Below, in pieces: positions 1 through 48,021 of a DNA stretch of 48,021 nucleotides. Source of the stretch: Peterkaempfera griseoplana. GTDB lineage: Bacteria; Actinomycetota; Actinomycetes; Streptomycetales; Streptomycetaceae. How positions within the stretch are numbered: the first letter of the stretch is position 1; each line of letters begins with the position of its first letter. The notes beneath the pieces are model-generated. The model made no database searches and was not told the DNA's origin. It was given only the letters and a program-made list of their open reading frames with translations. The stretch spans positions 1-48,021 of the forward strand of contig NZ_LIQR01000052.1 in NCBI RefSeq assembly GCF_001418575.1. Reading direction: 5' to 3'. A program made the translations under genes and the position numbers.

Positions 1-36
1 TGTATAAGGGACAGGGGCGGGGCCTCAGGGCCGGGT

Positions 37-273
37 TCAGATCAGTCCGCGGCGGGCCGCCCAGGCGACGGCCTCGATCACGCTGTTGAGCCCCAGTTTG
101 TCGCACACTCCGCGATAACGCCGCCGCACCGTACGGGCGCTGACGTGCAGTCTGCGGGCCACGGACTCGACGGGCAGGCCGGTGGCGAGCAGGGCCAGTA
201 GGTGGAGATCGTCGCGGTCGATCCTTGGATGTTCGGACAGGGCCGGGTTCTTCTCATAACTGAGCGTAGACAC
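37..273 (-). CDS. LuxR-type HTH single-domain regulator
   Basis: A 78-residue protein that is little more than a LuxR/GerE-type helix-turn-helix. The segment ending in VSARTVRRRY followed by LGLNSVIEAVAWAARRGLI matches the recognition helix and the C-terminal helix of that family. No receiver or sensor domain is present. The frame stays open upstream to 387, but I place the start at the GTG at 273 because a purine-rich site (GAGGAGGAGAG) lies just upstream and a promoter-like pair lies 37-65 bases further up. It lies downstream of and on the same strand as the ThuA-PQQ-DUF1080 gene, but a hairpin (353-385) and its own promoter separate them. Its targets are unknown. Regulation of the neighbouring extracellular sugar-oxidation genes is only a guess from position. 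Confidence 0.75.
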   Translation of the reverse strand: MSTLSYEKNPALSEHPRIDRDDLHLLALLATGLPVESVARRLHVSARTVRRRYRGVCDKLGLNSVIEAVAWAARRGLI

Positions 274-309
274 TCCGCTCTCCTCCTCGGCTGACAACGA
301 GGCTGCGCC

Positions 310-338
310 AACGTAACCGGCGGTACGTACACGGTCAA
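310..338 (-). promoter_or_regulatory. Predicted HrdB-type promoter of the LuxR-type gene
   Basis: On the minus strand TTGACC (333-338) and TACGTT (310-315) are separated by exactly 17 bases. Both resemble the vegetative sigma factor boxes of streptomycetes. This gives a leader of roughly 30 bases before the GTG at 273. Confidence 0.5.
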
Positions 339-352
339 GGTTTGTGTTCAAG

Positions 353-385
353 GCCCGGCCCGGGGCTCGCCGCCCCGGACCGGGC
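353..385 (-). terminator. Hairpin terminator after the ThuA-PQQ-DUF1080 gene
   Basis: GCCCGG-C-CCGGGG (353-365) pairs with CCCCGG-A-CCGGGC (373-385) around a 7-base loop with one mismatch. It lies about 24 bases beyond the stop of the 1346-residue gene. There is no clear U tract, as is common in high-GC actinomycetes. Confidence 0.55.
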
Positions 386-408
386 ACTGGTGCGCCGTGC
401 TGTCGGCC

Positions 409-3400
409 TTACAGGTTCCGCACCCTGATGTTGCGGAACTCGATCAGGTCGTTGTCGCTGTGGTTCTGCAGTCCCACGTAGCCGCTGAGGAACTGGCGCA
501 GGTCCGTGGGCGGGTCACCGGCCCGCGAGGACGACTTGCCGGGCGTGTTGTCGAACTCGTTGATCACCACACCGTTGCGGATGATCGTGTAGTGCTGTCC
601 GACGACGCGCACCTCGTAGTCGTTCCACTGGCCCTTGGGGGTGACCCCGGCCCGGTCCAGCGTCACCGGGTCGAAGTTGTACACCGACCCGGTCTTCTGG
701 GGCTCGTCGGTGTCACCGTCGTAGATCTGGATCTCGTGACCGCAGTAGATCGCCATCCACTCCGGCGCGCTCCGGGCCGAGCCCACCGTGCCGCAGCTGC
801 CGGCCGGCCGCTGGTCCAGCGGGGTCCTCAGGTCCGGGAACCGGGTGAAGATGCCGCTGTTGGCCCGGTGGCCGTCCGGGGCGACGTCCCGGAACTGGGC
901 CCGGAGCGAGAAGTCCCCGAGCGCCTGCTTGGTGTACCAGAGCATGCCCATGCCGCCGGTGCTGTGCAGGGTGCCGTCGGCCTTCAGCTGCCAGTCACCG
1001 GCACCGGCCTGGGCCCAGTCGGCGAGGCTGGCGGCCGAGCCGTCGAAGAGCGGGCGGTAGCCCGCCACCTTGCCGATCGGGGACTGTGCCGCCGCCTTGA
1101 CGAGCGCGGACGACTCCCCGTTGTCGAGCACACCGGACTTCCGCAGCTCGTTGACCACGTCGGTGACGTGGCTGACGAAGTCGCCGTGGTTGTCCCAGCT
1201 GCGCTCGTCGTCGATCAGGTCGCCCACGGTGCAGCCGCCGCCGGCCTGGTGGTTGGCCACGCCGGTGTCGCTGTCCAGCAGCCACACGGTGGAGCGGGCG
1301 TCGGGCGCGGCGCAGCCGGCCGTGACGTCGATCTTCGCGGTGGTCGTGGTGCCGTCGGCGTAGGTGACCTTCAGGGTGGCGTGGTGGATGCCGTACTCGG
1401 CGTAGGTGTGCACCGGGTCGGCGTCGTGCGACGGCTGGCTGCCGTCACCGAAGTCCCACTCCCAGGAGACGCCACCCGCCTTGGCGGACGAGAAGGAGAC
1501 CGTCCTGGGGGCGCTCTGGTCCGCGACGCGGCCCGCGGCGTCGGCCGGGTTCGGGGTGGCCGGACCGCCGTGGTAGGAGATGCGGATCAGCTTCTGGTTC
1601 GGGTCCAGGCTGAAGAAGCCGCCCGCGTAGTCCAGCATGTACAGCGCGCCGTCCGGGCCGAACTTGGCGTCCATCCAGCTCTGCAGCTTGGTGTCGCCGC
1701 TGCCGCCCGGGATGATCTGGCGCAGGTCCTCGGCGAAGGCCGGCGCGCCGGCCGACGCGACGGTGGACGGGTCGACCGTCACCGCGACACGGTTGGCGGC
1801 GTTGGACTCGTCACCGATGAACCACTTGTTGTCCCAGTACGCGGGCCACGCCACCCCGCTGTCGGTGTCGACCTCGGAGCGGTGGTAGGTCGGGCCGTCC
1901 ATGATGGCCTGGCCGCCGCCCTTGAGGTACGGCTCGGTGTACTTGGCGTCGTTCTGGTCGTAGGTCGGCAGCCCGCTGCCGTCGGTCCGGGTCGGGTAGA
2001 CCGGGCCGCCGCCCTGCGGCGAGTACCAGATCATGTTGTTGCGGGCGGGCGGGATGTCCACCAGGCCGGTGTTGCGCGGCGAGGTGTTCTTGAGGTTGTC
2101 GCAGTCGTACCAGCCGGTGAGCACACCGGCGTCGGTGTTGCTGCGGTCGCGGTAGGGCTGCTTGTTGCCCATGCAGTACGGCCAGCCCTGGTTGCCGGCC
2201 GAGGTGATGACGGTGGCGGTCTCGTACTTGGCCGGCCCCAGCTGCGGGTCCGGCGCGCCGGCGTCGGGTCCGACCCAGCCGGCGGTCAGCCAGTCGTTGA
2301 CCTTGTCGTAGGCGATCCGCGCGACGTTGCGGACGCCCATGACGTAGATCTCCGGGCGGGTCTTGCCGCCGCCCTCCTCCTGGCCGGTGAAGAGGTTGCC
2401 CTTGGGGATGGTGTAGGTGCCGTTCGCCTCCGGGTGGATGCGCAGGATCTTGCCGTCGAGGTCGTTGGTGTTGCCGGCCGTACGGCGGGCGTCCTGGAAG
2501 GACAGGCCCTTGTAGTCCTGGGTCCAGTTGTTGCCGGAGTAGCCGGCGCCCGCCCCGAGGGAGGAGTTGTTGTCACCGACGCCGACGTAGAGGTTGCCGT
2601 CGTTGTCGAAGGTCATGCCGCCGCCGGCGTGGCAGCAGCTGTGGATCTGCACGGTCCAGTGCAGCAGGTCCTTGCGGGTGCCCTGGTCGATCGACTGGCT
2701 CGCGGAGTCGTACGTCAGCCGGGAGATGGTGCGCTGGCCGGTCTGCTTGTCCCGGTCGATGGACTCGTGGGGCATCCAGTAGATGTAGATCCAGCCGTTC
2801 TCCTCGAACTTGGGATCGAGGGTGATGCCGACCAGACCCTCCTCGTTCTTGACCAGCTCGTCGCCGCTGCCCCGGTTGCCCATCACATCGAGCGTGGTGA
2901 GCAGTTTGACCTTTTTGGTCTTCGGGTCCCACTGGTGGATGGTGCCGCAGCCCAGCCCCACCTTGGGGTCGTTCCAGTCGGCGATCGGCCCGCTGGGGCA
3001 GGCCGCCTTGCCGATGTAGAAGACCTTGCCGTCGGGGGCGATGGTCAGGCCGTGCGGCTCACCGATCTGGTCGAGCTGGCCGGTCTGGTTCTTGGGGGTC
3101 AGCCGCTCCACCGAGTAGTTGGACGCGATGGTGGCCTGGCAGTCGCCGCGGACCATGCCGGTGGTCCACTCGATGGCGCCGAGCAGATGGCTCTGGAACT
3201 TGGTGTCCGAGGTGTAGCTGTCCTCGGTGCGGCCCATCCCGGTGTAGAAGGACCGGCCGCCGTCGTAGTCGCGGCACCAGGAGACCGGGTGGAAGGCGCC
3301 GTTGCCGGCCAGTCCGGGGTCGTAGCTGTTCTCCTCGACCTGGGCGACGGTCTGCACCTTGCCGACCGGGCTGGGGTCCCAGTTCATCCACTGGTCCGAC

Positions 3401-4449
3401 CGGGTCCACTTCAGCGGCAGGCCCTTGTTGGCCGGGTGCCCGCGGTCGACCAGGTCGACCACGGCCTGCTGCACCTTGGTCTCCGGGGCCGGTGCCGGAT
3501 CGGCCGTGAAGAGCCGCAGCTCGGCCAACTGGGTAGCCGACTCACCGGAGTTGGCGGTGATGTTCAGCCGGTAGAAGGGATAGGCGGTGGTGTTGCCGAA
3601 GGTGAACTGCCGGGTCTGGAACCGGTCGGGGAAGCTCTGGCCGCTGCGGGTGTCCAGCGTGGTCCAGCTGGACCCGTCGGCGGAGCCCTGCAGTGTCCAG
3701 TCCTTGGGGTCCCGGCCCGGGTAGTCGTTGGCCGAGGTGAGGGCGTACTGGCTGATCGCGACCGGCTTGTCCAGCTTCTCGGTGATCCAGCCGGACGACT
3801 GGAAGGTCAGCCACTTGGTGCTGTTGCTGCCGTCGGCGGCCTTGTCCTTGGACTCGTTCGGCGGGTTGTCCCCGCTGGCCGTGACCGCGACCGCCTTCTC
3901 GGCGGCGGGCAGGCTGGCGGCCGGACGGGTGCCGATCAGACCGGTGAACCAGGCGGAGGAGGAGTCGGCCCGTGCGGCGTCGTGGACACCCACGAAGCCG
4001 CCGCCGCCCTTGATGTAGGCCTGGAAGGCCGACTCCTGGGCCGAGTCGAGCGACACCCCCTTGGCGGAGAGGAAGACCACGCCGCGGTAGCGCGCGAGGT
4101 TCCCGGCGGTGAAGACGCCCGGATCGTCCGACTCGTCGACCGAGAAGCCGTGTTGCTGCCCGAGCCGCTCGATCGCCGATGCCGCCGAGGTGACCGGGTC
4201 GTCCTGCTGGGCGGCGGGGCCGTGGAACACCAGGACGTTCACCGAGGAGGCGGAGGTGTCGACCGCATCCCGGCTCTGATCGGTCACCGTGGCCGCCTGG
4301 GTCGGCAGCGTGGCGAGTCCCATGACGAGCGCGGCGCTCGCCAGCAGGACGGTCGCACGGCCTTGCGGCCGTGCTCTGAGGGCCCGCACCAGACCCGACG
4401 GAGGCGCCCCGCCCCGTCGGGACCGGGTGGACCGGTCTCTCTGACCCAT
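409..4449 (-). CDS. Secreted ThuA / PQQ-type sugar dehydrogenase / PKD / DUF1080 multidomain protein
   Basis: A 1346-residue exported protein. The order seen is: a long basic N terminus and hydrophobic signal segment (about 30-52); the N half of a ThuA domain (about 69-180); a discoidin/F5-8C-like insert (about 185-315, with SSGWITEKLDKP and the YPFYRLNI strand); the rest of ThuA (about 320-435, SWCRDYDGGRSFYTGMG); a soluble glucose/sorbosone dehydrogenase propeller (about 440-960, with HSCCHAGGGMTFDNDG and GVRN, the latter resembling the PQQ-binding Arg-Asn of soluble glucose dehydrogenase); PKD (about 962-1050, WEWDFGDGS); an unnamed Cys-containing domain shared with the cupredoxin protein; and DUF1080 (about 1135-1346), a family with 3-keto-disaccharide hydrolases. 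The start has AAGGAG six bases upstream. Likely role, by inference: extracellular oxidation and cleavage of glycosides. The substrate is unknown, and whether PQQ is available to the cell cannot be judged here. Confidence 0.9.
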   Translation of the reverse strand: MGQRDRSTRSRRGGAPPSGLVRALRARPQGRATVLLASAALVMGLATLPTQAATVTDQSRDAVDTSASSVNVLVFHGPAAQQDDPVTSAASAIERLGQQHGFSVDESDDPGVFTAGNLARYRGVVFLSAKGVSLDSAQESAFQAYIKGGGGFVGVHDAARADSSSAWFTGLIGTRPAASLPAAEKAVAVTASGDNPPNESKDKAADGSNSTKWLTFQSSGWITEKLDKPVAISQYALTSANDYPGRDPKDWTLQGSADGSSWTTLDTRSGQSFPDRFQTRQFTFGNTTAYPFYRLNITANSGESATQLAELRLFTADPAPAPETKVQQAVVDLVDRGHPANKGLPLKWTRSDQWMNWDPSPVGKVQTVAQVEENSYDPGLAGNGAFHPVSWCRDYDGGRSFYTGMGRTEDSYTSDTKFQSHLLGAIEWTTGMVRGDCQATIASNYSVERLTPKNQTGQLDQIGEPHGLTIAPDGKVFYIGKAACPSGPIADWNDPKVGLGCGTIHQWDPKTKKVKLLTTLDVMGNRGSGDELVKNEEGLVGITLDPKFEENGWIYIYWMPHESIDRDKQTGQRTISRLTYDSASQSIDQGTRKDLLHWTVQIHSCCHAGGGMTFDNDGNLYVGVGDNNSSLGAGAGYSGNNWTQDYKGLSFQDARRTAGNTNDLDGKILRIHPEANGTYTIPKGNLFTGQEEGGGKTRPEIYVMGVRNVARIAYDKVNDWLTAGWVGPDAGAPDPQLGPAKYETATVITSAGNQGWPYCMGNKQPYRDRSNTDAGVLTGWYDCDNLKNTSPRNTGLVDIPPARNNMIWYSPQGGGPVYPTRTDGSGLPTYDQNDAKYTEPYLKGGGQAIMDGPTYHRSEVDTDSGVAWPAYWDNKWFIGDESNAANRVAVTVDPSTVASAGAPAFAEDLRQIIPGGSGDTKLQSWMDAKFGPDGALYMLDYAGGFFSLDPNQKLIRISYHGGPATPNPADAAGRVADQSAPRTVSFSSAKAGGVSWEWDFGDGSQPSHDADPVHTYAEYGIHHATLKVTYADGTTTTAKIDVTAGCAAPDARSTVWLLDSDTGVANHQAGGGCTVGDLIDDERSWDNHGDFVSHVTDVVNELRKSGVLDNGESSALVKAAAQSPIGKVAGYRPLFDGSAASLADWAQAGAGDWQLKADGTLHSTGGMGMLWYTKQALGDFSLRAQFRDVAPDGHRANSGIFTRFPDLRTPLDQRPAGSCGTVGSARSAPEWMAIYCGHEIQIYDGDTDEPQKTGSVYNFDPVTLDRAGVTPKGQWNDYEVRVVGQHYTIIRNGVVINEFDNTPGKSSSRAGDPPTDLRQFLSGYVGLQNHSDNDLIEFRNIRVRNL
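1060..1318 (-). other. Shared ~85-residue domain (copy in the ThuA-PQQ-DUF1080 protein)
   Basis: Between PKD and DUF1080 the protein reads a Cys, then STVWLLDSDTGV, then GCTVGDLIDDERSWDNHG, then VVNELRKSGVLD. The same pattern ends the cupredoxin protein at 7123-7384. I do not recognise a named family. Two conserved Cys suggest a disulfide. Confidence 0.6.
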
Positions 4450-4465
4450 GGTTTCTCCTTGACTC

Positions 4466-4475
4466 GATCCGGATC
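4466..4475. promoter_or_regulatory. 10-base perfect palindrome upstream of the ThuA-PQQ-DUF1080 start
   Basis: GATCCGGATC lies about 17 bases before the ATG, on the 5' side of the ribosome binding site. It could be an operator or chance. Confidence 0.2.
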
Positions 4476-4560
4476 ACTGGATGAGCGGGTGGAACACGCC
4501 CGCCGGGGCCGTCAGGGCGGGCCCCGACGGGCGTGGCTCTGAGGTGGGACCAGGGCGGGC

Positions 4561-4647
4561 AGGCCCGTCACATCGGCTACATGCCGGGCAGGGCCGTCAC
4601 ATCGGCTACATGCCGGGCAGGCCCGTCACATCGGCTACATGCCGGGC
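4561..4647. repeat. Three tandem 29-base repeats spanning the laccase stop codon
   Basis: Copies start at 4561, 4590 and 4619 and are identical apart from one G/C difference in the middle copy. The third copy holds the last codons and TAG of the laccase gene, so the extra two are untranslated duplications just after the stop. Each unit can form a short stem (GCCCG with CGGGC), which might serve as a weak terminator array. Confidence 0.85.
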
Positions 4648-5633
4648 ATGTGGGACATGCCGTCCATGGGTGGCGGCGTGCCGCCGGTGACCGTGCCGTC
4701 CGCCTCGGTCACCATGAAGACCCCGGACATCCCCATGTCCGAGTGGCTCTGCACATGGCAGTGGTACATCCAGGCGCCCGAGCCCACTCGCTCGCCGGCG
4801 ATCACCTGGAAGCCGAACGAGTCCGCAGGGCCGGTGGTCTTGGTGTCGATCACCCGGCTCACGTCCTGGGGGCCGTCGATGATTCCGGTGCGGTTGTCGG
4901 CCCAGCGGTGGCCGTGGACGTGGAAGGTGTGGAAGAAGTCCCCGTGGGTGATCACGATGAACTCCACCCGCTCGCCGCGCACCGCGGTGAAGGTGGGGGT
5001 GTCGGGTGCGGTCCTGTTGTTGATCGTCATGTCGTTGAAGACCACGGTGAACTGCTTGTCCGGCAGCACGTCGCCCTTGCGGCGGACGACCACCGGCCCG
5101 AAGAGGCCCTTGCGGATGCCGCCGGTGCCGTGTTCGGTGCCCACGACGTGGTCGTGGTAGTGCCAGTAGCCGGCGCTCCCGGCCTCCCAGGTTCCGTCGT
5201 GGCGCTTGCCCGGGGCGTGGGTGCGCCAGACGTAGGTCCGGCGGCCGCCCGCCTCGATGGCGCTGTTGTTCATCGCGGTGCCGTCGCTGGCGGTGTCGTA
5301 GTCCACGCCGTGGACGTGCAGGCTGGCTGCCGTGTCCAGGTTGTTGACGACGTCGATGTAGAGGGTGTCGCCCTCGGTGAGCTCGATCAGCGGGCCGGGG
5401 ACCGTCGCCTTGCCGGGCTCCAGTCCGTAGCCGAGCTGCCCGCCGGGGAGTTTCTCCATGTAGAGGGTCATATGGCGTTCCTGGCCCGAGCCGCCCTGGG
5501 CGGTGGGTTTGGAATCCGCGGTGGCCGGGGTGCCGGCGAGCAGCCCGGGCAGGGTGGCGGCGACGGCGGCGGCGCCGGTGGCGAACCAGCGTCGGGAGAC
5601 AAGCGGCCGCGCGTTTGGGCCTGAGTCGGTCAT
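4635..5633 (-). CDS. Two-domain small laccase (SLAC-type multicopper oxidase)
   Basis: A 332-residue exported copper oxidase of the trimeric two-domain laccase family known from Streptomyces. It oxidises phenols or one-electron donors and reduces oxygen to water. All copper ligands are visible: HVHG (H106, H108), WHYHDH (H158, H160), HTFHVHGH (H235, H238, H240) and [12 protein letters not shown] (H291, C292, H293, H297, M302). The N terminus has SRRWFA, a Tat motif, before a hydrophobic Ala-rich stretch, consistent with export of a folded copper protein. I chose the ATG at 5633 over 5648 because GGAGAG lies four bases upstream of it. The C terminus is His/Met-rich ([10 protein letters not shown]). 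It is upstream of the ThuA-PQQ gene on the same strand and divergent from a cupredoxin gene, so an electron-transfer partnership is plausible. Confidence 0.95.
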
Positions 5634-6052
5634 CGCTCTCCATTCCACGGCAGCGTTCCTCGGCAGAGGTGGCTGCCGGCAGGCGGTTCGTGACGTCGAA
5701 GTGGTACGTCGCGCTGGACGCGGCCGTCGTCGGGGCCCGCGTCGTGCAGGTGTGCCGGGGCCGGGCCCTGGGGGCCGGCGGGGCTGGTGCGGCGGGTCCG
5801 GGGCCGTTCGGCTCCTCGGCGGCAGGCTTCACCCGGACGGCCTCACGGTAACGGCGTCCCGGAAGTTTTTCCAGACTCAGGTCAAAGTCTGCTGAGTTGT
5901 GGTCATAGACCTTGGCGGACCGTCAAAAGGCGAGTAGCTTCCGAACATTGCCGCGCTTGCAGAGACGCGCCGACCCCTCCTCGGCCCCGCGGCCTCCCCT
6001 CCACCGCCTCCACCGCGCGGAACCAGACCAGCGATTCGCGAAAGGTGCAGCC
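5634..6052. promoter_or_regulatory. Divergent intergenic region between laccase and cupredoxin genes
   Basis: These 419 bases hold no gene I can support. They contain overlapping inverted repeats CAGACT/AGTCTG (5872-5891) and ACTCAG/CTGAGT (5875-5897), then GGTC-ATA-GACC (5901-5911). These lie directly ahead of a possible rightward promoter, TTGGCG (5912-5917) and TAGCTT (5935-5940), spaced 17 bases. The layout fits an activator or repressor site controlling the cupredoxin gene and perhaps the laccase gene too. Confidence 0.45.
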
Positions 6053-7387
6053 GTGTACAGACATCTGCTCAACTCGCCGACGGATCCGCCCGCCCCCGCG
6101 GCGGCGCGCCGTCGGCTCCACCCGCACCGGGTGCTGACGACCCTGGTGGCCGTGTTCCTGGCCATCTGCTCACTGGGAGCGCCGGCCGTGTACGGGGCCG
6201 GGGCCGCAGCCGCCGCGGACACCCAGGTGCTCACCTGGACCGCCGGCGACGCCTATATGAACTACCTGTCCTTCCCCACCACCGCGGTGGCGGGGCCGAC
6301 GACGATCGTCTTCGAGAACAGCGCGGCCACCGGCAACACCACGGGGATGCCGCACACCCTGACGTTCGACACGTCCAACCCGGACTACAACACCGATGTC
6401 AACGTCAACATCACCGCCAACCCCTTCGACGCCGCCGGGGGCCGGCACACGCTCGACGTCACCCTGACGCCGGGCGTCTACCACTACTTCTGCACCATGC
6501 CCGGCCACATCATGACGGGCGAGCTGACCGTCACCGCCGGCCCCGGCGGCGGTGACACCACTGCTCCGGAGACCTCGGCGTCGGTGTCGGGGACGAGGGA
6601 TGCCTCGGGTGCGTATGTGGGCAGTGCGACGGTGACGGTGTCCGCTTCGGATGCCGGGTCCGGGGTGGCGAGTGTGGAGTATGCGCTGGACGGTGGGGCG
6701 TTCAGGGCGTATTCGGCTCCGGTGCAGGTGGGTGCGCCGGGGCAGCACACGGTGGCGTACCGGGCGACGGACAAGGCGGGGAATGTCGCGGCGGTGAAGT
6801 CGGTGGACTTCACGGTGGTGGCTCCGCCCGCGCAGGACACCACTGCTCCGGAGACCTCGGCGTCGGTGTCGGGGACGAGGGATGCCGCCGGATCCTACGT
6901 CGGCAGGGCGACGGTGACGGTGACGGCCTCGGACGCGGACTCCGGGGTGGCGAGTGTGGAGTACGCCCTGGACGGCGGCCCGTATCTGGCCTACACCGCA
7001 CCGGTGGTGATCGACCGCGAGGGCGGGCACACCCTGCTCTACCGGGCGACCGACAGGGCCGGCAACACCTCGACCCCGCAGTCGGTGTCCCTGGAGGTCA
7101 CCGCGGGCGCACCGCCGTCCAACTGCCCCGAGCAGGACGACCGCACCACGGTGTACGTGGGCACGGTCAACACCGGGGTGCCCGACCGCGTCACCACCAA
7201 CGGGTGCACGATCAACGAACTGATCGAGGACTACCGCGTGTGGGACAACCACGGCTCCTTCGTGGCGCACGTGGAGAAGATCGTCAAGGAGTTGCGCAGC
7301 GAGGGCGTCATCGACCAGCGCGAGGGCGGCAGGATCTCCCAGGCCGCCGGCCGGTCGGACGTCGGCAGGCCGCAGCACGACCACTGA
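6053..7387 (+). CDS. Secreted cupredoxin with two Ig-like repeats and a shared C-terminal domain
   Basis: A 444-residue exported protein starting at GTG with GAAAGG upstream; the frame is open further back but no better site is seen. The order is: hydrophobic signal or anchor (about 26-54); a blue-copper cupredoxin domain (about 57-161) with probable ligands H101 (MPHTL), C147 and H152 (FCTMPGH) and M154; two bacterial Ig-like repeats starting near 168 and 262 (TTAPETSASVSGTRDA, with DKAGN/DRAGN ends); and a C-terminal domain from about 357 (GCTINELIEDYRVWDNHG) that recurs inside the 1346-residue ThuA-PQQ protein. Cupredoxins carry single electrons. With a PQQ-type dehydrogenase and a laccase as neighbours, an extracellular electron relay is a reasonable inference. 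The Met ligand spacing is shorter than usual, so the copper site type is uncertain. Confidence 0.85.
   Translation: MYRHLLNSPTDPPAPAAARRRLHPHRVLTTLVAVFLAICSLGAPAVYGAGAAAAADTQVLTWTAGDAYMNYLSFPTTAVAGPTTIVFENSAATGNTTGMPHTLTFDTSNPDYNTDVNVNITANPFDAAGGRHTLDVTLTPGVYHYFCTMPGHIMTGELTVTAGPGGGDTTAPETSASVSGTRDASGAYVGSATVTVSASDAGSGVASVEYALDGGAFRAYSAPVQVGAPGQHTVAYRATDKAGNVAAVKSVDFTVVAPPAQDTTAPETSASVSGTRDAAGSYVGRATVTVTASDADSGVASVEYALDGGPYLAYTAPVVIDREGGHTLLYRATDRAGNTSTPQSVSLEVTAGAPPSNCPEQDDRTTVYVGTVNTGVPDRVTTNGCTINELIEDYRVWDNHGSFVAHVEKIVKELRSEGVIDQREGGRISQAAGRSDVGRPQHDH
6554..6886 (+). repeat. 51-base perfect direct repeat in the cupredoxin gene
   Basis: Bases 6554-6604 and 6836-6886 are identical and encode the start of each Ig-like repeat. 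Identity at the DNA level, including third positions, indicates recent duplication or gene conversion. Confidence 0.85.
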
Positions 7388-7398
7388 CAGCGGTCCCA

Positions 7399-7430
7399 GG
7401 GGGTGCGGAGCCGTCCGGCTCCGCACCCCC
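7399..7430 (+). terminator. Strong hairpin terminator after the cupredoxin gene
   Basis: A perfect 15-base stem, 7399-7413 with 7416-7430 (GGGGGTGCGGAGCCG and its complement), begins 11 bases after the stop. It separates the redox block from the ROK-led locus. Confidence 0.8.
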
Positions 7431-7464
7431 TTCGCCATGCTCCAACTCTGCTTTGTCCTGTGGA

Positions 7465-7526
7465 AGATGAAAGTCCATCTGATTGCTGCGCAAGTTCTTT
7501 TGCGTTCGGCTGCTCAGTGCTACGGT
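7465..7526 (+). promoter_or_regulatory. Promoter/operator region of the ROK-led locus
   Basis: Two inverted repeats of the same geometry occur: AGATG-N6-CATCT (7465-7480) and CGCAA-N6-TTGCG (7489-7504). The second overlaps the expected -35 position of a -10-like TACGGT (7521-7526). ROK repressors of the NagC/XylR type often control their own gene, so these are candidate operators. Confidence 0.35.
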
Positions 7527-7600
7527 CCTTTTGAAAGTCGCGCCCCGGGATGCCGGATGCGCGCATGTTCCAGCTGCGACGGGAGGGCGGAGTGAGGCGC

Positions 7601-8782
7601 ATGACGGCTCGTTCGGCCAATGTCCACCAGGCCCGGCTGCTCCGCCTGCTGCGGGACCTCGGCCCGCAGTCCCGGGTCGCCTTGGGGGACCGGGTCGAGC
7701 TGTCGCGTTCCAAACTCGCCGTCGAGATCGACCGCCTGCTGGAGACCGGCCTGGTCGTCCAGGACGGCCTGGCCGCCTCCCGGGGCGGTCGCCGCTCGCA
7801 CAATGTGCGGATCGCGCCCTCGCTGCGCTTCCTCGGCGTCGACATCGGTGCGACCTCGGTGGACGTCGCCGTCACCAACGGCGAGCTGGAGATCCTCGGC
7901 CATCTGGCCGAGCCGCTCGATGTGCGGGTCGGCCCGGTCGCGGTCTTCGAGCGGGTGCTGGCGATGGTCGCCAAGCTGCGCGACGCGGGCCTTGCGGACC
8001 ACTTCGACGGCGCGGGGATCGGCGTACCCGGCCCCGTGCGGTTCCCCGAGGGCGTGCCGGTGGCCCCCCCGATCATGCCGGGCTGGGACGGCTTCCCCGT
8101 CCGTGAGGCGCTGAGCCAGGAGCTCGGCTGCCCGGTCCTGGTCGACAATGACGTCAACCTGATGGCGCTGGGCGAGCAGCAGGCCGGTGTCGCCCGGTCG
8201 GTGCGCGACTTCCTGTGCATCAAGATCGGCACCGGTATCGGCTGCGGCATCGTCGTCAGCGGCGAGGTCCACCGCGGTGTCACCGGCAGCGCCGGGGACA
8301 TCGGCCACATCCAGGTGGATCCGGCCGGACCGCCGTGCGCCTGCGGCAACACCGGTTGCCTGGAGGCGCACTTCGGCGGCAACGCGCTCGCCCGCGACGC
8401 CGTCGCCCTCGCCGAGGCCGGCCGGTCGGTGGAGCTCGCATCCCGGCTGGAGGCGGCAGGGCGGCTCACCGCCGAGGACGTCTCCGCCGCCGCGAGTGCG
8501 GGGGACCCCGTGGCCCTCGACCTGATCCGCCAGGGCGGCAGCCGCACGGGGCAGGTCATCGCCAGCCTCGTCAGCTTCTTCAACCCCGGTCTGGTGGTGA
8601 TCGGGGGCGGACTCACCGGACTGGGCCACACCCTGCTGGCGAGCATCCGCACCCAGGTCTACCGCCAGTCCCTGCCGCTGGCGACCGGCAACCTGCCGAT
8701 CGTCCTCGGTGAACTCGGTCCCGTCGCCGGCGTGGTCGGTGCCACCCGGTTGATCAGCGACCACCTCTTCTCACCGGCCTGA
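7601..8782 (+). CDS. ROK-family transcriptional repressor (NagC/XylR type)
   Basis: A 393-residue protein with an N-terminal winged helix (about 1-75, SANVHQARLLRLLRDLG) and a sugar-kinase-like ROK domain. Visible features are the phosphate-binding motif FLGVDIGATSVDVAV, GTGIGCGIV, and the zinc site CACGNTGCLEAHFGG. Known relatives bind operators and release them on binding a sugar or sugar phosphate. The start is ATG 7601, by likeness to the usual MTAR-type N terminus of relatives; GTG 7592, with GGGAGG better spaced, is the alternative. It heads a same-strand run of dehydrogenase, ABC importer and sugar-modifying genes and is probably their repressor, responding to the imported ligand. Confidence 0.9.
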   Translation: MTARSANVHQARLLRLLRDLGPQSRVALGDRVELSRSKLAVEIDRLLETGLVVQDGLAASRGGRRSHNVRIAPSLRFLGVDIGATSVDVAVTNGELEILGHLAEPLDVRVGPVAVFERVLAMVAKLRDAGLADHFDGAGIGVPGPVRFPEGVPVAPPIMPGWDGFPVREALSQELGCPVLVDNDVNLMALGEQQAGVARSVRDFLCIKIGTGIGCGIVVSGEVHRGVTGSAGDIGHIQVDPAGPPCACGNTGCLEAHFGGNALARDAVALAEAGRSVELASRLEAAGRLTAEDVSAAASAGDPVALDLIRQGGSRTGQVIASLVSFFNPGLVVIGGGLTGLGHTLLASIRTQVYRQSLPLATGNLPIVLGELGPVAGVVGATRLISDHLFSPA

Positions 8783-8874
8783 CGCGCCTCCGCGCGGCCG
8801 GGAGCCTTCCGCTCGGCCGGGGTGCCCCAGGCGCCCCGGGCCCGTACCTCATGCATCCCTGCCTAGGAGTCCTC

Positions 8875-10098
8875 ATGGACAGTCAGCACGATGCGCCCCC
8901 GCTGGGGGTGGGCATGGTCGGATACGCCTTCATGGGCCGCGCCCACTCCTATGCCTGGCGCACCGTCGCCAGGGTGTTCCAACTTCCGGTACGTCCGGTC
9001 ATGGCGGCGGTCGCCGGCCGCGACCGGGCGGCGGTGGAGGCGGCGGCCCACCGGCACGGCTGGGCCGCCGCCGAGACGGACTGGCGCGCACTGATCGCCC
9101 GTCCGGATGTGCAGCTGGTGGACATCTGCACCCCCGGCGACAGCCACGCCGAGATCGCCATCGCCGCCCTGGAGGCCGGCAAGCACGTGCTGTGCGAGAA
9201 GCCGCTGGCGAACACGGTCGAGGAGGCGGAGGCGATGGCCGCCGTCGCCGCCGCGGCCGCGCTGCGCGGCGTGCGCTCGATGGTCGGCTTCAGCTACCGC
9301 CGCGTCCCGGCGCTGGCGCTGGCCCGGCGCCTGATCGCGGAGGGACGGCTCGGTGCCCTGCGGCACGTCAGGGCGCAGTACCTCCAGGACTGGATCGTCG
9401 ACCCGGAGTTCCCCCTGGTCTGGCGGCTCCAGCGGGAGCACGCCGGTTCCGGGGCGCTGGGCGACCTCGGTGCCCACATCATCGACCTGGCGCAGTACCT
9501 GGTCGGGGAGCCGCTGACCGGGGTCTCCGCGGTGACCGAGACCTTCGTCCGGGAGCGGCCGCTGCCCGCGGCCTCGTCCGGGCTGGCGGCCGTCGCCGAC
9601 GGCGCGGCGCCGCGCGGACCGGTCACCGTGGACGACGCCGCCCTGTTCACCGGCCGGTTCCCCGGGGGAGCCGTCGCCTCCTTCGAGGCCAGCAGGTTCG
9701 CGACCGGCCGCAAGAACGCACTGCGGGTCGAGATCAACGGCGAGCGCGGCAGCCTCGTCTTCGACCTCGAACGCCTCAACGAGCTGAACTTCCACGACCA
9801 CACCGAGGCGGCCGGGACGGCCGGCTTCCGCCGGATCCTGGTCACCGAACCCGAGCACCCCTACCTCGAGGCCTGGTGGCCCGCCGGCCACGGACTCGGC
9901 TACGACCACACCTTCATCCACCAGGCCCGCGACCTGGTCTGCGCCGTCGCGGAGGGCCGCGACCCCGAGCCGTCCTTCGCGGACGGGCTGCAGGTGCAGC
10001 GGGTCCTCTCGGCGGTGGAGCGCAGCGCTGCCGGCGGCAGCGTCTGGACACCCGTCCCGCAGCCGGACGGGGACCGCGTCGCGGTCGCGCCCCGATGA
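8875..10098 (+). CDS. Gfo/Idh/MocA-family NAD(P)-dependent oxidoreductase
   Basis: A 407-residue dehydrogenase. The N-terminal Rossmann fold shows GVGMVGYAFMGRAHS, and CEKPLA is the family's nicotinamide-pocket motif with its Lys. The C-terminal half carries GDLGAHIIDLAQYL, typical of the substrate domain. Relatives oxidise inositols or C3/C5 hydroxyls of sugars or reduce 3-keto sugars. The start is ATG 8875 with TAGGAG five bases upstream; an earlier ATG lacks a site. It lies between the ROK regulator and the sugar importer, so it probably acts on the imported sugar or cyclitol. The substrate cannot be told from sequence. Confidence 0.9.
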   Translation: MDSQHDAPPLGVGMVGYAFMGRAHSYAWRTVARVFQLPVRPVMAAVAGRDRAAVEAAAHRHGWAAAETDWRALIARPDVQLVDICTPGDSHAEIAIAALEAGKHVLCEKPLANTVEEAEAMAAVAAAAALRGVRSMVGFSYRRVPALALARRLIAEGRLGALRHVRAQYLQDWIVDPEFPLVWRLQREHAGSGALGDLGAHIIDLAQYLVGEPLTGVSAVTETFVRERPLPAASSGLAAVADGAAPRGPVTVDDAALFTGRFPGGAVASFEASRFATGRKNALRVEINGERGSLVFDLERLNELNFHDHTEAAGTAGFRRILVTEPEHPYLEAWWPAGHGLGYDHTFIHQARDLVCAVAEGRDPEPSFADGLQVQRVLSAVERSAAGGSVWTPVPQPDGDRVAVAPR

Positions 10099-10423
10099 TT
10101 CGCGCCCGTCCCTGACGAAAGGGGCCACTCTTTACCGACACGCACTTCTCGTATGTCTCGAATTCTCCTGACATGAGTTCTGTGGAACTCATTGCGGCCC
10201 TGGTTCGGTCCGCTGATTCCGCACGTATTTCTGCGCTGCCTCCACAATTGTCCGAAGCCGTCGGCCGACCGTGCCGACCAGCAGGGTAAACCTGTCGAAG
10301 GACTGCTTCCTCATGTGGCCACAAGAGCCCGGAGAGGTTCCAGCGCCCTGTTCAAGCAACGCCCCGAGGGCTACGTTTCCCTCGGTTTGCCGCCGACCTT
10401 GAATTCCCTACAGAGGGAGACCG
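10099..10423 (+). promoter_or_regulatory. Leader of the ABC importer operon with several palindromes
   Basis: No gene is seen in these 325 bases, which are clearly poorer in G+C than the genes at the left end. They contain ATGAGTTC-TGTG-GAACTCAT (10173-10192, eight-base perfect arms), ACAATTGT (10244-10251), TGTGGCCACA (10314-10323) and a hairpin CCGAGGG/CCCTCGG (10364-10385) 38 bases before the start codon. The first is the best operator candidate. The region probably holds a separate promoter for the importer and downstream genes. Confidence 0.5.
10173..10192. promoter_or_regulatory. Candidate operator: 8-base perfect inverted repeat
   Basis: ATGAGTTC and GAACTCAT flank TGTG. The dyad is in a non-coding stretch between the dehydrogenase and importer genes and lacks a following U tract, so an operator is likelier than a terminator. 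Confidence 0.45.
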
Positions 10424-11938
10424 ATGAGTGCTCCGCTGCTCGAGATGAAAGGTGTCGTCAAGGAGTTCCCCGGCGTCCGGGCCCTTGACGGCGTCGACCT
10501 CGACGTGGCCGCCGGAGAGGTGCACTGCCTGCTGGGTCAGAACGGCGCCGGGAAGTCCACCCTGATCAAGGTGCTGGCCGGCGCCCACCAGCCCGACGCC
10601 GGGCACATCGCCTGGGAGGGCGAGGCAGTGACCCTGCCCACCCCCACGGCGGCCATGCGCCACGGCATCGCCACCATCTACCAGGAACTCGACCTCGCCG
10701 ACGGTCTGACGGTGGCCGAGAACATCTACCTCGGGCACGAACAGGCCCGGCTGGGCTTCACCCAGCGCTCGCGGATGCACTCGGCCGCCCGTGAGCTGCT
10801 CAAACGCCTCGGGCACCCGGAGATCCCGGTCTCCCGCGAGGTGGGCGACCTGTCCGCCGCCGGCAAGCAGATCGTCTCCATGGCCCGTGCGCTGTCGCAC
10901 CGGGCACGGCTGATCATCATGGACGAGCCCTCCGCGGTGCTCGCCCACGACGAGGTGGACAACCTCTTCCGGGTCATCGCCGACCTCACCGCCGACGGTG
11001 TGGCGGTGGTCTACATCTCCCACCGGCTGGAGGAGATCCGCCGGATCGGGGACCGGGTCACCGTGCTCAAGGACGGCCGTACGGTCGCCCGCGGGCTCCC
11101 GGCCCGGACCACCCCCACCTCGGACCTGGTCGCGCTGATGACCGGCCGCACCGTGGAGTACGTCTTCCCGCCCAGGCCGGAGCGGGCCGGGCCGGACGAG
11201 CGCCCGGTGCTGCTGGAGGTGGCGGGCCTCAGCCGCCCGGGGGAGTTCCAGGACGTCTCCTTCAGCGTCCGGGCCGGCGAGATCGTCGGCCTGGCGGGCC
11301 TGGTCGGCTCCGGCCGGTCGGAGGTCCTGGAGACGGTGTACGGAGCCCGCCGCCCCGCCGCCGGGCAGGTCCGGGTGGACGGCTCACCGCTGCGGCCCGG
11401 CAGCGTCACCGCCGCCGTCCGGGCCGGCCTCGGGCTCGCCCCGGAGGAGCGCAAGAGCCAGGCGCTGTTCATGCTCTCCTCCATCGCGCGCAATGTGTCG
11501 ATGTCGTCCCTGCGGCGGTTCTCCCGGGCCGGATTCGTGGACACCCGCGCCGAACTGGCCGCGACCGGCGAGGCGGTCCGCTCGCTCGACCTGCGGCCGC
11601 CCGACCCGACCCGGCCGGTACGCACGCTCTCCGGCGGCAACCAGCAGAAGGCCGTGGTGGCCCGCTGGCTGCTGAGCGACTGCCGGCTGCTGCTGCTGGA
11701 CGAGCCCACCCGCGGCGTGGACGTGGGGGCACGCGCAGAGCTGTACACGCTCATCCGGCGGCTCGCCGACTCGGGGGTCGGCGTACTGCTGGTCTCCAGC
11801 GAGGTGCCCGAGGTCCTCGGCCTCGCCGACCGCGTCCTGGTGCTGCGCGAAGGACGGGTGGTCCGTGAGGCCGACGCCCCGGACCTCGACGAATCGCAAG
11901 TCCTCGACCTCGTGATGGAAGGGAGCGCTGAGACGTGA
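10424..11938 (+). CDS. Sugar ABC importer ATP-binding protein (RbsA/MglA-like, two ATPase domains)
   Basis: A 504-residue protein with two ABC domains in tandem, the layout of the CUT2 ribose/galactose/inositol importers. Domain 1 has Walker A GQNGAGKST (38-46), an atypical signature LSAAGKQ, and Walker B LIIMDEPSAV. Domain 2 has the degenerate loop GLVGSGRSEV, signature LSGGNQQKAVVARWL and Walker B LLLLDEPTRGVDVGA. Lacking a canonical second Walker A is normal for RbsA-like proteins. Start ATG has AGAGGGAG upstream. The stop overlaps the permease GTG start. It powers uptake of the sugar delivered by the lipoprotein encoded at 13035. Confidence 0.95.
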   Translation: MSAPLLEMKGVVKEFPGVRALDGVDLDVAAGEVHCLLGQNGAGKSTLIKVLAGAHQPDAGHIAWEGEAVTLPTPTAAMRHGIATIYQELDLADGLTVAENIYLGHEQARLGFTQRSRMHSAARELLKRLGHPEIPVSREVGDLSAAGKQIVSMARALSHRARLIIMDEPSAVLAHDEVDNLFRVIADLTADGVAVVYISHRLEEIRRIGDRVTVLKDGRTVARGLPARTTPTSDLVALMTGRTVEYVFPPRPERAGPDERPVLLEVAGLSRPGEFQDVSFSVRAGEIVGLAGLVGSGRSEVLETVYGARRPAAGQVRVDGSPLRPGSVTAAVRAGLGLAPEERKSQALFMLSSIARNVSMSSLRRFSRAGFVDTRAELAATGEAVRSLDLRPPDPTRPVRTLSGGNQQKAVVARWLLSDCRLLLLDEPTRGVDVGARAELYTLIRRLADSGVGVLLVSSEVPEVLGLADRVLVLREGRVVREADAPDLDESQVLDLVMEGSAET

Positions 11939-12990
11939 GCCAGCAGACCAGACCCCCGGACGGGAGCGGTCCCGGGACCGCCGCCGGCGGGACGGACGTG
12001 CCGGAGGCCGGGACCGCCCGCAGGAGCGGCGCCACCGCGGGCAGGTCGGCCCTGGGCCGGGTGGGCAAGGTGCGCAACCTCGGCCTGATCGCCGTACTGA
12101 CGCTGCTGTGCGTGATCGGCGCGGTCAGCTCGGACAACTTCGCCACCCGGCAGAACATCCTGGTGATCCTCACCAGCGCGGCGGTCATCGGCGTCATCAC
12201 GGTCGGCCAGACCTTCGTCATCATCGGCGGCGGCATCGACCTGTCCGTCGGCGCCATCGTCGCCCTGGCCTCGGTGTGGTGCACCACGGTGGCCACCCAG
12301 GACTACGGGTTCGGCGGCATGGTCTTCTGCGCGCTGGTCGTCGGCGCGGTCGTCGGCCTGGTCAACGGCCTGGTCATCGCCTACGGCCGGGTGGTGGCCT
12401 TCATCACCACGATCGCCATGATGGCCACCGCCCGCGGACTGGCGGAACGGATCTCCGACCGGCAGTCCCAGGTGGTCACCGTCGACTCCTTCAACTCCAT
12501 CGCCTCCACCCGGTGGCTCGGCGTCCCGGTGCTGGTGTACATCCTGGCGGCGGCCGTACTCCTCGGCTGGGTACTGCTCAACCGCACCACCTTCGGCCGG
12601 CGCACCTTCGCGATCGGCGGCAACCAGGAGGCCGCCCGCCTCGCCGGCCTCGACGTACGCCGCCACACGGTGCTGCTGTACGTCCTCTCCGGCCTGTGCT
12701 GCGGCATCGCCGCGGTGATGCTCACCGCGCGCACCACCTCCGGCGCCAGCAACCTCGGCGACCTGTACGAACTGGACTCGATCGCCTCCGTGATCATCGG
12801 CGGCACGCTGCTCACCGGCGGCCGCGGCTCGCTCGTCGGCTCGATCCTCGGCGTCCTGGTCTTCACCACGATCACCAACATCTTCGTCCTCAACAACCTG
12901 ACGACCGACATCCAGCAGATCGCCAAGGGCCTGATCATCCTCGCGGCCGTGCTGATCCAGCGCCGCGGCAACACCCCCTCCACCGCGTGA
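11935..12990 (+). CDS. Sugar ABC importer permease (RbsC-like)
   Basis: A 351-residue multi-spanning membrane protein of the CUT2 permease family. After a hydrophilic N-terminal tail of about 45 residues come hydrophobic segments, with the family stretch GQTFVIIGGGIDLSVGAIVAL and, near the end, IASVIIGGTLLTGGRGSLVGS. It starts at GTG 11935 overlapping the ATPase stop by four bases, showing translational coupling. It forms the channel of the importer with the RbsA-like ATPase; specificity comes from the binding lipoprotein. Confidence 0.95.
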   Translation: MSQQTRPPDGSGPGTAAGGTDVPEAGTARRSGATAGRSALGRVGKVRNLGLIAVLTLLCVIGAVSSDNFATRQNILVILTSAAVIGVITVGQTFVIIGGGIDLSVGAIVALASVWCTTVATQDYGFGGMVFCALVVGAVVGLVNGLVIAYGRVVAFITTIAMMATARGLAERISDRQSQVVTVDSFNSIASTRWLGVPVLVYILAAAVLLGWVLLNRTTFGRRTFAIGGNQEAARLAGLDVRRHTVLLYVLSGLCCGIAAVMLTARTTSGASNLGDLYELDSIASVIIGGTLLTGGRGSLVGSILGVLVFTTITNIFVLNNLTTDIQQIAKGLIILAAVLIQRRGNTPSTA

Positions 12991-13034
12991 ACCCCTCACC
13001 GGACGACCGCACCGCCAACGGAAGGACACGAGAC

Positions 13035-14108
13035 ATGGACAGCTCCAGATCCGCCGGGATCGACCGCAGGCGGCTGCTCTTCGGCAGCGCCGTCATCGGC
13101 GGCGGCGTCCTCCTGGCCGGCTGCACCAGCAACCACAAGGAGGACACCCCGACGAGCGACGTCAAGACCGCGGCCGCCTCGGGCAGCGGCAGCGGCAACG
13201 AGGCGCTCGGCAAGCACGTGGTGATCGGGTTCTCCGCCCCGGCCGCCGACCACGGCTGGATGGCGGCGATCACCAAGAACGCCGAGGCCCAGGCCGGCGC
13301 CTACTCCGACGTCCACCTGGAGGCCGTCGAGGGCACCAACGACGTCAACGCGCAGATCAGCCAGGTCCAGACGCTGATCGGCAAGAAGGTCGACGTGCTG
13401 GTCATCCTGCCCTTCGACGGCAAGGCCCTGACCGCGGTGTCGCAGCAGGCGATGGACGCCGGCATCCCGGTGGTCAACCTCGACCGGGTCTTCGACTCGC
13501 CGCTCGCCTACCGGACCTGGATCGGCGGCGACAACTTCGGCATGGGGCTCAACGCCGGCCTGTACATCGGCAAGACCCTCAAGGACAAGGGCGTCGCCAA
13601 CCCGGTCATCGGCGAGATCGCCGGCATCGACAACCTGGACCTCACCAAGCAGCGCAGCTCCGGGTTCCGCAAGGGCCTGGCCAAGTACGGCTTCAAGGTG
13701 GACATCCGGCAGGCCGCCCAGTTCACCGCCGACTCCGGCCAGCAGGTGATGAGCAACGTCCTCCAGGCGCGCTCGCACCTGGACGCCGTCTGGAACCACG
13801 ACGACGACCAGGGCATCGGCGTCGAGGCGGCCATCAAGCAGGCCGGCCGCGACGAGTTCTTCATGGTCGGCGGCGCCGGTTCCAAGCACGCCATGGAGGA
13901 GATCAAGGCCGACAACTCGGTGCTCAAGGCCACCGTGGTCTACCCGTCCAACATGTCCGCCTCGGCGATCAGGGTCGCCCGGCTGATCGGCCAGAGCAAG
14001 GGCATGGGCGACCTGGTCGGCACGGACCTGCCCTCCTCGCTCACGCTCTTCTCCGCCACGGTCACCAAGGAGAACGTCGACCAGTACCTCCCCGGCGCCT
14101 TCAGCTGA
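13035..14108 (+). CDS. Sugar-binding lipoprotein of the ABC importer (RbsB-like, peripla_BP_4)
   Basis: A 357-residue lipoprotein. RRRLLFG followed by VLLAGC places the lipidated Cys at residue 30 and suggests Tat export. The mature part is a type-1 periplasmic binding fold: KHVVIGFSAPAADHGWM, VDVLVILPFDGKALT, and VWNHDDDQGIGVEAAIKQAG near the hinge. ATG 13035 has GGAAGGA upstream. It completes the importer with the two preceding genes. Ligand is unknown; the CUT2 family handles monosaccharides and cyclitols, which fits the ROK, Gfo/Idh/MocA and isomerase neighbours. Confidence 0.93.
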   Translation: MDSSRSAGIDRRRLLFGSAVIGGGVLLAGCTSNHKEDTPTSDVKTAAASGSGSGNEALGKHVVIGFSAPAADHGWMAAITKNAEAQAGAYSDVHLEAVEGTNDVNAQISQVQTLIGKKVDVLVILPFDGKALTAVSQQAMDAGIPVVNLDRVFDSPLAYRTWIGGDNFGMGLNAGLYIGKTLKDKGVANPVIGEIAGIDNLDLTKQRSSGFRKGLAKYGFKVDIRQAAQFTADSGQQVMSNVLQARSHLDAVWNHDDDQGIGVEAAIKQAGRDEFFMVGGAGSKHAMEEIKADNSVLKATVVYPSNMSASAIRVARLIGQSKGMGDLVGTDLPSSLTLFSATVTKENVDQYLPGAFS

Positions 14109-14152
14109 CCGGTCACCAACCGTCCGAGCCACCCACGCGCGAAAGGTCGACC

Positions 14153-14947
14153 ATGTCCCGCAGACGTATCGCTGCAGTCCTCTCCGCAGCCGCACTCGCC
14201 CTGCCGCTCGCCGCCGCAACCACCGCCGGCGCCGACACCGGAACCCCCTCCTACCGGGTGCTGGTCTTCTCCAAGACCACCGCCTTCCGGCACGACTCCA
14301 TCCCGGACGGGGTCGCGGCCGTCCAGAAGCTGGGCGAGGAGAACGGCTTCGCGGTGGACGCGACCGAGGACGCCACCGTCTTCACCGAGGCCGAGCTGGC
14401 GAAGTACCGGACGGTGGTCTTCCTCTCCACCACCGGTGACCCGCTGGACCAGCAGTCGGAGAAGGACGCCTTCCAGTCCTACATCGAGCACGGCGGCGGC
14501 TTCGTGGGCATCCACGCCGCGGCCGACTCCGGCTACTCCTGGGCCTGGTACGGCAAGCTGGTCGGCGCCTACTTCAACGACCACCCGGCCATCCAGCAGA
14601 CCACCGTGACCGTGGCCAACCAGGGAACGGTCTCGACCAGGGGCCTGCCCAGGCAGTGGGTGCGCACCGACGAGTGGTACAACTACCGGTCCGACCCGCG
14701 CGCCGACGTGCGCGTCCTGGCCACGCTGGACGAGAGCACCTACAACCCGGTCGGCTACAACGGCGGCTCGATGGGGGCGGACCACCCCATCTCCTGGTGC
14801 CACCCGTACGACGGCGGCCGCTCCTGGTACACGGGCATGGGCCACACCAAGGAGAGCTACACCGACCCGAACTTCCTGCTGCACATCCTCGGCGGCATCA
14901 GGATGACCGCCGGCGCGGCGACGTTCAACTGCGACCCCGACGACTGA
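14153..14947 (+). CDS. Secreted single-domain ThuA protein
   Basis: A 264-residue protein with signal peptide (about 1-30) and one ThuA domain (YRVLVFSKTTAFRHDSIPDG; GGFVGIHAAADSGYSWAWYG; SWCHPYDGGRSWYTGMGH). ThuA is a class-I-glutamine-amidotransferase-like fold named from trehalose utilisation in rhizobia and linked there to 3-keto-trehalose handling. It lies 44 bases after the binding lipoprotein gene and probably belongs to the same transcript. Its domain is close to identical, also in DNA, to the ThuA domain of the next gene. Role, by inference: extracellular processing of an oxidised glycoside. Confidence 0.9.
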   Translation: MSRRRIAAVLSAAALALPLAAATTAGADTGTPSYRVLVFSKTTAFRHDSIPDGVAAVQKLGEENGFAVDATEDATVFTEAELAKYRTVVFLSTTGDPLDQQSEKDAFQSYIEHGGGFVGIHAAADSGYSWAWYGKLVGAYFNDHPAIQQTTVTVANQGTVSTRGLPRQWVRTDEWYNYRSDPRADVRVLATLDESTYNPVGYNGGSMGADHPISWCHPYDGGRSWYTGMGHTKESYTDPNFLLHILGGIRMTAGAATFNCDPDD

Positions 14948-15061
14948 TCGGGAACCAGCACGCACCACGCACCGGTGGGATGGCACGGCCGGCTCCGTGT
15001 CCAGCCCACCGCTGTGCCCTCCTGTGCACTTCCGTGTGTATTCAGTGAACGAGGAGCAGCA

Positions 15062-18000
15062 GTGTCACGTCATCTGCGCCGCATACTCGCGGCGGTCGTG
15101 ACCGCGGTCCTGTGCGTGCCCTTGATCGGCGCCGTCGGCGGCACCGCGTGGGCGGGTACGGCGAGATCCGCGGCCGAGCAGTTCCGGGTACTGGTCTTCT
15201 CCAAGACCACCGGTTTCCGGCACGACTCCATCCCGGACGGGATCGCGGCCATCCAGAAGCTGGGCGAGGAGAACGGCTTCGCGGTGGACGCGACCGAGGA
15301 CGCCACCGTCTTCACCGAAGCCGGCCTGGCGAAGTACCAGACGGTGGTCTTCCTCTCCACCACCGGTGACCCGCTGGACCAGCAGTCCGAGAAGGACGCC
15401 TTCCAGTCCTACATCGAGCACGGCGGCGGCTTCGTGGGCATCCACGCCGCGGCCGACTCCGGCTACTCCTGGGCCTGGTACGGCAAGCTGGTCGGCGCCT
15501 ACTTCAAGACCCACCCGGCCATCCAGCAGGCCACGCTGACCGTCGAGGACCCCGCCCACCCGTCGACCAGGGGACTGCCCACCAGGTGGACCCGTACCGA
15601 CGAGTGGTACGACTACCAGAGCAACCCGCGCGGCGGCGTCCACGTCCTCACCTCGCTGGACGAGAAGTCCTACAGCGGCGGCGGCATGGGCTACGACCAC
15701 CCGGACACCTGGTGCCAGAACTACGACGGCGGCCGCTCCTGGTACACCGGCCTCGGCCACACGTCGGAGAGCTGGACCGAGCCGAACTTCCTCCAGCTGG
15801 TCCTGGGCGGGATCAAGACCACGGCCGGGGCCGAACAGGCCGACTGCTCGGCGTCGGCCTCCGCCGGCTTCCAGAAGGTGCCGCTGGACGAGAACACCAG
15901 CAACCCGATGCAGATGCAGGTCGCCCCGGACGGCCGGGTCTTCTACGTGGACCGGCTCGGCGCGGTCGACGTCATCCTGCCGGGCTCCAACCAGGTGGTC
16001 ACCGCAGGCAACGTCAACCCGTTCACCGCCAACGAGAGCGGCGCGCTCGGCATCGCCCTGGACCCGGGCTTCGACACCAACCACTGGGTGTACGTCTTCT
16101 ACTCCCCGCAGGCCAAGTCGGTGGACCAGATCTCCCGCTTCACCCTGAACAGCGACAACACGCTGAACATGGCGAGCGAGAAGGTCGTGCTGGAAGTGCC
16201 GGTGCAGCGGAACACCTGCTGCCACCACGGCGGGTCGATGCTGTTCGACAAGGACGGCAACCTCTGGCTGTCCACCGGTGACAACACCAACCCGTTCGGC
16301 AGTCCCACCAACGCCTACGCCCCGCTGGACTTCCGCGACGGCATGGAGACCCAGGACTCGTCCCGCACCTCCGGCAACACCAACTCGCTCTCGGGCAAGG
16401 TGCTGCGGATCCACCCCCAGGCCGACGGCAGCTACACCGTCCCGGACGGCAACCTCTTCCCGGACGGCACCGCCAAGACCCGGCCCGAGATCTACGCCAT
16501 GGGCTTCCGCAACCCGTTCCGGCTCGGTACCGACCCCAAGACCGGCCTGGTGATCGTCGGCGAGTACGGCCCTGACGCGTCCACCGCCGATCCCAAGCGC
16601 GGTCCGGAGAACACCGTCGAGTGGGACGTCCTCAGCAAGCCGGGCAACTACGGCTGGCCGTTCTGCATCGGCAACAACCAGCCGTACGTCCACTACGACT
16701 ACGCCACGGGCGTCTCCGGCGACGCGTACGACTGCGCCGGCGGCCCGGTCAACGACTCACCGCACAACACCGGCCTGACCCAGCTGCCCAAGCCGGTTCC
16801 CGCCTCGGTCTGGTCGCACTACACCGCCGACCCGGCCTGGCCCGCCGTCGGCGGCGCCGGCGCTCCCATGGCCGGCCCGGTCTACCGCTACGACCCGGAC
16901 CTGAACTCCGGCACCAAGTGGCCGGCCTACTACGACGGCAAGGAGATCGCCGCCGAGTGGAACTCGGGCCGGATGTACACCTTCCAGCTCAGCGACGACC
17001 AGACCTCGGTGCTGCAGATCGATCCGCTGCTGGACGGTATGGGCTTCAAGAAGCCGATGGACATGAAGTTCGGCCCGGACGGCGCCCTCTACGTGATCGA
17101 CTGGGGGTCGGGCTTCGACGGCAACAACCAGGACTCCGGCATCTACCGGGTCGACTACATCCAGGGCAACCGCCCGCCGACTGCCAGGCTCTCGGCCGAC
17201 CGCACCGACGGGCCGGCGCCGCTGACCGTGCACTTCTCCTCGGCGGGCTCGGACGACCCCAACAAGGACGGTGCGCTGACGTACGCGTGGGACTTCGACA
17301 GCGACGGCACCGTCGACTCCACCGAGGCCGACCCCGCGTACACCTACCCGGACGCGGGCAACCGCACGGCGAGTCTGACCGTCACCAACAAGGCCGGGAA
17401 GAGCGCCAGCGCGACCCTCGACATCACCGTCGGCAACAGCACACCGACGATCACCATCGACACCCCCGCCGAGGGCGGCGCCTTCGCCTGGGGCGACAGG
17501 ATCCCCTTCAAGGTGACCGTCACCGACCCGGAGGACGGGCCGGTGGACTGCTCCCAGGTGACCGTCCAGGCCTCGCTGGGCCATGACACCCATGCGCACG
17601 CCCTGGACCAGTTCCACTCCTGCTCGGGCACGGTGCAGACCCCGGTGGACACCGGGCACGGCGCCTTCTCCAACCTGTTCTTCGTCCTGGAGGCCCGGTA
17701 CACCGACCACGGCGGCGCCGGCGGTTCCAAGGCGCTGACCGGCGACAAGTCGATCATCTTCCAGACGCAGGACAAGCAGGCCGAGTACTACACCTCCGCG
17801 AGCGCCGGCGTCACCAGGACCGACACCGCCGACCCCATCGGCGGCAACCAGGACGTCACCGGCATCGACGACGGCTCCACGGTGACCATCGACCCGGTGA
17901 ACCTGACCGGCGTCGACTCGCTGACCTTCCGGGTCGCCGCGCTGGCCGGCGGCACCGTCGAGGCCCACGAGTCCAGCGCCGACGGTCCGCTCGCGGCCAA

Positions 18001-20530
18001 GGTCACCGTGCCGGCGGGGAACGGTTCCTACCGCTACCTCACCGCCCCGGTCACCGACCCGGGCGGCACCCACCCGCTGGTCCTGGTCTTCAAGGGCTCC
18101 AGCGCGGGAGCGAAGAACCTGCTCCGGCTCAACTGGATCCACTTCGGCGGCAAGGGCGTCGCGGAGGGCAACACCCCGCCGTTCGTCCAGGTCGACGCCT
18201 CCCCGCTGACCGGCGACACCCCGCTGAAGGTGGATTTCACCGCGGCGGCCACCGACCCCGAGGGCCAGGCCGTCTCGTACGCCTGGGACTTCGACGGCGA
18301 CGGGAAGACCGACTCCACCGAGGCGAAGCCGAGCCACACCTTCACCGCCCCCGGCACCTGGACGGCCACGGTGACCGCCACCGACCCCGACGGCGCGTCA
18401 GGGACGGCCACCGTCACCGGTCGCACCGACACCCCGCCGGTGGAGTGCCTCGGCACGGCGTCCGACGAGTTCACCGGCGACCAGCTGGACACCGGCCGGT
18501 GGTCGGTGGTCCGCCAGGACCAGAACCTCAAGGTCACCGGCGGCAACCTGGTGATCCCGACCAGCGACACCGACATCTACAGCGCCGGGGGCAACACCCC
18601 GGACATCGTGCTGCAGCCCGCCCCGTCCGGAGCCTGGCAGGCCACCACCAAGCTGACGCTCCCTGCCGACCGCAGCTACCAGCAGGCCGGTCTGGTCCTC
18701 TACGGCGACGACGACAACTACGCCAAGCTGGTCTACGAGGGCCGCGCCACCAACGGCCCGGACGCCGGGCAGAACATCTTCCAGTTCATCCGTGAGGAGA
18801 ACGGCGACCCGCACGAGGTCTCCGCCAGCAACACCGGCGCCCTCGGCGCGGCCTACCCGCAGACCGTCTACCTGCGGATCACCAGCGACGGCAGCAACAT
18901 CACCGCTGCCTACTCGGCCGACGGCAGCACCTTCACCACCATGCCGGAGACCAAGCCGATCGCCGGGATCGGCAACCCGCGGATCGGGCTGGTCTCGCTC
19001 GCCGGCAACGGCACCACGCCGCCGGTCGACGCGGCCTTCGACTGGTTCCACCTCACCCCCGACCCGACCGCCGCGGCCCCCGGACCGAGCGACGAGTTCG
19101 ACGGCGCCACGCTGGACGGCTGCCGCTGGACCCGGGTGGTCCGCCCCGACCTCACCCATATGCGGGTGGCCGACGGCAGTCTGCGGATCGACACCGGCAA
19201 GGGAGACATCTACGGCACGCCCAACAGCGACCCGTCCGGCTTCCTGCTGCAGAAGGCACCCGACACCGACTGGACGATCGAGACCAAGGTCGACGGCAGC
19301 GCCTTCAACCAGCAGTACCACCAGGGCGGCCTGATCGCGTACAAGGACGACGACAACTACGTCAAGCTCGACTACCTCACCGACAACCAGCCCGGCCAGG
19401 CCCTGGTCCGCCGGATCGAGCTGCGCGGCGAGGCCGGCGGCACGGTGCTCGACCCGCAGCCGGGGGCCGGCGACCTGACCCAGGGCGTGTGGTACCTGCG
19501 CCTGGCCAAGCGGGGCGACACCTTCCGCGGCTACTACTCCGCCGACGGCACGACCTGGACCGAGGTCGCCGCAGGCGGTGCGGCGGCCACGGTGAGCAAC
19601 CCGGCGGTGGCCGCGGGCGCCCATGCGGGTCTGTTCGCCTTCGGGGTGAACCAGACCGAGCCCGTCACCGCGAAGTTCGACTGGTTCCACGCCGACTGGA
19701 GCAACGCCTCCGACACCGCCGCACCGGTCACCGAGGCCACCGCCGACCCGGCCGCGCCCGACGGTGACGGCGGCTGGTACACCTCGCCCGTCTCGGTGAC
19801 CCTGGCGGCCACCGACGGCACCGGCGGGTCCGGCGTCGCCGGCACCGAGTACCGGATCGACGACGCCACCGACTGGACCCGCTACACCGGCCCGGTGCGC
19901 CTCACCGACGACGGGGAGCACACCCTCGCCTACCGGTCGACGGACAAGGCCGGGAACGTCGAGCAGGCCGGGTCGGTCACCGTCCGCATCGACGCCACGG
20001 CGCCGAGCGTGCTGCCGACCGGAGTCACCGACGGCACCTCGTACGGCGACTCCACCACCGTCACCCCCGGGGCCGCCGCGGCCGACGCCGGCTCCGGGAT
20101 CGGCAGCACCGTCCTGACGCTGGACGGCAAGGAGGTCGCCGCCGGCACCGCGCTGCCCCTGCTCGGGCTGGACCTGGGGCGGCACGAGCTGGCGGCGGTC
20201 GCCACCGACAAGGCCGGCAACACCACCCGGACCGTGTCCGGCTTCACCGTCACCACCTCGTACCAGGACATGCAGACGGTCATCGACCGGTTCCGCTCCC
20301 AGGGCGACATCGACGCGAAGACCGCCGGCAAGCTCCACGACCGCCTCCAGCGCGCCTCGGACGCGGCCGACCGCAAGCTGGACCACGTCGCGGCCGTGCA
20401 GCTGGAGAACTTCAGGAAGGAGGCAGCAGACCCCGCCGTCGTCGGGAACGCGCAGCTCCGCACGGTACTGGTCCGTGATGCGCGGTACCTGATCGACGCC
20501 CTCACCAAGGCCCCGGGGTCCACCGCCTAG
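15062..20530 (+). CDS. Giant secreted ThuA / PQQ-type dehydrogenase / PKD / lectin-like protein
   Basis: An 1822-residue exported protein starting at GTG with GAGGAG upstream. Order, with rough residues: signal (1-32); ThuA (42-257); glucose/sorbosone dehydrogenase propeller (270-702; NTCCHHGGSMLFDKDG, GFRNPFRLG); PKD (704-793; YAWDFDSDG); an Ig-like segment (794-900); CBM6-like domain (905-1030); second PKD (1039-1120; YAWDFDGDG); two concanavalin-like domains similar to each other (1133-1333, 1343-1547; DEFTGDQLDTGRW and DEFDGATLDGCRW); two Ig-like repeats (1553-1733); and a helical FIMAH-like C terminus (1734-1820; VIDRFRSQGDIDAKTAGKLHD). It has no DUF1080, unlike its relative at 409-4449. 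Carbohydrate-binding and PKD modules suggest action on, or attachment to, a polysaccharide. Confidence 0.9.
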   Translation: MSRHLRRILAAVVTAVLCVPLIGAVGGTAWAGTARSAAEQFRVLVFSKTTGFRHDSIPDGIAAIQKLGEENGFAVDATEDATVFTEAGLAKYQTVVFLSTTGDPLDQQSEKDAFQSYIEHGGGFVGIHAAADSGYSWAWYGKLVGAYFKTHPAIQQATLTVEDPAHPSTRGLPTRWTRTDEWYDYQSNPRGGVHVLTSLDEKSYSGGGMGYDHPDTWCQNYDGGRSWYTGLGHTSESWTEPNFLQLVLGGIKTTAGAEQADCSASASAGFQKVPLDENTSNPMQMQVAPDGRVFYVDRLGAVDVILPGSNQVVTAGNVNPFTANESGALGIALDPGFDTNHWVYVFYSPQAKSVDQISRFTLNSDNTLNMASEKVVLEVPVQRNTCCHHGGSMLFDKDGNLWLSTGDNTNPFGSPTNAYAPLDFRDGMETQDSSRTSGNTNSLSGKVLRIHPQADGSYTVPDGNLFPDGTAKTRPEIYAMGFRNPFRLGTDPKTGLVIVGEYGPDASTADPKRGPENTVEWDVLSKPGNYGWPFCIGNNQPYVHYDYATGVSGDAYDCAGGPVNDSPHNTGLTQLPKPVPASVWSHYTADPAWPAVGGAGAPMAGPVYRYDPDLNSGTKWPAYYDGKEIAAEWNSGRMYTFQLSDDQTSVLQIDPLLDGMGFKKPMDMKFGPDGALYVIDWGSGFDGNNQDSGIYRVDYIQGNRPPTARLSADRTDGPAPLTVHFSSAGSDDPNKDGALTYAWDFDSDGTVDSTEADPAYTYPDAGNRTASLTVTNKAGKSASATLDITVGNSTPTITIDTPAEGGAFAWGDRIPFKVTVTDPEDGPVDCSQVTVQASLGHDTHAHALDQFHSCSGTVQTPVDTGHGAFSNLFFVLEARYTDHGGAGGSKALTGDKSIIFQTQDKQAEYYTSASAGVTRTDTADPIGGNQDVTGIDDGSTVTIDPVNLTGVDSLTFRVAALAGGTVEAHESSADGPLAAKVTVPAGNGSYRYLTAPVTDPGGTHPLVLVFKGSSAGAKNLLRLNWIHFGGKGVAEGNTPPFVQVDASPLTGDTPLKVDFTAAATDPEGQAVSYAWDFDGDGKTDSTEAKPSHTFTAPGTWTATVTATDPDGASGTATVTGRTDTPPVECLGTASDEFTGDQLDTGRWSVVRQDQNLKVTGGNLVIPTSDTDIYSAGGNTPDIVLQPAPSGAWQATTKLTLPADRSYQQAGLVLYGDDDNYAKLVYEGRATNGPDAGQNIFQFIREENGDPHEVSASNTGALGAAYPQTVYLRITSDGSNITAAYSADGSTFTTMPETKPIAGIGNPRIGLVSLAGNGTTPPVDAAFDWFHLTPDPTAAAPGPSDEFDGATLDGCRWTRVVRPDLTHMRVADGSLRIDTGKGDIYGTPNSDPSGFLLQKAPDTDWTIETKVDGSAFNQQYHQGGLIAYKDDDNYVKLDYLTDNQPGQALVRRIELRGEAGGTVLDPQPGAGDLTQGVWYLRLAKRGDTFRGYYSADGTTWTEVAAGGAAATVSNPAVAAGAHAGLFAFGVNQTEPVTAKFDWFHADWSNASDTAAPVTEATADPAAPDGDGGWYTSPVSVTLAATDGTGGSGVAGTEYRIDDATDWTRYTGPVRLTDDGEHTLAYRSTDKAGNVEQAGSVTVRIDATAPSVLPTGVTDGTSYGDSTTVTPGAAAADAGSGIGSTVLTLDGKEVAAGTALPLLGLDLGRHELAAVATDKAGNTTRTVSGFTVTTSYQDMQTVIDRFRSQGDIDAKTAGKLHDRLQRASDAADRKLDHVAAVQLENFRKEAADPAVVGNAQLRTVLVRDARYLIDALTKAPGSTA

Positions 20531-20660
20531 CAGCAGGTCACCGCAACCGCTCCCGGGGCACGGCGGGCCACCGCGCCGCCGGCCCCGGGGGCCCGCCACC
20601 GGCCGGCCCCGGCCCCCACCCCGCACCGGACATCCGCACCGCGCACCGAAAGGACGGACC

Positions 20661-21380
20661 GTGGCGCCACCGACGGCCACCCCCAGCCGCACCACCACCC
20701 CTCGGCGCGCACCCGTCGACCTCGACACCGTCACCCGTGGCTCCTTCCGCAAGGGCCTGCTGGTCGGGGCGGCGGCCGTGCTCGTCCTCGCGCTGGCGAC
20801 GGCCCTGCTCGTCGCGTTCCACCCGGCACACCCGGCCGACCGCACCAAGGAACTCGCCGACCGGATCCGCGCGCAGGACGCCGCCCGCAACAAGCAGCAG
20901 GTCAAGGAACTCACCGACCAGGCCAGGAAGCTGGCCGCCACGTTGGGGCCGGTCCTGCAGCAGATGGAGCACGCCCTGCCGCACGACGGCGGCACGCCCC
21001 GTCCCGCCGACACGGCCGAGACCGCCCGGTGGAAGAAGGTCACCTCCCAGGCCGTGACCGAACTGGCCCATCCCCCGTCCGGGGACACCGGCTACAACAT
21101 CGCCCGAGCCGACCTCGCCGCCGCCGTCCGCGCCCTCGACGGCGCTGTGGACACCTACCGGCTGCTCCGGGACGCCCCCGCCTCCCTGGCGCACAGCCTC
21201 CGCGGCAGCGCCGCCGCCCAGCGCGACCAGGGCGTCGACACCTGGTCCATCGGCGCCACCGCGCTCGACGTGGCCGGCCTCGACGCCGGGTTGGGCCACC
21301 AGCACGTCTTCCTCGCGGTCACCCCGGACGGCCAGGCCCTGAGCCCGGACGACCAGCCGGAGGGGAGCGAGGCCAGGTGA
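20661..21380 (+). CDS. Membrane-anchored protein of unknown function
   Basis: A 239-residue protein I do not recognise. A basic Pro/Thr-rich N terminus is followed by one membrane segment (about 32-54, GLLVGAAAVLVLALATALLV). Then comes an extracellular, strongly charged, probably helical or coiled part (KELADRIRAQDAARNKQQ) and a loose C-terminal region. Start is GTG with AAGGACGGA upstream. It sits between the giant ThuA-PQQ gene (130 bases) and the inositol-phosphate synthase gene (103 bases), all in one direction. It may tether or organise the secreted enzymes; this is inference from position and topology only. Confidence 0.7.
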   Translation: MAPPTATPSRTTTPRRAPVDLDTVTRGSFRKGLLVGAAAVLVLALATALLVAFHPAHPADRTKELADRIRAQDAARNKQQVKELTDQARKLAATLGPVLQQMEHALPHDGGTPRPADTAETARWKKVTSQAVTELAHPPSGDTGYNIARADLAAAVRALDGAVDTYRLLRDAPASLAHSLRGSAAAQRDQGVDTWSIGATALDVAGLDAGLGHQHVFLAVTPDGQALSPDDQPEGSEAR

Positions 21381-21483
21381 CGCGCCATCACATCCATGCG
21401 CCGCTCGCCGAGGCGCTGTGACACCCGCGGCGAAACGCACAGCAGGAACACCCGGTACCAACCCCGCCCACGGAGGTGACGAG

Positions 21484-22650
21484 ATGTCGGAGCAGAGCAG
21501 CCGAACCGGGATCTGGATGGTGGGCGGTCGCGGATCGGTGGCCACCACGGTGGTCGCCGGCGCGGCCGCGCTCCGGGCCGGACTGGCCGCGCCCATCGGA
21601 TGCGTCACCGAGCAGCCGGACTTCCCCCACGCAGGCCTGCCCGCCGTCGCCGACCTGGTCTTCGGCGGCCACGACACGGCCTGCACCCCGCTGCCCAAGC
21701 GGGCCGAGCAGCTGGCCGCCGCCGGTGTGCTGCCCCACGGACTGCCCGCCCTGGTCCACGACGACCTGGCCGCCGCCGACGCCGAACTGCGCCCCGCACC
21801 GCTGCCCGGACCGGACCTGACCCAGGCCGCGGCCGTCGAGGCGATCCGGGCCGACATCACCGCCTTCCGCGAGCGCCACGACCTGGCCCGCGTCGTGGTG
21901 GTCAACGTGGCGTCCACCGAGCCCGTCGCGGCCGCCGACCCCGCGCACGCCTCCGCCGAGGCCCTGAGCGCGGCGCTCGCCGCGGGCCGGGAGGTGCTGC
22001 CGGCGAGTTCGGCGTACGCCCTCGCCGCCGTGCTGGCCGGCTGCGCCCACGTCGACTTCACCCCCTCCGCCGGGATGCGCGTCCCCGCCCTGGAGGAACT
22101 GGCCGAGCGGGCCGGACTGCCGTACGCGGGCAACGACGGCAAGACGGGGGAGACCCTGCTCAAGGCCGCCCTCGCGCCGATGTTCAGGACCCGCGGCCTG
22201 CGGGTGCGCGCCTGGTCCGGCACCAACCTGCTGGGCGGCGGCGACGGTGAGACCCTCGCCGATCCCGCCGCGATGGCCAGCAAGACCGGGTCCAAGCAGC
22301 GCGTGCTCGCCGAGACCCTCGGCCGCCCCGTGGAGGGCCAGGTCCACATCGACTACGTGCCCTCCCTCGGGGACTGGAAGACCGCCTGGGACCACATCGC
22401 CTTCGAGGGCTTCCTCGGCGTCCGGATGAACCTCCAGTTCACCTGGGCGGGCTGCGACTCCGCGCTGGCCGCACCCCTGGTGCTGGACCTGGTCCGGCTC
22501 ACGGCCCGCGCCCAGGAGCGGGGCCTGCGCGGGCCGCTGGGCGAACTGGGCTTCTTCTTCAAGGACCCGCTGAGCGCCGGAACACACGACCTGATGCGCC
22601 AGTACGAGGCCCTGTGCGCCTTCGCGGCCCGGCTGGGGGAGCCGCGGTGA
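21484..22650 (+). CDS. ino1: Inositol-3-phosphate synthase family protein
   Basis: A 388-residue member of the myo-inositol-1/3-phosphate synthase family, which uses NAD to turn glucose 6-phosphate into inositol phosphate. Visible: N-terminal Rossmann loop GIWMVGGRGSVATTVVAG; the active-site stretch YAGNDGKTGETLLK; and SGTNLLGGGDGETL. Length is near the bacterial norm. ATG 21484 has GGAGG about seven bases upstream. Its stop overlaps the next start, placing it at the head of the Ebo-type block. There it occupies the place where Ebo clusters elsewhere carry a different sugar-phosphate cyclase, so its product may feed a cyclitol-based pathway rather than general inositol supply. Confidence 0.85.
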   Translation: MSEQSSRTGIWMVGGRGSVATTVVAGAAALRAGLAAPIGCVTEQPDFPHAGLPAVADLVFGGHDTACTPLPKRAEQLAAAGVLPHGLPALVHDDLAAADAELRPAPLPGPDLTQAAAVEAIRADITAFRERHDLARVVVVNVASTEPVAAADPAHASAEALSAALAAGREVLPASSAYALAAVLAGCAHVDFTPSAGMRVPALEELAERAGLPYAGNDGKTGETLLKAALAPMFRTRGLRVRAWSGTNLLGGGDGETLADPAAMASKTGSKQRVLAETLGRPVEGQVHIDYVPSLGDWKTAWDHIAFEGFLGVRMNLQFTWAGCDSALAAPLVLDLVRLTARAQERGLRGPLGELGFFFKDPLSAGTHDLMRQYEALCAFAARLGEPR

Positions 22651-23567
22651 CCCGCCGCCGCACGCCCCGCTCCGGACGGCTCCGCGCCCTCGCCCAACTG
22701 GTTCGGGCCCCGGCCGCGCTGACCGTGCCCGGCGACGTCCTGGCGGGGGCCGCCGCCGCAGGCCGCGCCACCGACGCGTCCCTGGCGTGCCTCGCCACCT
22801 CCTCGGTCTGCCTGTACTGGGCCGGGATGGCGCTCAACGACTGGGCCGACCGCGAACTGGACGCCGTGGAACGCCCCGAGCGGCCGATCCCCTCCGGCCG
22901 GATCCCGGCCCCGGTGGCCCTCGGCGTCGCCACGGCCCTGACCGCCGCCTCACTCGGACTGGCGGCCGCCGCGGGCCGCCGGGCGCTGGCGGTCGCCGTC
23001 CCGCTCGCCGCCACGGTCTGGATGTACGACCTGCGGGCCAAGTCCGGTCCGGCCGGTCCGGCGGTGATGGCCGCCGCCCGCGGTCTCGACGTGCTGCTGG
23101 GGGCGGGTGCGGGCCGGCTGCGGCCCGCCCTGCCCGCCGCCGCCACCGTGGCCGGGCACACCCTGGCCGTCACCGCGCTCAGCCGGGCCGAGGTCACCGG
23201 CGCCGACCCGTGGCTGCCCCGGGCGACGCTCGCGGCCACCGCAGCCGTCACCGCCGCGGCGGCGGCGCTCCCCGCGCTCCCGACGGGCACCGCCCTGCCC
23301 GCCGCCGCGGCCCGGTGCGGTACCGCCCGCCTGGCCGCCCTCGGCGGGCTCGCCGTCTACGGCGCCACGGCGGGCCGCGCCCAGAGCAGGGCCGCTGCCG
23401 ACCCCTCGGCGGGCAACGTCCGGCGGGCCGTCGGCGCGGGCATCCTCGGCCTGATCCCCCTTCAGGCCGCGCTCACCGCCCAAGCCGGCGCGCTGCGGGC
23501 CGCGCTCCCGGTAGCCGCTGCCTTCCCCCTCGCCCGGGCCCTGTCCAGGAGGGTGTCCCCGACATGA
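22647..23567 (+). CDS. eboC: UbiA-like prenyltransferase, EboC-like
   Basis: A 306-residue very hydrophobic membrane protein, rich in Ala and Leu. It has the UbiA Asp-rich motif NDWADRELDAVERPERP and a weak second motif at YDLRAKSG. The latter has only one Asp where UbiA enzymes usually show more, so catalysis may differ. GTG start overlaps the preceding stop by three bases. UbiA proteins join an isoprenoid chain to a soluble acceptor at the membrane. In Ebo clusters the EboC member is thought to modify a small precursor that is then moved across the membrane. Here the acceptor could be a cyclitol made by the gene before it. Confidence 0.85.
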   Translation: MTRRRTPRSGRLRALAQLVRAPAALTVPGDVLAGAAAAGRATDASLACLATSSVCLYWAGMALNDWADRELDAVERPERPIPSGRIPAPVALGVATALTAASLGLAAAAGRRALAVAVPLAATVWMYDLRAKSGPAGPAVMAAARGLDVLLGAGAGRLRPALPAAATVAGHTLAVTALSRAEVTGADPWLPRATLAATAAVTAAAAALPALPTGTALPAAAARCGTARLAALGGLAVYGATAGRAQSRAAADPSAGNVRRAVGAGILGLIPLQAALTAQAGALRAALPVAAAFPLARALSRRVSPT

Positions 23568-24451
23568 CCGCACTCCCACCCCGCACCGGCGGCGCCGGCA
23601 CCGGGGCCGTGCCCGACCTGCGCTTCGGCTTCGGCACCAACGGCTTCGCCAACCACCGGCTGGACGACGCGCTCGCCGTCATCGCCGACCTCGGCTACGA
23701 CGGCGTGGCGCTCACCCTCGACCACGCGCACCTCGACCCGTACGCGCCCCACCTCGCCACCCGGACCGCCGCCCTCGCCCGCCGACTGGAGCGGCTGGGC
23801 CTGACCGCGGTGGTCGAGACCGGCGCCCGCTACCTGCTCGACCCCTGGCAGAAGCACGAACCCACCCTGCTCTCCGACGACGGCCGGCACCGCCGGCTGG
23901 ACTTTCTGCGCCGCGCGGTGGCCGTGGGCGCCGGCCTCGGCGCGCAGGCCGTCTCCTTCTGGGCCGGCGTACGGCCCGCCGCGGTGGACCCGCAGACCGC
24001 CTGGGACCGGCTGGTCGACGGCTGCGCCGAGGCCGTCGCGGCCGCCGAGCGGTCCGGGGTCGTCCTCGGCTTCGAACCCGAGCCCGGCATGCTCGTGGAG
24101 GACCTCGACGGGTACCGGCAGCTCGCCGCCGCGCTCGGCGACCCGGCGGCGTTCGGCCTCACCCTCGACATCGGCCACTGCCGCTGCCTGGAGCCGCACC
24201 CGGTAGCCGACTGCGTGCGCCTGGCCGGGGACCGGCTGGTCAACGTGCAGATCGACGACATGCGCCGAGGCACCCACGAACACCTGGAGTTCGGCACCGG
24301 CGAGATCGACTTCCCGCCGGTGCTCGCCGCCCTCGACGAGGTCGGCTACCGCGGGCTGGTCGCCGTCGAACTGCCGCGGCACAGCCATGACGCGCCCGGA
24401 GTGGCCCGGCGCTCCCTGGACTTCCTGCGCAGTTCGTGCAAAGCGTCGTGA
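23564..24451 (+). CDS. Xylose-isomerase-like TIM-barrel protein (sugar phosphate isomerase/epimerase)
   Basis: A 295-residue PF01261-type TIM barrel. Metal-ligand positions of the family are visible: Glu in GFEPEPGM, Asp and His in LTLDIGHCRC, and a late Glu in GLVAVELPRHSHD. Family members isomerise or epimerise sugars and cyclitols or cleave 3-keto glycosides. ATG overlaps the preceding UbiA stop by four bases, with AGGAGGG upstream inside that gene. It is an extra member of the Ebo-type operon and the first of three TIM-barrel proteins here. Confidence 0.88.
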   Translation: MTALPPRTGGAGTGAVPDLRFGFGTNGFANHRLDDALAVIADLGYDGVALTLDHAHLDPYAPHLATRTAALARRLERLGLTAVVETGARYLLDPWQKHEPTLLSDDGRHRRLDFLRRAVAVGAGLGAQAVSFWAGVRPAAVDPQTAWDRLVDGCAEAVAAAERSGVVLGFEPEPGMLVEDLDGYRQLAAALGDPAAFGLTLDIGHCRCLEPHPVADCVRLAGDRLVNVQIDDMRRGTHEHLEFGTGEIDFPPVLAALDEVGYRGLVAVELPRHSHDAPGVARRSLDFLRSSCKAS

Positions 24452-24463
24452 GGAGGAGACGGT

Positions 24464-25117
24464 ATGACACCTGACGCACTCAGAACCGCTCTGGCCGGAC
24501 GGACGACCGAGGAGGGCGAGCGGTGGCTCGACGCCGCGTGCACCGCGGTGGCCGCCGACCCCGCGGCCGTCCGCGCCCTCTTCCCGGCGGCGGGGCGCCG
24601 GTGCGGCCGCGGCCCGCTGCACCTCGCCGAGCCGTACGGCTGGACGGTCGACGACGCGGTCCGGGCCCTGCTGCTGGCCGCACTGCCGCTCACCGGCACC
24701 GCACTGCACACCGAGCTCACCGAGCTCTACCGCACCGGCGACGCGGCCGAACGCCGCGCCGTGCTGCGCGCCCTGCCCCTGCTGCCCGTCGGCGACGACG
24801 CGCTGCCGCTGGTCCACGACGCGCTGCGCACCAACGACACCCGGCTGGTCGCGGCGGCCCTCGGCGACTACGCCACCCACCACCTGGACGCCGCCGCCTA
24901 CCGCCAGGGCGTGCTCAAGTGCGTCTTCACCGGCATCCCGCTCGCCGCGCTGCCCGGGCTGCCCGACCGCGCGGACGCCGAACTCGCCCGCATGATGTCC
25001 GCGTTCGCCGCCGAGCGGACCGCGGCCGGCCGTCCGGTGCCCGCCGACATCCAGCCGGTCCTGGCGCGCTTCCCCGAGATCCCCGTCCCCACCGCGACCG
25101 CCCGCCGGGAGGCGTGA
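24464..25117 (+). CDS. eboA: EboA-like protein
   Basis: A 217-residue soluble, mostly helical protein of the EboA type. The match is by overall pattern (AEPYGWTVDDAVRALLLAA, ALPLLPVGDDALPLVHDALRTND, then LKCVFTGIPLAALPGL) and by its place before a TatD-like gene. No catalytic motif is evident; repeats of Ala/Leu helices resemble HEAT-like packing. Start ATG follows a strong GGAGGAG. In cyanobacteria the ebo genes are needed for moving a scytonemin precursor to the periplasm; the role of EboA itself is unknown. Confidence 0.8.
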   Translation: MTPDALRTALAGRTTEEGERWLDAACTAVAADPAAVRALFPAAGRRCGRGPLHLAEPYGWTVDDAVRALLLAALPLTGTALHTELTELYRTGDAAERRAVLRALPLLPVGDDALPLVHDALRTNDTRLVAAALGDYATHHLDAAAYRQGVLKCVFTGIPLAALPGLPDRADAELARMMSAFAAERTAAGRPVPADIQPVLARFPEIPVPTATARREA

Positions 25118-25983
25118 TGCGCATCTTCGACCCGCACATCCACATGACCTCGCGCACCACCGACGACTACGAGGCGATGCACGCCGCCGGCGTCCGCGCC
25201 CTGGTCGAGCCGGCGTTCTGGCTGGGCCAGCCCCGCACCTCCGCGGCCAGCTTCCTGGACTACTTCGACGCCCTCATCGGCTGGGAGCCGTTCCGCGCCG
25301 CGCAGTTCGGCATCCGGCACCACTGCACCATCGCACTCAACCCCAAGGAGGCCAACGACCCGCGCTGCACCGAGGTGCTCCGGCACCTGCCCCGGTACCT
25401 GGCCAAGGACGGCGTGGTCGCCGTGGGCGAGATCGGCTACGACTCGATGACGCCCGCCGAGGACCACGCCTTCGCCGCGCAGCTGCAGCTCGCCGTCGTC
25501 CACGAACTGCCGGCACTGGTGCACAGCCCGCACCGCGACAAGGCCGCCGGTGTCGACCGCACCCTGGCCGTCGTCCGGGAGTCGGGCATCGCTCCCGAAC
25601 GGGTCGTCGTCGACCACCTCAACGAGGTGACGGTCAAGCAGGTCGCCGACTCCGGCTGCTGGATGGGCTTCTCCATCTACCCCGACACCAAGATGGACGA
25701 GCACCGCATGGTCGCCGTGCTGCGGGAGTACGGCACCGAGCGGATCCTGGTCAACTCGGCCGCCGACTGGGGCCGGAGCGACCCGCTGAAGACCCGGAGG
25801 ACCGCCGACGCCATGCTGGCGGCCGGCTTCTCGGCCGACGACGTCGACCAGGTGCTCTGGCGCAACCCGGTCGCCTTCTACGGCCAGAGCGGCAGGCTGG
25901 AGCTCGACGACGTCGAGGCGCCCGGCACCGGCGCCACCTTCGAGGGCAACTCCGTGCTGCGCGGCGCCCGGGCGGAGGTGTAG
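25117..25983 (+). CDS. eboB: TatD-like metal-dependent hydrolase, EboB-like
   Basis: A 288-residue amidohydrolase-fold protein. Metal ligands are apparent: FDPHIH (H7, H9), Glu in VGEIGYDSM, His in HSPHRDK, His in VDHLNE and Asp in NSAADWG. ATG overlaps the EboA stop (TGATG). TatD relatives are nucleases or ester hydrolases, but the EboB branch forms its own group whose substrate is unknown. The C-terminal 25 residues (EGNSVLRGARAEV) are typical of this branch rather than DNA-acting TatD. Confidence 0.85.
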   Translation: MRIFDPHIHMTSRTTDDYEAMHAAGVRALVEPAFWLGQPRTSAASFLDYFDALIGWEPFRAAQFGIRHHCTIALNPKEANDPRCTEVLRHLPRYLAKDGVVAVGEIGYDSMTPAEDHAFAAQLQLAVVHELPALVHSPHRDKAAGVDRTLAVVRESGIAPERVVVDHLNEVTVKQVADSGCWMGFSIYPDTKMDEHRMVAVLREYGTERILVNSAADWGRSDPLKTRRTADAMLAAGFSADDVDQVLWRNPVAFYGQSGRLELDDVEAPGTGATFEGNSVLRGARAEV

Positions 25984-25985
25984 CC

Positions 25986-27161
25986 GTGCGGCTGCTCCAC
26001 CCCGACGGCACGCCCGTCCACGTCGCCTACTGCACCAACGTCCACCCGGCCGAGGACCTCGACGGCGTCCTCATCCAGCTCGCCCGGTACGCCGAACCCG
26101 TCCGCGAGCGGCTCGGCGCACCCGTCCTCGGCCTGGGCCTGTGGCTCGCCCGCGACGCCGCGGCCGCCCTCGCCGCCGACCCCGGCGCGGTCGCCGGGCT
26201 CCGCACCGAGCTGGCCGCCCGCGGCCTGGAGGTGGTCACCCTCAACGGCTTCCCCTACCGCGGCTTCCACGCCCCCGTGGTCAAACACGCCGTCTACCGG
26301 CCCGACTGGACCTCCCACGACCGGCTGGACTACACCCTCGACCTCGCCCGGGTCCTGGCCGCGCTGCTGCCCGACGACGCCGCCCACGGCAGCATCTCCA
26401 CTGTGCCGCTGGGCTGGCGCGACCCCTGGGACCGGGAGCAGCAGGAGGCGGCCGCCCGCACCCTCGACGCGCTGGCCCGCGAGCTGGCCGAACTGGAGGC
26501 CCGGACCGGCCGTACGGTCCGGGTCGCCCTCGAACCCGAGCCCGGGTGCGTCGTCGAGACCACCGCCGAGGCGGCCCGGCACCTCGCCGCGGTCGACACC
26601 GACCGCATCGGCGTCTGCCTGGACGCCTGCCACCTCGCCACCGGCTTCGAGGACCCCGCCGCCGCCCTCGACCGGCTGGACGCCGCCGGGCTCGCCGTCG
26701 TCAAGACCCAGGCGTCCTGCGCCCTGCAGGCCGACGACCCCGCCGATCCCGCCACCCGGAAGGCACTGGCCGCCTTCGCCGAGCCGCGCTTCCTCCACCA
26801 GGTACGCGAGTACGGCGGCCCCGGGACGCGGCCGGCCGCCGTCGACGACCTGGACGCCGCCCTGGCCGGCGCACTGCCCGGCCGCGCCCCCTGGCGGATC
26901 CACTTCCACGTCCCCCTGCACGCCGACCCCGAACCGCCGCTGACCACCACCCGGACCCAGCTCGAGGCCACCCTCGCCGCCCTGCTCGGCGGGGACACCG
27001 CCCGCACCGCCCATGTGGAGGCCGAGACCTACACCTGGGGAGTGCTGCCGGCGGACCGCCGGCCCGACGGACCGGAGGCCCTCGCCGACGGCATCGCCGC
27101 CGAACTCGGCTGGATCCGCGACCACCTGCTCTCCCTCGGCCTGAAGGAGCCCGCCGTATGA
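25986..27161 (+). CDS. eboE: EboE-like TIM-barrel protein
   Basis: A 391-residue protein of the EboE metabolite-traffic family, a PF01261-like barrel. The opening VHVAYCTNVHPAEDLDGVL is characteristic, and VALEPEPGCVVETT and GVCLDACHLATGFEDP carry the expected metal-binding Glu, Asp and His. GTG start lies two bases after the previous stop. The stop overlaps the EboF-like start. In studied ebo operons it acts with the other Ebo proteins in export of a small molecule; the chemistry is not settled. Confidence 0.88.
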   Translation: MRLLHPDGTPVHVAYCTNVHPAEDLDGVLIQLARYAEPVRERLGAPVLGLGLWLARDAAAALAADPGAVAGLRTELAARGLEVVTLNGFPYRGFHAPVVKHAVYRPDWTSHDRLDYTLDLARVLAALLPDDAAHGSISTVPLGWRDPWDREQQEAAARTLDALARELAELEARTGRTVRVALEPEPGCVVETTAEAARHLAAVDTDRIGVCLDACHLATGFEDPAAALDRLDAAGLAVVKTQASCALQADDPADPATRKALAAFAEPRFLHQVREYGGPGTRPAAVDDLDAALAGALPGRAPWRIHFHVPLHADPEPPLTTTRTQLEATLAALLGGDTARTAHVEAETYTWGVLPADRRPDGPEALADGIAAELGWIRDHLLSLGLKEPAV

Positions 27162-28546
27162 GCGCCGCCCCGCTGCTGGTCCTCGACGTGGTCGGGATGA
27201 CCCCCCGGCTGCTCGCCCACATGCCGCGCCTGCGGGCGCTGGGGGAGCAGGGCTTCGCCTCCCGGCTGGACACTTCGTTCCCCGCCGTCACCTGCACCGT
27301 CCAGTCGACCTTCCTCACCGGGCAGCCCGCCGCCGGCCACGGCATCGTCGGCAACGGCTGGTACTTCCGCGAACTCGGCGAGGTGCTGCTGTGGCGGCAG
27401 CACAACCGGCTCGTCCGGGGCGACAAGCTGTGGGACGCCGCGCGGCGCGCCCAGCCCGGCTACCGGGTCGCCAACATCTGCTGGTGGTACGCCATGGGCG
27501 CCGACGTCGACCTCACCGTCACCCCGCGGCCGGTGTACTACTCCGACGGCCGCAAGGAGCCCGACTGCTACACCTGGCCGCCGGAGCTGCACGACGAGCT
27601 CACCGGCAAGTTCGGCACCTTCCCGCTGTTCCAGTACTGGGGGCCGACCGCCTCCATCGCCTCCTCCCGGTGGATCGCCGACGCCGCCCGGCACGTGGTC
27701 GCCACCCACGCCCCGGACCTCACCCTGGTCTACGTCCCCCACCTCGACTACGACCTGCAGCGCTTCGGCCCCGACCACCCGCGGGCCGCCGCCGCGGCCG
27801 CCCAGGTCGATCTGGCGCTCGGCCCGCTGCTGGACGAGGCCGCCGCCCGGGGCATCACCGTGGTCGCGCTCTCCGAGTACGGCATCACCAACGTCTCCCG
27901 CCCGGTCGACGTCAACCGGGCGCTGCGCCGCGCCGGACTGCTCGAGGTCCACACCCAGGACGGGATGGAGTACCTCGACCCGTGGACCTCGCGCGCGTTC
28001 GCCGTCGCCGACCACCAGGTCGCCCACGTCTACGTCCGCGACCCGGCCGACACCGACCGCGTCCGGCAGCTCCTGGCCGGCCTGGACGGGGTGGCCGAGG
28101 TACTCGACGAGGAGGGCAAGAAGGCCCACGGCATCGACCACCCCCGCGCCGGGGAGCTGGTCGCCGTCGCCGACCCGGACGCCTGGTTCACCTACTACTA
28201 CTGGCTCGACGACGACCGGGCCCCGGACTTCGCCCGACTGGTGGAGATCCACCGCAAGCCCGGCTACGATCCCGCCGAGCTGTTCATGGACCCCGACGAC
28301 CCCGGGGTGAAGCTGCGGGCCGCGGCCGCCCTCGCCCGGAAGAAGCTGGGCATGCGCTACCGGATGAGCGTCGTCCCGCTGGACCCGTCGCCGGTGCGCG
28401 GCAGCCACGGCCGGCTGCCGGACGACCCGGCGGACGGGCCCGTACTGCTCTGCTCCAGTCCCGAGCAGGCCCGCGACCACTACGACGCGACCGAGGTCAA
28501 GGACCTGCTGCTGCGCCTCGCCGGCCTCGCCCCCGACCCCCACTGA
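27158..28546 (+). CDS. eboF: Alkaline-phosphatase-superfamily phosphodiesterase, EboF-like
   Basis: A 462-residue member of the nucleotide pyrophosphatase/phosphodiesterase branch of the alkaline phosphatase superfamily. Seen: LDVVGMTPRLL (first metal Asp), FPAVTCTVQSTFLTGQP (nucleophile Thr), HLDYDLQRFGPDH (Asp and His) and DHQVAHVYV. There is no evident signal peptide, so it is probably cytoplasmic. ATG overlaps the EboE stop. It is the last gene of the overlapping Ebo-type run, and likely cleaves a phosphate or phosphodiester from the pathway intermediate. Confidence 0.88.
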   Translation: MSAAPLLVLDVVGMTPRLLAHMPRLRALGEQGFASRLDTSFPAVTCTVQSTFLTGQPAAGHGIVGNGWYFRELGEVLLWRQHNRLVRGDKLWDAARRAQPGYRVANICWWYAMGADVDLTVTPRPVYYSDGRKEPDCYTWPPELHDELTGKFGTFPLFQYWGPTASIASSRWIADAARHVVATHAPDLTLVYVPHLDYDLQRFGPDHPRAAAAAAQVDLALGPLLDEAAARGITVVALSEYGITNVSRPVDVNRALRRAGLLEVHTQDGMEYLDPWTSRAFAVADHQVAHVYVRDPADTDRVRQLLAGLDGVAEVLDEEGKKAHGIDHPRAGELVAVADPDAWFTYYYWLDDDRAPDFARLVEIHRKPGYDPAELFMDPDDPGVKLRAAAALARKKLGMRYRMSVVPLDPSPVRGSHGRLPDDPADGPVLLCSSPEQARDHYDATEVKDLLLRLAGLAPDPH

Positions 28547-28570
28547 CCGCGGTCCACCGACCGCAACCGC

Positions 28571-28595
28571 TGATCACCACCGAGTCCGTTGATCA
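28571..28595 (+). promoter_or_regulatory. Two TGATCA half-palindromes before the last isomerase gene
   Basis: TGATCAC occurs at 28571 and 28590, spaced 19 bases (about two helical turns), in the 67-base gap before 28614. A regulator site is possible but chance is not excluded. Confidence 0.2.
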
Positions 28596-28613
28596 CATCC
28601 GATGGAGGAAACC

Positions 28614-29621
28614 ATGCCGCGTCCGGTCACCCTGTTCACCGGCCAATGGGCCGACCTGCCCTTCGAGGAGGTCTGCCGGCTCGCCTCGCAGTGGGGGTAC
28701 GACGGGCTGGAGATCGCCTGCTGGGGGGACCACTTCGAGGTCGACAAGGCATTGAACGACGACGACTACGTCCCGCGCCGCCGCGCTCTGCTGGAGAAGT
28801 ACAACCTGCGCTGCTGGACGCTCTCCTGCCACCTCACCGGCCAGGCCGTCTGCGACCACCCCATCGACGAACGCCACCGGGGCATCCTCCCGGCCCGGAT
28901 CTGGGGCGACGGTGAGGCCGAGGGCGTGCGGCAGCGCGCCGCACAGGAGATCAAGGACACCGCGCGGGCCGCGGCCAAGTTCGGGGTGCAGACCGTGGTC
29001 GGCTTCACCGGCTCCTCGATCTGGCACACGGTGGCGATGTTCCCGCCGGTGCCGCCGGAGATGATCGAACGCGGATACCAGGACTTCGCCGACCGGTGGA
29101 ACCCGATCCTCGACGTCTTCGACGAGGTCGGGGTGCGCTTCGCCCACGAGGTCCACCCCTCGGAGATCGCCTACGACTACTGGTCGACGGTGCGGACCCT
29201 GGAGGCCATCGGCCACCGCGAGGCCTTCGGCCTCAACTTCGATCCCTCCCACTTCGTCTGGCAGGACCTCGACCCGGTCGGTTTCCTGTCGGACTTCCGG
29301 GACCGCATCTACCACGTCGACTGCAAGGAGTCCGTCAAGCAGCTCAACGGGCGCAACGGCCGGCTCGGCTCCCACCTGCCGTGGGGCGACCCGCGCCGCG
29401 GGTGGGACTTCGTCTCCACCGGTCACGGGGACGTCCCCTGGGAGGCGTGCTTCCGGATGCTGAACTCCATCGGCTACGACGGCCCCATCTCCGTGGAGTG
29501 GGAGGACGCCGGCATGGACCGGCTGCACGGTGCGCCGGACGCCCTGGCCTTCATCCGCCGGCTCACCGCGATCGAGCCCCCGGCCCAGTCCTTCGACGCG
29601 GCCTTCTCCTCCGGCGACTGA
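28614..29621 (+). CDS. Sugar phosphate isomerase/epimerase (TIM barrel)
   Basis: A 335-residue PF01261 protein. Family metal ligands are visible: Glu in [15 protein letters not shown], Asp and His in [10 protein letters not shown], His in YHVDCKE, and Glu in [12 protein letters not shown] chose ATG 28614 over 28602 because the GGAGGAA ribosome site lies between them. It follows the EboF-like gene by 67 bases and closes the locus before a hairpin. Close relatives act with Gfo/Idh/MocA enzymes on inosose or 3-keto sugars, which fits the dehydrogenase at 8875. Confidence 0.9.
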
Positions 29622-29644
29622 CCGGATACCGCCGTGCCCGGCCT

Positions 29645-29677
29645 CCCCGCCCCGGCCTCCCCGACAACGGGGCGGGG
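29645..29677 (+). terminator. Hairpin closing the ROK/ABC/Ebo locus
   Basis: CCCCGCCCC (29645-29653) pairs with GGGGCGGGG (29669-29677) around 15 bases; a nested CCCCG-ACAA-CGGGG is an alternative. It lies 24 bases after the stop. Confidence 0.55.
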
Positions 29678-29825
29678 ACAGCCGTGTCCTGCTCGCGGAC
29701 GGTGTGGATCACCGCATGGGCGACGGTGACGGTGCGCTGACCGCATCGGTGCCTGTGGCGAGGAGATGGACGTGCCGGATACCGTGTGGCGTCCTGTGCC
29801 CGTGGTGCTTGAGCTGGAGTCAGTC

Positions 29826-30182
29826 ATGGCGTATGCCCGGAGCGACGTTGTACCCGCTGTGCCGAAGGGCCGTCGGAGGATATGGCCTCGGGTTCTGATG
29901 GCGCTGGTGCCGGTGCTGAGTTTGGGATTGCTGTGCGCGGTTCCCTCCGTGGTGATGGCGATACGGCACCGTTCGCGTGCGAATGGAATCGCGTGCGGCT
30001 TCTTTGCCGCGGTGACGGTCGCCTGGGTGGTTGACCTGGGGTTGACGCCCGAGTCTGCGCACGGGCTGGAGTTCGTCGGTGACACGTTGCTGGAACTGGT
30101 GAGTATGGCGGGTGCCGCGGTGCACTGTCTGCTGGCGTGGCCCGGGTCGAGGCCCGGTCCTGAAACAGGGCCGGTGTCGTAG
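29826..30182 (+). CDS. Small membrane protein of unknown function
   Basis: A 118-residue protein with two or three membrane segments (VLMALVPVLSLGLLCAVPSV; ACGFFAAVTVAWVVDLGL; LLELVSMAGAAVHCLL) and a basic N terminus. I start it at ATG 29826, with CTGGAG six bases upstream; the frame also opens at 29766 but the site there is too close. It precedes the BMP-like and RHS genes in the same direction. No family recognised. Confidence 0.65.
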   Translation: MAYARSDVVPAVPKGRRRIWPRVLMALVPVLSLGLLCAVPSVVMAIRHRSRANGIACGFFAAVTVAWVVDLGLTPESAHGLEFVGDTLLELVSMAGAAVHCLLAWPGSRPGPETGPVS

Positions 30183-30299
30183 CACCTCAGGCGAAGCGGG
30201 GCGGTCCCCATTCCACCTGGTGATCAGGGGAGTGGGGCCGTTGTCTATGCTCGCCAGTCCGTGGGCCGGGTGCGGCCCCGGTGGTGCAGGAGGCTGACG

Positions 30300-30848
30300 A
30301 TGTTCTCGTTCCCACAGCTGCCCGGGTCGAGTCGGAAGGCGTGGACGGCCGGGATCGCAGGACTGTGCGGTGCGGCGCTGGTGGCCGGAACCGTGGTGTG
30401 GCTGTGGCCGTCGTCGGAGGCCGGTGCGCCGGCGCCCACGGCCCGGACGTACCGGGATGTGGATGTGTGCCTGCTGACGGACGCCCGGGGTGTTGTACCG
30501 GGCTCACCGGGTGCGTCGGTGTGGGCGGGGATGCGCGACGCGTCGGACAGGGTCAGGGCCAGGGTGAGCTTTCTGCAGGCTCTTGGACCCGACACCGAGG
30601 AGAACGCGGTCCCGTATCTGAACAGCTTGGTGCAGGAGCACTGCGCGGTGATCGTGGCTGTCGGGGCGTCAGAGGACCAGGCCGTGCGAGCGGTGGCGGG
30701 TGATCAGCCCGCGACCCGCTTTGTCGTGGTGGGTGATGGTACGTCCGATCGCAATGTCTCCATGGTCAGGCCCGGTGAAGATGCGCGAGTGCGCTCAGAG
30801 GTGGGGCGAATTGTGGGCAATCTGGTGAACTCAGTGTCAGGTTCATAA
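30300..30848 (+). CDS. Membrane-anchored BMP-like (type-1 periplasmic binding fold) short protein
   Basis: A 182-residue protein: one N-terminal membrane segment (about 14-33) and an extracellular part resembling one lobe of BMP-family binding proteins (YRDVDVCLLTDARGVVPGS; CAVIVAVGASEDQAVRAVA; RFVVVGDG). It is roughly half the size of a normal BMP protein, so it either binds a ligand with one lobe or acts otherwise. ATG 30300 has a strong AGGAGG upstream. It precedes the RHS toxin gene by 169 bases; short BMP-like proteins next to large secreted proteins suggest a sensing or export accessory, which is speculation. Confidence 0.75.
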   Translation: MFSFPQLPGSSRKAWTAGIAGLCGAALVAGTVVWLWPSSEAGAPAPTARTYRDVDVCLLTDARGVVPGSPGASVWAGMRDASDRVRARVSFLQALGPDTEENAVPYLNSLVQEHCAVIVAVGASEDQAVRAVAGDQPATRFVVVGDGTSDRNVSMVRPGEDARVRSEVGRIVGNLVNSVSGS

Positions 30849-31017
30849 GGGCGGACGTTCTTGTCGCGCCCGAGCCGCCATCCGGGTGAACCGGGGCGAA
30901 CTGTTCAGCCAGGGCAAAGATCTCCAAAAATGATCACTGGCCTTCTGGTCAATTGGTGAGGGCACTCGGGAGTATCGGCGCGTTTGCGTCTGTCATGCTT
31001 CCGTAAAGGGCTCCCCC

Positions 31018-34000
31018 ATGTCTTCACGTCGAGCTCGTCGCACTGTTGCGCCGTCGCGCCTGTTCCCCCGCCGTTGGGTGGCGCGAGCGGTTGCGCTCGC
31101 GGTCGGGTTCCTCCTGGCATTCATGCCCACCGCGGAGGAGGCCATGGCGCAGGGGGCGACGCTGCCGCCACTCAGCCTGCCGTCGATGTCGGGGCTCCTG
31201 GCGTGGCTGCACTCCTCGCCGCTGCACCTCCCGCGCCAGACGGGCGGGTCGGCGAGCGGTCTGGCGCACACGGCGTCTACGGCGTCGACCCGGGCCGAGG
31301 GAGGGCGCGGTCGTAAGCCGGGCAAGGGCAAGGGGCAGCTGCCGGCGTACAAGCGCCACGTCCGGAGCGGCGGAACCTTCACAACGGGCCCGGCGGTCGT
31401 GCGCGGACACGACGGCTTCAAGGCGTCCACCAGCAAGCGGGTCGCCAGCCAGTCGTCGGCGACCGAGGACGTGTTCCGCAACGCCGACGGGACGACGACC
31501 AGGCGTCTGTACACCAGCCGCCACAACTTCCGCGCCGCTGACGGATCGTGGATGCCGATTGATACCTCGATGGTGAAGGCGCCGAGCGGACGGCTGACGG
31601 AACGGGCGAACGACCTGGCAGTGGACTTCGCCGCCAGGGCCGGGGACGCGGCGCTGGCCTCGATCGGGCTGGATGCCTCGCACCAGCTGTCGTACTCCCT
31701 CGACGGAGCAGCCGATGTCCCCGCAACGGTGGACGCGGACGGCACCGTGACCTACGCCGGGGCACTGCCGGGGACGGACCTGGAGCTGGTGCCGCTCGCG
31801 GACGGCGTCAAGGAGAAGCTGCTCCTCAACTCGGCCGACGCTCCGACCTCGTGGTCGTTCACCCTGAAGGGCAAGGGCCTGACTCCCCGGCTCGCCGGCG
31901 ACGGCTCGGTGGAGTTCACCGACGCCCGCGGAAAGGTGACCGAGCGGATCCCGCATGCGTTCATGCAGGACGCCAGTGTGGACCCGAAGTCGGGCGAGCA
32001 CGCCACCTCGCACGCGGTCCAGTACTCGCTGGCCAGGAAGAACGGCCACTGGGTGCTGACCATGAAGGCGGGTGCCTCCTGGGTCGCGGACTCCAGGCGG
32101 GTATGGCCGATCACGGTCGACCCGACGGTCACCGACGGGGCGGACACCTATGCCGAGACGGGCAACTCCGGTGACCACTCGACGGAGGACGTGCTGAAGG
32201 TCGGCTCCTACAACTCGGGGACCAACAGCGCGAACTCCTTCCTGCACTTCACCAACCTGGACAGCACGATCAGCGGCCAGAACGTGACGGCTGCGAGTCT
32301 GCATGTCTTCGACATCTGGGCGTCGACGTGTACGGCGGAGCCGTTCTATGTGTCTCCGGTCAGCGCCGCGTGGACGGCCTCGGCGGTGACGTCGTACCCC
32401 GGCCCGGCATGGGATGACGTGCTGCTCGGTTCGGTGACGACGAGTCCGGGTGCCGCCTGCACCAACAGCGGTGGGTCGCGGACCACCGGTGTGTGGATGA
32501 CGGTGCCACTGGACGACTCGTGGTTCGACGGAGTCTCGCTGGGCACCAAGAACAACTACGGCCTGTCGCTGTACTCCACGACCACCGATGCCCTGCACTG
32601 GAAGCAGTTCGACTCCTACAACGTCGCCAGCACCAGCTACCGGCCGTACCTGGACCTGACCTACGTCGCGAACACGCCGCCGCAGATCGACACCCAGAAC
32701 CCGCCGGACAACTACAACACCTCGACCCTGAAGCCGGAGCTGATTGCCTACGGTTCGGACGCGGACGGCTTCCCGGGCACCGCGCTGAAGTACCAGTTCC
32801 AGGTGCTGAACGCGACCACAAGCGCGGTGGTGTCCGACTCGGGGCTGATCTCCAAGGGTGACTGGCAGGTACCGTCGGGCAAGCTGACGTGGGCGAACAC
32901 CTATGTGTGGCAGGTGCGTGCCTATGACGGCAAGGCCTACAGCCCATGGGAGCAGAGTTCGCTGGCCACGACGGTGCCGCAGCCGCCGGTGACCTCCAAC
33001 CTGTCGCAGAACACCGACGGCCATGACTTCGACCCGAGTGTCGGCAACTACACCACCTCGGACACCGACGCCGATGTGCAGACGGTCGGCCCTTCCCTGA
33101 GCATCGACCGGGAGTACAACAGCCTGGACCCGCGCACGGACGGCGCCTTCGGCGCAGGCTGGTCGACGGTGGCGGACATGGAGGCCGCTGAGGTCAAGGA
33201 CTCCACCGGCGCCGTCACCAGCGTCAACATCACCTACCCCGACGGCTCCCAGGTCGGTTTCGGCCGCAACGCGGACGGCAGCTTCGCCCCGCCGCCGGGC
33301 CGCTTTGCCACGCTGACCGCGACAACGAGCCCGGCCGGCTACAAACTGGTCGACAAGGACGACACCGCCTACCTGTTCCAGCAGCCGATCACCGGCCGGA
33401 CGGGCGCTTACGCCGTCTCCGGCATCACCGACTACGCGGGCCGCGCGGAGACCTTCACCTACACCGGCGGCCAGCTCACAAAGATCGTCTCGGCGGTTTC
33501 GGGCCGGACGCTCGCCTTGACCTGGTCCACCCCGTCCGGGGCGACTGCGCCGCACGTGGCGACGGTGGCCACCGACCCGGCCACGACGGGCGACTCCAGC
33601 ACGGTCGAGACGTGGCAGTACGCCTACACCGGCGACAGCCTGACCAAGGTGTGTCCGCCGGCGGACGCGACGCACTGCACCACCTACGTCTACCAGGCAG
33701 GTTCGCACTACCGCACCACGGTCCTGGACGCCGATCCGCTCGCCTACTGGCGTCTCGGTGAGGCCTCCGGCACCGCGGCGGGCGACGCGGTGGACGTGAA
33801 CGAGGGCAAGCTGAACGGCACGTACCACAACGTGACGCTGGGCTCCGCCGGCCCGCTGGCCGGAAGCAAGGCGGCGACCTTCAACGGCACCAGTTCCTAT
33901 GTGTCGATACCCAGCTCGGCGGGCGCGACCCCGTCCTATGTGACGGCCTCACTGTGGTTCAAGACCACCCAGGCCGGCGGGGTGCTGTTCTACTACGGCG

Positions 34001-37000
34001 ACAAGCCGCTGACCGACTCCGACCCGGTCGCCCACACCAAGTACAACACCCCCGCGCTCTACATCGGCAGCAACGGCAAGCTGCACGGCTGCTTCGCCAT
34101 GGCGGGCGGCTGCTACACACCCATCCAGTCCTCCGGCACGGTCACCAACGGAGCCTGGCACCAGGCGGTGCTCACCGGCGCCGGTAACACCCAGAGCATG
34201 TACCTGGACGGCGCGCTGGTCGGCAGCATGTCCGGGGAGATCCTGGACTGGAACCAGCCGTACGTCACCTTCGGCGCGGGTGTGGACACCCATGGCTGGC
34301 CGGACATGCCCGCGGACACACTCGGGCACTTCAACGGGCAGATAGCCGAGGCGTCGCTGTTCACACAGCCGCTCCCCCTGTCGGTGATCAACCAGCAGTA
34401 CAAGGCCGCCACCACGGGTGCCCAGCTGCTGAAGACCATCACGCTGCCCTCGGGCAAGACCGAGAACAGCGTCACTTACAACGCGGTCGACGACACCATC
34501 TCCCAGGAGACCGACAACAACGGCGGGGTGTGGAAGCTCCAGCCGCCCACGGTCACGGGCTCCTCGCAGGTCTACCACTCCGCCGTGATGGGTGCGGGAC
34601 CGGCGGGATACTGGCGGCTGGCGGACACGGCAGCGGCGCAGGCCGTCAACGAGGTTCACACCGGATACGGGACCTACAACAACGTCACCCTTGGCGCGGC
34701 GGGCCCGTTCGGTGCGGGCGACGCGACCGCAGCAACCTTCAACGGCACCTCCAGCTATGTCGAGGTTCCCTCCTCGCTGATGCACGCGACTGCGGACCGC
34801 ACAGTGGAGTTGTGGTTCAAGACGGCATCGCCCGGTGTGCTGATAGGCGACCAGGGAAGCCCGATCGCCGGCACCACCACCTCGAGCGGCGGCTGGACCC
34901 CGGTGCTGTACGTCGGTTCGGACGGCAAGCTGCACGGCCACTTCTACAGCGTCTCCGGCTCGGGCTCCACAGCCTTCAGCTCCACCGCAGCGGTCAACAA
35001 CAACGTCTGGCACCATGCGGTGCTCTCCGTCACGGGCACCACCCAGACCATGTACGTCGACGGCGTCCAGCAGGCCGCCTTCACCGGCGCGCCCAATGAC
35101 CAGAGCAATGTGCACACCTATATCGGAGCCGGTTTCGCCAAGGGCTGGTACGACACACCGGGCGACGTCAGCTGGTTCAACGGTTCCATCGCCGAGGCGG
35201 CCTTCTTCCACCAGGGCCTGACCGCCGCCCAGGTCGCTCAGCAGTGGACGGCGTACAAGTCCTCCTCCGGCATCGCCCCCGTGCGCACGGTCAAGCTGCA
35301 GGTGCCGACCCAGGACGGGTCCACCAAGTACGTCACCTACGGCTATGACGTGCAGAACGGCGACCGCGTGCTGTCGTCGACGGATGCGCTGGGCAACCGC
35401 ACCACCTACGGCTACGACACCTCCGGGTTCCTTTACACGGTCACCGACCCGGACGGGAACACCACCACGACCGGCCATGACGTGCGCGGCAACGTGGTGT
35501 CCAAGACCACCTGCCAGAACCAGGCCGCCAACGCGTGTTCCACCGAGTACTACACCTACTACCCGGACGACACGACCGCGCAGCCCACACCCGACCCGCG
35601 CAACGACCTGCTGCTCACCGAGCGCGACGGCCGGTCCTCGGGGCCGACCGACAACCATTACCTGACCACGTACAGCTATGACGCCTACGGCAACCAGACC
35701 GGCGTCACGACACCGCCGGTGCCTGGCTTCCCCAACGGGCGTACCACCAGCACCACCTACACGACGGCCACCACTCCGGCGGCGGACAGCGGCTATGCGC
35801 CGGCCTATCTGCTGGCCTCCACCGTCACCCCTGGTGGCGCGCGGCAGACCTACACGTACAACCACAACGGAGACCTGGCACAGCAGGTCGACCCCAGCGG
35901 CGGCACGGCGAAACTCACCTACGACAACATCGGCCGCCTGCTGACCAGGACCGCGATCAGCGACAGCTACCCCGCAGGGCTGGTCACCTCGTACACGTAC
36001 GACAAGGACGACCAGGTCACCAGTGAGACGGACCCGCCGGTCACCGACCGGATCACGGGTGCGGTCCACACCCAGCAGACGGTGACCGCCCGCGACGTCG
36101 ACGGCAACCCGACCTCCGAGACGATCTCCGACCTCACCGGCGGGGACGGCAAGCGCCGCACGGAGTGGACGTACGACACGGCCAACCGCGTCGCAACCGA
36201 GTCCCAGGTGGCGGCGTTCAATGCCGACGGCTCGGACAAGACGCTGCAGACCACCACCTACGGCTACGACGTGTACGGGAACACGGTCAAGGAGGTCGAT
36301 CCCGCCGGAGGCGAGACCGACTACACCTTCGACGCCGACAGCCGGCAGCTGACGACCACCCAGCCGGGCTTCACCGGCGACCCGGACAATCCGTCCGCGG
36401 CCAGGACGCTGACCCTGGACTCCCGGTCGTACGACCCTGCCGGACGTGTGGCCTCGGTCACGGACTCGATGGGCTGGACGACGTCCTCCACCTACACGGA
36501 CAACGGCCTGCTGGCCACGGTCACGCGCACGGACGCGGTCACGGATCCGCAGCACCCGAAGTCCTTCGTGCAGCAGGTGAACACCTACGACGCTGCCGGC
36601 AACATGGTGCAGCAGGTCACCAACGACGGCGCGACCACGACCGACTTCACCGTGGACGCGGCGTCGAGGACCACCTCCACCACCCTGGACCCGGCAGGGC
36701 TCGCACGGACCACCACGGTGTCGTACGACCCCGACGACCACGTGGTGACCAGCACCCGGACGGGCGCCTCCGGTGCGCCGGAGACCACCACGAGCACCTA
36801 TGACGCCCTGGGCAACCCGACCTCCAGCACCGTCCACGACACCACCACCGCCCCGGTCGGCCGCTGGAAGCTCAACGAGACCTCCGGCACCACCGCGGCG
36901 GACTCCTCCGGGTCCACCCGCACCGGCGCCCTGCAGGGCGGTGCCACCTGGTCCACGGAGAACGGCGGCAGCGCCGTGTTCAACGGGACCGACGCGGCGG

Positions 37001-40000
37001 TCAGCACGGACGGCCCGGTGGTCGACACCACCGGCAGCTTCTCCGTGTCCGCCTGGGTCAAGGTCAGCGCAGCCGCCAAGAACTACACGGCCGTCGCTCA
37101 GGACGCCAACTGGCACTCCGGTTTCTACCTCGGGTACGAGCACTCGACCAACAAGTGGGCGATCCGCAGCCCTGACAAGGACTACTCCGGAGGTTCGGCA
37201 AGCGCACAGGGTGTGTACTCGACCGCAACGGCGGTCCAGAACCAGTGGACGCATCTGACCGCGGTCTTCGACCAGCAGGCAGGCACCATTGCGCTGTATG
37301 TGAACGGCGCCCTGCAGGGCACCACGCCGCGCACCTACACCATCGGTTCGCACGGACCGCTGCAGATCGGCCGGGCCCTGTACGCGGGTGCATACACGGA
37401 CTACTTCCCCGGCGGCATCTCGGACGTCCAGGTCTACTCCAGTGCGCTGAGCGCCTCGCAGGTGTCGAGCGTGTACGCGGGTACGCAGCCGGTTGCGGGC
37501 AGCACCGTGCACACCACTCGCCAGCACCTGGACCAGCGGGGTCTGGCGACCTGGTCCGCGGACGAGAACGGCAACATCACCTCGTACGGCTACGACGAGG
37601 CCGGCCAGCTCGCGGTGGTGACCGCGCCGACGGTGAACGCCGAGACGGTCGACCCGAGTACGGGCACATCGTCGGTGGCGGCGGCCCACCCGGTGTCGTA
37701 CACCGGGTACAACACCTTCGGCGAGGTGGCGGAGAGCAAGGACCCGAACGGGAACGTGACCACCAGCGCATACGACCCGCTGGGGCAGCAGACCTCGACG
37801 ACGCTGCCGTCGTACACGCCGCCGGGCTCGTCGGTGCCGATCACCCCGGTGACCTCCACCGAGTACAACAGCGCCGGTCAGATCACCGCTGAGATCGACG
37901 CGTTGAACAACCGGACGACCTACGTCTACGACCAGCTGGGCGACCAGGTGGATGTGACGGAACCGGGCGGCCGCACCACGCACACGACGTTCGACACCAA
38001 CGGGGACCAGCTGTCGGCGACGGACCCGACGGGCGCGACCACCCAGGCGACCTACGACTACCTGGGCCACCAGCTCACCTCGACACAGGTGGAGCGCAAG
38101 CCGTCGCAGGCCGCGTACACCACGGTCAACCACTACGACGCGTCGGGCGGCTGGCTGTCGTCCAGCGTCTCCCCGACCGGTGTCACCACCTCGATCCAGT
38201 ACGACGCGGCCGGCGAGCAGACCACGGTGGTCGACGGCGCCGGCAACCCCACCACGTACACCTACGACCTGGACGGCCGCCAGACCAAGGTCACCAACCC
38301 GGACCAGACCGCGTCCACGGCCACCTACGACGCCTTCGGCAACCAGACCGGCACCGCGGACCTGGACGCCACGGGCATGGTGCGGCGCACCACCTCGTCG
38401 CAGTACGACGCGGCCGGGAACCTGGTCTCCGCCACGGACGGCAACGGGCACACCACCACCTTCACGGTGGATCCGACCGGCCTGGTGACCAAGGAGGTCC
38501 AGCCGGTCTCCGCCTCGGAGTCGATCACCACATCCTTCGGGTACGACATGGCGGGCAACCGCACCCGGTTCACCGACGGCCGCGGGTTCGACGCCTCCGG
38601 CGCCCCGGTGGCGGGCCATGACTTCCTCACCACGTACAACCCCTGGAACCTGCCGGAACGGCAGATCGAGCCGTCCACCCCGGCCTACCCGGCCGTGGCC
38701 GACCGCACCTTCACCGCGGTCTACGACGCGAACGGGCAGGTCGCGCAGCAGCTCTCCCCCGGCGGCGTCCAGATCACCAACAGCTACGACGAGGTCGGCG
38801 ACCTCACCAAGCAGACCGGCACCGGGGCCGAGGTCGCCACCGCCGACCACAGCTTCGGGTACGACGCCGCCGGACGTATGACGTCGGCCGCGGCACCGGG
38901 CGCGGACGACACCTTCAGCTACGACGACCGCGGCAACCTGCTGTCAGCGGGCGGACCCTCGGGCAGCTCCTCCTTCGCCTACACCGGGGACGGCCAGATG
39001 TCCTCGCGTACGGACGCGGCGGGCACCTCGAGCTACGGCTACGACACCGCGGGCCGCCTGAAGACGATCAACGACGCGGCGAGTGGCTCCGCCGCGACGG
39101 TCAGCTACAACACCATGTCGCTGCCGACCCAGATCAGCTACGGCGCGGGCAAGGCGACCCGCACGCTGGGCTACGACTCGTTGCACCGCCTGACCAGCGA
39201 CGTCCTGGCCAATCCCAGCGGGTCCACCGAGGCCTCCATCGCCTACGGCTACGACCTGAACGACAACGAGACCTCCAAGACCACCACCGGAGTGGCCGGC
39301 GCAAGCGCCAACACCTACACCTACGACTGGGCCGACCGCCTCACCTCGTGGAACAACGGCACCACCGCCGTGGCCTACAGCTATGACGCCTCCGGCAACC
39401 GGACCCGGGTCGGCGGCGACACCTACACCTACGACGCGCGCAACGAACTGACCTCGGACGGGCACAGCACCTACGCCTACACCGCCCGCGGCACCCTGCG
39501 CTCCACCACCGACGAGCTCGGCAAGAACACCGCGACCGCGGCCGACGCCTTCAACCGGGTGATCAACGCCGGCGGGCAGACCTACACCTACGACGGTCTG
39601 GACCGTGTGGTCACCGCGGGGGACGGCGTCAGCAACCAGACCTTCGCCTACACGGGCACCGGTAACGACCTGGCCTCCGACGGCCAGAACAGCTACGGCC
39701 GCGACCCGAGCGGCGCACTGGTCGGCATCAACGCCGGCGGCACCAAGGTGCTCGCCATGACCGACCTGCACGACGACGTCGTCGGGCAGTTCACCGACGG
39801 CGGCAGCGCGCTCACCGGGTCCACGACCTACGATCCCTTCGGCAAGATCACCGCGACCAGCGGCATGCTCGGCCAGCTGGGCTACCAGTCCGAGTGGACC
39901 GACCCGAACACCAGCCAGGTCGACATGGCCGCCCGCTGGTACAACCCCAACACCGGCCAGTTCAACAGCCGCGACACCGTCGGGCTGAACCCCGTACCGG

Positions 40001-41892
40001 ACTCCGTCAACGCCGACCGCTTCGCCTACGCCAACGACAACCCGCTCACCGTCACCGACCCCACCGGCCACTGGGGCTGGTCCAGCTTCACCCACGCCGT
40101 CTCCTCGGCATGGCACGCGACCACCAGCGCGGTGTCCTCGGCCTGGAACTACACCAGCAGCTACGCGTCGTCGTCCTGGTACGACTCGATGAGCTACATG
40201 CGGTCGGCCTACCACGCCGCCGCAACGGTGGCCAAGAAGGTCGTCCACACGGTCAAGCACTACGCGAAGAAGGTGGTCCACAGGATCAACGACGCGCGGC
40301 GGTACGTCGTCCACTACGTCAAACACGTCTACCACCGCGTGCGCCACTACGTGCACCACGCCATCAAGAAGGCAAAACACTTCGTCCACTCAGCAGTCAA
40401 GGCCGTCAAGCACGCCGCCAAGGCCATCGGCAGAACCGTGAAGAAGGCTGCCAAGGCAGCAGCCAAGTTCGTCAAGAAACACGCGGCCACCATCGCCTCC
40501 GTGGCCACCGGAGTCGCCGTCTTCGCCGGCTGCGCGGCCACAGCCGGAGTCGCCACCTTCGGCGTCGGCATGGTCGGCTGCGCCGCACTCGCGGGCGCCG
40601 CAAGCAACGCGGTCGGCTACGCCATGGCGAACAAGGGCCACATCACCGCCGGAGGCCTCCTCGCCAGCGCCGCAATCGGCGCCGTCTCGGGAGCGGTCGG
40701 CGCTGCCGCCGGCGGGGCACTCGGCGAGGTCGTCACCCCCATGGTCAGCGAGGCCGTCAGTGGTCTGAGCGCAACCGCTGGACGGGTGGTCGGCGGCGCC
40801 GTAACCGGAGCCGTCTCCGGCGCAGCCGGCGGCGCCGCCAGCGGTGCGGCGGATTACGCGGGGGGCTGTGCAACCGGTGGCGACTGCAGCCTCGGAGGCG
40901 CTGTCCACGCGGTGGCATCCGGGGCTGAGAGCGGCGCCGTCGCGGGAGGCGTCCTCGGTGCCGCGGGGGGCCTGAAGAAGGGCGCAGGCTGCGGAGGCCC
41001 GCACAGCTTCACCGCCACCACCGGCGTCCTCCTTGCCGCCGGCCTCTCCAAGCCCATCAGCCAGGTCAAGGTCGGTGACCTGGTTCTGACCGCCGCACCG
41101 GGCGACAAGAAGAAGGAGCGACACCGCGTCGACCGCGTCATCGTGACGAAGACCGACCACGACTTCGTCGACGTCACCGTCGCCACCAAGACCGGATCGC
41201 AGACGATCCACACCACCAAGCACCACCAGTTCTACGACGCCACCACCAACTCCTGGACCCAGGCCGCCAACCTCAAGGCCCACGACAAGCTCCAGAACGC
41301 CTCCGGCGGCACCACCGAGATCGTCAGCACCCGCATCTACACCGCCACCCAGACCACCTACGACCTCACCATCAACGGCCTCCACACGTACTATGTGGAG
41401 GCAGGCAGCACCCCGGTGCTGGTGCACAACTGTGGTGGTGGGGATCCTGATCACGCGGACAATTGCCTTTGCGGGACGAACGGGCCAACTCGTTTGGCGG
41501 TCACGCCTGGGGAGGTCGGTTCCTTCAAGGATCTCAACAGTCGGTCCAGGGTCGGCGACGGCCTGACTCCGGATCACATTCCGCAGGCCGCTTCGAACCG
41601 CTTGCCGAATCGCGGTGATTACGCATCAGTGATGCTGACGGACGCGGAACATGCCCTCACGCGGGACTTCAAGGGCGCAGGAATTCGAACTAAGCGTGTT
41701 GATGCGCCACTCACGTTCCGGCAGGTGGTAGCGGCCAAATTGTGGAATTACCGGTCCATCGGCCAGCAGTTGTACAATGATCCCTCCTACTTCAACGAGC
41801 AGATAACCGGTGTCCTTAATTTCTACAGGACCAACTATCCCGGCCTGCTCGACCGGCCGGCTCCGGGTGCGACTGGTGAATGGGGAAGGTAG
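31018..41892 (+). CDS. RHS/YD-repeat polymorphic toxin with LamG domains, Hint and C-terminal toxin
   Basis: A 3624-residue exported protein. Rough order: basic signal region (1-45); DNRLRE-like domain (367-551); fibronectin-like (555-658); DUF6531-type start of the RHS shell (from 673); LamG (901-1125); LamG (1187-1412); YD repeats (1425-1941; many YGYDxxGN units); LamG (1945-2155); YD repeats (2161-3010) ending in the RHS core WYNPNTGQFNSRDTVGL and DPTGHWG; a Lys/His-rich stretch (3021-3161); an Ala/Gly-rich hydrophobic stretch (3158-3321); Hint domain from C3325 to VHNC at 3470-3472; and a toxin of about 150 residues with GDGLTPDHIPQAASN. RHS shells enclose the toxin, and Hint cuts it free. 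The toxin resembles DHIP-motif nuclease-type modules, but activity is uncertain. An immunity gene follows at 41938. Confidence 0.92.
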   Translation: MSSRRARRTVAPSRLFPRRWVARAVALAVGFLLAFMPTAEEAMAQGATLPPLSLPSMSGLLAWLHSSPLHLPRQTGGSASGLAHTASTASTRAEGGRGRKPGKGKGQLPAYKRHVRSGGTFTTGPAVVRGHDGFKASTSKRVASQSSATEDVFRNADGTTTRRLYTSRHNFRAADGSWMPIDTSMVKAPSGRLTERANDLAVDFAARAGDAALASIGLDASHQLSYSLDGAADVPATVDADGTVTYAGALPGTDLELVPLADGVKEKLLLNSADAPTSWSFTLKGKGLTPRLAGDGSVEFTDARGKVTERIPHAFMQDASVDPKSGEHATSHAVQYSLARKNGHWVLTMKAGASWVADSRRVWPITVDPTVTDGADTYAETGNSGDHSTEDVLKVGSYNSGTNSANSFLHFTNLDSTISGQNVTAASLHVFDIWASTCTAEPFYVSPVSAAWTASAVTSYPGPAWDDVLLGSVTTSPGAACTNSGGSRTTGVWMTVPLDDSWFDGVSLGTKNNYGLSLYSTTTDALHWKQFDSYNVASTSYRPYLDLTYVANTPPQIDTQNPPDNYNTSTLKPELIAYGSDADGFPGTALKYQFQVLNATTSAVVSDSGLISKGDWQVPSGKLTWANTYVWQVRAYDGKAYSPWEQSSLATTVPQPPVTSNLSQNTDGHDFDPSVGNYTTSDTDADVQTVGPSLSIDREYNSLDPRTDGAFGAGWSTVADMEAAEVKDSTGAVTSVNITYPDGSQVGFGRNADGSFAPPPGRFATLTATTSPAGYKLVDKDDTAYLFQQPITGRTGAYAVSGITDYAGRAETFTYTGGQLTKIVSAVSGRTLALTWSTPSGATAPHVATVATDPATTGDSSTVETWQYAYTGDSLTKVCPPADATHCTTYVYQAGSHYRTTVLDADPLAYWRLGEASGTAAGDAVDVNEGKLNGTYHNVTLGSAGPLAGSKAATFNGTSSYVSIPSSAGATPSYVTASLWFKTTQAGGVLFYYGDKPLTDSDPVAHTKYNTPALYIGSNGKLHGCFAMAGGCYTPIQSSGTVTNGAWHQAVLTGAGNTQSMYLDGALVGSMSGEILDWNQPYVTFGAGVDTHGWPDMPADTLGHFNGQIAEASLFTQPLPLSVINQQYKAATTGAQLLKTITLPSGKTENSVTYNAVDDTISQETDNNGGVWKLQPPTVTGSSQVYHSAVMGAGPAGYWRLADTAAAQAVNEVHTGYGTYNNVTLGAAGPFGAGDATAATFNGTSSYVEVPSSLMHATADRTVELWFKTASPGVLIGDQGSPIAGTTTSSGGWTPVLYVGSDGKLHGHFYSVSGSGSTAFSSTAAVNNNVWHHAVLSVTGTTQTMYVDGVQQAAFTGAPNDQSNVHTYIGAGFAKGWYDTPGDVSWFNGSIAEAAFFHQGLTAAQVAQQWTAYKSSSGIAPVRTVKLQVPTQDGSTKYVTYGYDVQNGDRVLSSTDALGNRTTYGYDTSGFLYTVTDPDGNTTTTGHDVRGNVVSKTTCQNQAANACSTEYYTYYPDDTTAQPTPDPRNDLLLTERDGRSSGPTDNHYLTTYSYDAYGNQTGVTTPPVPGFPNGRTTSTTYTTATTPAADSGYAPAYLLASTVTPGGARQTYTYNHNGDLAQQVDPSGGTAKLTYDNIGRLLTRTAISDSYPAGLVTSYTYDKDDQVTSETDPPVTDRITGAVHTQQTVTARDVDGNPTSETISDLTGGDGKRRTEWTYDTANRVATESQVAAFNADGSDKTLQTTTYGYDVYGNTVKEVDPAGGETDYTFDADSRQLTTTQPGFTGDPDNPSAARTLTLDSRSYDPAGRVASVTDSMGWTTSSTYTDNGLLATVTRTDAVTDPQHPKSFVQQVNTYDAAGNMVQQVTNDGATTTDFTVDAASRTTSTTLDPAGLARTTTVSYDPDDHVVTSTRTGASGAPETTTSTYDALGNPTSSTVHDTTTAPVGRWKLNETSGTTAADSSGSTRTGALQGGATWSTENGGSAVFNGTDAAVSTDGPVVDTTGSFSVSAWVKVSAAAKNYTAVAQDANWHSGFYLGYEHSTNKWAIRSPDKDYSGGSASAQGVYSTATAVQNQWTHLTAVFDQQAGTIALYVNGALQGTTPRTYTIGSHGPLQIGRALYAGAYTDYFPGGISDVQVYSSALSASQVSSVYAGTQPVAGSTVHTTRQHLDQRGLATWSADENGNITSYGYDEAGQLAVVTAPTVNAETVDPSTGTSSVAAAHPVSYTGYNTFGEVAESKDPNGNVTTSAYDPLGQQTSTTLPSYTPPGSSVPITPVTSTEYNSAGQITAEIDALNNRTTYVYDQLGDQVDVTEPGGRTTHTTFDTNGDQLSATDPTGATTQATYDYLGHQLTSTQVERKPSQAAYTTVNHYDASGGWLSSSVSPTGVTTSIQYDAAGEQTTVVDGAGNPTTYTYDLDGRQTKVTNPDQTASTATYDAFGNQTGTADLDATGMVRRTTSSQYDAAGNLVSATDGNGHTTTFTVDPTGLVTKEVQPVSASESITTSFGYDMAGNRTRFTDGRGFDASGAPVAGHDFLTTYNPWNLPERQIEPSTPAYPAVADRTFTAVYDANGQVAQQLSPGGVQITNSYDEVGDLTKQTGTGAEVATADHSFGYDAAGRMTSAAAPGADDTFSYDDRGNLLSAGGPSGSSSFAYTGDGQMSSRTDAAGTSSYGYDTAGRLKTINDAASGSAATVSYNTMSLPTQISYGAGKATRTLGYDSLHRLTSDVLANPSGSTEASIAYGYDLNDNETSKTTTGVAGASANTYTYDWADRLTSWNNGTTAVAYSYDASGNRTRVGGDTYTYDARNELTSDGHSTYAYTARGTLRSTTDELGKNTATAADAFNRVINAGGQTYTYDGLDRVVTAGDGVSNQTFAYTGTGNDLASDGQNSYGRDPSGALVGINAGGTKVLAMTDLHDDVVGQFTDGGSALTGSTTYDPFGKITATSGMLGQLGYQSEWTDPNTSQVDMAARWYNPNTGQFNSRDTVGLNPVPDSVNADRFAYANDNPLTVTDPTGHWGWSSFTHAVSSAWHATTSAVSSAWNYTSSYASSSWYDSMSYMRSAYHAAATVAKKVVHTVKHYAKKVVHRINDARRYVVHYVKHVYHRVRHYVHHAIKKAKHFVHSAVKAVKHAAKAIGRTVKKAAKAAAKFVKKHAATIASVATGVAVFAGCAATAGVATFGVGMVGCAALAGAASNAVGYAMANKGHITAGGLLASAAIGAVSGAVGAAAGGALGEVVTPMVSEAVSGLSATAGRVVGGAVTGAVSGAAGGAASGAADYAGGCATGGDCSLGGAVHAVASGAESGAVAGGVLGAAGGLKKGAGCGGPHSFTATTGVLLAAGLSKPISQVKVGDLVLTAAPGDKKKERHRVDRVIVTKTDHDFVDVTVATKTGSQTIHTTKHHQFYDATTNSWTQAANLKAHDKLQNASGGTTEIVSTRIYTATQTTYDLTINGLHTYYVEAGSTPVLVHNCGGGDPDHADNCLCGTNGPTRLAVTPGEVGSFKDLNSRSRVGDGLTPDHIPQAASNRLPNRGDYASVMLTDAEHALTRDFKGAGIRTKRVDAPLTFRQVVAAKLWNYRSIGQQLYNDPSYFNEQITGVLNFYRTNYPGLLDRPAPGATGEWGR
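40990..41433 (+). other. Hint autoprocessing domain within the RHS toxin
   Basis: It begins at CGGPHSFTATTGVLLA, has the B-block HTTKHHQFYD, and ends in TPVLVHNC. The starting Cys, block-B His and terminal His-Asn-Cys are all present, so self-cleavage just before C3472 is expected. Confidence 0.8.
41431..41889 (+). other. C-terminal toxin module of the RHS protein
   Basis: About 153 residues after the Hint domain. Core motifs are GDGLTPDHIPQ and MLTDAEHALTRDFKG, with a helical end ending in Tyr/Phe-rich strands. Codons such as TTG, AAT, CGT and ACT appear here and are rare in the rest of the gene, and a 60-base stretch near 41761 is only about half G+C, suggesting module exchange. Confidence 0.65.
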
Positions 41893-41937
41893 TAGAATCC
41901 GTTTCGGTTTTTATCCCAATGGCAGGAGGGAAGTGTC

Positions 41938-42225
41938 GTGATCCGTCCGGAGGTCGCTGAATTCATTGCTCTGGGCAAACTCCCGTCCGAGGACGGTGAG
42001 CCGGACGAAGCCCTTGAAGCTGCCGTCGAACGTGCCGGAGATCTCCTGGATCGCATTGCACGCCCTGTGACCGACGAGGAGGCTCACGCTCTGGCCGACT
42101 GCTTCGGCAAGGACGAGTGCTTCGGTGTGGGCTGGGTTCTCCTGCATCTCATCGAGACGGCTCCTCATGCGCGTGAAGACCAGCCTGAAGCCGCGCGACG
42201 ATGGCGCACCGGTCTGACGACCTAG
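41938..42225 (+). CDS. Putative immunity protein for the RHS toxin
   Basis: A 95-residue acidic, helical protein (EDGEPDEALEAAVERAGDLLD; PVTDEEAHALADCFGKDECFG). It starts at GTG with a strong AGGAGGGAAG, 45 bases after the toxin stop, the usual place of an immunity gene in RHS toxin loci. No named immunity family is recognised. Its acid character suits binding to a basic toxin. The function is inferred from position and size. Confidence 0.7.
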   Translation: MIRPEVAEFIALGKLPSEDGEPDEALEAAVERAGDLLDRIARPVTDEEAHALADCFGKDECFGVGWVLLHLIETAPHAREDQPEAARRWRTGLTT

Positions 42226-42557
42226 CCGACCTGACATGGCAGCGACGCTGTGCGCCTCCCAGACATCGGGAGGTGCACAGCGCGGTCGAGGACGGTCGCG
42301 GTCATGTGGTTCGCGAGTCGCGGCAGCCGAACCGATCGCGGGAGGGCATGCAGGGCCGGGTCAGGTCCGAGGCGCAGCAAGGTTCCGGCCGGGGGTTCAT
42401 GCGTTGGTCACGGCCCTACCGTCGCGCCGGGCCCGACGTGCCGCAGGGCGGCCGCCCACGAGTGGCCGGCCGCCCTGCGGTGTCTGCGTGTCGCCGTCCC
42501 AGCGGCGGCGCTGCCCCACGGGCGTCGAGCGCGGGCTCGGAGGGCGGGTGGCGGAGG
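42226..42557. other. Convergent intergenic region
   Basis: No gene supported in these 332 bases. It lies between the immunity gene (+) and the DUF1906 gene (-) and contains the hairpin at 42441-42480. Confidence 0.5.
42441..42480. terminator. Bidirectional terminator hairpin
   Basis: A perfect 14-base stem, CCGCAGGGCGGCCG (42441-42454) with its complement (42467-42480), and a 12-base loop. It lies between convergent genes and can stop both. Confidence 0.8.
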
Positions 42558-43997
42558 TCAGCCGACGACGGCGACCGGGGCGTCCCAGGCGTCCTCGTCG
42601 ATGTTCATGCTGACCCCGTTCCAGGTCTGGCCGGCTCCGCCCACGTACTGGTGGCCGCGGCGGTGGCCGGTCCACAGGGTGGGGGAGAGGTAGTTGCTGG
42701 TGGTGGTGTCGTCGGTGCCGTTCCACTCGGCGTACCACATCACGTCGGGCAGATCAGTGGTCGCCGGGGTGGCGCTCGCGGCCTTCGCCATGTCGGCGGC
42801 GCCGGAGCCGGCGCTGCTGTAGAACCCGGCCCAGTAGCCGTGCGCGTGCACGGTCTGGTTCCAGGCCCGGACGTAGGCGAGGACCGCCCGGCTGCAGGTG
42901 GCGTCGCGGTTGTCGTAGTTCTCGACGTCCACATAGAGCGGGCTGCCGGGGCGCAGGCCCAGGGCGGTGGCACTGGTCACGGCGTCCGCGCCGTCCGCTG
43001 CGCCCTGGGTCGTGGCGGCGGTCGCGGCGTAGCGGACCTTCTTGTTGGCGTTCGTGGTGCAGTAGGGCTGCGATCCGAAGTAGATCGGGATCAGCTTCCA
43101 CCCGGTCTGCGAGACGCTCCTGACCCAGTCGGGCGTGAGGTTGGGCTGTGCGCACCCGCGGTTGGCCCCGCCCATGTAGATGCCGACCGTCCGGTAGGGC
43201 GAGGTCCCCCACCAGGCGTTCATGGCGTCGGTGCCCGGCGCGGTGCAGGTCTCGAAGGCCTCGCCGGCGTACAGCGCCGGTGCGGTCAGCTGCACCTTGA
43301 CGGGGTGGGACGAGGAGATTCCGGTGGCGGACAGGGCGGTCGCCCCGACCACGGCGCGAAGGCTGGTGGTACCCCAGGAGGGCGCCGGCCAGCTGAAGGT
43401 GGTGCACAGGTTGCGGGCGGTGGAACCGCTGACGCAGGTCCTGGCCGCCGAGGCGGTGACGGACTTGGAGGTGACGGTCTTCCAGGTCGTCCCGCTCAAC
43501 TTCTGCAGATAGACCGTGCGCTTGCCGTCGAAGGTCGTCCCGGTGAAGGTGAGCGTGGCGCTGTGTCCCCAGGTCACGCCGCTGGGCACACGCAGAGCAG
43601 CGGAGGTGCTGTTGAGGTGCGTGGTGGCGGTCGCGGTCACGCCGGTACGGGACTTGTAGCTGCCCGCGGCGGGGACGTAGATGCGCAGCGTCAACTTGCC
43701 CGCATACGTGCTGGTCGTGCGGACGGAGAAGGTGTGCGTGGAGGTGGTGCGCCCGGCGGCGATGGTGTGCCATGCGCCGGAGTAGTACCGCTGGAAGTCC
43801 ACGGTCCGTCCGGCCGGGCCGGTGGCGGTTCCGGTGGCCTGGAGATAACCGCCCGCGTTGGTCTGGTAGTGCAGGTACCAGTGGGCGGTGGTGGTGTGGG
43901 TGGGCGTGGTCGCGGCCGCGGCCTCGGTGGCCACGGGTGCGCCGAGCGCCAGGAGCGCTGCGGCTGGCAGGACGGCTATTCGCCGTGCGATTGGCAT
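42558..43997 (-). CDS. Secreted DUF1906 (GH25-like glycoside hydrolase fold) protein
   Basis: A 479-residue exported protein. A signal peptide (about 1-28, ending in ATEAAAA) is followed by Ig-like or cell-surface beta repeats (about 35-240; RTVDFQRYYSGAWHTIAAG, KRTVYLQKLSGTTWKTVTS). The C-terminal DUF1906 domain (about 245-479) contains YRTVGIYMGGANRGC, GWKLIPIYFGSQ, PLYVDVENYDN and IDEDAWDA. The DVEN and DEDAWD Asp/Glu residues sit where GH25 lysozymes keep theirs. ATG 43997 has AGAGGA upstream; the frame stays open far upstream without a good site. It probably acts on peptidoglycan, but hydrolase activity is unproven for this family. Confidence 0.88.
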   Translation of the reverse strand: MPIARRIAVLPAAALLALGAPVATEAAAATTPTHTTTAHWYLHYQTNAGGYLQATGTATGPAGRTVDFQRYYSGAWHTIAAGRTTSTHTFSVRTTSTYAGKLTLRIYVPAAGSYKSRTGVTATATTHLNSTSAALRVPSGVTWGHSATLTFTGTTFDGKRTVYLQKLSGTTWKTVTSKSVTASAARTCVSGSTARNLCTTFSWPAPSWGTTSLRAVVGATALSATGISSSHPVKVQLTAPALYAGEAFETCTAPGTDAMNAWWGTSPYRTVGIYMGGANRGCAQPNLTPDWVRSVSQTGWKLIPIYFGSQPYCTTNANKKVRYAATAATTQGAADGADAVTSATALGLRPGSPLYVDVENYDNRDATCSRAVLAYVRAWNQTVHAHGYWAGFYSSAGSGAADMAKAASATPATTDLPDVMWYAEWNGTDDTTTSNYLSPTLWTGHRRGHQYVGGAGQTWNGVSMNIDEDAWDAPVAVVG

Positions 43998-44048
43998 CTG
44001 GTCCTCTCGCGGGTGGGCAGTGCGGTGCTCAGCACCGCCGGTGAGCGG

Positions 44049-44080
44049 GTGAGCGGATGTGCGGGTGAGCGGATGTGCGG
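44049..44080. repeat. Two tandem 16-base repeats upstream of the DUF1906 gene
   Basis: GTGAGCGGATGTGCGG at 44049-44064 and 44065-44080, with a partial copy at 44041-44048. Confidence 0.7.
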
Positions 44081-44228
44081 GGGGCGGCGCTGATCCCGGG
44101 GGCTGTATGCGGGATCCGGTCTCAGTGCGGCGCTGCGCGGCCGGGCTCTGCGGTGTTCGGAGTCCCGTTGCGGGAGGAGTCTGCCAGCCCCTCAGCGGCT
44201 CGGGTGGGCCGGGACGGATTTTCCTGGT

Positions 44229-44623
44229 GACCGGACGGTGAGCGGCGCCCTGCGGTTGCCATCTCCCGTACCGCACAGCGGACATGAAAGGGCGGAGGCG
44301 CTTCGGCATGGAGGTCCGCCGCTGTGTGCGGAACGGTCCGGAAGGGCACCGGGGACGCTTCTGCGAGTCCGGGTGCGGCGGTACGCCCCGCAGTCGCGGC
44401 GTTCCCGTGGCAGCGACCAGGCAATCGGGGAGCACGGTCGGCGCGGAGCCGGACCCGCATTCCCTGTCCGCTCCCTGATCCGCCGGTCCACGGCGCCGCC
44501 GTGCGGCCCGGCCGGTGGGCTGCGAACCTGCCGCTCGTAGCTCACCCATGGCCGGCGGAACGGCAGCTGTCGGCTCGACAGTTTTTCCGCCGCGCATCGG
44601 CTGCACTCGCTCACCGTCCGGTC
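44229..44623. repeat. 16-base inverted pair in the divergent region
   Basis: Arms at 44229-44244 and 44608-44623 are perfect complements, 363 bases apart. The arrangement gives each divergent gene the same element in the same orientation. Confidence 0.75.
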
Positions 44624-44890
44624 GTCCGGTGAAGGAATGGCTCTGATCCCCAGGGGGCCGCAACACCCGGTCACAGCCGGCGCGAGACCCTCACCCTGCG
44701 CACATCCCGGCACCGCCGGTTGCGCCCCTCAATTCCCCTGACAGAACTGGATGTCCGGCCGTCAGCTACGACCACTACAGTTCTCCACGGCGCGGCAGGC
44801 TTTCCCCTGTTGGCCTGTTTCTGTGGCGTCCTGGGCAGCTGCCAGGCTGCGCCGCCGTGCACCGTGTGCATCCCTGGGGGGAACTTCACC

Positions 44891-45922
44891 TTGCGACGTA
44901 CCACTTTTGTGTCCACTGCGGTCGTGACGGCACTTGCCGCGTACGCACTCGGTGGCCCCGCGCAGGCCCATGCCGATGACGCTCCCGGCGCTGCCCCGGT
45001 ACTCGAGTCCGCAGCCGGGGACGCCGGGCACCCCGGGGTGCTGTACGTCAAGGCCCGCTCCGGCAGCCCCATCACCCACATCACCGCCCACTTCTTCCCC
45101 TCGGACAGCCCGGAGGGGACACCGGAGGCAGGCTCCACCGATGCCTTCACCCCGCAGGCGGGGCAGCTGCCCGACGGGGCGTGGTCGGCCCCCGTCCAGC
45201 TTCCGGACCTGGGCGTCTATCGGGTGACCGTCGACCTCCAGGACGCCTCCGGGGCCACCGCCACGGGACTGGCCAGCAGCAGCCTCCTGTACTACCAAAC
45301 GGTGCTCACGGTCCCCGACCTGAGCGTGACCCCGCTGGCTCCGGACTATCTGCACCAGAAGGTCACCATCACCGGCACCCTGCTTGCCGAGGACCCCCGC
45401 CACCCCGAGACCCCGGATCCCGCCGTGGGCGGGGACGCCTACGTCAACACCTGGCACAGCTACCTCAACGTCCGTGCCGGGGCCGACGGCCGCTTCACCG
45501 TGGCGGTCGTCCCCACCGAGCAGAACATGTTCGTCAGCGTCCAACCGCTGCCCTATGCCGCCCTCCCCTCGGCGATCCTGCTGCGCAGCGCGGTGCAGCA
45601 GGTGACCACGGTGAAGGCGGCCACCCGGCTGTCGGTGAGCACCCACGCCCTCAACCTCCGGCAGGGCACGAGTGCCGACGTCACCGGCCTCGCCGAGATC
45701 CAGACCAGCGCCGGGTGGCGGCCGCTGCCACGGACACGCGTCATCTACTTCGGCCGGGCCTCCTACGGAGACTTCGGCGTCGCCGAAGCCACCACGGACA
45801 GCCAGGGCCACTACGTCATGCACGTCCCCACCCTCACCCCCGCCGTGGTCGGCGAGGTCATGGTCGGCGACGGGCCGTTCCAGCAGATCTCCTCCCAGCC
45901 CCTGAGCCTGCACGTGGCGTAG
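44891..45922 (+). CDS. Secreted Ig-like protein, N-terminal part (ends at an in-frame TAG)
   Basis: A 343-residue exported protein. I start at TTG 44891, preceded by a G-rich site, because it gives a clean signal peptide (LRRTTFVSTAVVTALAAYAL, cut near AQA). The rest is a series of beta-sandwich repeats (VYRVTVDLQDASGATATG; DYLHQKVTITGTLLAED; RFTVAVVPTEQN; TRLSVSTHALNLRQGTSADVTG). After the TAG at 45920-45922 the same frame stays open through TTHIT and the next 206 residues, which continue the same type of repeat. The two pieces therefore look like one protein of about 555 residues cut by a single stop. Function unknown; surface adhesion or wall binding is possible. Confidence 0.75.
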   Translation: MRRTTFVSTAVVTALAAYALGGPAQAHADDAPGAAPVLESAAGDAGHPGVLYVKARSGSPITHITAHFFPSDSPEGTPEAGSTDAFTPQAGQLPDGAWSAPVQLPDLGVYRVTVDLQDASGATATGLASSSLLYYQTVLTVPDLSVTPLAPDYLHQKVTITGTLLAEDPRHPETPDPAVGGDAYVNTWHSYLNVRAGADGRFTVAVVPTEQNMFVSVQPLPYAALPSAILLRSAVQQVTTVKAATRLSVSTHALNLRQGTSADVTGLAEIQTSAGWRPLPRTRVIYFGRASYGDFGVAEATTDSQGHYVMHVPTLTPAVVGEVMVGDGPFQQISSQPLSLHVA

Positions 45923-45937
45923 ACCACGCACATCACC

Positions 45938-46558
45938 ATGGGGGCGAGTCTCGACGAACACTCAAAGCTCCACATCGGAGGCTGGGTCGACTACTCCGAC
46001 CCCCGTGCCCACTGGCCCAAGAACCCCACCGTCACCATCGAGTACTCCAAGGACGGCAGGACCGGCTGGAAGAGCGCCTCCACCGTCCCCTTCAAGCTGC
46101 GCTACAACAAGCCCAACTACGGTGAGTCCTTCTCCCGCACCTTCAGTGCGCCCAGCGACGGCTACTGGCGCGCCCGCTTCAACGGCAACCCCGACCTGGC
46201 CTCCGCCACCACCCCCGCCGTCCACCTCCGGCGTTACGCCACCCGGATCATCGGCTTCAACGTCTTCCCGGAGCCGATCCGCAAGGGCGGCTATCTCCAT
46301 CTGGCCGGCACCCTGCAGTACAAGTCGGGCACCACCTGGAAGTCCCTGTCGTACGGCTCGCCCGCCCTGTACTTCCGCCCCCGGGGCGCGGCCACGTACC
46401 GCTTCGTCTGCGACCTGACCACCGACCGTTACGGGCGCATCACCAGTCACTGGGAGCAGGCCACCCGGGACGGCACCTGGGCCGTGGCCTTCAACCGGCA
46501 GACCGGCGAGCACTACCTCAACAGTCCCGTGGTCAGCGACTACGTCGACGTGCGCTGA
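45938..46558 (+). CDS. Ig-like protein, C-terminal part (likely remnant of the preceding gene)
   Basis: A 206-residue frame in the same phase as the preceding gene, five codons after its stop. Content is the same repeat type (LHIGGWVDYSDP; TVTIEYSKDGRTGWKSAS; YLHLAGTLQYKSGTTWKSLS). It has no signal peptide and no ribosome site before ATG 45938, so independent translation is doubtful. It is best read as the C-terminal end of one interrupted gene, by nonsense mutation, readthrough or sequence error. Confidence 0.6.
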   Translation: MGASLDEHSKLHIGGWVDYSDPRAHWPKNPTVTIEYSKDGRTGWKSASTVPFKLRYNKPNYGESFSRTFSAPSDGYWRARFNGNPDLASATTPAVHLRRYATRIIGFNVFPEPIRKGGYLHLAGTLQYKSGTTWKSLSYGSPALYFRPRGAATYRFVCDLTTDRYGRITSHWEQATRDGTWAVAFNRQTGEHYLNSPVVSDYVDVR

Positions 46559-46594
46559 CCACCACGGGGCCGGGACCGCAGGCGCTCCGGAGGG

Positions 46595-47989
46595 TCAGCG
46601 GCCCACCTCGCGCAGCCGGAAGTCCTCCACCGTCTCCCGGCGCATCAGCAGCCTCGCCCGGCCGCCGCGCACGGCGGCCAGCGCGGGCCGGCCGACCAGG
46701 TTGTAGCCCGAGGCCATGGACAGCTGGTAGGCGCCCGCCGTGGGGACGGCCAGCAGATCGCCGGCCCGGATGTCGGAGGGCAGGGGTACGTCGTGCACCA
46801 GGATGTCGCCCGCCTCGCAGTGACGGCCGACCACGTCCACGAGCCGGGGGGCGGCCGAGGAGGACCGGCCGACCAGCCGGGCGGTGTACGCGGAGCCGTA
46901 GAGGGAGGGGCGCGGATTGTCGCCCATGCCCCCGTCGACCGCGACATGCATCCGTCCGCCGGTGGAGCGCTTGACGCTGAGCACCCGGTACAGCGCGACC
47001 GCGGACGGACCGGCCACCGCACGGCCCGGCTCCAGCAGCAGCCGCGGCGGACGCAGGCCCAGCCGGCGGCACTGCCGGGCCAGCCGGGCCGGCACCCGGG
47101 CCGCGAAGTCGGCCAGGTCCAGGCCGGGCTCGTCCGCCAGGTACGGCACCGCATGGCCGCCGCCCAGGTCCAGTTCGTCGACCGGTGCGCCGAACCGGGC
47201 GTGGATTCGGGCGGCCAGCTCGGTCATCCGGTCCACGGCCTCCAGATAGGGCTCCACCGAGGAGATCTGCGACCCCAGGTGGCAGTGGAGTCCGGTCAGC
47301 CGCAGGCCCGGCTGGTCCAGGATCCGCCGCACGGCCTCCTCCGCGGCACCGCCGGCGACCGGGAAGCCGAACTTCTGGCCGTCCACCCCGGTGCGCACGG
47401 CCGGATGGTGGCCCGCGGCCACCCCGGGCACCACCCGCACCATCACTGCCTGCGGGGCCCGGGAGGAGGTGAGCGCCGCGAGCCTGGGGATCTCGGAGAG
47501 GTTGTCGATGACGATCCGGCCCACTCCCAGCCGTACCGCCGCCGCCAGTTCCTCAGGCGTCTTGGCGTTGCCGTGCAGCAGGATCCGCTCCGCGGGGAAG
47601 CCGGCCAGCACGGCGAGGTGCAGTTCACCGCCCGAGCAGACGTCCAGGCCGAGCCCTTCCTCGGCGACCCAGTCCGCCATCGAGGTGCTGAGGAAGGCCT
47701 TGGCCGCGTAGAGGATCTCGGCGTCGGGCAGGGCCTGCCGGTAGGCGCGGCAGCGCCTGCGGACCTCGTCCTCGTCCAGGACGTAGAGCGGGGTGCCGAA
47801 GCGCTCGGCCAGCGCGCTGAGCGGCACCCCGCCGACCAGCAGCTCACCGGGCCCCTCGGCGGCCGCCGCCGAGGCCGGCCAGGGTGGTCCCAGCGGGTCG
47901 CCGGGACCGGCCGGCCCGGTGGGGCGGACCGGGGACGGCTGCGGGGGAAGGCCCGCGGACTGCGGGGGGATGTGCGTGGTCGCCGTCAT
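46595..47989 (-). CDS. lysA: Diaminopimelate decarboxylase family enzyme (PLP-dependent)
   Basis: A 464-residue fold-III PLP enzyme. Seen: the PLP Lys in LYAAKAF-type context (ILYAAKAFLS), HCHLGSQ, the phosphate-binding EPGRAVAG, CEAGD (usually CESGD in diaminopimelate decarboxylase) and GAYQLSMASGYN. It converts meso-diaminopimelate to lysine in the typical case. A Pro/Gly-rich tail of about 45 residues precedes the catalytic domain. ATG 47989 has GGGAG eight bases upstream; a GTG at 48013 is the alternative. It stands alone, convergent with the Ig-like gene. The CEAGD change and isolation suggest it may be a paralogue with a somewhat different substrate. Confidence 0.88.
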   Translation of the reverse strand: MTATTHIPPQSAGLPPQPSPVRPTGPAGPGDPLGPPWPASAAAAEGPGELLVGGVPLSALAERFGTPLYVLDEDEVRRRCRAYRQALPDAEILYAAKAFLSTSMADWVAEEGLGLDVCSGGELHLAVLAGFPAERILLHGNAKTPEELAAAVRLGVGRIVIDNLSEIPRLAALTSSRAPQAVMVRVVPGVAAGHHPAVRTGVDGQKFGFPVAGGAAEEAVRRILDQPGLRLTGLHCHLGSQISSVEPYLEAVDRMTELAARIHARFGAPVDELDLGGGHAVPYLADEPGLDLADFAARVPARLARQCRRLGLRPPRLLLEPGRAVAGPSAVALYRVLSVKRSTGGRMHVAVDGGMGDNPRPSLYGSAYTARLVGRSSSAAPRLVDVVGRHCEAGDILVHDVPLPSDIRAGDLLAVPTAGAYQLSMASGYNLVGRPALAAVRGGRARLLMRRETVEDFRLREVGR

Positions 47990-48021
47990 GGCGAGGACTC
48001 CCTTCGGGGTCACAGCGGGGC

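What the first reader, a model, noticed from the sequence alone, without database searches (positions are those of the whole stretch)
21484..28546. Ebo-type operon in which an inositol-phosphate synthase replaces the usual sugar-phosphate cyclase
Sequence shows seven nearly overlapping genes: inositol-3-phosphate synthase homologue, UbiA-like, TIM barrel, EboA, TatD-like, EboE, alkaline-phosphatase-like. Known ebo operons carry EboD, a dehydroquinate-synthase-like sugar-phosphate cyclase, and are linked to export of a scytonemin precursor in cyanobacteria. No EboD is present here, and another NAD-using cyclase that makes a cyclitol phosphate leads the operon. If the swap is real, the shared theme of Ebo clusters would be a cyclitol head group that is prenylated, dephosphorylated and exported.
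Basis: partly seen in the sequence, partly recalled or inferred. Interest (0 to 1): 0.75.

Follow-up and report, generated by a model that had tools for sequence, protein, structure and literature searches.

The report
Ebo operon with inositol-phosphate cyclase
Many actinobacteria, and a few other microbes, carry a version of a widespread but poorly understood metabolite pathway (Ebo) whose usual ring-forming enzyme is exchanged for one that looks like an inositol-phosphate maker, which suggests a concrete, testable starting compound for the pathway.

Summary
Seven tightly packed genes at 21484-28546 encode a myo-inositol-phosphate synthase (Ino1), an SCO3242-type UbiA prenyltransferase, a TIM barrel (TIM1), EboA, a TatD-like EboB, EboE and an EboF phosphodiesterase.

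The variant is not a one-off. Of 96 Ebo clusters examined in the window's phylum, 88 have Ino1, one has EboD, none has both; 81 show the full set in the same order. None of 80 Ebo loci from other phyla, a sample centred on an EboD-type query, has Ino1. Elsewhere I found Ino1 in three haloarchaeal plasmid clusters (Ebo-like) and in Gemmatirosa, whose EboB and EboG are of the EboD-type lineage, so the cyclase has been exchanged more than once. TIM1 accompanies Ino1, not EboD.

Best reading: Ino1 plus TIM1 stand in for EboD and feed a cyclitol to the UbiA prenyltransferase. The enzyme roles are inferred; no product is known, and a shared dephosphorylation step is not supported. New variant of a known kind.

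The parts
21484..22650 (+). Ino1-type myo-inositol-1-phosphate synthase, 388 aa, in the place of EboD
   Evidence: PF07994/PF01658; nearest solved sequence A. fulgidus mIPS 1u1i, 231 bits; model TM 0.90 to it; separated 100/100 from the clade of the housekeeping copy
22647..23567 (+). SCO3242-family UbiA prenyltransferase (EboC counterpart), 306 aa, GTG start
   Evidence: NF045897 372 bits over cut-off 260; EboC model 137.5 under cut-off 250; Asp-rich stretch NDWADRELD visible in the translation
23564..24451 (+). TIM1, xylose-isomerase-like TIM barrel, 295 aa, accompanies Ino1 and not EboD
   Evidence: PF01261 139 bits; in 82 of 87 Ino1-type clusters of the phylum and 0 of 71 EboD-type clusters elsewhere
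24464..25117 (+). EboA-domain protein, 217 aa, all-helical predicted fold
   Evidence: NF035938 176.8 bits; model pLDDT 95, no PDB match at E<=0.001, weak helical-repeat matches
25117..25983 (+). EboB, TatD-like metal-dependent hydrolase, 288 aa
   Evidence: PF01026; profile match in Ebo clusters across phyla; nearest solved sequence 3guw AF_1765, 84 bits
25986..27161 (+). EboE, TIM barrel, 391 aa, GTG start
   Evidence: NF035939 445.9 bits over cut-off 250
27158..28546 (+). EboF, type I phosphodiesterase/nucleotide pyrophosphatase-like, 462 aa
   Evidence: PF01663 222 bits; 55.9% identical to EboF of the EboD-type cluster L028
28602..29621 (+). tim2, second TIM barrel 55 bases after eboF; related to a solved 2-hydroxy-3-keto-glucal hydratase
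   Evidence: in the stretch of 37 of 88 Ino1-type loci, 0 of 75 EboD-type; PDB 2zds 626 bits and 8ro4 143 bits; occurs with the SCO3242 family in the window's taxonomic family, 60 of 72 against 21 of 128 genomes
20661..21380 (+). 239-aa protein with an N-terminal hydrophobic stretch (seen by eye), directly upstream
   Evidence: no family; relatives 30-107 bases upstream of the cluster in 9 of 88 Ino1-type loci, window included; 0 of 75 EboD-type
14975..20530 (+). large ThuA / glucose-sorbosone dehydrogenase / PKD / CBM6 protein, frequent neighbour
   Evidence: Pfam; its first 760 aa match in the stretch of 48 of 88 Ino1-type loci, 5 of 75 EboD-type

Best explanation
This is an Ebo operon of a distinct, widespread 'Ino1 type'. 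Ino1 converts glucose 6-phosphate to myo-inositol 1-phosphate (inferred from family and intact active site). TIM1 then alters that cyclitol, by epimerisation, isomerisation or dehydration (inferred). The SCO3242-type UbiA enzyme attaches a prenyl chain, either to a hydroxyl of the cyclitol or by its phosphate (inferred). EboB, EboE and EboF, which are shared with EboD-type operons, act on a part of the molecule common to both types (for example a linkage, the prenyl diphosphate or a passenger), with EboA (or EboG) as a helical scaffold. The cyclitol is thus an exchangeable head group on a common membrane-bound pathway. Shown here: the gene content, the exclusion between the two cyclases in what was examined, repeated exchange, and conserved catalytic residues. 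Not shown: any reaction, the order of steps, or the product.
For: Seven-gene order kept in 81 of 87 clusters. Cyclases exclusive: in 96 clusters of the phylum 88 Ino1, 1 EboD, 0 both; 0 of 80 loci of other phyla with Ino1, 71 of 74 clusters there with EboD. EboD profile over 80 genomes: one hit at 603 bits (G381, a row of the profile), all others at most 167. Residues of the A. fulgidus K367A, K278A and N255A mutants, and D225, D261, K274, K306, D332, are kept in 86 of 86 ebo Ino1 rows and 4 of 4 Gemmatirosa/haloarchaeal rows, as in all 45 other Ino1 rows. All four pairings of cyclase with accessory exist: EboA+EboD, EboG+EboD, EboA+Ino1, EboG+Ino1 (Gemmatirosa). Gemmatirosa EboB is 76% identical to an EboD-type EboB, and one Ino1 clade is rejected for EboB+EboF+UbiA (p-AU 1e-7) and, with the haloarchaea set aside, for EboB alone (1e-42). 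UbiA alone splits by cyclase type with one change. TIM1 also lies by an Ino1 in two stretches without Ebo genes (L305, L306).
Against: No activity or product is known. The assayed EboC relative farnesylates quinoline-type aromatics in vitro; only aromatic acceptors were tried (PMC9235831). The UbiA split by cyclase rests on weak support (76; 92 for Gemmatirosa with actinobacteria), and Gemmatirosa UbiA is a long branch, 31-37% identical to its best relatives. EboF does not reject one Ino1 clade (p-AU 0.42). Ebo Ino1s of actinobacteria hold together only weakly in the Ino1 tree (43/46). The catalytic residues checked are kept throughout the family, so they speak for an active cyclase, not for this role. 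Some clusters have no cyclase: L025 and L166 (second clusters), L200, Haladaptatus (no Ino1 on its plasmid). Four Ino1-type clusters (L154, L156, L175, L180) lack TIM1. The haloarchaeal clusters have no EboA or EboE match, so they are Ebo-like at most. The flank comparisons set actinobacteria against other phyla and are confounded by relatedness.
Confidence: 0.5

Rival explanations
1. The Ino1 is only an inositol supplier for ordinary needs (phosphatidylinositol, mycothiol) that happens to sit beside Ebo genes; it does not take part in the Ebo pathway.
For: Inositol is a general metabolite in actinomycetes (recalled); in two sampled genomes (G268, G318) the ebo-type gene is the only PF01658 match, so there it may also serve general needs.
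Against: 15 of 17 examined genomes with an ebo Ino1, the window's included, have a further Ino1 elsewhere, and 14 of 17 non-ebo copies in the tree form a clade set apart by 100/100 (the other three lie among Bacteroidota- and Chloroflexota-type enzymes); first position in the operon with a 4-base overlap; exclusion with EboD; the same combination in Gemmatirosa.
Confidence: 0.12
2. Ino1 and EboD are not equivalents: the Ebo core (A, B, C, E, F) is a general prenyl-carrier or export module, and each cyclase serves a different, unrelated cargo or regulatory need.
For: In Nostoc the ebo genes act in export of scytonemin precursors (PMC6282210, passages); clusters without a cyclase exist (L025, L166, L200); an assayed EboC relative accepts aromatic substrates.
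Against: One or the other cyclase is present in 160 of 170 clusters counted (88+1 of 96, 71 of 74), which is hard to explain if it were dispensable; UbiA type tracks cyclase type, weakly supported.
Confidence: 0.25
3. The Ino1 homologue has changed its product: it cyclises another sugar phosphate (for instance sedoheptulose 7-phosphate) or makes a cyclitol other than myo-inositol 1-phosphate, converging on the EboD product.
For: Ino1-fold enzymes with other products exist (Ari2, 'five-membered-cyclitol-phosphate synthase', 6k96); TIM1 could complete a conversion.
Against: All eight checked catalytic residues are kept in 86 of 86 rows; nearest structures are true mIPS with TM 0.90 against 0.65 for Ari2.
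Confidence: 0.13

Closest known systems
ebo/EDB cluster (eboA-F) of cyanobacteria, Bacteroidota and others
   Same: EboA domain, EboB, EboE, EboF and an EboC-like UbiA enzyme in one operon
   Different: no EboD; Ino1 first in the operon; extra TIM1; UbiA is of the SCO3242 family and misses the EboC cut-off
SCO3242-SCO3243 pair in the CDA region of Streptomyces coelicolor
   Same: SCO3243 is listed as myo-inositol phosphate synthase and SCO3242 as putative transferase; NF045897 bears the name SCO3242
   Different: given there only as CDA-cluster genes in an expression table (passages); I did not fetch the S. coelicolor locus, so the rest of its operon is not tested
Archaeal/eukaryotic-type myo-inositol-1-phosphate synthase (A. 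fulgidus 1u1i)
   Same: fold TM 0.90, 36% identity, catalytic residues kept
   Different: housed in an Ebo operon
Haloarchaeal plasmid clusters (Halocatena, Halobaculum, Natronococcus)
   Same: Ino1, phosphodiesterase, TatD, TIM barrel and UbiA together, no EboD match
   Different: no EboA or EboE match; another TIM barrel beside UbiA

Membership tests
ebo cluster | EboA-domain protein | tested here: met
   NF035938 176.8 bits, cut-off 50; the EboA family model NF035937 is under its cut-off (88 of 320)
ebo cluster | EboE | tested here: met
   NF035939 445.9 bits, cut-off 250
ebo cluster | EboB (TatD-like) and EboF (type I phosphodiesterase) orthologues | tested here: met
   40% and 56% identity to EboB and EboF of the EboD-type cluster L028; one profile finds both types
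ebo cluster | EboC prenyltransferase | tested here: inconclusive
   EboC model 137.5 bits, cut-off 250; related model SCO3242 372 bits, cut-off 260
ebo cluster | EboD sugar-phosphate cyclase | tested here: not met
   no EboD in the window's contig or genome; best 149 bits against 482-577 for five independent EboDs with a like profile
ebo cluster | role in moving a metabolite to the periplasm | not testable with these tools
   shown for Nostoc (PMC6282210 passages)
myo-inositol-1-phosphate synthase | both Pfam domains and mIPS fold | tested here: met
   model TM 0.90 to 1u1i
myo-inositol-1-phosphate synthase | catalytic lysines, aspartates and Asn255 (A. fulgidus numbering) | tested here: met
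   window D218, N248, D254, K267, K271, K299, D325, K360; that D225, D261, K274, K306 and D332 are catalytic is recalled, the K278A, K367A and N255A mutants are titles
myo-inositol-1-phosphate synthase | enzyme activity on glucose 6-phosphate | not testable with these tools
   needs an assay
mycothiol-type housekeeping INO1 | TIGR03450 cut-off and clustering with the genome's housekeeping copy | tested here: not met
   54.8 bits, cut-off 638; separated 100/100 in the tree

The most novel reading that the evidence does not exclude
The Ebo system is a modular pathway for membrane-bound, prenylated cyclitols in which the ring-former is a plug-in: EboD in one lineage, Ino1 plus TIM1 in another, exchanged between backgrounds (Gemmatirosa) and present in bacteria and haloarchaea. 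Ino1 may even be the older solution, since the midpoint of the backbone tree falls inside the Ino1 types. The products would be a new class of prenyl-inositol lipids that carry or export other metabolites.
Probability: 0.3. Interest if true: 0.85.

Novelty: new variant of a known kind. Interest (0 to 1): 0.68.

Why it matters
What the Ebo pathway makes has been open since it was named in 2016 (PMC5133447), and the substrate of EboD is only guessed. In the Ino1 type the first enzyme belongs to a family with a well-known reaction, so a defined candidate acceptor (myo-inositol 1-phosphate) can be handed to the prenyltransferase at once. The variant is also common: EboE matches occur in 98 of 394 sampled genomes of the window's class, and 88 of the 96 clusters examined in the phylum have Ino1; it occurs in Streptomyces, in which genetics is easy. 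The natural exchange of cyclases suggests a direct complementation test in Nostoc.

Tried and rejected
Considered and rejected: chance juxtaposition (order kept in 81 of 87 clusters); housekeeping Ino1; a hidden EboD elsewhere in the genome; degenerate Ino1 (all checked residues kept). A first Ino1 tree was discarded because several rows were wrong-frame ORFs; rebuilt with profile-chosen ORFs. Exchange of UbiA together with the cyclase is suggestive only (weak support). EboF does not resolve where Gemmatirosa belongs (p-AU 0.42). A general link to ScyD/ScyE proteins or multicopper oxidases, suggested by one plasmid, was not borne out: 3 of 88 and 0 of 88 Ino1-type loci. A structure search with EboA gave no match at E<=0.001. 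An Rfam scan of the window found nothing. Ebo-level Ino1 was sought in the phyla of Herpetosiphon, an Acidobacteria MAG and Pontibacter: best 246, 281 and 316 bits in 151, 199 and 198 genomes, against 408-447 for the Gemmatirosa and haloarchaeal ones with the same profile. Twelve such places were fetched: apart from TIM1 in L305 and L306 none showed another Ebo gene; in L310 even the Ino1 was missed, probably because my ORF filter drops frames with runs of N.

Limits of the counts: the 80 loci of other phyla are the best 80 of at least 585 and were ranked by likeness to an EboD-type EboE, so they favour EboD types. Five half-length EboE-like places were not fetched. Sixteen fetched loci of the phylum (five full-length, eleven half-length or broken EboE-like) show no other Ebo gene and are outside the 96. 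The EboD search covered 80 of the 105 genomes with an EboE match. In the backbone trees Haladaptatus (L281) is labelled Ino1-type by its kin although its plasmid has no Ino1. Only the plasmid of Gemmatirosa was searched, not its chromosome. The tim2 test is not corrected for relatedness. The search tool names neither the window's organism nor its phylum; that it is an actinobacterium of the Streptomyces family is inferred from its nearest matches.
Full report
What is there. The window is one whole contig (C468) of an 8.24 Mb draft genome. Seven same-strand genes from 21484 to 28546 overlap by up to 4 bases or lie at most 12 bases apart. Family scans give: inositol-phosphate synthase (PF07994, PF01658), SCO3242-family prenyltransferase, a xylose-isomerase-like TIM barrel (here TIM1), EboA domain, TatD-like hydrolase, EboE, and a type I phosphodiesterase. 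The EboC model itself stays below its cut-off (137.5 of 250), whereas the related model SCO3242 is passed (372 of 260).

(a) EboD elsewhere: a profile of 18 EboD proteins was run over 80 genomes of the phylum with EboE, the window's own included. One genome, G381, gave 603 bits; its EboD is itself a row of the profile. Every other best score was at most 167 bits and covers mostly the middle of the model, as expected of AroB; one genome of 82% completeness (G318) gave no match; the own genome gave 149 bits. Five EboDs from plasmids, not used in any profile, scored 482-577 with a like profile, so a real EboD would hardly have been missed. (b) Housekeeping Ino1: the own genome has a second PF01658 gene on contig C349. 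In the careful tree of 81 rows the window protein lies with other ebo Ino1s on the side of the haloarchaeal, Bacteroidota and Acidobacteria enzymes, and the own second copy lies in another clade, 100/100. Of 17 non-ebo copies from the sampled genomes 14 are in that second clade; three (L134, L136, L138) are with Chloroflexota-type enzymes, apart from the ebo rows. The ebo rows of the phylum hold together only weakly (43/46). The nearest solved sequence is the Archaeoglobus fulgidus enzyme (231 bits; Mycobacterium tuberculosis 52 bits), and the predicted model superposes on it with TM 0.90.

How widespread. EboE (NF035939) is found in 19 of 396 genomes of the phylum and 98 of 394 of the class, the own genome counted in both; 105 genomes in all. 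I fetched 111 stretches around such matches and added the window. Ninety-six hold a cluster (EboE plus at least two of UbiA, EboA, EboB, EboF). Profile search finds Ino1 in 87 of them (in L170 only a piece, beside runs of N) and tblastn in one more (L153), EboD in one (L028), both in none. The remaining seven are two second clusters in genomes whose other cluster has Ino1 (L025, L166), three cut by a contig end (L174, L205, L206), one degraded (L042) and one without a cyclase within reach (L200). Eighty-one of the 87 have all seven genes in the window's order. In contrast, of 80 loci from other phyla 74 hold a cluster, 71 of these have EboD, and none of the 80 has Ino1 or a strong TIM1. That sample was ranked by likeness to an EboD-type protein and so favours EboD types. 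PF01658 genes occur in 13 of the 39 such genomes searched, but not in the cluster stretches.

Outside the phylum. Protein searches of plasmid records led to Gemmatirosa kalamazoonensis plasmid 2 (L268): eboE, eboG, eboB, eboF, ubiA, ino1, tim1, no EboD match in the 18.7 kb read. They also led to haloarchaeal plasmids in which Ino1, phosphodiesterase, TatD, a TIM1-like barrel and UbiA stand together: Halocatena salina, Halobaculum salinum and Natronococcus sp. CG52; Haladaptatus pallidirubidus has the same without Ino1 on that plasmid. The haloarchaeal clusters show no EboA or EboE match. Five proteobacterial and Deinococcus plasmids examined alongside all had an EboD; three Streptomyces plasmids had the seven-gene Ino1 type as annotated by NCBI.

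A natural exchange. On a tree of EboB, EboF and UbiA joined, the Ino1 label needs two changes, and one Ino1 clade is rejected (p-AU 1e-7). The cause is Gemmatirosa: its EboB is 76% identical to that of an EboD-type Thermomicrobiales cluster (44% to the best actinobacterial one), and it has EboG, the alternative to EboA first described in PMC5133447 (passages). An EboG profile finds 10 of 205 loci searched: eight with EboD, one without a cyclase in reach (L067), and Gemmatirosa. So EboA+EboD, EboG+EboD, EboA+Ino1 and EboG+Ino1 all exist. UbiA alone splits by cyclase type with a single change, but support is weak (76, and 92 for Gemmatirosa with actinobacteria) and the Gemmatirosa branch is long; EboF alone leaves its place open (p-AU 0.42). 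The direction of change cannot be told: the root is not inferred, and the midpoint used for drawing lies between the haloarchaeal and all other clusters, so Ino1 could be the older state.

TIM1 and neighbours. TIM1 is in 82 of 87 Ino1 clusters of the phylum and in 0 of 71 EboD clusters elsewhere; in L165 tblastn finds it although the profile count missed it, which leaves four without. It also lies near an Ino1 in two Bacteroidota genomes without other Ebo genes (L306 directly behind, L305 about 5 kb away). This ties TIM1 to the Ino1 product more than to the Ebo core. A second barrel, tim2 (28602-29621), is in the stretch of 37 of 88 Ino1-type loci and 0 of 75 EboD-type, 28-70 bases behind the cluster in at least twelve; a ThuA/sugar-dehydrogenase protein like 14975-20530 is near 48 of 88 against 5 of 75. 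These contrasts set one phylum against others. Within the window's taxonomic family tim2 occurs in 60 of 72 genomes with a strong SCO3242-family match (one of them under the cut-off) and 21 of 128 others, and within 10 kb of it in 42 of 49 genomes compared; relatedness was not corrected for. Its nearest named solved relative is a 2-hydroxy-3-keto-glucal hydratase.

How it may work. Shown by sequence: the mIPS active site is intact. Positions changed in the A. fulgidus mutants K367A, K278A and N255A, and five further ones recalled as catalytic, are identical in 86 of 86 ebo Ino1s, and also in the 49 other Ino1s aligned. Inferred: Ino1 makes myo-inositol 1-phosphate, TIM1 changes it, UbiA prenylates it, and EboB, E and F do what they also do in EboD-type operons. 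A dephosphorylation of the cyclitol as a common step is unlikely, because EboD-like cyclases release the phosphate themselves (PMC5133447 passages), while EboF is well conserved across both types. The best experimental datum I found on an EboC relative, farnesylation of quinolines by Ubi-297, used 14 aromatic acceptors only (PMC9235831, section 7), so it neither supports nor excludes a cyclitol acceptor.

What is known. I read passages of PMC5133447, PMC6282210, PMC9235831 (section 7) and PMC3610822. PMC5133447 noted actinobacterial EboA fused to a xylose-isomerase-like domain, but the word inositol does not occur in its main text, nor in that of PMC6282210 or PMC9235831. PMC3610822 lists SCO3242 and SCO3243 (myo-inositol phosphate synthase) as CDA-cluster genes. 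Seven searches of the held open-access library listed no paper that by its title and abstract treats an Ino1-type Ebo cluster; most subscription papers and bioRxiv preprints are not held there. NCBI's annotation already names the separate genes.

Verdict. [quoted passage not shown] The chemistry proposed is plausible, not shown.

Noticed in passing
L272 (Roseomonas plasmid p546-2) and L305 (Bacteroidota genome G1493): An archaeal-type Ino1 stands near Gfo/Idh/MocA, metallo-beta-lactamase-fold and YcaO genes (in L305 also TIM1, a glycosyltransferase and a PIG-L deacetylase), without Ebo genes: possibly another inositol-based biosynthetic cluster.
   Followed up: partly
L306, 8744-10841: Ino1 followed directly by TIM1 (304 bits) in a Bacteroidota genome, with no Ebo gene in 18.5 kb.
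   Followed up: partly
L025 (G128) and L166 (G505): Two genomes of the window's family carry a second six-gene Ebo cluster that lacks ino1 while their other cluster has it.
   Followed up: partly
L232-L241: A half-length EboE-like TIM barrel (profile positions 1-242) in genomes of family f89, without other Ebo genes in the fetched stretch.
   Followed up: no
L028, 12674-13759: Behind the one EboD-type cluster of the phylum lies an ORF that reads like a type II isopentenyl-diphosphate isomerase (recognised by eye, not scanned), which would fit a prenyl substrate.
   Followed up: no
L286, 2817-4016: A ScyD/ScyE family protein (252.9 bits, cut-off 80) lies directly upstream of an Ino1-type Ebo cluster on a Streptomyces plasmid; a relative was found in only 3 of 88 Ino1-type loci.
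   Followed up: yes
window 31018-41892: A 3624-aa ORF with RHS-like repeats downstream of the operon, seen by eye only.
   Followed up: no
G405 and G418 (same genus as the window): Neither of the two sampled congeners has an SCO3242-family match over the cut-off, so the operon is patchy within the genus.
   Followed up: no
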